64,000 bases of DNA from Eucommia ulmoides (taxonomy: Eukaryota > Streptophyta > Magnoliopsida > Garryales > Eucommiaceae): positions 43,159,429 to 43,223,428 of the forward strand of contig CM028328.1 in the NCBI GenBank assembly GCA_016647705.1, read 5' to 3'. This document shows, in pieces, positions 1 through 64,000 of the stretch. A model generated the notes under the pieces. It was not told the origin of the DNA and ran no database searches. It worked only from the letters and a program-made list of their open reading frames with translations. Position 1 is the stretch's first letter. Each line of letters opens with the position of its first letter. The position numbers and the translations under genes were made by a program.

Positions 1-420
1 TGAAACTAATAAGTTTATTGAGTGTTTCAGTATAAAAGTTTCATTGTTGATGTTATTGTGAAGTAATTGCTAAGGATGCTAAGGATGCAAAGAAACAAAC
101 AAAGAGACGGGCATTAAGGGATTGAAGATTCTGAAGAATCTAGGTGAAAATAGCTCAAGCCATTTTTTACTCTTAATGTGTATCGATTAGGATCACACAC
201 GACATAAAAATGATTTATATTTATGTGTGTTTTTATTAGGGTCTTAATTAGTACACATATTTGCTTCAACGTAAAATTAAAAAATAAAAATTTACTTAAG
301 AAAGATTAGTGTTTAAAATTGATTATTAGTGTTAATTATGTTAACTGAGAAAAGAAATCGGTTAAAAGGTAAAAACTTTAAAGATTGGAGTTGAAATATA
401 TTGAGAAGGAGTGATTAGCA

Positions 421-723
421 CTGATCGATCAACCGATCACAAGAGGATCGATCAACCGATGGGCAATGGCTGGGAATTGGAGAAGCCTATGAATCGATCG
501 GTCAACTGACCAAGAGAGATCGGTCAACCAATGGCTGAGATATAAACTCTCTAAATAGATCGGTCAACTGACCAGGGCGAAAAAATAGCCTGGGGAGCAT
601 CCTAAATCGATCGATCAACGGACCCATGGGGGATCGGTCAACCAACCAACATATAAAAATGACTTGGGCTACAACTTGAAATGATAGGTCGACCGATGGT
701 TCATTTGTCGGTCAACTGACTGG
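421..723. promoter_or_regulatory. Array of paired W-box-like dyads in E1 5' LTR
   Basis: About ten copies of an imperfect dyad around GATCGGTCAACCGATC occur here, many in pairs 22-23 bp apart. Five copies contain GGTCAA, the reverse complement of the W-box core TTGACC. The array ends about 135 bp upstream of a TATA box, so a U3 enhancer role is a reasonable inference. WRKY binding is known for the core motif; nothing here proves it. Confidence 0.6.
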
Positions 724-857
724 GCAATTTCAGTGTTTAAAGATTTTTGGGATCTGATTTAAAATTAGCTGTTACTAGCCATTTTTTGGCTAATATCTTG
801 GAGATATTCTGGGGATTTGAGCATATTATAGATATATCATTCATACTTACATATCCC

Positions 858-865
858 TATAAATA
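858..865 (+). promoter_or_regulatory. Likely TATA box of E1 LTR
   Basis: TATAAATA lies in CCCTATAAATATGG about one third into the LTR, downstream of the dyad array. This is the expected U3/R layout. Confidence 0.55.
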
Positions 866-2292
866 TGGTACACTTATTTTAAGTGTTTCTCAATTTAGTC
901 TATTTTAATACTTCTTATCCTTTTGATTTGAGAATGTGAAATAATTTAAGGACTAAATTGAATGATTTAAAAGTCATATTTAAGTGAATTGAATCAGGAT
1001 TGAGAAATATTGATATATGGGGTTTATATGAGCATTTAAATTTCATATTTTGTGGGAACTAGCCATTACAGGGTCTGTTTCAAATCAGTTTAAATAGACC
1101 TGCACTTTTCACATATCAAAATCATCACTTCTATCAAGAACAATCAGTTACTGATTTTTCTGAGAGTTATTATTCTGATATTATATTAAGAGATTATCGT
1201 GAGATTAGTCTGGTGTTGAAGTTCTTGAGTTAAAGCACTAATTGATTTGGCTTCACTAATTTAAGCTGTTAGCGATACAATTTGCATTATTTCGGTGTTT
1301 TCCTGGTAAGATTTTTCCAAAATTTCATTCTTTATTGTGATTATATATTATTTTGCTTGCTTGGATTTTAGATCTTGTGAAATCGGTTTTTGAACTTTAA
1401 AGTGAATAAAAATTATTTTAAAACAATTTTTGTCGTAACCTGATTACGTGCTTGATTCTGTACTACCTGTTTATTTTATAATCAAATTTTATTTTTCTCA
1501 CTTAGTTCTACACTAATAAATTCGGGACATTAATTGAGTTCAAATTAATTTGAGGTGGTAGAAGCTCCAAGTGGGAAGAAACTTATCGATTTTTGTAATT
1601 AGTGAGTTTTATGCTGATTAGATATTGTTGAAAATATCTAATCAGGAGTAGCTGGATTTCAATATCTTCTTGTAAAGAGATTGAAGTTTAATATTTACCT
1701 AAAGTATAAAAAGGTTATGTTACTCTTTTTCGTGAAAAGAGATAGGTGTGATTCTTCCTAATTAGAATTAATTTAGTGTGATTTGTAATGGTTCCATCCT
1801 TACTAGTGATTAGGATACTTGGAGTGTTTTTGGTGAGGTTTGATTCTTAGCCTAAGTATAAAAGAATTAGGTAAATTTTTAGCTTGTTAAAAAGATAGAT
1901 GTTCTTCCTTAGCCTGTGAAAACAAATTTGTAAAGGTTGATTTTGAGCCTATAAAAGAATCATTGTGTAAAGGTTTGGTTCCCACATGGTTAAAGGAATC
2001 TTAGTGGTTTAATGGGTGAGAATCTCCGTGGGGCTCGGAGGACTAGATTAGCCAAAAGTAATTTGGTGAACCAAGATATATCGATGTGTTATGCATTCTT
2101 ACTTTATTTATTTATTGTTGTTTGGGTGCGTACATAGAACTAATTACACTTATCCGCTACTATATAAACATAGTAATTAATTTAGTATTAAATTAATTAT
2201 TTGAAAATTTAAGTTTTGAAAGATAAGTATTTATTTTAATTTTTATAACTCTCTCATTCACTCCCGTCTTGGGTAGATCATTGGGCCAACAA

Positions 2293-2305
2293 TTAATATC
2301 AAAGT
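2293..2305 (+). other. Primer-binding site of E1 (initiator-Met tRNA type)
   Basis: TTAATATCAAAGT directly follows the LTR end. It is a degenerate match to TTGGTATCAGAGC, the plant copia site complementary to initiator methionine tRNA. Confidence 0.6.
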
Positions 2306-2340
2306 TAGTTTAGCTCGATATACTAGATAACAAAGCTCAC

Positions 2341-3267
2341 ATGGCGCATTCGATAGGCACACTAGGTAAGGGGCAGTCTATGCACCGACCACCTTTCTTT
2401 GCAGGTGAAAATTATGCATTCTGGAAGGACAGGATAATTGCATTCCTTCAAGCCACAAATTATGACGTGTGGCTAGCAATTGAGGATGGTTCGTTTGTCC
2501 CTATGGAAAAAGAAATTGCCAAGAAGAAATAGCAGCTGACCGCTTCTGATAAATAGAAGCTTTCCATTAATTCTCAAGCTATTAACATTTTGTTTTGTTC
2601 TTTAGATGCTAATGAATATTCCAGGATCTCCGATTGCGGATCAGCGAAAGAAATGTAGAACAAATTGCGGGTTACCAATGAAAGGGACCAGTCAAGTGAA
2701 GTAGTCAAAAATCAATGCTTTAATCCGTCAATTTAAATTTTTCAGAATGGGAGAAGCAAAATCGATTCAAGTAATATACACATGGTTCCATAATATTTGC
2801 AACCATTTGAATCAACTCAGAAAACCATACTCCACAGATGATAAAGTTCAAAAGATCTTGAGATCTTTAACTAAAGTATGGGAGCCGAAAGTGACCACAA
2901 TTGAGGAAGCTGAGGATCTTGCAAAATATGAAATTTATGACCTCATCGACAACCTAATGACGCATGAGACGACAATTCGAGGATATGAGGATGACACTAG
3001 GAATATAAAAAAGAAGTCCTTGGCATTGAAGGTTTAGAAAACTGAAGAAGAGGATAATAGTGATGATGTGAGTCTTGACAGTGAGCAAGAAAAAGATATG
3101 GCACTTCTCACGAAGAATATTAGAAGGATGCCTCGATGTACATTTCGTGGAAGGAGAAATTTCAACATAGACAATGTGTAATATTACAACTATCACAAGA
3201 CTGGCCACTTTCAAACCGATTATCCCGAACCAAAGAAAGATAAGGAAAAAGAGAAGAAAAGAAATTA

Positions 3268-3305
<38 letters not shown>

Positions 3306-3710
3306 CTATGAAAACTAGGGATTATATCGAATCGAGTAGTTCGAAAAAAATCAGGAAGTGAAGGATCATCCATGCTTGCGCTAATGGCCACTAGTGATGA
3401 GGTAACTAAATGTTCAAGTTTATGTCCTTTAGATTTTGATGAATTATTTGATGTATATCAAAAACTTACACATTATTATAAAAACCAGTGTTCTAAAATC
3501 AATCCCCTTCAAAGTACAATTAACACATTAGACAAGCAAGTAATGGACTATGAATCGGAAAACGTTGAATTAAAATCCAAGATGTCAGATTTACATTCAA
3601 TAGTTCTCAAATTCACCGGCGGTGAGAATAATTTGAAAATTCTTATGGGACGTTCACAAGATATTTTTGATAAAACTGGTATTAGATTTCAAAAAAATCT
3701 TAAATGAAAA
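2341..3710 (+). pseudogene. E1 gag remnant
   Basis: Gag normally forms the particle and packages element RNA. The N-terminal block (MAHSIGTL, RPPFFAGENYAFWKDR) starts at the ATG at 2341. A middle block at 2747-3037 ends KKKSLALKV, matching the end of the UBN2-type gag core. A zinc-knuckle-like stretch (HKTGHFQTD) lies near 3190. A GAA-triplet run at 3272-3303 encodes lysines. A coiled-coil-like block (FDELFDVYQKL onward) spans 3372-3707. The order matches SIRE-type gag. It is a broken fossil. Confidence 0.8.
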
Positions 3711-3929
3711 TGCTTTCATAAATCCTTTCTGAAACGAGAGGTCTTGTTAGATGTTTTAAATGTAACGTTGTGGGGCGTACTATTCGTAGTTGTTTTGCTA
3801 AAATATCTAAATGCAGACAAGTTTGGGTTCCAAAAAAGAAACTAAAATTGTCCTGAGTAACAAGATCGGACCCACTTAGACAGGGTACTGGTACCCCTTA
3901 GGAACTATTTGAGATGCTCTTTGCAAGTT

Positions 3930-6290
3930 ATTCTGAAAGCATCGATAGATAAGGACAAATGATTCCTGGACAGTCGTTGTTCTCGGCACATGACGGGAGA
4001 TAAATCAAAATTTATATCTTTGACACCTAAAGAAGGAGGTCATATGACATTTGGAGACAATGCTAAGCGTAAAATTATCGGTATAGGTAATATCGGTAAT
4101 GATACTTCTATTATTAAAGATGTTTTATTAGTTGATGGTTTGAAACATAAGTTGCTTAGTATAAGTCAATTATGTGACAAGAGTTAAAATGTTGTGTTTG
4201 ATCATGATAGATGCATAATTAAGAATGGGCATAATAGTAGCATCTTATTGGTTGCATCACGTTTTGAGAATATTTACACATGTTCATTTGATGATTTTAC
4301 TTCGCAAAACTTATCTTGTTTAAATGATTTATTTGAAAATAGTTGGTTATGGCATATGAGGCTTTAGCATGCTAGTGTGGAATTGATTTCTAACTTATTT
4401 AAGAAGAGTCTCGTACGTGGCCTATCTAATTTAAAATTTGTGAAAGATAAAGTATGTGATTCATGTCAGTTAGGCAAGCAGTCTAGATCATCATTTAAGA
4501 AAAAGATGTACACGTTCATGTCTAGATGTCTTGAAATATTGCATCTTGATTAATTTGTCCAAATTCTATTGCTAGTCTTGGAGGTAAATTATATGCATTT
4601 GTAATAGTTGATGACTACTCTAGATTTACTTGAGTGTTCTTCCTTGCTAAGAAGAGCGAAGTTGCTTATGTGTTTTCTAAATTTTGTAAATGTGTTCAAA
4701 ATGAGAAGCAATACTCTATTATTAATATTCGTAGTGATGAGGTAGAGAATTTAAAAATGATGATGTAATTAGTTATTGTGATGAGCATGGTTATGCTCAT
4801 AACTTCTCTACACCAGATCACCACAACAAAACGGTGTTGTGGAAAGGAAGAACTGGACGCTTTAGGAAATGGCCAGAATTATGCTAAATGATAATTGTTT
4901 ACCAACCTACTTCTGGGCCGAAGCATTAAATACCGCTTTCCATGTGATAAATCGGGTATCAATTCGTAGAGGGTTTAATAAAACCCCTTATCAAATCTGG
5001 ATTGGTAAGACTCCGAACATATCCTGCTTCAAGGTATTTGGTTGTAAACATTTTATTTTGAATGATAAGGATAATCTTGGTAAGTTTGATGCTAAATCTG
5101 ACTATAGGATTTTCTTTGGATATGCTACTAACAGTAAGACTTATAGAATTTCTAATAAATGTACGTTAGTATTTGAGGAGTCTATGCAGGTTGTTTTTGA
5201 GGAAGCTGATCCATTTTTGTCGATAAAGGCTTTGGATGATGATGATGCAGGTACTTTAAATAACCAAAACCAAGGCGACAATGTGACAAAGGAACCTCAA
5301 AAAGAGGAGCCTAAGGGAGAGAATTCGGCGTTACCATGAGCTATAAACACAGTACCAGGACACTCAGGAAAGGAAATCATTGATAATTTTGAAAGAGGTG
5401 TTAAATTTGAAATGAGCATGATGGGAGAGCTGAATTTTTTTCTTGGTTTGCAAATCAAGAAAACCATAGAAGGGATCTTTATAAACTAAACTAAATACAC
5501 CAAGTAGTTTCTAAATAAATATGGCTTGGATGATGTTAAAGAGTACAAAACTCTCATGGCAACAACTACAAAGATAGACAAAGATGATATAGGCAAGAAC
5601 GTAAATAAAAAATTGTATCGAGGTATGATCGGTAATTTATTGTATTTAACTACTATTAGACCTGACATTATGGATGGAGTTTGTTTATGTGCTAGATTTC
5701 AGTCTTGTCCTAAAGAATTGGACTTGACTGCGGTTAAGCGAATCTTTCGGTATTTAAAACGGATGACTGACTTAGGATTATGGTATCCTAGAGAGAGTGA
5801 TTTTAAGTTAATAAGTTACTTTGACACTGATTTTTTTAGTAGCAAAGTCAAGTGAAAAAAGCACAAGTGAGTTATGTCATTTACTAGGATATGCCTTGGT
5901 TTCTTAGTAAAGCAAGAAACAAAATTTGATAGCCTTATCCACTACTGAGGCTGAGTACATGGAAAATGGTAACTGTTGCACTCAAATTTTATATATTAAG
6001 CAACAGTTGAATGATTTTGGAGCATGTATAAAGTCCCGATCTATTGCAATAATAAAAGCGCTATTTGGCTAAGTAAGAATCCTACACAGCACTCACAAAC
6101 TAAGCACATAGAGATTAGACATCATTTTATTCGTGATCATATTCAAAAAAATGATGTTATTATTGAGTATATTGATACCTCCGACTAGCTTGCTGACATT
6201 TTTACCAAACCTTTAGTGGAAGATCAGTTTATGAAAATCATTTAAGGTTTAGGTATGGTTAGACATAATGATGTTTGCCTAGAGTAGTGG
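3930..6290 (+). pseudogene. E1 pol remnant (protease, integrase, RT, RNase H)
   Basis: Recognisable parts in copia order are a protease-region block with SRHMTGDKSKFISLTP near 3985, a GAG-pre-integrase block near 4340-4470, integrase core and C-terminal parts (QNGV region, AEALNTAFHVINRV, KTPYQIWIGKTPN) at about 4480-5200, RT C-terminal pieces (GELNFFLGLQIKK, then RGMIGNLLYL) at about 5400-5700, and RNase H pieces (AEYM, the TKP region) at about 5840-6240. The frame is degenerate throughout and cannot make an enzyme. Confidence 0.85.
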
Positions 6291-6683
6291 TGATTTTGTG
6301 GTTTCCCTTCCCCACTTTTTGAGATGACAAAGGGAGATAATATGTTGATATTTTATTGAATATCTTAAATTAATTGAATTGATTATAAGGGAAGATTTAA
6401 AGGGGAGAACCTAGTTGCGCTTAAAACGAGTTAGTTAATATTTAGGTTTTATTCGCCTAAGCTTTGAATTGTTATAGGGGGAGAACAATGTTGATATGAT
6501 TATGTTATGCTTTATTGAATATCTATAATTGATCATATTTTGTGCTTCGTTGAATATCTTATGAGTTTTTAAATTGTCTTCATGATTACGCTTTAACGAG
6601 TTAAAAAAACATGTCTTAGGATTTAGGGGGAGCGTGGTTATATTTTTAATTTGAAGAAAACATCAAAGTTAATTATTATCATA

Positions 6684-6697
6684 AAAAATGGGGAGAT
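6684..6697 (+). other. Polypurine tract of E1
   Basis: AAAAAATGGGGAGAT abuts the TGTTGATCC start of the 3' LTR, the expected plus-strand primer position. Confidence 0.75.
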
Positions 6698-7157
6698 TGT
6701 TGATCCAAAGATTTTGATGAACAATTGGGTATTGATATTTTTGGTGGAACTAACAAGTTTATTGAGTGTTTCAGTGTAAAAGTTTTATTGTTGATGTTAT
6801 CATGAAGTAATTGCAAAGGATGCTAAGGATGCAAAGAGACGGACATTAAGAAATTGAAGATTCCGAAGAATCTAGGTGAAAACAACTCAAGTCATTTTTT
6901 ACTCTTATTATATCCTGATTAGGATCACACACGATACAAAAAATATTTATATTTATGTGTGTTTTTATTAGGGTCTTAATTAGTTCACATATTTTCTCCA
7001 ATGTGAAATTGAAAAAGAAAACTTGACCTAAGAAATATTAGTATTTAAAATTGATTATTAGTGTTAATTATGTTAACTGAGAAAAGAAATCGGTTAAACG
7101 CTTGAAAACGTTGATGATTGGAGCTGAAATATAATTGAGAATGAGTGATCCAACAGT

Positions 7158-7476
7158 GATCGGTCAACCAATCACAAGAGGATCGGCCAACCGACGGGTA
7201 ATGGTTGGGAATTAGATAAGTCTCTGAATTGATCGGTTAACCGATCAAGAGAGATCGGTCAACCAATAGCTGAGAAGTGAACTCTCTGAATCGATTAGTT
7301 AACCGACCATCGATGATCGGTCAACCGACCAGGGCCGAAAAATGTCCTAGGGAGCATCCTAAATCGATTGGTTAACCGACCCATGGGGGATCGATCAATC
7401 GACTGGCGTATGAAAATGGCTTGGGCTACAACCTGAAATGATCGGTTGACCGATGGTTTATTTGTCGGTCAACTAA
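7158..7476. promoter_or_regulatory. W-box-like dyad array in E1 3' LTR
   Basis: Same array as at 421-723, in better condition. Pairs such as GGTCAACC and GGCCAACC, or GGTTAACC and GGTCAACC, lie 22-23 bp apart, and several contain ACCGACC. Confidence 0.6.
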
Positions 7477-7615
7477 CTGGGTAATTTTATTATTTGAGGG
7501 TTTTCGGGATCTGATCTAAAACTAGCCGTTATTAACTATTTTTTGGCTGATATCTTGGAGATATTTTGGGGATTTGAACATATTATAGATATATCATTCA
7601 TACTTACATATCCCT

Positions 7616-10018
7616 TGTAACGATCCGTCCCGGTTTCCCAGGGTCGCTACTCTGGTTTCTCCTATAGAGAATTTCCTAGCCTAAATTATGACTCGTCAAC
7701 TTCCCAATATATAATATTCAGTAAATTTATTGAACGATAGCGATAATTTCTTGTTATCGATTTTACAACGGAAAATATTAAATCTAATAATCACCATTCA
7801 TATAGCACCAATTAAAACCATTCATCTATTTTATATTTAATCCACTCATTTTCAGCACAACACAACGACAAATTTAAAAGTCTCCGGTTTATAATTTAAA
7901 TCTCAATTTTTCTTCATATTTTAACCAAACAATTTATTATCTGATCATCTCAATACCATTTTATATAAAATCGAATATTCAATAATTATTACAACAATTG
8001 CGATAATCAATATTACCGTTTTTGCCAATTACAAAAATGAATAATAATTACAATTTTTACAATAAAAATTCCACAACAAGTCTTCCCTCGTTTCGTCCCA
8101 GCCCTACAATCCAAACACTGTGGGGTTGTGAGCTTACGCTCAGTAGAACTCCAACCCCTCTAATATGTGCATTTAATTAAATGCATAAAATCACGTAATC
8201 ATGCTCGTCACATAATTTTAATATAAACCACATAGGCATGCTCGTCACATAAATCCCGCATCGTCCAACATATTTCACATAATTTCGACAGATAAAAATA
8301 TCGCAACAATATACTAAATAATTTCAAAATCATCAACGAGACAGTTAAATACAATTAAATGCATATATTAAGAGTGACAGGAATTCTACCTTTCCTAGAT
8401 TTTCCGTTTTCTGCGATATGGGTATTTTGTTTTTCATTGGGGTAGTTTGTGAAATTTTCTTTTCTTTTTTCTTTTTCCCTTCTTCTTCCTTCTTTTTCTT
8501 TATCTTTCTTTTTCATTTTCTGCTTCCTGTTCCTGTTTGTGTTTTCTGTTTGCGCCCAGCCACCGCCGACCAATGACACCGCCGATCACACCACTGACCC
8601 ACGAAGACAGAACACTCACGACGCCTAAACGGAACACACCGCTGGCCTCCCACACAGCCCCTACCGAACCTACGATCGAACATACATACACAAAGCCAAA
8701 CCCACATTCTCTCTCTCTAACTCTCCGGCCAACTTCGGCGACCACCCTCTGAGCGTCCATTCATACCTAGAAACTCATATACACACTCCCGATCACATAC
8801 CCACACTAAACACACCCACACAATCGAACATGCATACCCACTTGCGACTCACCGGCTACCGATCAACACATACACACATGGCACACACAACACACACTGA
8901 TCACACACATATACACCACTGTTCACGTATCCACCACTAAACATACACATACCCACACGCAGCAGACACACACACACACACATGCAATGCTCTCTCTCTA
9001 AACTTATCGATCGGCTGAATGACCGACACCATCCACTGGCGACCGAACATACCTATTTGACCAAACAATTCTAATCAAATACCCACACCGATCAACACAC
9101 ACGCACACATACACCGACTGCTCTCTCCCTCTCTCTAACCCACCGTCGGCGATACCCCACCGGAGTAAACGACTACCATCAATAGAACACCCACATGCAA
9201 CGAACGAGCAGAAAACACACACACACACACACACTCATTTACCTGATGTCAGCGACGATCATACACACGCACACCCATACGAAACACGCCGACGATGCTG
9301 AATGGACCCCCCTCTCCGTCGCCGGTCAGAAAATGCACACATGCGCGCGCGCACACACACACACACACTACAACAATCGGCAATATATATCCACACAGCT
9401 GACCAACCACCCAGCGTTGATCACTTATTGATAGACAACGCACACCACCGGACCGAAAGATATACCCACACACGATTATCGGTGAGTCATAACATCGCCG
9501 CCGACGACACGATCAACCGACTGCCATGCTGAAAGAACACCCTGAACACATACGCACCATAACGCCATAGGATCACCGACCACCAAACACTCACCAGTTA
9601 ACCCACCTCCGATCCTCTCTCTTCCTTTCTCTCTCTTTCGCTCGTTCTCTGTTTCGGTTCTCATTCCCTTCCTTCCGTGTGTGTGCATGGGTTTATATAT
9701 TTATGAACAAGATAAAAATGCCGTGTGTACTCCATTTGCTATTGTTAATTACAAGTGTATATATATGTAAATGCGTGTGTGATCATCGACTGGCCAAGTG
9801 GCCTCCCTACTTCACCGCCTTCTACATATGTATGTGTATGTGTATATATATATATATATATACACATGTTTTCATTATTTCAATTTGGCCCCCAAACTTT
9901 TTAAATCAATAATAATTTACATTATCAATCCTGTTATAATTTGAATTATTATAAAATACGGCTTAATAGAAAATTAGGGTATTTAAAATTGTTCGAATAT
10001 AAAAATCGGGGTCTTACA
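7616..10018. repeat. Solo LTR, probably Ty3/gypsy, inserted in E1 3' LTR
   Basis: A 2403-bp block begins TGTAACGATCC and ends GGTCTTACA. It is flanked by an exact 5-bp duplication TCCCT (7611-7615 and 10019-10023). The uninterrupted sequence exists in the E1 5' LTR, which proves insertion. TGTAAC...TTACA ends are common in plant gypsy LTRs. No internal region is present, so it is a solo LTR. The middle (about 8540-9670) is CA/TC-rich with ACAC runs, and its open frames are low-complexity artefacts. A TA run lies at 9841-9864. The strand cannot be assigned firmly. Confidence 0.85.
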
Positions 10019-11444
10019 TCCCTATAGATATGGTACACTTATTTTAAGTGTTTCTCAATTTAGTCCTATTTTTTTCATTTGAGAATGTGAAATAATTTAA
10101 GGACTAAATTGAATTATTTAAAAGTCATATTTAAGTGAATTGAACTAGAATTGAGTAGAATTTATATATGGGGTCTATATGAGCATTTAAATGTCATATC
10201 TTGTGGGAATTATCCGTTAGAGGGTTTGTTTCAAATCTGTTTAAATAAACCTGTGTTTTTCACATATCAAAATCATTACTTCTATCAAGAACAACCAGTT
10301 CCTGAGCTTTCTGAGAGTTATTATTCTGATATTATGCTAAGATATTATCAGGAGAATATTCTGGTGTTGAAGTTCTTGAGTTAAAGAGCTAATTATTTGG
10401 CGTCATCGATCTGAGCTGTCTAACGATACAATTTGCATTCTTTCAGTGTTTTCCAGGTAAGCTTGTTCCAAGATTTCATTCTTTATTTGTGATTATATAT
10501 TATTCTTCTTGATTGGATTTTAGATCTTGTGAAATCGTTTTTTGAACTTTAAAGTGCATAAAAATTATTTTATAACGATTTTTGTGGTAATCTTATTACG
10601 TGTTTGATTCTATGCTACCGGTTTATTCTATAATCAGATTTTATTTTTCTCACCTAATTCTATCACTAGTAAATTGGAGATATTAATTGAGTTTAAATTA
10701 ATTTGAGGTGGTAGAAGTTCCGAGTGGGAAAAAACTTATCAATTTTCGTAATTGGTGAATTTTGTGCGGATTAGATATTGTTAGGAATATCTAATTAGGG
10801 GTAGCTGGGTTTCAATCTATTCTTGTAAACAGATTGAGGTTTAAATTTACCAAAAATTTAAAAAGATTAGGTTACACTTTTCCATGAAAAGAGATATGTG
10901 TGATTCTTCCTGATTATAATTAATTAATTGTGATTTGTAATGGTTCCATCCTTACCAGTGAAAATGATACTTGGAGTGTTTTTGGTAAGGTTGGATTCTT
11001 AGTCTAAGTATAAAAAAATTAGGTTAATCTTTAGCCTGTTAAAATGATAGAAGTTTTTCCTTAACCTATGGAAAGGAAATTGTAAAGGTTGATTCTGAGT
11101 TTATAAAAGAATCATTATGTAAAGGTTTGGTTCCTACATGTTTAAAAGAATCTTAGTGGTTTAGTGGGTGCGAATCTCCATGAGGCTCAGAGGACTGGAT
11201 TAACCAAGAGTAGCTTAATAAACTAGGATATATCGAGGTGTTCTGCATTATTACTTTGTTTATTTATTGTTGTTTGGGTGTGCACCTAGAACTAATTACA
11301 CTTATTCACTGCTACATAAAGATAATAATTAATATAGGATTAAATTAATTATTTAAAAATTTAAGTGTTGAAAGATAATTATTTGCTTTAATTTTTATAA
11401 CTACCCAATTCACCCCCCTCTTGGATAGATCACTGGGCCGACAA

Positions 11445-12561
11445 TAGATATGCCTCTAAAAGGGACATTTAGACCCCATATAACATATTTATTCAATTCT
11501 GGTGTATTTCATTTAAAAATAACTTTTAAAACTCTCAAATAAGTCAATAAAATATTTTTTAATTATCAATTACAAAGATAAAAAGTATTTAACTAACTAA
11601 ATTGAGAAAATAATTTAATATGTGAACCAAATCAGTATAATTTCAAAACATATGGACCATATCTTCAACAAGATTGGATCCCCCTAATTTCTCCCTTGGA
11701 ATAAAAAAAAAACGACTAGTTTTTTACCAGAAGACCAGGATCCTCGAAATCTCAACCGACATAGTCGATTTTATTAACCCTGGCCGGTCGGTTGACCGAT
11801 TGTTTCAGCATGCAAACTAGGCCAAAACCAAACACTCAGTCGGTTGACCGATCTCCCCTTGGTCGTTTGACCGATTGGTTCAAGGAGTTTTCCCAGCCAA
11901 AACCCAGCACAGTCGATTGACCAATTGCCTTTTAATCGGTTAACTAATTGGTTTAGAGACTTCTACTTTTCCACACTTAGACCCATCAGTTGACCGAACC
12001 CTTCTTGGTCGGTTGACCGATCAATACAGGATCTACATAATTTGTTCTGAAACCTGACTATTTCAATCAGTTGACCAATCATTTTCTGATCAGTTAACCG
12101 ATTGATACTGGTTGGTCAATCCCTTCACCAATTTCTGTTCCAAAACTTAACGTTTAATTTAATTAACTGATTGTTTTTCTCAGTTAACTAATTTAACCCT
12201 AAACTTCAACTTTAAACATGATTTTCACTTAGGTCAATTTTCATTTTCAATTTCACATAAGAGCACATATTTAATCACTAATTAGGATCATAAAATTCAT
12301 TATATTAACACACAAAAATATAACTCAAAGTATCGTGTGTAATCCTAATTCGAATTTCATTAAGAGTACAAGAGTATTGAGTTGTTTTTCCCTAATTTCT
12401 TCAAGAGCTTCAATACTCTTAATTTCTTCAATGTGCATCTTTGCACCCTTGATTTTTTTTCAATCTTTAAATGGAACTCTTTTTCTGAAACACTCAAAAA
12501 ATACATTAGTTCCACAAAAAACATCAACCTTTAATTGTTCATCAAAACCTCAGGATCAACA
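11445..12561 (-). repeat. E2 3' LTR, part inside the window
   Basis: Matches 34897-36069. On the minus strand it begins TGTTGATCC at 12561, preceded by a purine tract (AAAAGAGGAGAT on the minus strand, 12562-12573). E1 was inserted at its left edge. Confidence 0.9.
11783..12180. promoter_or_regulatory. W-box-like dyad array in E2 3' LTR
   Basis: By eye, eight TTGACC cores (either strand) occur between 11785 and 12120. TCGGTTGACCGA is the clearest copy. The two best pairs are each exactly 23 bp apart, start to start. Confidence 0.65.
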
Positions 12562-12929
12562 ATCTCCTCTTTTTCGATGATGACAATTAACTTTGATGTT
12601 TTCTTCTGAACAAAAATGTAACCACGCTCCATCAAAATCTGAGGACGGGTATTTAACTCATTTAAGCACAACCATGAAGATAAATTCAAACAATTCAATA
12701 AATATTCAATATAAACCCAAAAAAAAATTAACGATTATGATATTCAATAAAGCACAATTTAAGCAACTCAACATAGATCTATCTTTAATCAGTGCAATAC
12801 TTAGGCGAACAAATTCCTTAACATCAACTAACTTGTTTAAAGCTCAAATTTACCATGATTTACACAATTCAAACAAATTTCTCATATAAATATCAAAAAA
12901 TTATCCCCCTTTGTCATCTCAAAAAGTGG

Positions 12930-13960
12930 GGGCAGAGACCCAAAAACTTCATTATAGGTAAACATCATTATGCCTAGCGATATCTAAACCTCAAATAATT
13001 TTCATGAACTAATCTTCCTCTAAAGGTTTGGTAAAAATATCGGCAAGCTGATCGGAGGTATCAATATACTCAATGGTAACATCCGTTTTCTAAATGTGAT
13101 CATGAATGAAATGATGTCTAATCTCTATGTGCTTAGTTTGTGAGTATTGTGTCAGATTCCTACTTAAACATATAACATTTTCATTATCACAATAAATCGA
13201 GACTTCCTTCATACATACTCCAAAATCATTCAATTGTTATTTAATATATAGAATTTGAGTGCAATAATTCCCAGTTGCCATATACTCAGCCTGATAGTTG
13301 ATAAGACCATAGAATTCTATTTCTTGCTAAACCAAGAAACCAAGGCATGTCTTAAAAAGTGACATGACCCGCTTGTGCTTTTCCACTCGACTTTGTATCT
13401 AGTAAAATCAACATAGGAGTAAATAGTTAACTTGAAGTTACTCCCCCTAAGATATCATAATCCTAGGTCACTTGTCCCTTCCAAATACCCAAAGATCTGC
13501 TTAACCGCAGTTAAATGCGATTCTTTAGGACAAGACTGAAATCTCGTACACAATCATACACTAAACATTATATCAGTTTTACTAGCAGTAAGATACAACA
13601 AGGTACCAATCATACATCGATATATTTTCTCATTTAAGTTTTTGTCCGTATAGTTTTTGTTTATTTTCGTAACTGTTGCCATGGGAGTTTTATACTCTTT
13701 AGCGCCATCCAATCCATACTTTTTCAGCAACTCTTTTGTGTATTTGGATTGATTAATAAAAATCTATTCTTTGGTTTGCTTGATTTGTAACTCAAGAAAG
13801 AAGGTCAACTCACCCATCATACTCATCTTAAATTCGACCTGCATTATCTTGGCAAACTCTTGGCAAAGATCCTCATTAGTAGAACCGAAAATAATATAAT
13901 CAACATATATTTTCAAATAGCGTACTATTTTATGATATCATTTGCCAACATCCCTTTGGA
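12930..13960 (-). pseudogene. E2 pol C-terminal remnant (RT end and RNase H)
   Basis: On the minus strand this region parallels E1 5400-6250 and E3 18960-19850 (TKP/RNase H end near 13060, RT end further right), so it is copia pol. It is degenerate and lacks a usable frame. Confidence 0.75.
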
Positions 13961-14720
13961 TTGAATCAAAATCATATAATCGTTAACACATAAGGACATA
14001 AATCATATCTCAATAATAACATGCATATTAAAGATGTTATCCCATAACATTCTTAATCCCTTTTAGAATAATAATCATTTAAAAACCAGGAGACATGAAA
14101 TATATGAGAAGGATATATAATCATGCATATAGCTAGATACTTAATGCTATAAATATATCTATGTGCAAAAAGTATCAACTTAAAATATTAAGCACAGATT
14201 GATATATCATGTATATTCAGACGATCGTATATATGATATCAAAAATAGATTAACACAATTTCATTAAGAGATACCAACCATGATTCACACGATATGCCGG
14301 TCAAATAAGATCTTGTTAAAAACTGATTTTTATCAAATATTTGATACAAGAAATAACCATTACATAATTCAATTTTAATTAATGAATTAGTATTAGCTAA
14401 CTATAAAATTCCATGTAAGTATATAATCAAGGTCATGAACAATTCAATCAAATAAATGTATCAATCAAATCATTCTTTATCATTTAATTATCCTTAATAT
14501 TTCAAATGAATCAAGATATCATGCATTTTAATAAATCACCTTAATTAAATGATGAATAAGTCATAAATAACATGTTTTACATATTTCCAAACATATCTTT
14601 TAGTGAATCTCACACACACACACATGCAAACTTATATAATCATCATGCTATAATTCTAAGACAACTAAAGAACACATAATTTAGCACATATCTTAGAAAC
14701 TATTACCTACTTATCTGATC
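13960..14720. other. AT-rich stretch inside E2 with no recognised coding
   Basis: About 760 bp where earlier pol would be expected. It is rich in ATAT and ATCA and has a short CA run near 14615. I recognise no protein or repeat family. Confidence 0.4.
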
Positions 14721-14860
14721 GGCATACTGAACACCTCCCTCTTTAACAAATGAAATGAAATTAAATTGCAAAGGTTTAGGAGTGCCTCTTATACCCTTGT
14801 GGACGACTTTGTTTTTTAACTCGTTTGTACCAACGATTAATTTAATGCTCAATTTCTCTT

Positions 14861-15110
14861 GGCCTGTCCGTATCCTCTAAGCCTTTGATTGTTTCCATTT
14901 GATCCAATGATATTTCTATTTGCACGTACCGCTTGTGACTTCTTGGTAATATCCCATCTTGGCTTTTGTAAATCTTTTCTATTTGCAACTGTCGCTTGTG
15001 GCTTCTTTGGAATTTCACATCTTGGTATTGGTACATCTTTTCGCTTTGTACGTGTCGTTTGTGAATTCTTGGCGATTTCCCATCTTGGCTTTGATATACT
15101 CTCTTTGTTT
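14861..15110 (-). repeat. Three basic ~21-residue repeats in E2 gag-pol spacer
   Basis: The minus-strand frame shows about three tandem units of roughly 63 bp, each of the form KPRWEIAKNSQ...RTKRKDV. The second and third units read IPRCEIPKKPQ and KPRWDITKKSQ. They lie just after the gag zinc-knuckle region in element order. They are rich in Lys/Arg and could bind RNA (inference). E1 and E3 show no equivalent. Confidence 0.6.
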
Positions 15111-15239
15111 GTTCCTTCTGGTCTAGTCCCGACATTATGTAACTCTATACAAGATATTTGCATAGCTCTCTTTGGTATCTATTTCATTTTGAATCAATTC
15201 TTGTTAGACAAAAATTTAGGGTTCTTGAACGGACATGAT

Positions 15240-15900
15240 ACTTTAAAATGTCCTACCCTATTGCAATAATATTATCTCAACTTTGATTGATTATCATAGA
15301 TAGCATGAGAAGAAGGCATAAATCATTTCTAATAATAGCAAAGTTACAATCATTGAGTTGTGATGAAGGATGAGATGGTGAAACATATCCACTTCCATAG
15401 ATTGTTTTAAAAAATTATGAAATATTTTTAGAAACTCTTGAAACAGACTTGAGGTTGGATTTTGATTTTTCAAAATTTTTCTTAAGTAAATCGATATTTA
15501 ATTCAAGATATGTATTTTGCTTGGAAATCATGTCAAAATCATTTTTTAAAACTCTGTTTTCATTTTCGAGAAAATTCACTTTAGAGAGCAAATTATTTAT
15601 TTCAAATACGGCATCCGAAAACTCTTTTGTTCCATAATAGTCATCCAGATGTACTTTGTATTTCTTAACAGTTTTTTTTTTTTTCTATTTTCAAAAGAAC
15701 CAATTTTTATTTTTAAACTCAAGTTTTCTTTAGCAAAAAAAGGGGTAAGAGAAAGTTATTTTTCCATGATAATATGGACATTTTCATTATCATCATCTAC
15801 ATCACTACAACTAGTGCCACATGAATCATAAATAACATTATCATATACAGATCTATCACCTTCAAGAGAGAATACACAAAAAATATTTTCTATGGTATGT
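15240..15900 (-). pseudogene. E2 gag remnant
   Basis: A zinc-knuckle-like stretch (YCNRVGHFKVSCP) is encoded on the minus strand at about 15245-15292. Upstream in element order are Asn/Lys/Glu-rich coiled-coil-like frames (15450-15830). The gag differs in sequence from those of E1 and E3, so E2 is a related but separate family. It is a broken fossil. Confidence 0.6.
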
Positions 15901-15963
15901 GCCCTGTGATTAGTTTAGTTAGGATTTTAGGCCTATCGAGCTAAAACCAACGTTGATGCCAAT

Positions 15964-16296
15964 TGTTGGCCCAGTGAGCTACCCAAAAGAGGGGTGAATT
16001 GGGTAGTTATAAAAATTTAAACAATTAAATCTTTCAACACTTAAATTATAAAATAATCAACTTATCCTAAAAAAAATTATTATCTTTGTTATGCAGTGGA
16101 TAAGTGTTTATATTTTAAGTGCACGCCCAAACAAAATATGATAAAAATAATAACAAAGCAACACACCAAGCTAGTCTTGCCTAATCCAGTCCCCCTAACT
16201 CCATGGAGATTCGCGACTACTAAACTCTTAATCCCTTTACCAGGAGGAACCAAACCCTTGCAATTTTCTTTTTCCCAGGCTAAATAAGAACCTTAT
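15964..16296 (-). repeat. E2 5' LTR, first piece (LTR end side)
   Basis: In plus orientation it begins TGTTGGCCCAGTGAGC. An initiator-Met-type primer site (GGCATCAACG on the minus strand) lies next to it at about 15952-15962. The piece stops at CTTAT (16292-16296), which is repeated at 31319-31323 beyond E3. Confidence 0.85.
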
Positions 16297-18611
16297 TGTT
16301 GGCCTAGTGAGCTACCCAAGAGAGAGGTGAATGTGGTAGTATTAAAAATTATCAGAATATAACATTTAAAAAAATCAAACAATTAATATTATCCTAAAAT
16401 TAATTATTATCTTTTATACCAGCAAATTATGTGTTATCAAATAGGGGCACACCCAAACAACAAAATGTAAACAATATAAATAATGCAACACGCAGAAATT
16501 TATACTAGTTCACCAAGCTACTCTTGGCTAATCCAGTCTCCCGAGCCCTACGGAAAGTCGCACCCACTAAACTCAAGATCCTTTTAAAAGTAGGAACCAA
16601 ACTCTCAAAATGATTATTTTCGTAGGCTCAGAATCAACCTTTACAATTTCTTTGCATAGGCCAAGGAATAACCTCTATCGTTTTACCAAGTGGAAGATTA
16701 ACCTAATTCTATTACAAGGAGAATCACGACTTAATTCTTTTTATACCTTAGGCCCAAGAATTAAACCCCACACAAACACGCTCCAAATATCTTTTTATCC
16801 AGTAAGGATTGAATTTTTACAACTCACTCACAATTCTATAAAAGAAGAATTAAAACCTAATATTTTTATACTCTAGGTAAAGATCAAAATCTCAATCTCT
16901 TTACCAGAAGAGATTGCAACTAGCTACCCCTCATTAGACAATCCCAATAGTATCTAATCCACACACAACAAACCAATTACAAAAATTGATATGTTCTTCC
17001 CACTCGGAACTTCTATCACCTCAGATTAATTAATATTCAATTAATGTCCAGAAACTAGTGATATAAATAAAGTGAAAAAATTCAAAATTTGATTTTAAAC
17101 AAAAAAAAGGGTATCAAGCAATTTAGCACGTAATCAGATTTTTTAAAGCAATTGTTTCAAAAAAATATTTTTCAATAAAAATTCGGAAAACAATTTCAAA
17201 GATCAACTTCCAAGAAATAATAATAGAAAATAAGAAAATAACTTCGAACAATCTCACCAGGAATCCACCGAAAGAATAATGATTAGAATAACAATGACAC
17301 TTTTGATCGATAGTAGCAATAATCCACAACAAATATTTCTCAAGAACAAATCTCAAGAAAGATCTCACAATGCACTCAGTATGATTTTAGAATGATGACT
17401 CTCAGAAAGTTCAGGAACTGAATAACTCTTGAATTTTGATTGATTTGGATTATTGGATTTTTTAAACCTAAAAAACGCAGATTTATTTATAGAGGTTTAT
17501 AACAAGCCCTCTAACGGCTAGTTACCATATATCATGACAAATAATTACTCCATAAACCCCTTTATATCATTAAGACTCAATCCTAGTATAATTCACTTAA
17601 AAATATCTTTTAAACATTCAATTTAGTCCCTCAAACTTTTACTAAATCTCAAGTAGATAAGATAGAAATAATTACATGTACCAAATTGAGAGATATCTAA
17701 AATATTTGAACCATATCTATAGGAATATTCAAATAGGAGTATCATATCTTAAATATATTCATATCCCTAGGATATCTCAATCAATTAAACAAATAACGGC
17801 TAATTTTTTGAATAAAATCTGAAATTCCTCAAAACTTGAAACAGGTCGTCGGTTGACCGACCAACACCCACTGGTCGACCGCCCAATTCAGAATATAACC
17901 CAAGCTAAAAACTATTTGTCTATTGGTCGACCGACCAACCTTTATCTGTCGACCAAACGATACAGAAACTTTCACAAGTTGACCTACCTGTCGACCTAAT
18001 GATCTAGAGAGTTCATCCTCTAAGCACAGGTTGAGTTACTTGTCGACCGAACAATCCAGAGACTTCCATAAGTCGACTCACCTGTTGACTGAATGATCCA
18101 AAGAGTTAGCCTTATAACCTCAAGTCGACTTATCAATCAACTGACCATTGCTGGAACACTTCTCTCAATTTGATTTTAATTCATTTTCTTCGACGTTTTT
18201 ACCCTTTTAACCAATTTCTTTTCTCGGTTAGCTCCACTAAATTTTTAAATTGAATTTTAATTAATTATCAATGTTTATTTTTCAATTACACATTGGAGCA
18301 AATAATTTAACTAATTAGGATCCTATAAAAAGCACACATATTTGTAAAAAAATATTTTGTGTTTTTTTGTAATCCTAATCGGGAATCATTAAGAGTAAAA
18401 ATTTAACCTGAGGTATATTCCCTAGGTTCTACAATTTCTTCAAACTCTTAGTATCCGTCATCTTTGTCAGTCTCTTTAGTATTTAGCATCCATTTCAACT
18501 TTTTCATGATAATATCTTCATTGGAGCTTATAAACTGAAACACTTAATAAAATCGTTAGTTCCACCAAAAACATCAACATTTAATTGTTCATCAAAATCT
18601 TAGGATCAACA
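16297..18611 (-). repeat. E3 3' LTR
   Basis: A 2315-bp LTR, TGTTGGCC...GGATCAACA in plus orientation. A purine tract (minus strand AAAAAAGGAAAAGATT) lies just to its right at about 18612-18628. A TATA-like CTATAAATA on the minus strand lies near 17484-17492. Confidence 0.9.
17845..18150. promoter_or_regulatory. Dyad array in E3 3' LTR (TCGACC variant)
   Basis: Repeats of GGTTGACCGACC and GGTCGACCGACC. Pairs are spaced 22 bp, plus one pair 12 bp apart, alternating with a GATCCAGAGAGTT-type spacer. This is a diverged form of the E1/E2 array in the same LTR position. Confidence 0.55.
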
Positions 18612-20999
18612 ATCTTTTCCTTTTTTATGATGACAATTAACTTTGATATTTTCTTTGAAACAAAAATGTAACCACACTCTCCCTAAATCCGAGGACGGGT
18701 TCTTTAACTCGTTAAAGCAAAGTAATGAAGATAATCATAATATTTTTAACAAAGAATAAATTTCAACATATAATAAACTTCCCCTTAAGATATTCAACAA
18801 AATAATTCAAGCTCCTCCTTAAAATATTCATGAAAACACCAACTAATTCTCCCCTTTTGTCATCTTAATAAAAATGAGGAAGGGGAACTACAAAGAAACA
18901 CTACTCTAGGCATACATCTTTATGCTTAGCCATACCCAAATTGCGAATGATTCTCAGAAACTGATCTTCTGCTAATGGTTTAGTAAAAATATCAGCTAGC
19001 TGGTCGGAGGTATCAATATATTCAATAACAATATCCCTTTTCTGAATGTGATCACGAATAAAGTGATGTCTAATCTCTATGTGCTTAGTTCGTGAGTGCT
19101 ATGTAGAATTCTTACTTAGACAAATAATACTTTTATTATTACAATAAATTGGGACCTCCGCTATACACATTCCAAAATAATTCAACGGTTGCTTAATATA
19201 TAAAATTTGAGCACAACAGTTACCAGCTGCCATATACTTAGCCTCAGTAGTGGATAAGGCTATCAAATTTTGTTTCTTGCTTGACCAAGAAACCAAGACA
19301 TGTCCTAACAAATTACATAACCCACTTGTGCTTTTTCGCTGAACTTTGTAACTGGCAAAATCAGCACCAGAGTAACTTATTAATTTAAAATCACTCTCCA
19401 TAGGATACCATAATCCTAGGTCAGTCATCCCCTTTAAATATCGAAAAATTCACTTAACAGCAGTTAAGTGTGATTCTTTAGGACAAGACTAAAATCTAGC
19501 ACATAAACAAACACTATACATGATATTAGGTCTACTAGCAGTTAAGTATAACAAGCTACCAATCATACCTCGATACATTTTTTCATTAACACTTTTGCCC
19601 GTATCATCTTTGTCTATCTTTGTAGCCGTTGCCATTGAGTTTTATATTATTTAGCATCATCCAAACCATATTTCTTTAACAGCTCCTTAGTGTATTTACC
19701 TTGGTTTATGAATATCCCCTATTTAGTTTGCCTAATTTGCAACCCAAGAGAAAAATTCAGCTCTCCTATCATGCTCATTTCAAATTCGACCTGTATTATC
19801 TTAGCAAACTCTTGGCAAAGATCCTCATTAGTAGATCCAAAAATAATGTCATCAAAATAAACTTGTACTAATAGGATATCAGAGTCAGTTTACTTAACAA
19901 ATAGTGTTATATCACAAATACCCCTTCGAGAACCTTTTTTGATCAAATATTAGTTAAGTCTCTCATACCAAGCTCTAGGATCTTGTTTGAGCCCATACAA
20001 AGCCTTACGAAGTTTAAATACATGATCGGAAAATTTATCACTTTCAAATCCCGGGGGCTATTCCACATAAACTTCTTCCGCTAGGAAGCCATTTAGAAAT
20101 GCATTCTTAACATCCATTTGATATAGCTTAAAATTACGTGAGCATGCAAAAGCGAGTAGCATTCTAATAGTTTCTAATCTAGCCACAGGAGCAGAGAATT
20201 CATCATAATCAATTCATTTCTCTTGATTATAGCCCTGTGCTACTAATCTTGCTTTGTTTCTAATTACCATACCAGACTCATCATTTTTATTTCGAAAAAC
20301 CCATTTAGTACCAATAACAAGATGAAAATGCGGTCTCAAAACAAGACACCATACTTTGTTCCGCTCAAATTGAACTAACTCATCTTGCATTGCGAAAATC
20401 CAAGATTTATCAGTTAACACCTCATTTACATTTTTAGGCTCAATTTGAGATAAGAAAGCAAGATTAATTATATTTCTAACAGAGGAACGAGTACTTACAC
20501 CTCTTTTAAAATTACCAATAATTTCTTTTACCAAATATCCCGGTACTGTCTTTATAACTCGCGGTAACGTCAAATCATCTTCCTTAGCCTCCTCCTCTTT
20601 TTGAGACTCCTTAGTCACATTTTCACCTTGGTTTTGGTTATTTGAAATAACTGTATCATCATCATCCAAAACCTTTCTCGACAAAAGTGGGTTAGCTTCC
20701 TCAAATACAATATGCATAGATTCTTCTACTACTAACGTACGTTTATTGTAAACTCAATAAGTTTTACTGTTAGTAGCATATCCAAGAAAAAATTCATAAT
20801 CAGATTTAGCATCAAATTTACCTAGACTATCCTTGTCATTCAGAATGAAGCATTTACAACCAAATACTTTAAAATAGCAAATGTTAGGAGTCTTACCATT
20901 CCAGATTTCATATGGGGTTTTGTTAAACCCTCTATGAATCAATACTTGATTGACCACATGGCAAGTTATACTTACTACTTCATCCTAGAAGTAGGTTGG
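18612..20999 (-). pseudogene. E3 pol C-terminal half (integrase end, RT, RNase H)
   Basis: On the minus strand: integrase C-terminus (FNKTPYEIWNGKTPN, then FKVFGCKCFILNDKD) at 20957-20754, RT start (SWIFAMQDELVQFERNKVW, then GTKWVFRNK) at about 20400-20214, RT middle and end to about 19550, and RNase H (SDFKLISYSGADFA, then LSTTEAKYMAAGNC) at 19428-19099. Copia-type order. It is a broken fossil. Confidence 0.9.
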
Positions 21000-22326
21000 T
21001 GATAGGTGTAATTTACCTATCTATTTCCAAACTGAACTTGTTAGTTTTCGAGTGTTACTATAGTATTTTAATACGTTTTTAGTTGTTTTGTAATAAATCA
21101 GGTATGTGGGATGAAAATGGATGAAAACGGATCATAAACGATCAAATTGGATCAAGAGCGGCAGAAGAACGGTGGAAAAAGAACAAAGAGACCAAAATTC
21201 AAACATACAGCCCACCACCGTGGTGGTCAAAATAGAGAGAAGGGCCTAAACTCTCTGCAAATCCACCACCATAGCAGTGACACTGCCAACATGCCCACCA
21301 CCGCGGCCGTCACTCTGCACAGATTTAAGATATTTTTTTAGATATTTTTGTTCCCTATTTCTTCGCCCTCTCCTCTATTTCGGCCATTCAAGACCCCTTA
21401 GGAATATAATAGATTAGAGAGAGGTTTTGGGGAGTGCTCAACAATTCCAAAGGAGAAGAACACAACACAAAGAAGGAGAAGCGATCATTGAATGGTTTTA
21501 GCGGCAAATCTTCAAACAACGGCTAGTTTCTTTCGTTTCTTTCTTTATTTTCTTAACTTCGGTAGTTTGTTGAACATGTTTAGCTCATTTCTTGTTGTAT
21601 AAATAGTTATGGCCATTAGCTAAATAGATTTTGTCTAGATATTAATAATATTTATAAAAATGTGGTTTATTTGATATCGGTGTTTCGTTAATGGTTGTTC
21701 TTTGTTATTTGATTGTGTTTACTGTTATTCTTCGATTATATGCTTGTTTAGATATATTGAGAATATGGGGGTTGACACTCGGGAGAGGTAACCCCGAATT
21801 CGGATTAGGGTTAAACACAACGCGACAATCTAATAACCCGGGAGGGAATTAGAAAGTGTGCAATCAATGATGTTGGGGCAAGACTCATGTGACTATGTGT
21901 TCTAAAAAATGCTAGAAGGGAACTTCGACGTTAACGCGAAGTCACATATTCGCTCGCTTTACACTCGAGAGAGGGAGTGAGCAAGTTTACGATAAAGAGA
22001 TTGTCAGATAAGTCAAACACCATTAACGTAAGTCAAACGAGATCAAACACATTTAAGTAAATGAAGTTAATCCCTAGATAATCCATCCCCCTAAAACATC
22101 TCAATTTAGTTTATATAGTATAATTAGGTAAATTAGTATTTAGTTTAGTATATTTAATTATAAAAATTACAATTTTTATTTCCTAGATAAAATTAGATTA
22201 TGATAATTACGGTACTCGACAATAATCTCAACCAATCCCTATGTAAATGACAACCCTTACTCTTTCCACTCTACAAAAACTTGACCCATACACTTGCAGT
22301 GAAAATAGAGACTTAATATTCCACCA
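21000..22326 (+). repeat. Gypsy A 5' LTR
   Basis: Begins TGATAGGTGTAATTTACC and ends ATTCCACCA before the primer site. It matches 25018-26408. A GC-rich palindrome array lies at about 21195-21320. Confidence 0.88.
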
Positions 22327-22335
22327 TCAAGTTTT

Positions 22336-22353
22336 TGGCGCCGTTACCAGGGA
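22336..22353 (+). other. Primer-binding site of gypsy A (tRNA-Asp type)
   Basis: TGGCGCCGTTACCAGGGA matches 16 of 18 bases of TGGCGCCGTTGCCGGGGA, the site complementary to plant tRNA-Asp that marks Athila/Tat-clade gypsy elements. Confidence 0.85.
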
Positions 22354-22495
22354 TTGTGTTTTAGATTAGTGTTGATATTGTGAGTAAATAACTTGATTTT
22401 AATTTAGGCATTTCTTTCGTGTATAATTTTTTGTTTGTAGTTTTGTTTTTATTTCTTATACAGGATACTTGAAGATGTTAGATCGATAAGTATCG

Positions 22496-23290
22496 ATGCA
22501 TTTCTTTCAACAAGATTCTGAGCCATTTTATTGCTCTTGGGATCGTTACAATGAGGTGCTCTTTCAGTTTCCAAATCATGGGTTCCCAAAGGAATATCAA
22601 CTCTTGAATTTCCTCGACGGGTTATCAGCCGCAACCAGAACATGGGTGGAAGGAGAAAATGATACCTCTTCTTTCTATGACCTAACCATAGATGAATCCA
22701 TTTGGTCATTGGAGGAACTGGCTGCCTATGATTATCAAAGTTAGAATCATTCACCAAGTCACCAAAGCTTGGGGCATTGTTCCAACACTACGGCACCATG
22801 GATTGACACTCCGGTTCAAGATGTGGAGTCTTTCCCTACCTTGGAAAACATGTTCTCCATAGTTATGGGAGAGACTAAGATGTTTTTTAGGAAGATTCAT
22901 GATCGGCTCAATGAGCATGAGGATCGTCTTGACAATATCGAGACGGTCTACGCTGACATTGATAAGATCGTAACATCTTTACAGACGCAGATTGGTCATC
23001 TAATCTACTGCGCTGAGGTCGAGTCAGACACGGTGGCACTGAGAGATGAGTATGCCATATCATGTGATAGCCACCGTGAGGAACCGGATACAAACGGAAG
23101 ACACTTGGGTGAGAACGAAGATAATCATGATAAGAAAGAGATAACCCAAGTGTGGAATGGAGATGGAGATTCACATATTAATTGTTGTGAGTTTTCATTG
23201 TTTGAATTCCAGTTAGTGATGCTGCACTCGATCCAACATGATCGCATCTACGAGGATTCGATGTGGTTCCCTATCCTGTTTCTAGCTTAG
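22496..23290 (+). pseudogene. Gypsy A gag remnant
   Basis: The frame at 22496-22744 resembles the Athila/Tat gag core (EPFYCSWDRYNEVL, FPNHGFPKEYQLLNFLDGL, ATRTWV, then SLEELAAYDYQS). The following frame (22769-23290) has a heptad-like stretch around KIHDRLNEHEDRLDNIETV, consistent with a coiled coil. It is much shorter than a full gag and treated as a fossil. Confidence 0.7.
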
Positions 23291-24353
23291 TACATTTATG
23301 CTCACCAAGCACATAAATCGGAGTTGAATAGAGTTGAAAGATCAAGCCATATTGCAACATCTTACCAGTCTTGAGGGCATATTAAATCAAGACCTGTATG
23401 TGGTGTTGTTTGACACATACTACGGGCGGAAGTTGTTCTTTGATGAGCACTTCTTCGTGTCTGGTTGAAGACCTTAAATCAAGTGCTTCTTTGAAGGCAA
23501 CCTAAGAAAAAAATAAGTTAGATCCATCTCCGCCGACTTGATTCGAAGGCAAGATTCTCTCGCTTCCCAGGTTCGTGTTCTAAACCCTCGTCTTTATTAT
23601 AATACTTTATGCTATCATTGGGATCGTTGATGGGTCATTGTGGACACTGTCCATTTTACGTTTGGGGGTGATATGTAGTATGTAGTATGTAGTATGTTAG
23701 TATGTTAGTATGTTTTAATTGTTTTATTGTGTGCATGTTTGTTTGGTTTAGAATGTCTTTATGTTTGTGTTGCTGTTGTTGCATGATGAGTTTTGCATTC
23801 ATCTAGGCCATAACTCGATGATGATATTACCCCCTAGTTGTTTTCGAGGTCAAGGTTAATGCCCATTCATGTGTGTTTTATGTGCTTGACAGAGTCATTT
23901 TGGTAAAAGTTATTATGAATCCTAATTTGCACAAGCACATAGATTCAATGTATAGTTATTCAATTGATTTGCGGACAATTATTGATTAGCCAAACTCATG
24001 AAAATTTGAGGATTCTAGAACCTGATTGAGGGAAAGTTTGAGGCGAAATCCTAGGAAAGGTTATTCAGGAGACGTGATTTAGGCATTTATTTGATTCGCT
24101 TGAGCTTTTGAAGCTTACCATGTTAAATGTTTATCTCTCATTACCCTGTCGAAGCCTAAATGCCATTTCAATTCTAAACACATAACAAATACCCTGGTCG
24201 ATAAAACTTTTTCCAAACCTATATCGCTAAACTGAAGGCACAATTTGAGTGAATCATCGTATATGCTACTTGATGTGAGTGGTCGAATTTAGGACGAACT
24301 TTTAACCATGCCAATGAAATTGTAAAAATCAAATAAGTTTGGGGGTGTGGTTC

Positions 24354-24398
<45 letters not shown>

Positions 24399-25017
24399 TA
24401 AATATTGTTAAATTTCCGTTTCTTTTGACAAGTGAGTACATCATTCTTAAATGATTGTTTAGGGTTGTTTTGAATTAATCTATGGGGGTTCAAGAGTGAT
24501 TATGTGTCAAGCGATGTGCCTTGGGTATCATTAAGTTAACAAAGTTAACCTATTTTATATTCCCGATATACCCTTGGCTATTTTCCCAAAATCGAACTAA
24601 GTCCTTCTGATCTTTTTGAACTGCTTAGCCTACATTAGTGGAGAGTGGAACCCAATTAGGCATATGGATATCCTAATCTTTTACGGTCTAAGTCATGAGT
24701 TTCGTTGGTGGATAATCCAATTCGGTCGTTGTATAGTTATATCATTGAGTCTTGCACACATACGTTGAAAGGTTCTAGAATGGCGTTTACCATTATTGAA
24801 TGTCAAAATTCTAGAACATTACATGGTGCATCTTACCACTTGACTGGGGATTGTTAAGGGAAAATGTTTTGGTTGGTAGAAGAATTCAAAACTCGAATAT
24901 CGTAATTTTTAGATTATTTGTGTTTAGGTTGTTCATGTTATTTAATTTAGTTGTGTTTTTCATTTTAGTGTGAGTATTTTGCTCGAAGACTAGCAAAATT
25001 CTAAGTTTAAGGGTATT
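23291..25017 (+). other. Conserved non-coding internal region of gypsy A
   Basis: No recognised protein. The stretch is collinear with gypsy B 51580-53153, including ATTCTCTCGC near 23550 and TTTGGGGGT motifs near 23660 and 24338. It ends in the purine-rich GGGTATT before the 3' LTR. Conservation between two copies suggests a family feature, perhaps packaging or priming (inference). Confidence 0.55.
24357..24396 (+). repeat. Poly(A) run, 40 bases
   Basis: An uninterrupted A run just downstream of GTTTGGGGGTGTGG. At the matching place gypsy B carries a TA dinucleotide run. Confidence 0.95.
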
Positions 25018-26408
25018 TGATAGGTGTAATTTACCTATTTATTTCTAAACCGAACTTGTTAGTTTTTGAGTGTTATTATAGTATTTTAATACTTTTTTAT
25101 TTGTTTTGTAATAAATCAGGTGTGTGGGGGTGAAAATAGATGAAAACGAAACATAAACGATCAAATCGGATCAAGAGCGGTAGAAGAACGGTGAAAAAAA
25201 AAAGCAAAGAGGCCAAAATTCCGAACCTATAGCCCACCGCCGCGGCAGTTAAAATACAGAGAAGGGCCTAAACTCTCTGCAAATCCACAGCCACAGCTGT
25301 GAGATTTACCGTCATGGCGGTGAAACAACAGAAACTCTCTACATCCACCGCCGCAGCGGTGACACTACTGACATACCCACCGCCGCGGCGGTCACTTTGC
25401 ACAGATTTTGGATATTGTTTTAGATATTTTTATTCCCTATTTCTTCCTCCTCTCCTCTATTTTGTCTATTAGAGACCCCTTAGGATTACAATAGATTATA
25501 GAGAGGTTTTGGGGAGTGCTCAACAATTCCGAAGGAGAAAAACACAACATGAAGAAGGAGAAACGATCGTTGAACGGTTTTAGCAGCAAATATTCGGACA
25601 ACGGCCAGTTTCTCTCATTTCTTTCTTTATTTTTTAACTTCGGTAGTTTGTTGAGCATGTTTAGCTAGTTTCTTGTTGTATAAATCATTATGCCCATTTG
25701 CTAAATGGATTTTGTCTAGGGATTAATAATATTTATGAAAATGTAGTTTATTTGATATTTGTGTTTCGTTAATGGTTGTTCTTCGTTATTTAATTGTGTT
25801 TACCATTATTATTCGATTATATGCTTATTTAGATATATTGAGAATATGGGGTTTGACACTCGGGAGTGGTAACCCCAAATTCAGACTAGGGTCAAACACA
25901 ACGTGACGATCTAATAACCCGAGAGGGAGTTAGAAAGTGTGCAATCAATGACGTTGGGGAAAGACTCATGTAACTATGTGTTCTAAAAAATGCTAGAGGG
26001 GGACTTTGGCATTAACACGAAGTCACATATTCGCTCATTTTATACTCGGGAGAGGGAGTGAGCAAGTTTACGATACAGAAATTGTCAGATAAGTCGAACA
26101 CCGTTAATATAATTCAAACGAGATCAAACACATTTAAGTAAATGAAGTTAATCCCTAGATAATCCATCCCCCTAAAATATCTCAATTTAATATATATAGT
26201 ATAATTAGGTAAATTAGTATTTTAGTTTAGTATATTTAATTATAAAAACTGTAATTTTTATCGCCTAAATAAAATTAGATTATGATAATTACGGCACTCG
26301 ACAATAATCTCAACCAATCCCTATAGAAACGACAACCCTTACTCTTCCTACTCTACTAAAACTTGACCCGTACACTTGCGGTGAAAGTGGCGACGTAATA
26401 TTCTGCCA
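25018..26408 (+). repeat. Gypsy A 3' LTR
   Basis: Begins TGATAGGTGTAATTTACC after a purine-rich tract and ends TTCTGCCA. It is about 60 bp longer than the 5' copy, mainly in the GC-rich palindrome array. Confidence 0.88.
25222..25400. promoter_or_regulatory. GC-rich palindrome array in gypsy A 3' LTR
   Basis: Four to five imperfect copies of the palindrome CACCGCCGCGGCGGTG are separated by AT-richer spacers containing CTCTCTGCA. The array precedes the likely start of transcription. Function unknown. Confidence 0.5.
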
Positions 26409-29085
26409 CTTTAAAATAGCAAATGTTAGGACTCTTACCATTCCAGATTTCATATGAGGTTTTGTTAAACCATCTATAAATCGATACCCGATTTACCACA
26501 TGGCAAGTTGTACTTACTGTTTCGGCCCAAAAATAGGTTGGTAAGCAATTTTTATTAAGTATTGTTCTACCCATTTCTTGAAGCGTTTCGTTCTTCCTTT
26601 CCACTATACCATTTTGTTGTGGTGATCTTGGTGTAGAGAAGTTATAAGCATAATCATGCTCATCACAGTAACTAATAACATCATCATTCTTAAACTCTTT
26701 TCCTCTGTCACTACGAATATTAATAATAGAATATTGCTTCTCATTTTGAACACGTTTACAAAATTTAGCAAATATAGAAACAACCTCACTTTTCTTAGCA
26801 AGGAAAAATACTCAGGTAAGTCTAGAATAATCATCAACTATTTCGAAGGCATAAAACTTACCACCAAGACTAGCAACAGAATTTGAACCAAATAAATCAA
26901 GATGAAACAATTCAAGACATCTAGACGTGGACGTGTGTATCTTTTTCTTAAATGATGATTTAGACTGCTTGCCTAATTATCATGTGTCACATACTTTATC
27001 TTTCATAAATTGCAAATTCGGTAGGTCACGTACGAGACTCTTCTTAGATAATTTAGAAATTAGCTCCATACTAGCATGCCCAAGTCTCCTATGCCATAAC
27101 CAACTATTTTCAGATAAGGCATTCAAACAAGATAAATTTTGAGAAGTAAAATCATCAAATGAGCAGGTATAAAAATTCTCAAAACGTGATGCAACAAACA
27201 AGATACTACTATTATGACCATTCTTAATAATGCATTTATCATGATAAAATATCACATTATAGCCTTTGTCACATAGTTGACTAATACTAAGCAAATTATA
27301 TTTGAATCCGTCAACTAGTAACACATCTTTAATAATAGTAGTATCATTACTGATATTACTTATACCAATAATTTTTCCCTTTGCGTTGTCTACAAAAGTC
27401 ACATGACCTCCATCCTTAGGTGTGAAAGATATGAATTTTGATTTATCTCCTATCATGTGTCGAGAACAACCGATGCCTAGGGACCATTTGTCTTTGCTTA
27501 TTGATGCTTTTAGAATAACCTGCAAGGAGCACCTCAAATAGTTCCTAAGTGGTACCTAGTTTACATGGGTCTGATCTTGTTAGTCAGGACAATTTTAGTT
27601 CCTTTTGGAACCCAAACTTGTCTACAATTTGATATTTTAGCAAAACATTTACGAATAGTATACCCCCACAACATTATATTTAAAAAATCTAACAAGATCC
27701 TTGGTTTCAGGAAAAAAAAAAATGAAAACGTTTTTGTTTAAGATTTTTCTAAAATCCAATACCAGCTTTATCAAAAATACCACGTGAAGTTCCCAAAAAC
27801 ATTTTCAAGTTATTTTCACCGCTGGTGAATTTGAGAACAATTGAATGTAAATCTGACATCTTGAATTTCAATTCATTGTTTTCAGATTCATAATCCATTA
27901 GTTGATTGCTTAATGTATTAATTGTACTTTGAAGGGTATTTATTTTAGAACACTGATTTTTATAATCATGCGAAAGTTCTTGATAAATATCAAATAATTC
28001 ATCAAAATTTAAAGGACAAGAACGTGAACATTTTGTTACCTCACCACCAGTGGCCATCAATGCAAACATGGACATTTATTCACTTTCTGATTTTTTGGAG
28101 CTACTTGATTCGGTATTATCCCAAGTAGCCTTCGTAGACTTCTTCTTTCTCTTCTTTCCTTTATTCTTCTATTTTTTTTTTCTTTATCCTTTTTCGGTTT
28201 GGGACAATCAGTTTGAAAGTGATCGGTCTTGTGATAGTTGTAGCATTCCACATTGTTCATGTTGAAGTTTCTTCTCCCGCGGAATGTACGCCGAGTCATT
28301 CTTCTAAAATTCTTTGTGAGAAGCGCCACGTCTTTCTCTTGCTCACTGTCAAGACTTTCATTATCACTATCATCCTCTTCTTCAATTTTCTAAGCCTTTA
28401 GCACTAAGGATTTCCTCATGCTATTTCCAGTGCCATCCTCATATCCTTTAATCGTTGTTTCATAAGTCATAAAGTTGCCTATGAGATCATCAATTTCGTA
28501 TTTGCCAAGGTCTTTAGCTTCCTCAATTGTAGTCACCTTCGACTCTCATACTGTTGTCAAAGATCTTAGGACCTTTCAAACTCTATCATCCATGGAGTAT
28601 GAACTTCCAAGTTGACTCAAGTGATTACAAATATTTTTGAAACGAGTATACATCTCTTGAATCGATTCAGTTTCTCCCGTTCTAAACAATTTAAATTTCC
28701 TCATAAGAGTGTTGATTTTCGATTGTTTCACTTGACTTGTCCCTTCATAGGTAACTTGTAGCTTGTCCTACATCTTCTTTGCTGATTTACAACCTAAAAC
28801 TCTTGAGTATTCATTAGCATCCAAAGAACAAAATAAAATATTAATAACTTGAGAGTTCATAGAAAATTTCTGCTTATCGTAAGCAGTCAGCTGCTCTTTC
28901 TTCTTCTCGACTCCATTTTTCATTGGAATAAATGGACCATCCTCGAATGTTAGTCACACATCATAATTTGTGGCTTAAAGGAAGGCTATCATTCTGTCTT
29001 TCCAGAATGAATAATTTTCACCGGCAAACAACGGTGGTCGGTGCATAAACTGCCCCTCAGTTAATGTGCCTATTATGTGTGCCAT
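26409..29085 (-). pseudogene. E3 gag and N-terminal pol remnant
   Basis: On the minus strand: gag start MAHIIGTLTEGQFMHRPP at 29085; gag core to about 28400; zinc-knuckle-like CYNYHKTDHFQTDCP near 28250; coiled-coil block (FDELFDIYQELSHDYK onward) at 28075-27749; protease region (GCSRHMIGDKSKFISFTP) near 27460; GAG-pre-integrase (LWHRRLGHASMELISKL) near 27090; integrase core to 26409. Order and sequence parallel E1. It is a broken fossil. Confidence 0.9.
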
Positions 29086-29097
29086 GTTATTAACTAG

Positions 29098-29869
29098 GTA
29101 CACACCCATACAACAAAATATAAACAATATAAATAATGCAGCACACAAAAATTTACACGGGTTCACCAAACTACTCTTGGCTAATCTAGTCCCCCGAGCC
29201 CCATGAAGAGTCGCTCCCACTAAACTCAAGATCTCTTTAAAGGTAGGAACCAAATCCTCAAAATAATTCTTTTCACAGACTCAGAATCAACATTTACAAT
29301 TCATTTTTACAGATTAAGGAATAATCTCTATCTTTTTACCAGGCAGAAGATTAACCTAAATCTATTACAGGGAAAATCACGTCCTAATTCTTTTTATACC
29401 TTAGGCTCAAGATTTAAACCTCACAGAAAAACACTCTAAATATCCTTTTACCCGGTAAGAATTGAACTGTTATAAGTCACTCACAATTCTATAAAAGAAG
29501 AATTAAAATTTAATCTTTTTATACTCTAGGTAAAGATCAAAACCTCAATCTCTTTACCAGAAGAGATTGAAATCAGCTACCCCTAATTAGACACTCCTAA
29601 TAGTATATAATCCGCACACAACTCACCAATTACAAAAATTGATAAGTTATTCCCACTCGGAGCTTCTACAATCTCAGATTAATTAATACTCAAATAATGT
29701 CCCCAAACTAGTGATAGAAATAAAGTGAGGAAATTCAAAATCTGATTTTAAACAGAAAAATGGGTAGCAAACAATTTAACACGTAATCAGATTTTCTAAA
29801 GAAATTGTTTCAAAAACCTATTTTTCAATAAAAATTCGAAAAACAATTTCAAAGATCCACTTCCAAGAA

Positions 29870-29933
<64 letters not shown>

Positions 29934-31318
29934 GCAAATAAGAAAATAAATTGGAACAATCTCACTAGAAATCCACTGAAAGAATAATGATTAGAATAGT
30001 AATGACACTTCAGATCGGTAATAGCAATAATCAACATTAAATGTTTCTCAAGAACAAATCTCAAGAAAGATCTCACAATGCACTCAGTATTATTTTAGAA
30101 TGATGACTCTCAGAAAGCTTAGGAACAGAATAGCTCTTGAATTTTGATTGATTTGGATTAATGGATTTTTTAAACCTAAAAAACGCAAGTTTATTTATAG
30201 GGGTTTAAAACAAGCCCTCTAAAGGCTAGTTACCATATATCATGACAAATAATTACTCCATAAGCCCTTTTATATCATTAAGACTCAATCCTGGTATAAT
30301 TCACTTAAATATATCTTTTAAAACATTTAATTTAGTCCCTCAAACTTTTACTAAATCTCAATTAGATAAGATAGAAAGAATTACATAGATCAAATTGAGA
30401 GATATCTAAAATACCTAAACCATATCTATAGGAATATTCAAATAGGATTATCATATCTTAAATATATCCATATCCCTAAGATATCTCAATCAATTAAACA
30501 AATAACGGCTAGTTAAAGACTAGTTTTTTGAATAAAATCTGAAATTCCTCAAAACCTGAAACAGGCAGTCAGTTGACCAACCAATACCCACCGGTCGATC
30601 GCCCAATTCAGGACGTAGCCCAAGCCAAAAACTATTCGTCCTTCGGTCGACTTCCCAACCTTTATCTGTCGACCGAACGATATAGAGACTTTCACAAGTC
30701 GACCTAACGATCCAGAGAGTTCATCCTCTAAGCACAGGTCGACTTACTTGTTGACCAAACAATCCAGACAATTCCACAAGTTGACTCACCTGTTGACCGA
30801 ATGATTCAGAGAGTTAGCCATATAACCTCAGGTCGACTTATCAATCGACTAACCATTGTTGGAATACTTCTCTCAATTCGATTTTAATTCATTTTCTTCG
30901 ACCTTTTTTATCCTTTAACCGATTTCTTTTCTCCGTTAGCTCCACTAAATTCTTAAATTCAATTTTAATTAATTATCAATATTTTTTTTTTCAATTACAC
31001 ATAGGAGCAAATAATTTAACTAATTAGAATTCTATTAAAAATAAACATATTTGTAAAAAAACATTTTATGACGTGTGTGATCCTAATTGGGAATTATTAA
31101 GAGTAAAAATTTAACCTGAGTTGTTTCCCAAGGTTCTTCAATTTCTTCAAACTCTTAGTATTCGTCATCTTTGTCAGTTTCTTTAATATTTAGCATCCAT
31201 TTCAACTTTTTCATGATAATAACTTCATTGAAACTTATAAACTAAAACACTCAATAAAATCATTAGTTTTACAAAAAACATCAACATTTAATTGTTTATC
31301 AAAATCTTAGGATCAATA
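29098..31318 (-). repeat. E3 5' LTR
   Basis: Aligns with 16297-18611 over most of its length and ends at GGATCAATA before the CTTAT target duplication. It contains an AAT triplet run (29870-29933) absent from the other LTR and a dyad array (30568-30855). Confidence 0.88.
29870..29933. repeat. AAT microsatellite, about 21 units
   Basis: Perfect AAT repeat inside the E3 5' LTR. The matching site in the 3' LTR (about 17217) has only about two units, so it expanded after insertion. Confidence 0.95.
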
Positions 31319-31323
31319 CTTAT

Positions 31324-32089
31324 CTTTTTACCAAGCTAAAAACTAACCTAATTCTATTACAGGAAGACTCACCATATAATCCTTTAACAGGATAAAGATC
31401 ACAACTAATTCTTTTACAGGCTAAAGATCAAACCTCACAACTCTTACAAGTATATTTTTCACAGATAAGGATGGAACCTTCACAATTCACTCAATTCAAT
31501 TCAAGAAGAATCAAAACCTAGTTCTTTTCAAGGGAAAAGAATAACCTAACCTTTTTATACTTATGAAAATATCAAACCCTAATCGTTTTGCCGAAAAAGA
31601 TTGAAACCTAGATATACTGTCCAGACATCGGCCCAACCGTGTCTAATCCACTTGAACTCACAAATACAAAAAATAATGAGTTTATTCCCACAAAGAGCTT
31701 CTACCACCTCAATATAATTATAATCGATTAATGTTCCAAAATTAACTATGTAATAGATACAATGTGAGGCAAATTAATATCTAATTATAAATAAGTATGG
31801 GTAACATAAATTTAAGCACGTAATTAGATAAACACACAAAAATCATTTTTAAAAAAATATGCTCCTTAAATTTGGAAATGATTTTTCAACGATCTTAACA
31901 ACCAAGCAAAAATAATAATAAGAAATCACAATAAAGAATAATAGCTTAGAAAGATCTCACCTAGATAACACCAAAGAATGTAAATCGAATCGCAAGACAG
32001 CACAAATCGATGACAACAAAACAATTAGCGCTTTAGATCAATAAAGTAACACAATATCTCTTTCGAATGTATCTCAGCAAAATGATAAC
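31324..32089 (-). repeat. E2 5' LTR, second piece
   Basis: Continues E2 LTR sequence from 16296 after E3. It stops at ATAAC (32085-32089), repeated at 34788-34792 beyond a solo LTR. Confidence 0.85.
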
Positions 32090-34787
32090 TTTTGGCCCAG
32101 TGAGCTACCCAAGAGAGGGGGTGAATTGAGTAAATATAAAATTTAATCCAAATAAAGAACTTCAAAAATTAAATAATTAATTTTACCTTAAATTAATTAT
32201 TATCTTTATAGTACTTGAATTTTCAAACAATTAATTTAATTAATTAATTAATTTATCCAAAATCAATTATTATCTTTTTATAGTAGCGGATAAGTGATAT
32301 AAGCTCTAGGTTCACACCCAAACAATACAAAATAAAGTAAAGAAAATAAATAATACAGTACACATCGATATATCTTGGTTCACCAAGTTAATCTTGACTA
32401 ATCCAGTTCTCCGAGCCCCATAGAGATTCGCATCCACTAAACCACTAAGATTCCTTTAAACAGGTAGGAACGAAACCCTTATAAAAATGATTCTTTTCGC
32501 AAGCTTAGAATTAACCTTTACAAATTCCTTTTCCTAGGCTCAAGAATAACCTTATCTTTTCACAGATTAAAGATTAACCTAATTCTATTACAGGGAGAAT
32601 CACAACCTAATTTTTTTTTATACCTTAAGCTTAAGAATTAAACCTCACAGAAACACTCCAACTATCATTTTCCCAGGTAAGGATGGAACATTTACAAATC
32701 ACTCATAATTGATCCTAATCAAGAAGAATCACACCTAAGTTCTTTTCAAATGAAAAAGAGTAACCTAACCTTTTTGTACTTAGGTAAAGATCAAACCTCA
32801 ATTCTCTTTATCAGAAGAGATTGAAACCCAAAGCTACCATTGATTAGACACTCCCAACAGTATCTAATCTGACACACAACTCACTAATTACAATAAATTG
32901 ACAAGTTCTTCCCACTTAGAGCTTCTACCACCTCAAATCAATTTAAATTCAATTAATGTCCCGATATTTACTAGTGATAGAATTAAGTGAGGAAAATAAA
33001 AATTTGATTATAAAATTAATACGGGTAGCACAAAATTAAGCATGTAATCATATTATCACACAAATCATTTTAAAAGATTTTTTATGCTTTTAAAATTCAA
33101 AAACGATTTCTCATACAATCAATTAACTAAGCATGTGATAATAACAATAAATTCAACTAAGAAATGCTTGGGATGATCTCAACCAAGAAACATAAAAATC
33201 TGATTATAATAGATATGAGTAGCACACAAATAAGTACGTAATCAGATTTTCAACAAAAATCGTTTTAAAATATTTTTATGCAATTTAAAGTTTAGAAAAC
33301 GATTTCACAATATCTAAAAATCCAAGCAAGCAAAATAATATTTAATCACAACAAAGAATTAAAACTTGGAACAATCTCACCAGAATATCACCGAAAGAAT
33401 GAAGATTAAATCATGACAAAACTTAGATCGGTGACGCCAAAATTCACAATACTTTTTCTCAAGAAAAAATCTCACAATTAATTGCTCAATATAATCTCAG
33501 AAGGATGACTCTAAAAAAAATCATGAAATCAAGGTTGTTGATAGAATGATAACTCTCAAAATGGCTAACGAACACCTAGTTCTTGATATCTTATCTATCT
33601 ATTATGTGAAATCCGCATGTCTACATAAAGTCACTTGAAACAAGTCCTATAACAGTAGTTTCCACAAGATATGTCATTTAAAATCACCTATAGACTCTCT
33701 ATATTGATTCCTTTCAATCCTAGTATATTTGACTTAATTATAACTTTCAAAACATTCAATTTAGTCCCTCAAAGAATTTTCAAACACAAATAGATAAGAT
33801 AGGAAGTATTAAAAGGACCGATTTGAGAAACACTTTAATTTCATGTACTAAATCAATATGGATATTCAAATAGGAGTATCATATCTTAAATATATCCATA
33901 TCCCTAAGATCTCTCAATCAAGTAAACAAATAACAACTAGTTTTTGAATAAATCCCGAAATTCCACAAAACTTAAAACAACATGGTCGGTTTACCAGCTT
34001 TTGCCCATCGGTCGACCGATCGATTCAGGATACTAGCCAAGCCAAAACTTTTCGCCCATAAGTTGACTGCCCATTAAATATCTATCGACCGAACGATTCA
34101 AAGAGTTTCATAAGTTGACTTACCTATCAACTTAACGATTCAGAGAGTTCATCTTTTAACCATAAGTCGACTTACTTGTTGACCGAGAGATTCAAAGAGT
34201 TTGTCTTACTTTCATAAGTCGACCTACCTGTCAACCGAACAATTCAGGGACTGAATCGTCTTCCCACCTCCATTCCATCGGTTGACCAATCCATGTTGAT
34301 TAGTTGACCGACCCTGCTAGAACACCTCCCCTTAATTAATTTTCTACTAAATTTCTTCAACGTTTTTACTCTAACCGATTTCTTTTCTCGGTTAACTCCA
34401 CTAAATCATTAAATTCAATTTTTATCTTTCTTAAATCAATATTTCTTCTTCAATTATATATAGGAGCAAATATGTTAGTTAATTAGAATCCTATTAAAAA
34501 CATGCATAATCATAAAATTATTTTTGTGTCGTGTGTGATCCTAATTAGGATACATTAAGAGTAAAAATAGATTAGAGTTATTTTCAACTAGATTCTTCGG
34601 AATCTTCAATCTCTTAATATCTGTCTCTGCATCCTTCACAATTTCTTCATGATGTTATCGTCTCTGCATCTTTTATAATTACTTAATGATACTGTCTCGA
34701 ACTCTTTAAACTGAAACACTCAATAAATACGTTAGTTCCACCAAAAACATTAACATTTAATTGTTCATCAAAATCTTAGGATCAACA
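32090..34787 (-). repeat. Solo copia LTR inserted in E2 5' LTR
   Basis: A 2698-bp LTR of the same superfamily as E1-E3, with ends related to TGTTGGCC and GGATCAACA. It is flanked by a perfect 5-bp duplication ATAAC (32085-32089, 34788-34792). It has no internal region, so LTR-LTR recombination is inferred. It is longer than its relatives partly because of a tandem copy of about 190 bp (about 33000-33190 and 33198-33385). The dyad array lies at 33983-34310. Confidence 0.9.
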
Positions 34788-34792
34788 ATAAC

Positions 34793-36069
34793 TCTTAGAA
34801 AAGTTTAGAAATTGATGTTTTTTATATGTTTTATCTAATTTTCACAGGTCTATATATATAGATTGAGATCAAGCCTTTTAACGGCTACTTTTTAAAAGAT
34901 ATGCCTCTAAAAGGCAACTTTAAACCTCATATAACATATTCATTCAATTTTGGTATATTTCATCAAAAAATAACTTTTAATACTCTTAAATAAGTCCATA
35001 AAATATTTCTCAATTATCAATCACAAAGATAGGAAGTATTTAACTAACTAAATTAAGAAAATAATTTAATTTGTGAACCAAATCAGTATAAATTCAAAAC
35101 ATATGGAGCATATCTTTAACAAGATCAGATCCCCCTAATTTTTTCCTTGGAATCATAAAAAAATGGCTAGTTTTTTACCAGAAGACCAAGATCTTAGAAA
35201 TCTCAACTGAAACAGTTGGTTGACCGAAACCTAGCCTGTCGGTTGACCGATTAATTCAGCATATAAACTAGGCAAAAACAAACACACAGTCAATTGACTT
35301 ATCTCCCCTTGGTCGGTTGACCAATTGGTTCAGGGAGTTTACCCAGCCAAAACTTAGCACAATTAGTTAATTGATTGTCTTCCAATTGGTTAACCGATTG
35401 GTTCAAAGACTTCCACTTTTTCACTCTTAGACCCATCAATTGACCGAACCCTTCTTGGTCAGTTGACCGATCGATGCAAGATCTACATAATTTTCTCTGA
35501 AACCTCATTGTTTCAATCAATTAAGTAATAATTTTTTGATCACTTGACCGATTGATGCTGGTTGGTCAATTCCTTCACAAATTTCTGCTCCAAAACGCAA
35601 CGTTTAATTCAATTAACCAAGAAAAGTAATCAGTTAATTGACATGATTTTCACTTAGGTCGATTAACCGATTGCTTTTCTCGGTTAATTAATTTGACCCT
35701 AAATTTCAACTTTAAACATGATTTTCACTTAGGTCAATTTTCATTTTCAATTTCACATAGAAGCACATATTTAATCACTAATTAGGATCTTAAAATTCAT
35801 CATGTTAACACACAAAAATATAACTCATTGTGTCGTGTGTGATCCTAATTCGGGTTTCATGAAGTGTATACGAGTATTGAGTTATTTTCACCTAATTTCT
35901 TCATGATCTTTAATACTCTTTATTTCTTTAATGTCCATATTTGCACCCTTGATATTTTCTTCATGATACAATCTTTAAATGAAACTCTTTTTCTAAAACC
36001 CTCAACAAACACATTAGTTCCACTAAAAATATCAATCTTTAATTATTCATCAAAATCTCAGGATCAACA
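34793..36069 (-). repeat. E2 5' LTR, third piece (LTR start side)
   Basis: On the minus strand it starts TGTTGATCC at 36069. It matches the 3' LTR part 11445-12561. The dyad array at 35212-35690 has pairs 23 bp apart. Confidence 0.88.
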
Positions 36070-36466
36070 TCAAGACAAAACAAAATAATAAAGAAACTTC
36101 ATATCCTGCCTTACACTCTTAGTCTAAAAAGGATAAGACTAATTGGAAATCATGCCTTACAAATCATCAAATAAAAGTCCCAAATTAAAATTAAAAGACA
36201 TTAAATGAACAAATAAGCTAAAAATCATGTGTCTCGTGTCTAGGCCCATTCAGGTTCATGCCTAAGCCCATTCATTTGCCTTGATGAGATTAATTAGGCC
36301 TTGATCGTCATTTAGTCCTAATTTGAGCTTTATCATTTTAGATTCAACCCAAATTTCTAAAATTAGCCTATTTAGTGCTTCTTTAATGTTCTTGGATTTT
36401 GCCCTAGTAATAGGCCCAGTTGAAATATGCAGCGGATCCTTTGATGGTGATTGTTGGTTCTCATCA
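36070..36466 (-). repeat. Chromovirus LTR remnant, target of E2
   Basis: Shares order and wording with the chromovirus LTR at 46756-47630 (CTTGCCTTACAAAT, TTGCCTTGATGAGAT, GCCCTAGTAATAGGCCCA, ending TTCTCATCA). E2 was inserted into it. The other part should lie left of the window. Confidence 0.8.
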
Positions 36467-37579
36467 TTTTGTATATTATATTTCTTCTTTTATAAATTAT
36501 GTCTTTAATTTATTTATTTTGAATTTAATGTTTCTGTATTATAACAAAATTTAATGTCTATATATTATTTTAGTAATTTTCGTAATTTTTGTGTTCATAA
36601 TTTATGAATATTATATTTATTCTTTTATATTATTTTCTTTAATTTAATTTACATAAATTTAATATTTTTTTAGAATTATTACTAAATTAAATATCCATAT
36701 ATATTATTTCTATAATTTTCATAATTTAATAATTTAATATTATTAATAAGTTTAATGTTCGTATATTATTTCTAATCTTTTTGTAAATTTAATATTTATT
36801 TATTATTACTAAATTTAATTTTCACATATTAGTTTTTTCGTAAATTTAATGTCCATAACTTCTTTATATTATTTTTCAATTTAATTTATATAAATTTAAT
36901 AGCTTTCTATTGTTACCAAATTTAGCGTCCATATATTTTTTTTATAATTTTCATAATATGAATTATTTTTATTATTAGTAAATTTAATATCCATATATCA
37001 TTTCTATAAATTTAATATTTCTTTATTATTATTAAATTTAATGTTCACATATTCTTTAATAATTTTGATAAAATTAACCTACATAATTTCTATATATTAT
37101 ATTTCTTCTTTCATGTTATTTCTTTAATTTAATTTTTAATACTTCAATATTATTACTACATTTAATGTAAATACATTATTTCTAGAGTTTTAAAAATTTA
37201 ATATCCATAATTTTCATATATTAATTTTTCTCTTTTATATTATTTATTTAATTTAATTTCATAAATTTAACATTTTAGTATTATTACTAAATTTAATATC
37301 CTATATATTATTTATAAATTTTTTGTAAATTTAATGTCCATAATTTATGTATATTATATTTTCTCTTTTATATTATTTTTTAAATTTAATTTTTATAAAT
37401 TTAATGTTTTGGTAGTATTACTAAATTTAACGTTCACATATTATTTTTATAATTTTCGCATATCATAGTTTATCTTTTATATTATTATTTTCTATTATAA
37501 TTATTGTAAATTTAATGTTTCAATATTAACGCTAAATTTAATGTAAATATATTATTTCTATCATTTTCATAAATTTAAT
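36467..37579. repeat. Degenerate AT-rich tandem array, left part
   Basis: Repeating blocks built on AAATTTAATGTCCATA, TATTATTTCTATAATTTTC and TTTTATATTATTTCTTTAATTT recur at about 110-135 bp. It is non-coding and satellite-like. The array resumes at 39698 after a solo LTR. No matching family recognised. Confidence 0.7.
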
Positions 37580-39697
37580 TGTTGGCTTCTAGATCTACCA
37601 AAGAGTGAGGGTGAATTAGGTAGTGATAAAAATTTTAAATAATTAAATTGTCAAACACACAAGTTATTGATTTCCCTAATTGATTATTATCTTGTAATAT
37701 AGAGAAAACGTATTTAACTAAGTGCACAACCAAATAACAGAAAATAGATAAGCAGGACACGATGATTTATCTTGGTTCGGCAAGCTACTCTTACATAGGA
37801 ATTTTGCAATCCACTAATCTTCTAATTCATTTTTCAAGTAGGAAACAAACCCTTACAATCCTTTTTACATGTTTAAGACTAACCTAATTCTTTTCACAGG
37901 CTCAGAATCAAATATTTACAACTTTTTCTTTTCACATGCTAAGGAAGAACCTTATCTTTTTACCAAACTAAAGACTAACATAATTCTATTATAAGAAGAA
38001 TCAAAACCTAATCATTTTCACCTGCTAAAGATAAAACCTGACTACCCTAATTAGACACCATCCCAAATATGTTTAATCCACTCACACTTACTAATACCAA
38101 AAAACCAAGTTTCTTCCACATGAACTTCTATCACCTCAAAACAATTATGCTCAATTAATGTCCCAAATACTATGTGATAGAATTACGTGAGAAAATTAAT
38201 CTGATTTATCTCAATTAAAGCACATAATATTATATAATCATATTTCACATGCAACAATCATTTCTTGAGATCTGCGAGTAATTCAAACTAGAAAACGATT
38301 TTTCTAAAAAATAGTCCAAGTAATCAATTAGATCATATAAGAAAATTACATAAATTAATTTGGAAAGATCTCACTGGATATCTTGAAAATAGATAAGATA
38401 GCTTAATGTAGTATAAAAATCAGTGATGAAAACTTTTGCACGCTTCGGTCAACAATACTTTCAAAATCACTCTCTTAGAAATATTTCAAAAAACTCACTT
38501 TCTCTTTTAAAGCAAAGGATAATTTTTCTTGATTAATTAAAGTTGAAAACACAAGTCTCTTTTTATAGATTTCAAAACAAAAGACCTTAAATGACACTTT
38601 AAGCCCCATAATAACATACTATTAAAATAGATATATTTAATTTAGAAATACTCTTTGAAAAGCTTGATTTGGTCCCTAAAACTTCTTTGATTAAAAATTC
38701 TTAAATATAGTAAGTAGTTTTACCAATTCAACTCTTATAATTAATTAATATAAGGAACAATTAATTAGGATCTTAATAATATATGATATATAATGACAAT
38801 ATACTCAAATCCCCAAAAATTTTATTTTCCAATCATTCAAAACCATAGGATTTGGGTAAAAGATAATGAAAATCGAAACAATTAAGTTGAATGAATCTGT
38901 CCCAATCGGTTGACCACCGATAATTTGGTTGATCACGAATCTGCAGAGTTCAAAAATCTGACCATTGTATGCTTTTTGTTGGTCAACCGCACATTCGATT
39001 GGTTCAACGATTCTACCAATAGCCTTCTCTCTCAATTTTCTTCAAGCTACTGTTTACGTTAGTCGACCGACCCATTTCGTCAGTTGATCAAATTGACCAT
39101 TAGTTTCCTCACACATTTTCTTTCAAGCTATTGTTTCTATTACTTGACCGACCTTTTTCGTCGGTTGACTGAATCGACCAAAAACTTCTCATTTTATGTG
39201 TTAAAAATATTTTCTTAATTCAACATTTTATCAAAAAAAAAATTTTAGGAGTTTAACATTTTACAAAATCTTTTTAGGATCTTAAATTTATTACTTTTGA
39301 CAATAACACACATAAGATTACTCATTTTCAAGTGTCGTGTTTGATCTTAATTGGGTTGCATTAAGAGTATAAAAGTGTTGAGTTGTTTTACCTAAGAATA
39401 CAAAAAAATTTCAATGCTCCAAAGAATCTTTAATATTTTCACTTTGCATCCATCTTGAATATCGTATAAAATCTTGTCTTGTAAATCTTCAACGATTAAC
39501 TATTTTGATTCAATCTTTTTTTCATTTAAACACATGGGACTCTTAATCTATATTTTTTTATTTAAACACATGGAACTCTTAATCTATCTTTTTTTTTCAT
39601 TTAAACACATGGTACTCTTAATCTAAAACTAGCCAATAAACCCATTAGTTCTATAACACTCAATGTTTAATATCCATCAAAACATCTAGGGTCAACA
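37580..39697 (-). repeat. Solo copia LTR in the AT-rich array
   Basis: A 2118-bp block, TGTTGGCTTC...GGGTCAACA, with a perfect 5-bp duplication TTAAT (37575-37579, 39698-39702). Internal layout (dyads at 38905-39175, TTAAGAGTATA near the LTR start) matches the other copia LTRs, so it is the same superfamily but a diverged family. A short triplication of an ACACATGG-ACTCTTAATCTA unit lies at about 39525-39625. Confidence 0.88.
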
Positions 39698-40910
39698 TTA
39701 ATGTCCATAATTTTTAAATATTATATTTTTTAGATTATTTATTTAATTGAATTTCTTTAAATTTAATATTTTAGTATTATTAATAAATTTAAAGTCTACA
39801 TATTATATATATTCTCTCCCCCCCTCAATTATAAACAAAATATTGTCTCTCTTTAATTAGGTATAAGATATATAAAGTGAAAAATATAAATACACATTTT
39901 ATATTTATGTTAATTTTTTTAATTAATATGAATCATTTTTTATCTCTGAAGACAAATTACGATTGAGATTTGTTTAAAAAGTTTATGCCCATCTTGTTTT
40001 CTTTATAGACTAGAGTAATATCCATGCCTGGAGGCATGAGTGTAAAAAATTGAACATAATTTTAATATTATTTTAATTAGTTTCTGTAAATTAATATTTT
40101 AGTATCATTAATTTAATGTTCATATATTATTTCTATATTTATTGTAAATTTAATGTTCATAATTTCTCTTTATAGTGTTTATTTAATTTAAATTCCATAA
40201 ATTTAATGTTTCATTATTATTACAAAGTTTGATATTTATATGTTATTTTTACAATTTTTGTAAACTCAATGTTTATAATTTTCGTATATTAGATTTGTAT
40301 TTTTATTTTTTTTATTTAATTTTTAATATTTCAGTATTATTACTGAATTAATGTTGATATATTATTTCTATAATTTTTATAAATTTAATGTCCATAATTT
40401 TAGTATATTATATTTTCCCTTTTATACTATTTCTTTAATTTAATTTCTGTAAAACTAATGTTTGAATATTATTACCAAATTAATGAGCATATATTATTTC
40501 TATAATTTTCATGAAGTTAATGTTAATAATTTTTCGTATATCATATTTTATCTCTTATATTATTTTTTTTAATTTAATTTTTGTAAATTTAATATTTTTA
40601 TACTATTACTTATTTTAGTGTCTATATATTATTTCTATAATTTTCATAAATTAAAATTCATTATTTCCATATATTATATTTTTTCATATACTATATTATT
40701 TATTTAATTTAAATTTTATAGACTTAATATTTCAGTATTGTTAATAAATTTAAAATTATATTATTTTTATATTTTTTTTAAATTCAATGTATACAAGTTC
40801 CATATATCACTAAATTTAATATCTATATATTATCTCTATAATTTTCATAAATTTAATAAAATTTTATTATTACTAAATTTAATGTTCATATATTATTGGG
40901 TTTTTTTATT
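39698..40910. repeat. Degenerate AT-rich tandem array, right part
   Basis: Continues the 36467-37579 array with the same blocks (TAAATTTAATGTCC, TATTATTTCTATAATTTTCAT). The whole array is about 2.3 kb without the insertion. Confidence 0.7.
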
Positions 40911-42168
40911 ATTTAAAACAAATTTCACACTCTCTTTCCTTAATGAGCCTTTCAAGCAAAAATATTATTATTTAATCCTCTTTTTAATATTGAGTCCTTT
41001 GATAGTTAGATTAATTAAATTAATTAATAAAGAGACAATTGTAGACACCGTATTTTGTCCCGCCTAATCAGTGTCTAAATGAAAGTAGAAGTTCATATAC
41101 ATTTTAAACTATGGTTTAAAATGAATGAATTTCTATCTTACATCACACTGGCCAATACCAAAAAAAAAAAAAAAAACAATAACATAAAATTATCAAATTT
41201 GACTGAATTCGGTATAAGTAAACGTTTGGGGTTGACCTCGAAATTCCTAAAGTTAAGGAGAACTAAGATGACATTATTAAATGTTGATTTTCATTGAATC
41301 ACCTTTACTATAAATAAAAATTAGTTACTACCCTTTAATTTAAGAAAATTTCACCAATTACCCTTGTTACCTGTTTTAACCCCTGAAACATTTACTATCG
41401 CCGGTTTCATCTATTTGACACCAAAAATATTTCTTTAAATATCTATTTAAATTTGTTTAAGGCTTTAAAGAGTATATCTCAACCTTTTTCATTTTACGAT
41501 ATGAGTGGGTGATTATCATCTAATTTAACCTGTACTGTCCCTATTCATTTATGTAATGCAAAGAGAGAGGATTTTGTGCTTCGGCCTTGATTGGAAGCTT
41601 TGTAGGATTGATTTGAATTTGATTTGAAGAGGATTTGGAATAGAATTCTTCATTTATTATTTGGTTTTCTCTTAAACCCTAAGTTTGTATTTTTCAAATT
41701 CTTATTCAATGATAATCTTTTATATTCTCAACTAAATCATGGAAATGTATGCATTCAAGTTTGTTATGATGTCACCATGCTTTTTTTTTTTTTTTTTTAA
41801 TTTACCTTTGGTTGTGTGAAATTCAAAGAAACTGCATTGGGCATTCTTGGAGTTAGGGTTTCTTCTATTTTGTGATGGTTGTATGTTAGGTCTATTTTGT
41901 AAGATCTGTGATAGTTGAATTTTGGTTGTGTTAAAAATTTATAGTACATAATTTATTTTTGCATAATCTTTGTTATAATAGAGGTCAGTCTTTTTCGACT
42001 TATTTTCCTTCTTGCGAACCATGGGAACGTTTAGCACCTCAAGGAGCAAATCTCATTTTGTTTAGGGTTCAAGCAGCATTTAATGGATTTGAGGATTATA
42101 TTGAAGTATATGTCACCACAAAAGAAAAGTACAAGTAATTTATTTAGATTTTACTTCTCCTTTTTATA

Positions 42169-42251
<83 letters not shown>

Positions 42252-42719
42252 CTCGAGTTGTATTAAGGGTTTTTTCGTATTCTTACTTACTTTAAATAAA
42301 AGTCAGTTGTTTCATTCTATAAATTTAGTTTCTATTCTAAAATTTGTTTCTTTTTTCATTTTTAATTTTTGTGCCAAAATTTTGATTATTCATTTCTAAT
42401 TTTTTTTTTTTTTATTTTTTTTTGAATAATTTTCTAATTTCATTCAAAAAAATTCAGGTTTTAATTTTAGGCAATGGACAATATCATTGTTTTGATGAAC
42501 ACAAATGACTATTCAAAACTTAAATCAAGGGGAAAACAATATTGAGGTTACTATTAAGTTCTGATGTATCATTTTGTTCTTATACATAGGAAAAAGAAGT
42601 TATTCATCTATGATGTTTCTTTATCTTTATTGTTCAATGTGTGTGGATTTATTTTTGTGGTTCTTGCTTCTTAAGTTATTTCTTTAATTATTCATGTAGG
42701 TTGAGATATTTTTAAATTT
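40911..42719. other. Spacer with no recognised gene
   Basis: AT-rich, with no convincing coding region on either strand. It holds an A run at 41160-41176, a TA microsatellite at 42170-42249 and T runs near 41780 and 42400. TGTAGACACCGTATTTTGTCC at 41040 resembles the start of some plant LTRs, but no matching end was found. Confidence 0.5.
42170..42249. repeat. TA microsatellite, about 40 units
   Basis: About 80 bp of uninterrupted TA. Confidence 0.95.
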
Positions 42720-42887
42720 TGGTTAAGATAATTGATAAGTGGAGAACATGAACAATATATTGATTCCGTGAGAAGGATACCTAAAATACAATGATATACA
42801 TAACTATTTATAGGAGAAGTGAGAGACCCTAGGGTTAGGGTTTTGCTCTAATTTCCAAGTGGGCCAAACCCATATATTACATTAATA
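42720..42887 (-). repeat. E4 3' LTR
   Basis: 168 bp, TGGTTAAG...ACATTAATA in plus orientation. It contains CTATTTATAG (42804-42813), a TATA box read on the minus strand. Confidence 0.88.
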
Positions 42888-45296
42888 TCCCCCCTCAAAC
42901 TCAAGGCGGTAAGTAGGAGGTAAACTTGAGTTTAGAAACCATAGAGTGAAAGCATCCGGGTTGGTGAGCCTCAGTGAAAATGTCTGCTATCTGATTGGCT
43001 GAACTGACGGATTGTAAGCGAACTGTATTCTGGAGAATGTGATGATGGATGAAGTAACAATTAGTCTTGATTTGTTTTGTACGACGATCTGAATAGCACT
43101 ACTATTGTCATAGTACAGGATAGTGGTAGTAAGAGAAGAGATACCCATGTCAACGAGTAGCTATCGAAGCCAGAGAAGTTCTTGAGTTACATAAGCCATG
43201 GCATAATATTCAGCTTTAATGTTGGAACGATCAACCACAATTTTTTCTTACTACTCCCGAAAATAAGAGAGTTACCCAAAAAGAAACAATAACCAATAGT
43301 TGAACGTCTGTCGATGGGGTCTCCAGCCTAATCGGCATTACAATAAACTTGTAAGATATGAGGAGACTAAACAGAGAAATTGAGTCCATGAAACAAAGTT
43401 CCCTTGACATATCAAAGGATATGAAGAACAACCGAGTAATGAGTAGTCCGAGGAGCGGACAACAACTAGCTGATCTAATGAACGGCATAGGTAATGTCAA
43501 GACGAGTGACAGTGATATATACCAAACTTCCAACCAGTTGGTGATATAGATTAGGATCTGGAAAAGATGAACCATCGAGTAGAGTAAGTCTGATGTGTTG
43601 GCTCGAAAGGAGTAGTGATAGTGATTGAGTCAGTGATCCTAGCCTTGGAAATGAGATCCGAGGCATATTTGGCTTGAGAGAAAAAATATCCATATGAATT
43701 TGATGAGACTTCGAGGCCAACAAAATAGGTGAGCATGACAAGATATTTCATCTCAAATTGTCCACTGAGAAACATTTTGAGTTTAGAAATACCGCGTAGA
43801 TCATCTCCAATAATAACCATGTCATCCATGTACAATAAAAGAAGAATAATACCATTGGCAGTGTAGCAAATAAATAGAGCCGAATCATGAGCACTACATG
43901 TGAACCCAAACTGATGAATGGTAGTGTTGAATTTAGCAAACCAGGCACGTGGAGCTTGTTTTAAACTATATAGGGCACAACGAATGCAACAAATTTTATT
44001 TCGAGGGGGTAGTTAGGCCGGAAGGGGTATGCATATAGACTTTCTCAAGGAGATTGCCATTGAGAAATGCATTTTTTACTTCCATTTGAAAGAGACTCCA
44101 TTTTCCAATGGCGGTAATGACAAGAAGTGTACGGACAGATGTGAGCCTCGCCACTGGGGAAAATGTCTTTTCATAGTCAATGTCATATTCCGGAGCAAAT
44201 ATCTTGGCAACAAGTCAGGCTTTATATCATTCAACAGAGCCATCAGAAAGCGTCTTGATCTTAAACACCCATTTTCGCACAATAGGAGTTTTCTCAAAAG
44301 GCAAATCAATAATATCCCAGGTATGAGTTTTGGCTAGGGTCTGAAGTTCTTTGTCCATTGATTTCTGGCAAAGAGAATTAGTATTGGACCTCTTTATAGG
44401 ATTGATAGTCATACAGATGAAGTATAATGGATAAACAATGACAATCAGTGAGATAAGAGGAGCGATGAGTTACCCTGATAGATCTGTGGGAGTGATCTGG
44501 ATGATGGCTCTCAGAGAGAGTCATTCATCAAACATAAGAATATCCTCAGGCACGACTGATTGATTCAGAGGGGTGAGGTCAACTGGTGATTCTGATGTGG
44601 ACTGAATAGTACCTAAAACTAGATTATAACTCAATAAATAGACTAGTAAAGAATTTGGAGTTAGTGATAGTTGACGTGTTAAATGACCGTAAAGAAAAAA
44701 ACATTTGATGGTCCCAAAAAATGACATGATGAGAGATACGAAGAGTTTTAGAAATGGATCCCAATACTGATACCCCTTATATTCAATACCATATCCAACA
44801 AAACAACATAGGTCAACCCTTGATTTCCGTTTATTGTGTTTATGTAGTTTGAGAAGAACAAAATAAGAGCAATCAAAGACTCTGAGTTTAGAGTAATCAA
44901 GAGGTTTATTGAAAAGGCACTCGAATGGGGACTGATTTTGGATTATGGCTGAGGGGATATGGTTGATTGTGTATACTATGGTTAAAGCAGTATCACCATA
45001 GAAATGCTCAGGACATGATGAAGAAATAAGTAGAGCACGAACGGTGCCAAGAATGTGTCTACGTTTGCGTTCGGCTCGTCCATTTTGTTGGGAGGTTCTA
45101 CGACACGAGCGGTGGGGGAGCGTGCAATTTTTGTGAAGTAGGTTTAGAAAAGCATGGTATTTATACTCTATTGCATTATCTAAGCGAAAAACTTTGATAT
45201 TCTGAGAGAATTGAGTCTGAACCATAGAAGAGAAATCATAATATATTTGAAAGAGTTCAAATTTTCTTTTCATAAGAAACAACCATATATATGGAG
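42888..45296 (-). pseudogene. E4 pol remnant (integrase, RT, RNase H)
   Basis: On the minus strand: integrase core (QQNGRAERKRRHILGTVRALL, abridged to QQNGRAERK, and FVGYGIEYKGYQYWDP) at 45282-44521; RT start (SMDKELQTLAKTHTWDIIDL) at about 44370; RT catalytic block (MYMDDMVIIGDD) at 43835; RT end (YHQLVGSLVYITVTRLDITY) near 43500; RNase H to about 43040. It is a broken fossil. Confidence 0.9.
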
Positions 45297-45519
45297 AATA
45301 GTGATAGGTGTGATCTACCTACATATTTCCAAACCAGTTTTGTTAGTTTATAGTAATTTTTATATTTATTTTATTATGTTTTAATTAGTTTTTATACTTT
45401 TTGTATAAATCAGGTGTGTGGGGTGAAAAGATAGGAAACTGGAGCGAAAACGATGAGATCGAACAAAAAACGGTCGAAGAACGGTGGAAAAACGCGCAAG
45501 GTGGCAATATTCTGAAAGA

Positions 45520-45712
45520 AGCCCACCGCTGCGGTTTCCAGACCTTCGTCACGGCGATGAAAATGCAGAGAATGACCTATTCTTGCTAGACACTCACCGC
45601 CTAGGCGGTGAAACTATAGGATGTCATCCTAATCAACCGCCGAGGCGATAAGCCAACTAACATACTCAGCACCGCGGCCATAAATCCCTTTGCCGCGACG
45701 GTGACCTCTGCA
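45520..45712. promoter_or_regulatory. GC-rich palindrome array in gypsy B 5' LTR
   Basis: Imperfect copies of CACCGCNNNGGCGGTGA (for example CACCGCCTAGGCGGTGA near 45597) occur four to five times, ending about 40 bp upstream of the TATA box at 45754. The 3' LTR has the same array at about 53365-53570. The position suggests a U3 element. Confidence 0.5.
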
Positions 45713-45753
45713 CAGCTTAGGATATTTATTAGATATTTTTGAGATATTTTGCC

Positions 45754-45761
45754 TATAAATA
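45754..45761 (+). promoter_or_regulatory. Likely TATA box of gypsy B LTR
   Basis: TATAAATA in GCCTATAAATATCC, followed by a CT-rich stretch (about 45765-45790) typical of plant transcription starts. Confidence 0.55.
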
Positions 45762-46755
45762 TCCATTCCTCTCTTCTCATCTTGCACCCTCCAACCACTA
45801 GAGCCCCTTTAGGGCTTAGTATAGGATATGTAGAGGAGTTTTAAAGGGAGATCTCACATCCCGAAATAGAGGAAGACGGCAGAGCAATTGTTGAACGGTT
45901 CTTAGCGACAAATCTTCGGACAAGGCTAAGCTCTTCGATTTCTTCCCTTCTTTCTTTTACTTAGGATTTTGTGAGCATGTTTAGCTCATGCTTTATTTGT
46001 AAATGCGGTTACGGCCATAGTTAAACATGGATTGTATAGGGATTAACACTATATTTATAAATATTTGATTCAGATGATTTCGGTGTTGCGTTTATGTTTG
46101 TTCTTCGTAGTTTGATTGTTTTTATCCTATTGTTGTTTTTATTATAATTAGATAGATATATCAAGAATACGGGGTTTGACAAATCCCGGATTCGGACTAA
46201 AGTAAACATAACGTCAATCGATGACGTTGGGGTAAGACTCACATAACCTAGGGTCGTTAAGATGTTGATGGGGACTTCTTCTTTGACTCAAAGTCATGTA
46301 TTCTCCCGTCTTATACTTGGGAGAGGTGGCGATGGAGTTTTAAAACTGAGATTGTCGATAGGGTAAACACAACGCGACGATCCAATGACCCTGTCGGGAG
46401 TTGGATTGTGTACAATCAATGATGTTGGGGCGAGACTCACGTGACCTAGGGTTGTTAAGACGTTGAGGGGAACTTCTTCATTGACACAAAGTCACGTTAT
46501 ATCCCTCATCTTACACTCGGGAGAGGTGGCGGGGGAGTTTACGAACTGAGATTGTCAGATAGGTCGAACACCGTAGATGTAAGTAAATCGAGATCGAACA
46601 CCTATTTGTAAACCGAGTTAATCCCTAGACAATTCTTTCCCCTAAAACATTTCATTATATTAGTATAGTTAATTTAGGTTATATTAGTATTAGTATTAAT
46701 TAATTAAATACATTTGTTTTTAGTCTAGATAAAATTAGATCATGACAATCACGGT

Positions 46756-47630
46756 TGATGCGAACCTCACCAAGGATTAGTGAGACTCGAACCAACTTAG
46801 AGTTTCTTCGCGAAGATCGAAACTAAATTAAATTTTGAGCGAACTAAAAATACAGAAATTGAAAGGGAGATTACCTTAACCCAATGTTTATGAATGAAAT
46901 GCGAACCAATGGTATAATGATCTTGACCCAACGATTATAATAAATCACGAACCAAAGATATAAGTTTCAACACCACAAGAAACTCTTGATAAGTTTAGGA
47001 AAAATTTTCTGAAGAACTAAAGAGAAAACTCTCATAATTTTATTAATCAAAAGTAATGTGTTTTTTTTTTTTTTCCATAGGATACAAGTCTCTTAAATAG
47101 GTGGCCAACAATAAAAGAAAACCATAGGCTAATGAATAGTGCACGTGAACAGTGTCAATGAACAATACATGAACAGTGGCGGCCACACTTGAAATAAATG
47201 GAAACCCTAAAGGACTAAGGAATCCAAGAGAAATAAGGAAACTCTACTCCTAAGCTAAAACGAAAATTACTAATTCCTAATCTAAAAAGGAAAAAGCTAA
47301 ATTGACAATCTTGCCTTACAAATTATCAAATAAAATAACCTAAATTAAAAATAAAACACTAATAAATAAAATAAATATGCTGAGAATTTCGTGGTCTACA
47401 TGACTTGGCCCATTTGAGTTCATGTCTAAGCCCATTTGCTTGCCTTGATGAGATGGATTAGGCCTTGATTGTTCGATGGGCCAAATTTGGGCTTAACTAT
47501 TGTAGATATGGACCAAGTCTCCTGAATTAGCCCATTAAGTGTTGCTTTGATTTTCTTAGATCTTGCCCTAGTAATAGGCCCAATTGGAACATATAGTTGA
47601 TCATCTGATGGTGCTCGTTGATTCTCATCA
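46756..47630 (-). repeat. Chromovirus 3' LTR
   Basis: 875 bp, TGATGCGAACC...GATTCTCATCA in plus orientation, paired with 50192-51072. A T run at 47050-47074 marks a length difference between the copies. Confidence 0.9.
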
Positions 47631-47689
47631 TTCCCCTTCTCTTCAAAAGGATTCGTCCTTAAATCTTCACCATAGTGTTGTTAATAGTT

Positions 47690-48085
47690 CAGCAATCATC
47701 AAACATTAGCCAAGTCACATCCTTCCTAACTACAAGTAGCACACGTACCACACACGGACTGATGCTTTCTCATATGTGTCCTTTGGCCATCAACTCCTCA
47801 ACTTGCTTTTGAAGTTCATTTGTCTCCTCCAAATTATGCCCATAGGCTAGTTGGTTAGGAATCATTGTGTCGACCACAAAATCAATTTGATGCCCGATCC
47901 CTCTATTAGGAAGACATCCGCTATGTACATAATTATGAAACATATCCTTATATTCCTGCAACAAATAAATAACAACATTAGGCAAATATTTGTCAATTTT
48001 GTTAGTAGTAAAACAAGCCTCTTTGTACAAGAGTACAAAAAAAAACCTCTTGACATCACTCGTCTTAGCATAAAAACTCACTTGT
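47690..48085 (-). pseudogene. Chromovirus pol start (end of protease region, first RT block)
   Basis: On the minus strand, LLQEYKDMFHNYVHSGCLPNRGIGHQIDFV, here abridged to GIGHQIDFV, and ETNELQKQVEELMAKGHI match the well-known start of gypsy RT. Little pol follows before the purine tract. It is a broken fossil. Confidence 0.85.
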
Positions 48086-48089
48086 TTTT

Positions 48090-49490
48090 CTATTTTTCCC
48101 TCATTTTGTTTTCACTCTCTTCTCTCTTTTCACACTCCTCTTTCTCATCGTTTTTTGAACTCATCTCACAAGTTTTTTTCAACTCATTCTCTCTTTTTAA
48201 TTTTATTTGATTCTCATTCTCTTTTTGTTGTTCCATGTCATCTTCCACAACTTGAGCACTTAGAGTATGCTCAGCCACAAGTATCTCTCCCTCTACTGGG
48301 TACTCCACTTCATCATCACAAGCATCCTCAAGTTGTGGCATATGGTCATCATCACTCTCGTTTTCGGTTTCCACTTCTCTATTAACATGTACTATCATGG
48401 TCTTCTTATTTGGGCATTGTGAAGCTATGTGACCTACTCCCAAATAGCGAAAACATTCAATATCACGATTACGAATTTGGGTTTCAATTTTACCTTTGTT
48501 GGTATTGGGCCTATAATCTCTCATGTTTGGTGGTTCAGTTTGGGGTGCAAAAACAGCCCCTTCATCTCTCCTCCTATTAGGCCTCCATGAAGAAGAAGAG
48601 CTTGGATTTTGAAATGACCGAGTTCCCTTCCTTTTAAGTTGTCGTTCTACCTTTATTTCCATGTGCACCATGTCCTCCAACTCCACATAATGTTGCAACT
48701 CCACCATGTTGGCAATCTCCCAATTCAGCCCATTCAAGAACCGTGCCATGGTAGCTTCTCTATTTTCCTCGACATTAGCTTGGATCATAGTGATCTCCAT
48801 CTCCTTGTAGTAATCATCTACGCTCCGATATCCTTGAGTAAGACTTTGTAACTTCTGGTACAAATCTCTATAATAGTGACTAGGGACATATCTCCTCCTC
48901 ATTGTGGCCTTCATTTCAGTCCACGTCTCAGTAGGCCTCTCATGGTTTCACCTTCTATTCATCACAAGTTGATCCCACCACATTATAGAATAATCAACAA
49001 ATGTAATTACAACAAATTTTACCTTTTTATGCTCAGAGTAGTTGTGGTACTCCAAGATCAACTCCACCTTCTTCTCTCACTCCAAGTATGCTTCAGGGTC
49101 GTTCTTCCCTTGGAACGATAGAATCTTCATCTTGATGCTTCCCAAGTTATTATCAATCTGCTCCCCATAGCTATCTTTTCTATTCCCATATCCATGCCCA
49201 AATCTGCCCAAGCTCGCATTAGAGGTGTGATCTTTTTCCTCTACGTCATCCCAATCATCAACTTCATATCCATACCGAAGCAGATTCCTTTCTCGTCGTT
49301 GTATATTAGGTGCTTTAGGTTGTTGCCCCTTTTGTGAACTAGACTCAACTTTTTCTAGTTGCTCCTGCACTTCATCAAATCATGAGTTCAATCGTTCAAA
49401 CTTTTTCTCCAAGGATTTGAATAAAAGTTTGAAATCTAACGTTTCTGGGGCTTCATTGGACGAGCCTTGGTTTGTTTCTTAAGACATGTT
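48090..49490 (-). pseudogene. Chromovirus gag remnant
   Basis: On the minus strand from about 49490: N-terminal block ending LGSIKMKILSFQGKNDPEAY (49370-49077), capsid block (MKATMRRRYVPSHYYRDLYQ, then VDDYYKEMEITMIQANVEE) from 48914, and a zinc-knuckle region (CFRYLGVGHIASQCPNK) near 48430. An acidic stretch follows, then a Lys/Glu-rich tail. The largest frame is 48914-48090. The wording is standard for plant chromoviral gag. The whole is not intact. Confidence 0.88.
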
Positions 49491-50191
49491 TAATAACCTG
49501 CAAAACAAAGTTAACAAACCTCACAAACACACCCTCACGTGTTTCCCTCAAGATTGATGGCACTCACGCTCATGTTTCACTCAGATTCAGCTTTTACCCT
49601 CTTATGAGCTCACATTCTCTTGTCTTTCCACTCTTTAGTTCACTCTTTTAGTTCTTTATTGAACTTAACTAACCTCAATCAACAATGTTCTTGTAGCACT
49701 CCAAACTCAACAAATCGATTCACTATGAATGAGATTTTAAGAACGAAAACAACGCGAACAAGAAGAAACAAATGAAAGTTTATGGACTCGAATAAGAAGA
49801 ACTAATTCTCAATTTATTTATTTTTTTTGGGCTACTGAAATTTTGAATTTTGTTTTTTTTTTTGTTTCTGTTTCAGTTTTTTTTTCTTTTTGTTTCAGTT
49901 TTCTTTTCATTTTTTTTCAGATTCTAATTATTATTTTTTTTTTTTTTTGTAATAATGAAATTCAGCAACCTTTAAAAAATTAGATTTGACCCAGAACAAA
50001 GGTGCATCGCGTTTTTGATAAAGATCTGACCAGTTAGATTGAAATAAACACATAGTACTTTAAATAAATTCAGACCAGTTTTGAGGATGTAATTTGGTCA
50101 AGATTTTTGTTTTTTTTAAAGGAATAGATATTAATGAATGAAGAAAAAAATATAGATGAAACCTAATTTAGACCTTGCTCTAATTACCAAA

Positions 50192-51072
50192 TGATGAGAA
50201 CCTCACCAAGGATTAGTGAGATCCGAAACTAACTTAGGGTTTCTTCGCGAAGATCGAAATTAAATCAGATTTTGAGCGAACTAAAAATACAAAAATTGAA
50301 AGATAGATTACATTAACCCAACGTTTATGAACGAAACGCGAACTAATGGTATAATGATCTTGACCCAATGATTATATTGAATCACGAACCAAAGATATAA
50401 GTTTGAATGCCACAAGAAACTCTTGATAAGTTCAGAAAAAGTTCTCTAAAGAACTAACGAGAAAACTCTCACAATTTTATTAATCAAAAGTAATGTATTT
50501 TTTTTTCTCCATGGGATATAAGTCTCTTAAATAGGTGGCCAACAATAAAAGAAAACCATAGGCTAATGAATAGTGCATGTGAACAGCGTCAGTGAACAAT
50601 ACATGAACAGTGGTGGCCACACTTGAAATAAAAGGAAACCCTAGAGGACTAAGGAATCCAAGAGAAATAAGAAAATAAGGAAACCCTACTCCTAATCTAA
50701 AAAAGAAATTACTAATTCCTAATGTAAAAAGAAAAAGGCTAAATTGGCAATCTTGCCTTACAAATTATCAAATAAAATAACCTAAATTAAAAATAAAACA
50801 CTAATAAATAAAATAAATATACTGAGAATTTTGTGGTCCACGTAACTTGGCCCATTTGAGTTCATGTCTAAGCTCATTTGCTTGCCTTGATGAGATGGAT
50901 TAGGCCTTGATTGTCTGATGGGTCTAATTTGAGCTTAACTATTGTAGATATGGGCTAAGTCTCCTGAGTTAGCCTATTAAGTGCTGTTTTGATTTTCTTG
51001 GATCTTACCCTAGTAATAGGCCTAACTGGAACATATAGTTGATCATCTGATGGTGCTAATTGATTCTCATCA
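50192..51072 (-). repeat. Chromovirus 5' LTR
   Basis: 881 bp, TGATGAGAACC...GATTCTCATCA in plus orientation. The stretch 49491-50191 between gag and this LTR is AT-rich leader with T runs and the primer site. Confidence 0.9.
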
Positions 51073-51216
51073 ATGGTACTCAATAATAACAAACATCAAT
51101 CCCTGTGGATACGATACCCAATCTTTCAAGATTATATTATACTAAAACTTTGACCTCCTACACTTGCGAGTAGTCAATATGCGAGCACGTAACAAACGCT
51201 TCACCGTACAAGTTTT

Positions 51217-51234
51217 TGGCGCCGTTGCGGGGGA
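51217..51234 (+). other. Primer-binding site of gypsy B (tRNA-Asp type)
   Basis: TGGCGCCGTTGCGGGGGA matches 17 of 18 bases of the tRNA-Asp site and starts six bases after the LTR end. Confidence 0.88.
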
Positions 51235-51281
51235 ATTGGAAGTTTGTCAAATACAGTTTTCGGTGATTGCCACCAAGTTTT

Positions 51282-51300
51282 TGGTAACGATTGTTAGGGA
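51282..51300 (+). other. Second, decayed primer-site-like copy in gypsy B
   Basis: CCAAGTTTTTGGTAACGATT and the following TGTTAGGGATTGTG align with the gypsy A primer site and its downstream sequence. Gypsy B therefore has two tandem primer-site-like blocks about 65 bp apart; only the first is well kept. Confidence 0.6.
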
Positions 51301-52516
51301 TTGTGTTTTTTTGTTATTGTCGATATTGTGATTAAATGACCCGATTGTACTTTAGGCATTTTTTTTGTATATAATTTTTGTTTGTAGTTTTGTTTTTATT
51401 TCTTATACACAGTACTTGGAGATGTTAGATCAACAGGTATTGATGCATCCCTTTTGATGAGATTCTAAGCCATTTTATAGTATTGGCGCCACTCACATAA
51501 GTCGGTGAGGCATGTCGTTTAAAGATCTAGTCAAACAAAGCAAAACCTCACCAAGTTTGAGGGCGTTCTAAAAATGTCGGGCCGAGGACATTAAACCACA
51601 CACTTCTTAGGAGGCAACCCAAGGTCAAATAAATTAAATCCATCATAGCCGAATTTATTTAGAGGCGAGATTCTCTCGCCTCCCAGGTATGTGTTCTAAA
51701 CCCCTTCGTCAGCATGCTTTAATTTCCTATATGTTGAGAATGATGATTGGGATCACTGAGGATACTATCCGTTTTGAGTTTGAAAGTGATGTGTAGTATA
51801 GTATGTTAAATGTTTTATTATTTTTTCCGTATTGCATATTTGTTTAGGTTATAATGTGTTTATGTTTTTGTGTTGTTGTTGTGCATGTTGAGTTTTGCGT
51901 TCATTTGGGCCATTACCCGATATTGATATTACCTCCTGGTTGTTTTCGAAGTCAATGGTAATACCCATGTATGTGTGTTCTGTGTGCTTGACTATGTTTT
52001 TTGGTAAAAGTTATTGTAGATCCTAATTTGCACGAGCACATAGACTCAATGTATTTCTATTCAATTGATTAGAGGCCAACTATTGATCAGCCAAACTCAT
52101 GACAATTTAAGGATTCTAGAACCTAATTGAGGGGAAGCTTGAGGCAAAATCCTAGGCGAGATAGTTCAACAGATGTGATTTAGGCATTTTTTTTGTCGCT
52201 TGAGCCTTTTTAAGCCTACCCTGTTATATGTTTATCACTCGTTACCCTGCCGAAGCCTAATTGCCAATTCAATTCTAAACACATAAGAAAATACCTTAGC
52301 CAGTTGATCTTTTTCCAAACCTTTATCGCTTAACCGAAGGCACAAATTTGATTGAATCAAGTTAGCATTCATATATGCTACTTGATGTGAGTGGTTGGGT
52401 TTAGGGCGAACTTCAGATTGGTTTGGTATTCGAGTACTCACTTGTCGTTTTTCTTTCATTTTAACCACACCCGTGAAATCATATTAATTGAATAAGTTTG
52501 GGGGTGTGGTTAGTTA

Positions 52517-52562
<46 letters not shown>

Positions 52563-53153
52563 CGTTTCTTTTGACAAGTGAGTACGTCGGTCATAAGTAT
52601 TTGTTTGGGATTGTTTCCAATCTTTCTATGGGGGTTCGAGAGTGAATGTGCCAAGCGTTGAGCCTTGGGTAAAGTTAACCTGTTTTCTATTCCGAAATTA
52701 CCCTTGGCCAAATATTCCATAACCGAACCAAGTCTTTCTGATCTTTATGAACTACTCAACCTACATTAGTGGAGAGTGGACCCCAATCAGGCATATGGAA
52801 ATCCTAGTCCTATACGGTCTAAGTCATGAGTTTTGTTAGTGGATAATCCAATTTGGTTGTTGTATAACCATATTATTGAGTCTCGCACTAACACGTTTAC
52901 AGGATCTAGAATGACGTTCACCATTATTGCATGTTAAAAATCTAGAACATCACATGATGTGTGTTACCGCCTGAACTCGATATGACTAGCGATTGTTGAG
53001 GAAAAAATGACTAGGCTGTTAGAAGAATTTAAAACTCGCATGTCGTTATGTTTAGATTGTTTTAGGTTGTTTGTTATTTCATTTAGTTGTGTTTTTCGTT
53101 TTCGTGTGTGCTTTTTGCTCGAGAACTAGCAAAATTCCAAGTTTGGGGGTATT
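51301..53153 (+). other. Conserved non-coding internal region of gypsy B
   Basis: Collinear with gypsy A 22350-22510 and 23490-25017. It contains AGATTCTCTCGCC near 51670, GTTTGGGGGTGTGG near 52497, a TA run at 52523-52561 and the GTTTGGGGGTATT purine tract at 53141-53153. Almost no gag is left. No other protein recognised. Confidence 0.6.
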
Positions 53154-54741
53154 TAATAGGTGTGATCTACCTACATATTTCCAAACCGGTTTTGTTAGTT
53201 TTAGAGTAGTTTTTATATTTATTTTATTATGTGTTAAGTAGTTTTTATACTTTTTTATAAATCAGGTGTGTTGGGCAAAAAGATAGAAAATTGAAGCGAA
53301 AACGATGAGATCGAACCAAGAACGATGGAAAAACGAGTAAGGCAACAATATTTTGAAATAAGCCCACCACCGCGGCGTCCAGAGACCTCTACCGCGGCGA
53401 TGAAAATACAGAGAATGACCTATTCTTGTTGGACACTCACCGCCTAGGTGGTAAAACTGCAGGATGTCATCCTAATCCATCGCCTTCTTCGCAGCGGAGG
53501 CGATCAGCCAACTGACCTACTCACCGCCGCGACCGTGAATCCCTTCACCGCGGCGGTGACCTTTGTACAACTTAGGATATTTATTAGATATTTTTGAGAT
53601 ATTTTACTTATAATTATCCACTCCTTTCTTCTCCTCTTGTACCCCCAGCCATTAGAGCCCCTTTAGGGCTTAGTATAGGATATGTAGAGGAGTTTTAGAA
53701 GGAGAGCTCACATCCCGAAGTGGAGGAAGATGGAAGAGCAATCATTGAATGGTTCTTAGCGACAAATCTTTGGACGAGGCTAAGTTCTTCAATTTCTTCT
53801 CTTATTTCTTTAACTGAGGATTTTGTGAGCATGTTTAGCTCGTGCTTTATTTGTAAATGTGGTTATGGCCGTAGTTAAACATGGATTGTATAGGAATTAA
53901 CATTATATTTATAAATATGTGATTCGGATGATTTCGGTATGGCGTTTATGTTTGTTCTTCGTAGTTTGATTGTGTTTATCGTATTGCTATGCTTGTTATG
54001 CTTAGATAGATATATCAAGAAAACGGGGTTTGACAAACCCCAGATTCGGACTAAAGTAAACATAACGCTAATCGATGAGTTGGGGTAAGACTCACGTGAC
54101 CTAGGATCGTTAAGACATTGAGGGAGACTTCTTCGTTGACTCAAAGTCATGTATTCTCCCGTATTACACTCGGGAGAGGTGGCGGTGGAGTTTTAGAACT
54201 GAGATTGTCGATAGGGTAAATACAATGCGACGATCCAATGACCTGGTCGGGAGTTAGATTGTGTGCAATCAATGATGTTGGGGTGAGACTCATGTGACTT
54301 AGGGTCATTAATACATTTAGGGGGATTTCTTTGTTGACACGAAGTCATGTTATATCCCTCGTCTTACACTAGGGAGAGGTGGCGAGAGAGTTTACGAACT
54401 GAGATTGTCAAATAGGACGAACATCATAGACATATGTAAATCGAGATCGAACACGTATTTGTAAACCGAGTTAATCCCTAGACAATTCTTTCCCCTAAAA
54501 CATCTCATTATATTAGTATAGTTAATTTAGGTTATATTAGTATTAGTATTAATTAATTAAATACATTTGTTTTTAGCCTAGATAAAATTAAGTCATGACA
54601 ATCACGGTACTTGATAATAACGAACACCAATCCCTGTGGATACGATACCCGATCTTTCAAGATCACATTATACTAAAATTTTGACCTCGTACACTTGTGG
54701 GTAGTCAATATGCGAGTGTATAACAAACACTTAGCCGTACA
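53154..54741 (+). repeat. Gypsy B 3' LTR
   Basis: 1588 bp, ending AGCCGTACA before the AATAG target duplication. It provides the uninterrupted form of the chromovirus target near 54605. Confidence 0.92.
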
Positions 54742-54746
54742 AATAG

Positions 54747-56256
54747 TCATCCACAAATATAACAAAATAGCAAGCACAACCGATTATTGCATGAGGAGAA
54801 GGCCCACAAACATCATAATGTACTAAATCGAAAGGTGTAAGGAAAACAAACTAACTCTCATTAAAATGTTAAGCTAATTGTTTTGCAAGTTGAAAAATAT
54901 TACAATAAAAAGACTCATGCTGAAATGAACCTAACCGACCACTAAAAATAAAAGATAGAATACGACTAGATGAAGTGTGACCTAATCGAGAGTGCCACAA
55001 TTCCACGGGTGAGAGTGCAGGATGGATGCGGCTGATCGGTTTGGTGATAATAAGGATAGGACTTGGATGTGAGTGAACTCAACGACGCATCCAACTTTAC
55101 GACTGGTTTTAAGGAATTTTCCTGTCTAAGGGTCTTGCACACGATGACCAGTAGAAGAAAAATGAAAATCAAGTCCAAGATCACATAGTTGTCCAATAGA
55201 TATAAGGTTAAGTATAAGATTAGGGACCAAATATGTATCAAAGAGAAACAAATGAGAATTGTCAACATGTCCAGTGTGGCTGACCAACATATTTGATCCA
55301 TTGGCAATGTGAATAGTGGTGCATGCTTATCACAGGTTTTAAAGGAAAAGATAGAGGCATCAGATGTAATGTGATTACAACAAACAGAATCAAAATATGT
55401 ATCTGGTGTAGCTGAAACGATGTAGAAACCACACAAATATAAAATAAAGTATGTTATACGAGCCTCAAATCACAAAACGAAGGTCAAAAACAGAATCAAA
55501 ACGTCGAAAAACCTCAAGAATTGGTCCAAGTTAACAAAAAATTGGTCTAAAAAGGCCTGAACCGGTCAAATGAAGTTACCTTTAAAAAAATCGGTGACGT
55601 GGAAGAGGGTTGGTTGACTGGACGCTGACATGGCGGTCAACGAGTAATATGGTGGTCAACAAACTGATGTGGCACTAACGTGGTAGTAACATGGAAAATG
55701 GTCAACGCTGATGTGACTGATGAAGTAGCAGGTCAACGCTGATGTGGCTGATGACATGGCACTGACTGGGTAATGATTAGCACTAAGGTAGCTGAAAAAT
55801 CACTGAATCAATGGAGTAGGCGCATAGATCTACTGCGAGAATCTGTTGGAAGCTTTGACCTGCGTGTGAGAGCGCGTGCATTCTCGTATCAGGGTGTTGT
55901 TGGTATATTTTGAATCGTCTCATTGAAACAGTTCAGATGGTATAGCTATTGATGAATTTAGAGTATCGGTTGGGGCAGTGGAGCCAAAAATCAGTGACTA
56001 CAAATCCTGGTGGTGCTGTAAGCTTTGGGAGGCGTGTGAGGGCGCCTAGATGCTCTAGTGGCGGTGATTTTGGCGGTGTGGTGTTCATCTCTGCAAGACG
56101 AATATGGTGGTTTAGTGATTGTTGATACCAGAGCAGTGATGAGTCTTATAGGAGTAACGAAAATCGTTGGAAAAAAGACGAAGCGACGACAGAAGCTTTA
56201 GGGTTACGAAAGAAATTTTAGGGATAACAGGTTTAGGAAATACTTGCCCTTGATAC
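54747..56256 (-). pseudogene. E4 gag and protease-region remnant
   Basis: On the minus strand, a protease-region block with FDSVCCNHITSDASIFSFKT near 55390 and downstream wording (ICFSLIHIW..., VCKTLRQENSLKPV) typical of RE1-like copia. From 55441 to 56256 the gag is hardly recognisable. The stretch at about 55600-55770 has short repeats of GGTCAACGCTGATGTGGCTG. It is a broken fossil. Confidence 0.75.
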
Positions 56257-56424
56257 TGATTAAGATAATTGAGAAGTGGGGAACATAAACAATATATTGA
56301 TTTCATGATAAGGATACCCAAATATAATAATATACACAACTATTTATAGGAGAAGTGGAAAACCCTAAGGTTAAGATTTTGCCCTAATGGGTTAAGTGGA
56401 TCAAACTCATATGTTACATTAACA
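56257..56424 (-). repeat. E4 5' LTR
   Basis: 168 bp, TGATTAAG...ACATTAACA in plus orientation, with TATTTATAG (a minus-strand TATA box) at 56341-56349. Confidence 0.88.
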
Positions 56425-56972
56425 GTTGTGAAGTTTATAGATAATTTGTAGTAATATTAATGCATATTTCTAAATAAATTATAAATTTTTACTCTTGTAC
56501 CTATAGTCATGGTTTTACACTAATTATATATAAAGGGTTAATAGCACTTTACCCCCTTGTAATTTGGCTGATTTGCACTTGCCCCTTTGTGATTTTTTTC
56601 TTGACACTTACTTTCCAGTGGTCTTGAACTTAAGTACAACGGTTAAAATTAGGAGTAATTATGTCAGTTCACTTTGAAATTAAGGGTAATTTTATCATTT
56701 TTTAATTAATTAGATGAGATCTATTTATAAATTTTATGAAATTTAATAGGTCAAAGTGTATTTTAATAACACTATTCATATATCTTCTCTCTCTCTTGGT
56801 TCGGTGGTGTTTTTTATCAGAGATGGAATTGGTAATTTTCTTTCTTTTTTTTTTTTTTTTTTTTTTTTAATACCAAGTCTATATCTTCCACTTCACCTCA
56901 TCTTCTCCATCTTCCACCCCACAACTGAAGAAGACCATCGTCGCCGAAGCACGCCGCCGACTTCATCCTCTA

Positions 56973-57085
<113 letters not shown>

Positions 57086-57191
57086 TTCTCGCTATATAAA
57101 TCCGTCTAGATTTATTTTGATAATACCCAAATCAAAATTTTAATGGTTTATTATTTCAGAAATCAAACCCAAATAAAAAACAAATTCCGAT

Positions 57192-57262
57192 ATGGGTATC
57201 AATTTCGCCAGTGCCGCTGATGATCACCGCATCAAGATTTGGAAATTAAACAGAGACCAATT
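57192..57262 (+). pseudogene. WD40-like exon fragment in MULE A
   Basis: From the ATG at 57192 the frame reads MGINFASAADDHRIKIWKLN and then RDQ. The pattern S-A-x-D-D-x-x-I-K-I-W is the end of a WD40 blade and loosely recalls the coatomer alpha blade GVNWAS...ADDRQVKLWRMN. TTATTTCAG upstream (about 57151-57159) could be a splice acceptor. The frame runs into the solo LTR. It is only about 23 residues, so the call is tentative; a chance match is possible. Confidence 0.3.
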
Positions 57263-59340
57263 TGTTGGCCCAGTAGAATACCCAAGAGAGGGGGTGAATT
57301 AGATAATTAAAAATTTATCAGAATAAAATTTTAATAAATCAAATAATTAATTTTAATCCTAAATTAATTATTATCTTTATATCACAGTGGAATTAAATAA
57401 TCGATTAAGTGCACACCAAACAACAAAAATAAACAAAGTAAATATTACAGCACATCAAGATATATTCTGGTTCACCAAACTATTCTTGGCTAGTCCAATC
57501 CTCCGAGCCCCACGGAGATTCGCATCCACTAATACTCAAGATCCCTTTAAAGGTAGGAACCAAACCCTCACACCGATTATTTTACAGACTCAGAATCAAC
57601 TTTTACAATATCTTTTTTCTAGGTTAAGGAAGAACCTCTACTTTTTACAGGTTAAAGAATAACCTGATTCTTTTTAACATTAAGGCCAAAGAATCAAAAT
57701 CTCACCAATCACTCCAAATATCCTTTTACCCGGTAAGGATTGAACGGATACAAATTTCACTCAAAAACACAATTCTATCCAGGAAGAATCACTACATCAA
57801 TTTCTTTATAAGAAGAGACTGAAAACTGGCTACCCCTAACAGTATTTAACCCGTTACACTACTTACCAATACAAATTAATAAGCAGAAAATCTCATTCGA
57901 AGTTTCTACCACCCTAGATAAATAATTACTCGATTAATATCCCAAATCTAGTGATGGAAAAAGTATGAGATTGAAAATCTGATTTTAAACAATATATGGG
58001 TAGCAAATAATTGAGCACGTAATCAGATTCAAGAAATTGTTTATAAAAATTTTCTTCAATAAAAATCAGAAACAATTTCTAAGATCAATTTTCAAAAGAT
58101 AAACAAGTAATGCAATAGTAGAAAATAATTGGAAATATCACACCCGGAATCCACAGAAAGAATAAATAGAATGATGTAACTTCAAATCCGGTAGCAGCAA
58201 AGATTAACAACAAATGTTTCACAAGATAGCCTCTTAGAATAGCTCACAATATTTCAGAATGATAACTCTTAGAACAACACAATATGATGTTTTTCTCTTT
58301 AAGCTCACTTCTCTTGATTAATGATTTAAGAAAAATGCAGGTCTATATATATAGGAAGTAAATCAACTCTCTAACAGCTAGTTCCCATGTGTCATGACAT
58401 TTCAATGCTCTCTTATACCCCATGTATCAATATGACTTCATTTTAATTCAATTCACTTAATAATAACTTTTAAATCTTTCAATTAAGTTCCCAAATATTT
58501 CTCAATCTCAATTAATTAGAATAGAAACAATTTTATGTACCAAATTGAGAAACATTAAAAATTAATGAACCAAATCAATAGGATTTAAACATTAGGTGAA
58601 ACATATCTTAAATATAATAATATCCCCAAAATCTCTCTCAAATCCCAACCAAAAACGCCTACTTTTGGATATAATCTTAGAATAAACAGAATCCTGAAAC
58701 AGTGCGTTCGGTTGATTGGTCAGTCGACTGCCCAATTCAGGATATAGCCAAGCCATTGTTGCTGCTTTCATCGGTCGACCTACTTGTTGACTTGGAGATT
58801 CATAGAGTTTAGTTTACCTTCACCTGTCGACTTAGAGATACAGAGAGTTTAGTTTCTCTTCATCGGTCGGCTTGCTTATCGACTTAGAGATACGGGTTGT
58901 TTCTGCTGCTTGGATCTCTTCTCTAAACTTGTTTTTAACTTATTCTTTTTTATATTTTCGCCCCTTTAACCATTTTCTTTTCTAAATTAGCTCTACTAAC
59001 TTCTTAAATTCCATTTTAGTCAATTAAAAATATTTTTTTTCAAATCACATACATGAACAAATAATTTCATCTTATCAAAATACACATAAATAATAATAAA
59101 AAAAAAAAATTGTGTCGTGTGTGTGTTCCTAATTGGGATATTAAGAGTTGAAATTCACCTGAGTTGTTTTTCCTAATTTCTTCATACTCTTAATTCTTCA
59201 TCATTTTCGACATCATCATTTAGCATCCATTTAATTTGCATATTCATCACTAGAACTTAAATAACTGAAACACTCAATTAAACTGTTAGTTCTACCAAAA
59301 TATCAACACTTAATTGTTCATCAAAATCTTAAGATCAACA
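57263..59340 (-). repeat. Solo copia LTR inside MULE A
   Basis: A 2078-bp LTR in the E3 style, TGTTGGCCCAG...AAGATCAACA. It is flanked by a perfect 5-bp duplication CAATT (57258-57262, 59341-59345). The dyad array at 58703-58895 uses GGTCGACC-type units. No internal region. Confidence 0.9.
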
Positions 59341-59345
59341 CAATT

Positions 59346-59871
59346 ATTGTCCAAAAAAAAAAACAGAGACCGATTAACGCAGATGCAGCAGAAGATCCTT
59401 GATGCTCCCCGTTTACTAAGCAAATCCACCGAGCGAATCTCCTGTTCCACTAGCCGCATGTCATCTCGATCGGACCGTACCACCATGGCAATGGTGGCAT
59501 TTTGATTCGGCGGTGGTGGTGTTTGGTTCTCAATTAACGGTGAATTCACCGACGGATCTAGAATAGAGAACAAAATGAGAAGAAGAGGAGGAGGAGGAAA
59601 ATGGTGGACGGCGGTGGCAGGAGGGAAGGCAACGGGGGTAGGGGGATGAGGATGGGGAAAATGAAAAAAAAAAAAAAAAGGGAAGGCAACGGGAGTGGTC
59701 GGCGTAAAGGACATGAAGGGGTAAAAAATGTAGGGGGAGAAAGAAACAGAGGGTGGCCGACGAGTGAGATGGGAGTTAGACAAAGAAGATGACGTTATAA
59801 TTGAGAAAGTACATTTACGACCCTCTAAGTTTCTAAATAGTATTAAAATAGTCCTTATAAAAATATTTACG
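59346..59871. other. Right interior of MULE A, no gene called
   Basis: Both strands have long open frames here (for example minus 59783-59310, Pro-rich), driven by simple GGN/GGA composition near 59505-59660. No domain recognised. It could be captured genic or UTR sequence. Confidence 0.4.
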
Positions 59872-60315
59872 GATATAAATCGTAGGGGGGTAAGTGTAAA
59901 TCGGTCAAACTACAGGGGAGCAAAGTGTTATTGACCCTATATATAAAACATAGGGTTAATTACATTTTACTCCCTGTGGTTTGGCCCATTTTCACTTTAC
60001 TCCCCTGTGATTCAAATGTCGCCACTTACCCCCTTGTAGTTTGTGAATCTAAGTGCAACACTAATTTTGTTTGACGAAAAACGTGAAATGTCGATTTTTT
60101 CCTTCCATAATTATTCACAATTATTGGGGTGTAAAGTGTAATTAACCCTTAGCTCCTTCCGGTTTCTCTCGCCCACCCAAAAAATAAAACCTCTCTTTTT
60201 CTCTCTATCCTCCGTTCTTTTCATGTGTTGATTTTTGGCTCTTTATTGAGCGATTGACTTTGAATTGAGATTCAATCGCTTAGAGGATTTGATTCGAGGT
60301 GTTAGAGAAGGTCGG

Positions 60316-60439
60316 TTTGAGGAATCAAAATTCAATATAGTGGAGGAGTAGAAATAGCAAGTGCTTGGAGGCCACAGTTTAAGGAATCAAAAATCGATAT
60401 AGTGGAGGAGCAGAAATGGCAGGTGCTTGGAGGCCACAG
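60316..60439. repeat. 62-bp tandem duplication in MULE B
   Basis: Two adjacent 62-bp units (60316-60377, 60378-60439), each containing ATATAGTGGAGGAG and ending GTGCTTGGAGGCCACAG. They differ at about six positions. Confidence 0.9.
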
Positions 60440-61072
60440 CCTTCGTCGTTCGTCACCTCCAAATCCTAGGTCGATTTCTCAAAATCAGCTCCTTCTCTCT
60501 CATTTTTGTTCGGATCTCCTCTATATCTACTTCTCTTGAGGTATGATTCTTTATCTTTGTTCGAATCCGCCTCTCTTTCCTGATTCGAGCTCCCCATACT
60601 TTACAATCAACTGAGAGGGATGGCAGGGTGATTGATTGTTCCCTCCGTCGTTCGTCGCCTACAAAGCAGTCACGAAATCGACTCTTTCTTCCTCCATCTT
60701 GTTTAAGATCATGGAATCCAGATCTCTGGAATACAAAATATGAAGCAGACTGGTGTTTTCAGGCTGAAGAATGGCTACCTCTGCTTTTTTGCTTATCTCA
60801 TTTCCTATCCTTCATTCTTCCTTGGAGGACCATCGTTCGTCCTTCGAATTTGACATCGGACCGTCGCCGCCACCACCGATGACTGAATCTGTGTTTGGTT
60901 TTGGCTTCCTTCAATAGTAGGGTTTAGTGTTTACTATTGTTTGGTTTAATCGTTTCCTTTCAACTATTGTTGTTAGGATCAATGTTTGGATTTGCTATTG
61001 TTAGGATTAATGTTTGGATTCAACCAAAGTCACCAAACTTCCAGCGAGAGAGAGAGAGAGAGGAGAGAGAGA
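60440..61072 (+). other. Gene-like interior of MULE B, no gene called
   Basis: CT-rich leader-like sequence, a possible donor at GAGGTATG (about 60538) and a plus-strand frame at 60628-60882 with no recognised domain. An AG microsatellite lies at 61045-61072. It may be captured genic sequence; no function can be assigned. Confidence 0.35.
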
Positions 61073-61245
61073 GAATCAAGTGGGTTTAATTTTTTTAAAG
61101 TATTTTTGACACTTTATACCTCTAAAATTTAACCATTATTTCTTTTATTGTTTAATAAAAATAAGATTTTTTTTGTCTTTTAGTTTTTAGTTGTTTTTTT
61201 TTTTCTTCCTATTTTTATAAAGATTTTTTTTTTAAAATAAGGTTA

Positions 61246-61651
61246 CAATTCAATTGAAATATTTTTAAAAATTCAATTGAAATATTTTTAAATGAAATTA
61301 AATTTAATTTTAATTGAATTGAATTCAATTGAAAATATTTTTACTTGAATTCAATTGAAATTAAATTCAATTAAAATATTTTTAAAAATTAAAATTAAAA
61401 ATATTTTCAATTGAATTGAAGTCAATTAAAAATATTTTTAATTGAATTCAATTGAAGTAAATTCAATTGAAATATTTTTACTTGAATTCAAGTAAAAATA
61501 TTTTAATTTAATTGAAATATTTATAAAAATTGAAATTAAAAAATATTTTTAATTGAATTTAAGTAAATTGAAAATATTTTTAATTTCAATTGAATTCAAG
61601 TAAAAAAAAATTCAATTGAAATTAAATTCAATTTCATTTAAAAATATTTCA
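61246..61651. repeat. AT-rich dyad array in MULE B
   Basis: About 400 bp built from AATTCAATTGAAA and TATTTTTAA in both orientations, rich in the palindromes CAATTG and GAATTC. The single strand could fold extensively. Confidence 0.75.
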
Positions 61652-61945
61652 AGGAAGAAGAAACAAAATACACAATAATCCCTCAAGATATTGAGTATTA
61701 TATACAGAAACATGGAGGGTAAAATGGGAACAAGAAATCAATATTTTGGAGGGGGAAAAACACAAAAAATATACTCATCCTCGTTACTGGCGCGTGAGGT
61801 TCACATCTGTCAATTTTGACAGAAAGCGTTAGATTTGTACTTAGGTCCAAAATTACAGGGGTAAGTGGTGACGTTTGAATCACATGGAGCTAAAATGCAA
61901 ATGGGCCAAATAACAAGGGTAAAGTTTAATTAACCTTAAAACATA

Positions 61946-63400
61946 TAGACATATGGAGAAAGACATCTAGAGTGATAACCGAGAAGAAAAGAAAGGTCAC
62001 GGCAAATATGACTTGTAACACACTCAACCATCGCCAACACAGGACCCACAGCCTCATTGTCGCCCGCCGTTAGGTGATGGGACCCACCATTTTGGTACAT
62101 TTCAACTGAGTCCACAGTACATCTTATCTCCTCCCACTTTCTTCATGTTTTTTTTTTTCGCTCGCTAGCTGCTATGTACATTTACTAATCTTGACCACAT
62201 TGTTCGCTCGCTATTTAGGTTGATATTCATTATAGAATCAGTCACTTTAAATTTGGTAGATCAGTTTTAAAAAATAACTGATGCCTTTTACATTAATTGT
62301 TATTTAATTACAAATTCGAAAATAACACATGCCTTCTACATTTTAATCAGAAATTCAATTATACTCTTATACTGTAAATTATTTTTATAACTTACTATAT
62401 GTAATTTATAAGTTATCTCCTTCCGTTTGCTTGGTGTAATGGATCAAAAGTTTGGTAGATTAAGTTTCTATTGTATGCTATCAGAAGGAAAAGAGAGAAG
62501 GAAGAAAAGTCAATTTGATACTTATATGACAATATTTGACTCACATTTGGAGTCCCTATACCATCTAAATATGAATTTAAAATAGGGTGATTCGGTATGG
62601 GTCTAACAATTCAATTGTAACACGATTTATTATATATATAAAAGAGAATTTTATTAATTTCAAAAAAATCCTAAATATTTTTTTTGGATTCCAAATAAAA
62701 AAAATAGGAACATTAAAACATCAATAACAAATAAATCACCCAAAAGGTCGTTTAGTTAGTAAAGAAATATGTCATCTTTCCTTGTCAATCAGAGTTGGAC
62801 TCTCTTGAAGAGTATTATGAGAATTAAATTTTGAATTTAGTCTTGAATGCACAAAGTTGATATGAGAGAATGTGCCCTTAAAATTATCCGAAAAAATAAT
62901 TAATATTAGTCGAGATGTGTGTAAACTAGTTTGAATAACACCAGTAAAACTCAATTTTTTTAAAATAACATATCAATCGAACAATTTAAAAAAAAAAAAT
63001 CAAATATCAATAATTTTTTTAACATCAGACCATTCTAAACAAATCTGCAACAACAATTTACAGATTCAAAAATAGAAAAAAATAAAAAACAACAACAAAC
63101 AATTTCAAAAAAATAAATTAAATTTGTTTAAACAGAAAATAATTTAAAAAAAAAAAAAACATTATATAGGGTGGTCTTTGACATTTTCAACTCCAAAAAT
63201 GAGCTTTGATACTAAAAAAATATATATGAGATAAACCCATATATATTTTTCTAAATTTTTTAAAACAAATATAAATAAATGGAAACAAAAACACTAAGGG
63301 AAATGGTTTTTCAACAAAGAGAGAACTTTTATTAAAGTTAGCAATTATTTTTTTGGACCAAATTAGAGAGAGAACTTTTCCATATATATGTAACCCGGAC
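61946..63400. other. Intergenic DNA upstream of the host gene
   Basis: No repeat family or coding region recognised. 61960-62130 is less AT-rich; the rest has A/T runs (62990, 63150). Confidence 0.5.
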
Positions 63401-63432
63401 ATTCTCATTGGGAATCGTACTCAACCCGCCAT

Positions 63433-63439
63433 TATAAAT
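63433..63439 (+). promoter_or_regulatory. Likely TATA box of the pectin acetylesterase gene
   Basis: TATAAAT lies in CCATTATAAATCTCGCG. About 25-40 bp downstream a CT-rich stretch (63467-63485) resembles the plant pyrimidine patch at transcription starts. The implied 5' leader is about 320 bases. Confidence 0.6.
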
Positions 63440-63464
63440 CTCGCGCCTCTAACCAAAACACACA

Positions 63465-63789
63465 CCCTCTCCATCTTATCCCCGGTTCAATCTCTCTCTC
63501 TAAATTTTGCCCAAATTGTCGTTCAACAAGTTCTTGACAAACACCAACTTCTTTAAGAAATTGCACCTTCTAAATTTCTCTGATTCGTTTTCCAAATTAG
63601 GTAGCAGTTACATTGCACCATTGACTCTCGGTCTCTTCTCTCGCACAACAGTTCATTTTTGTATCAAGAAATTCGTTACGAATCTCTCTATCTCGTTATT
63701 CCCCGATTTCACGTACAGAAACTAAGAATACATTCTCTCTTCGTCCGGCGGACTTTTGTAGAAATCGAATCCGAAATTCTGCGGCGAAG
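63465..63789 (+). other. Predicted 5' untranslated leader of the host gene
   Basis: CT-rich, with no ATG between the TATA box and the predicted start at 63790, which supports that start. The start context is GAAGATGAA with A at -3. Confidence 0.5.
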
Positions 63790-63925
63790 ATGAATCCGAT
63801 TGCCGCCTGCTTTGGCCTGTTTCTGCTGACATGGATGCCGTCGTGCATTCATGCGGCGGCGGCGAAGCAGCAGCGGCTCATGGTGGAGATGACTCTTGTG
63901 AAGGACGCTGCAGCTCTTGGAGCTT
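63790..63925 (+). CDS. PAE: Pectin acetylesterase, exon 1 (5' partial gene)
   Basis: Pectin acetylesterases (CE13/Notum family) remove acetyl groups from pectin in the cell wall. Seen: from the ATG at 63790, 45 codons begin MNPIAACFGLFLLTWMPSCI and continue HAAAA, a clear hydrophobic signal peptide cleaved probably near residue 22. Then comes MVEMTLVKDAAALGA, which matches the family's mature N-terminus just before the conserved CLDGS block. GTAAG at 63926-63930 is a good splice donor, giving a phase-1 intron after one base of codon 46; T-rich sequence follows. Family knowledge: an intron here and the catalytic residues lie downstream, outside the window. The 1.3-1.4 residue-per-nothing reading of later exons is not possible from this window. 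Alternative: another secreted protein with a similar start, which I think unlikely. Confidence 0.8.
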
Positions 63926-64000
63926 GTAAGCCTGAATCTAGATGCTTCTTATTTTTATTTTTTTTCTTATCGATTCACATAAAAAAGAGATTTCAATTAT

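Follow-up and report, generated by a model that had tools for sequence, protein, structure and literature searches.

Decaying arrays of palindromic boxes in the U3 regions of nested Sirevirus-like LTR retrotransposons of Eucommia ulmoides

The window analysed here, a stretch of 64,000 nucleotides from Eucommia ulmoides (contig CM028328.1, positions 43,159,429 to 43,223,428), is AT-rich, with a GC content of 0.328, and nested LTR elements make up much of it. Element E1 lies on the forward strand, with LTR A as its 5' and LTR B as its 3' LTR (83-86% identical, in two pieces, by self-alignment); element E2 lies on the reverse strand, and its LTRs, Ea (3') and Eb (5'), are 85% identical in self-alignment. 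LTRs C and D, 82% identical by the same measure, are taken as the putative pair of one element, and F and G are additional LTR copies. LTR B measures 2338 bp once an insert is subtracted: 2403 bp at 7616-10018, starting with TGTAACG, ending with TTACA and flanked on both sides by TCCCT, interrupt it between its box array and the TATA region, and resemble a solo LTR from a different family. Other repeats were seen alongside. An LTR-like pair at 21000-22321 and 25018-26403 (85%) belongs to a separate element nested in E2, without boxes; another, at 45304-46755 and 53156-54608 (88%), encloses a third at 46756-47630 and 50192-51072 (91%), and a Retrotrans_gag ORF (48090-48914) lies within the region spanned by the outer pair (45304-54608). 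Two related AT-rich tandem arrays (36461-37583 and 40051-40925, with periods that include some of roughly 110-135 bp) flank an LTR fragment, H, and 61247-61652 is taken up by tandem repeats, likewise AT-rich, of units resembling AATTCAATTGAA.

The elements look like Sireviruses (Ty1/copia), old and decayed, because of their terminal polypurine tract with AT/TG, their linker polypurine tracts, candidate decayed primer-binding site junctions, copia domains and reverse transcriptase motif. The end of the 5' LTR of E1 and its primer-binding site (2290-2305, forward strand) differ from the published Sirevirus junction at 4 of 16 positions; with as many as 4 mismatches in 16 allowed, this junction, CA/ATTGG/TATCAGAGC, has two candidate matches, in each case at an LTR end: 2290 (+) and 15950 (-). 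The polypurine octamer AGGGGGAG is found exactly four times in the window, twice in the E1 linker (6476-6483, forward strand, and 6625-6632), giving E1 the several linker tracts of Sireviruses, and E2 has copies with one mismatch only. At 6688-6699 (forward strand) an octamer with one mismatch is followed by an exact AT/TG where the 3' LTR begins (6698), the terminal arrangement of Sireviruses; C and Ea retain the AT/TG, with octamers two and three mismatches off. Pfam recognised copia domains in all three of the E1 and E2 pieces searched, and the reverse transcriptase reads DDIIFGSTN in E2 and DYIIFGSTN in E3, which we take to be the Sirevirus-type motif.

C-rich stretches at the LTR ends, such as the integrase-signal-like one at 11410-11424 (forward strand, 19 bp short of the end of LTR B), were also counted as a Sirevirus sign, a partly circular one: the pattern was built from such stretches, and its four matches (0.91 expected) include two at mapped LTR ends (11410 and 57284, hence circular), one near the expected end of F (32111) and one elsewhere (56785). 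An ungapped search for the inverted repeat that is published for Sireviruses around the junction of polypurine tract and 3' LTR did not plainly recover it: one of three junctions had arms at 6673 and 6737 (71%), and none spanned the other two. The gag-pre-integrase piece had no relatives in viral_contigs, which says little since that collection is not of plant genomes; the RNaseH piece had none in genome_contigs and viral_contigs, nor had the two-box DNA pattern described below in viral_contigs, these collections likewise not being of plant genomes.

The original prediction placed repeated arrays in nine stretches, and boxes are present in all nine, most sparsely in G (58703-58895), with three. 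On the forward strand, the array of LTR A occupies 421-723 (9 boxes, from 425 to 719) and that of LTR B 7158-7476 (10 boxes, with five pairs 22-23 bp apart). On the reverse strand are those of C (11788-12101; 9 boxes), its putative partner D (35216-35691; 10 boxes), Ea (17849-18144; 8 boxes, five with a CG centre), Eb (30569-30800; 5 boxes and one more at 30911-30922, making 6) and F (33986-34311; 8 boxes, one 12-bp pair included), together with three degenerate boxes in G (58708-58782) and a degenerate array of 5 in fragment H (38906-39172), whose strand is inferred from the adjacent LTR piece.

These numbers are far above those of shuffled sequence. With up to two mismatches, TCGGTTGACCGA has 68 strand matches in the 64 kb, against a mean of 1.75 and a largest value of 7 in 100 dinucleotide shuffles. 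Read in element orientation the box is TCGGTYRACCGA, which with up to three mismatches has 78 sites in the nine U3 segments (11 in A, 12 in B, 10 in C, 11 in D, 8 in Ea, 6 in Eb, 9 in F, 3 in G and 8 in H); shuffled segments had means of 0.36-0.88 sites and at most 5. The array boxes discussed below (n = 68) are those left after excluding 10 of the 78 that fall outside positions 400-900 of their U3 segments. At least eight copies thus lie in the upper half of LTRs A, B, C, D, Ea and F, as in Sireviruses, and fewer in Eb, H and G. Further, 54 of the 58 boxes found window-wide at up to two mismatches lie inside the arrays or nearby in the same U3s (over ranges slightly wider than those originally named); the other four are scattered (5730, 9509, 52326 and 59901), none of them within the three other LTR pairs noticed in the window.

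In self-alignment, all but one of the nine stretches occupy matching U3 places in LTRs whose aligned pieces are 66-86% identical to one another, so that these eight are one inherited feature and not independent recurrences. The ninth (38905-39175) is a diverged LTR fragment: only the piece adjacent to its array (37885-38263) aligned with the other LTRs, the array itself did not, and H was left out of the U3 alignment. A search for tandem repeats picked up parts close to F (34106-34246) and to G (58785-58873) and no array for A, B, C, D, Ea, Eb or H; our guess is that it missed them because the units have diverged. Rfam, at gathering thresholds, had no matches within the window. Just upstream of the array, at 341-365 of LTR A (forward strand), an inverted pair of half-boxes (TTAACTGAGAAAAGAAATCGGTTAA in A) stands around GAAAAGAAA; it is recognisable in all eight aligned LTRs, most altered in G, and when windows were scored for conservation in two sets, each of five LTRs, it ranked 16th of 811 and 44th of 819. 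Such scores along the aligned U3 are highest in the first 30 bp or so of the LTRs (6698-6725).

The consensus over 54 boxes with up to two mismatches is a palindrome with the CGG-CCG core of Sirevirus motifs; in single array boxes the left CGG is intact in 39 of 68 and the right CCG in 23 of 68. By our count from the column table of these 54 boxes, of 65 departures from the consensus 46 replace C by T or G by A, the pattern that decay of methylated cytosines would give, and the paired cells of the two arms hold no sign of compensatory change (224 against 230.7 expected). The two central bases are CA in 34 of the 54 boxes, TA in 9, CG in 8 and TG in 3, and they are distributed unevenly: CA is found in 27 of the 38 array boxes of A-D, CG in 13 of the 25 of E, F and G (8/14, 3/8 and 2/3, respectively). 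It is the arms, not the centre, that the lineages share.

This distribution bears on the reading under which the arrays were first described, that of a stress-inducible WRKY (W-box) or DREB enhancer with paired sites on one helical face, which we now think improbable. The CA centre common in A-D does make an antisense W-box, which WRKY proteins could bind; among the 68 array boxes 32 have TTGACY intact, and the DRE-like core predicted in several copies does occur, as RCCGAC, confined to 16 of 68. Outside evidence leans the same way: the W-boxes of the EVADE/ATCOPIA93 LTR in Arabidopsis are targets of WRKY factors, according to the part of a review available to us (PMC12786077), and comparison of Sirevirus motifs with PLACE gave mainly stress-related sites, as the available text of that study has it (PMC2829016). 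Against this, a CG centre breaks TTGAC, and TTGACY is not retained across lineages among the 68 array boxes (10/19 in A and B, 13/19 in C and D, 4/14 in E, 3/8 in F, 0/3 in G and 2/5 in H); because it survives in fewer than half of them and because CG centres are so frequent in E, F and G, WRKY as the reader common to the families is not supported.

The spacing of the boxes speaks against the same reading. Of 69 successive spacings, 27 are of 20-23 bp, 15 of 50-52 bp and two of 12 bp; the pairs 22-23 bp apart and the occasional 12-bp pairs that had been described are thus there (extra 12-bp partners in Ea, Eb and F surface only at four mismatches), but "two helical turns" would be 21 bp. Phasing strength was R 0.45 at 10.5 bp, the best value being 0.64 at 10.0 bp, and with each spacing class jittered as one event the phasing is no better than chance (p 0.41), so that helical spacing was rejected. 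What accounts for the 22-23 and 50-52 bp distances is the duplication of a unit some 73 bp long that holds two boxes, since the long spacers are homologous: those of the same LTR have a mean similarity score of 0.034 against -0.235 when shuffled (sd 0.029, 12 pairs), and the short spacers are less alike (-0.270 against -0.393, sd 0.029, 42 pairs).

The period of some 73 bp and the homology of the long spacers would also be seen if the arrays were passive minisatellites, functionless products of tandem duplication by slippage or template switching, and here the fate of the boxes matters. Within insertions, boxes differ at 17/108 positions between A and B, 33/132 between C and D and 17/107 between Ea and Eb, and spacers at 28/187, 38/273 and 29/247 (transitions making up 55 of 67 box and 69 of 95 spacer differences), so that decay after insertion is no slower in boxes than in spacers. 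Between insertions, with boxes defined in one insertion and compared between two others (G was not used for defining them), the pooled difference is 0.331 for boxes and 0.439 for array spacers, and boxes are the lower in 86 of 96 triples, which share sequences. Duplication alone does not predict that boxes should differ less than spacers of the same unit, although the contrast may owe something to alignment and to box selection. In direct pairs of insertions boxes fall below array spacers in 8 of 9 (F-G, at 0.449 for boxes and 0.333 for spacers, is the exception), but they are less diverged than the 5' flank in no more than 5 of the 9, which makes this a contrast with hypervariable spacers rather than with U3 at large and is to that extent what a minisatellite would show. 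In addition, boxes were selected for resembling the consensus, and the alignment is partly anchored on them; the comparisons therefore suggest, without firmly establishing, that boxes were maintained between insertions, and we regard a wholly passive origin as unlikely.

The position of the arrays is consistent with a part in transcription. The TATA-like site named in the original prediction, T1 (CTATAAATA, 857-865, forward strand), does lie about 130 bp beyond the array of LTR A (137 bp past its last box), but it reads TATAAAT in that LTR alone of the eight aligned; it is TATAGAT in B, Ea and Eb, TATTGAT in F and G and TATACTG in C and D. Downstream of it lies T2 (1089-1097, forward strand), which reads TTTAAATAG in A. 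Of the seven LTRs that extend this far (C does not), four match TATAWAW, namely Ea and Eb with TATAAATA and G and D with TATATATA; A, B and F do not. By arithmetic T2 falls near 0.49 of the 2338 bp, close to mid-LTR, and is the likely promoter. The arrays are upstream of both sites, so that the placement claimed for them, upstream of the likely transcription start, holds whichever of the two candidates is used to predict that start. They are richer in GC than the 5' flank (0.378-0.493 against 0.232-0.292), with an observed/expected CpG of 0.82-1.29 that drops in nine of nine segments when the boxes are removed; by this contrast and by T2, they resemble the CpG-rich Sirevirus arrays with a mid-LTR TATA downstream. 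A putative enhancer-like role is reasonable, because the dyad boxes lie in the U3, are common to families and are upstream of both TATA sites. Of the shared modular enhancer first proposed, then, dyad boxes common to the copia U3s remain, and the helical pairing and the WRKY reader do not.

Alternatively, the arrays may act as RNA: U3 transcripts would form hairpins that lead to small RNA and silencing, as has been proposed for maize Sireviruses (PMC10760457, PMC5311732, in the portions available). This is the least improbable of the alternatives, though still a doubtful one. Array folds of A, B, C and Ea have z of -3.11, -4.21, -2.92 and -1.30, and in a second set of folds, covering the nine segments, the array z is lower than that of the 5' flank in seven. 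These values are modest, however, and depend on the run (-3.11 or -1.67 for A); G is positive, the flank folds equally strongly in C and Ea, and some folding is inherent to any array of palindromes.

We consider it probable that the boxes are the palindromic repeated motif of the Sirevirus (Ty1/copia) lineage, a cis-regulatory array now decaying; the arrays are of a kind known since 2010 and not a new paired WRKY enhancer. In living elements, a dimeric host DNA-binding protein would have sat on the CGGT...ACCG arms, the array would have controlled LTR transcription, and duplication of the two-box unit would have altered the number of sites; WRKY proteins could have bound in A-D, yet not in a manner common to all lineages. 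There is a slim chance, too, that while the arms were kept and the two central bases switched (CG being frequent in E, F and G, CA or TA in A-D), the host reader changed, for instance by gain of a W-box, with the architecture of the array retained. If so, how the enhancer is read would itself be evolving and would set sister families apart. This switch of centre among related lineages is the only point that merits further work.

Among published systems, the Sireviruses are the closest. A literature search with CGGTCGACCG, retrotransposon and LTR had PMC2829016 as its sole match; GGTCGACCGA brought up no retrotransposon among the titles listed, and Sirevirus with WRKY no title on these boxes. 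In the available text of that study, Bousios et al. (2010; PMC2829016) describe palindromic repeated motifs in 13 Sireviruses, with a CGG-CCG core in 12 of 13. Each element is said to carry at least 8 copies, most of them in the upper half of the LTR, and these make up CpG islands that precede a mid-LTR TATA; the classic copia set of that study lacks them. A binding site for a single factor common to the boxes was not found there, and promoter experiments were said to be still needed. The present arrays are alike in all of the following: palindrome, CGG-CCG, many copies, upper LTR half, richness in CpG and position upstream of a mid-LTR TATA. The Vitis motif CGGTCGACCG equals the inner ten bases of our CG-centred box, and Barbara TCGGTCYCACCGA and Osr8 CGGTCAGACCG have arms in common with our boxes (all from the same portion of PMC2829016). 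They differ from those motifs, as far as the published description available goes, in the CA centre common in A-D and in the ordered unit of two boxes in about 73 bp. Dimensions differ also: the LTR is about 2.3 kb (published maximum 1.68 kb), the array begins 463 bp from the start of LTR B, or 373 bp counting the upstream site (published 200-400 bp), and it precedes T2 by 353-369 bp (published mean, CpG island to TATA, 37 bp).

In the parts available, the accounts of maize Sireviruses (PMC10760457, PMC5311732) describe LTR palindromes that are alike in clustering in cis regions and in predicted RNA structure, but their sequence, CACCGGACNNNGTCCGGTG, differs from that of our boxes, and small RNA mapping belongs to the maize elements. 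EVADE/ATCOPIA93 (PMC12786077, in the portion at hand) is likewise a copia LTR with W-boxes; here the W-box stands inside a palindrome and is lost in some lineages. Thus, the array itself is expected for Sireviruses. What the nest adds is a set of diverged lineages from a single host that carry the array in the same place and differ in their box centres, and LTR pairs that serve as a control for decay, so that the lineages can be compared directly.
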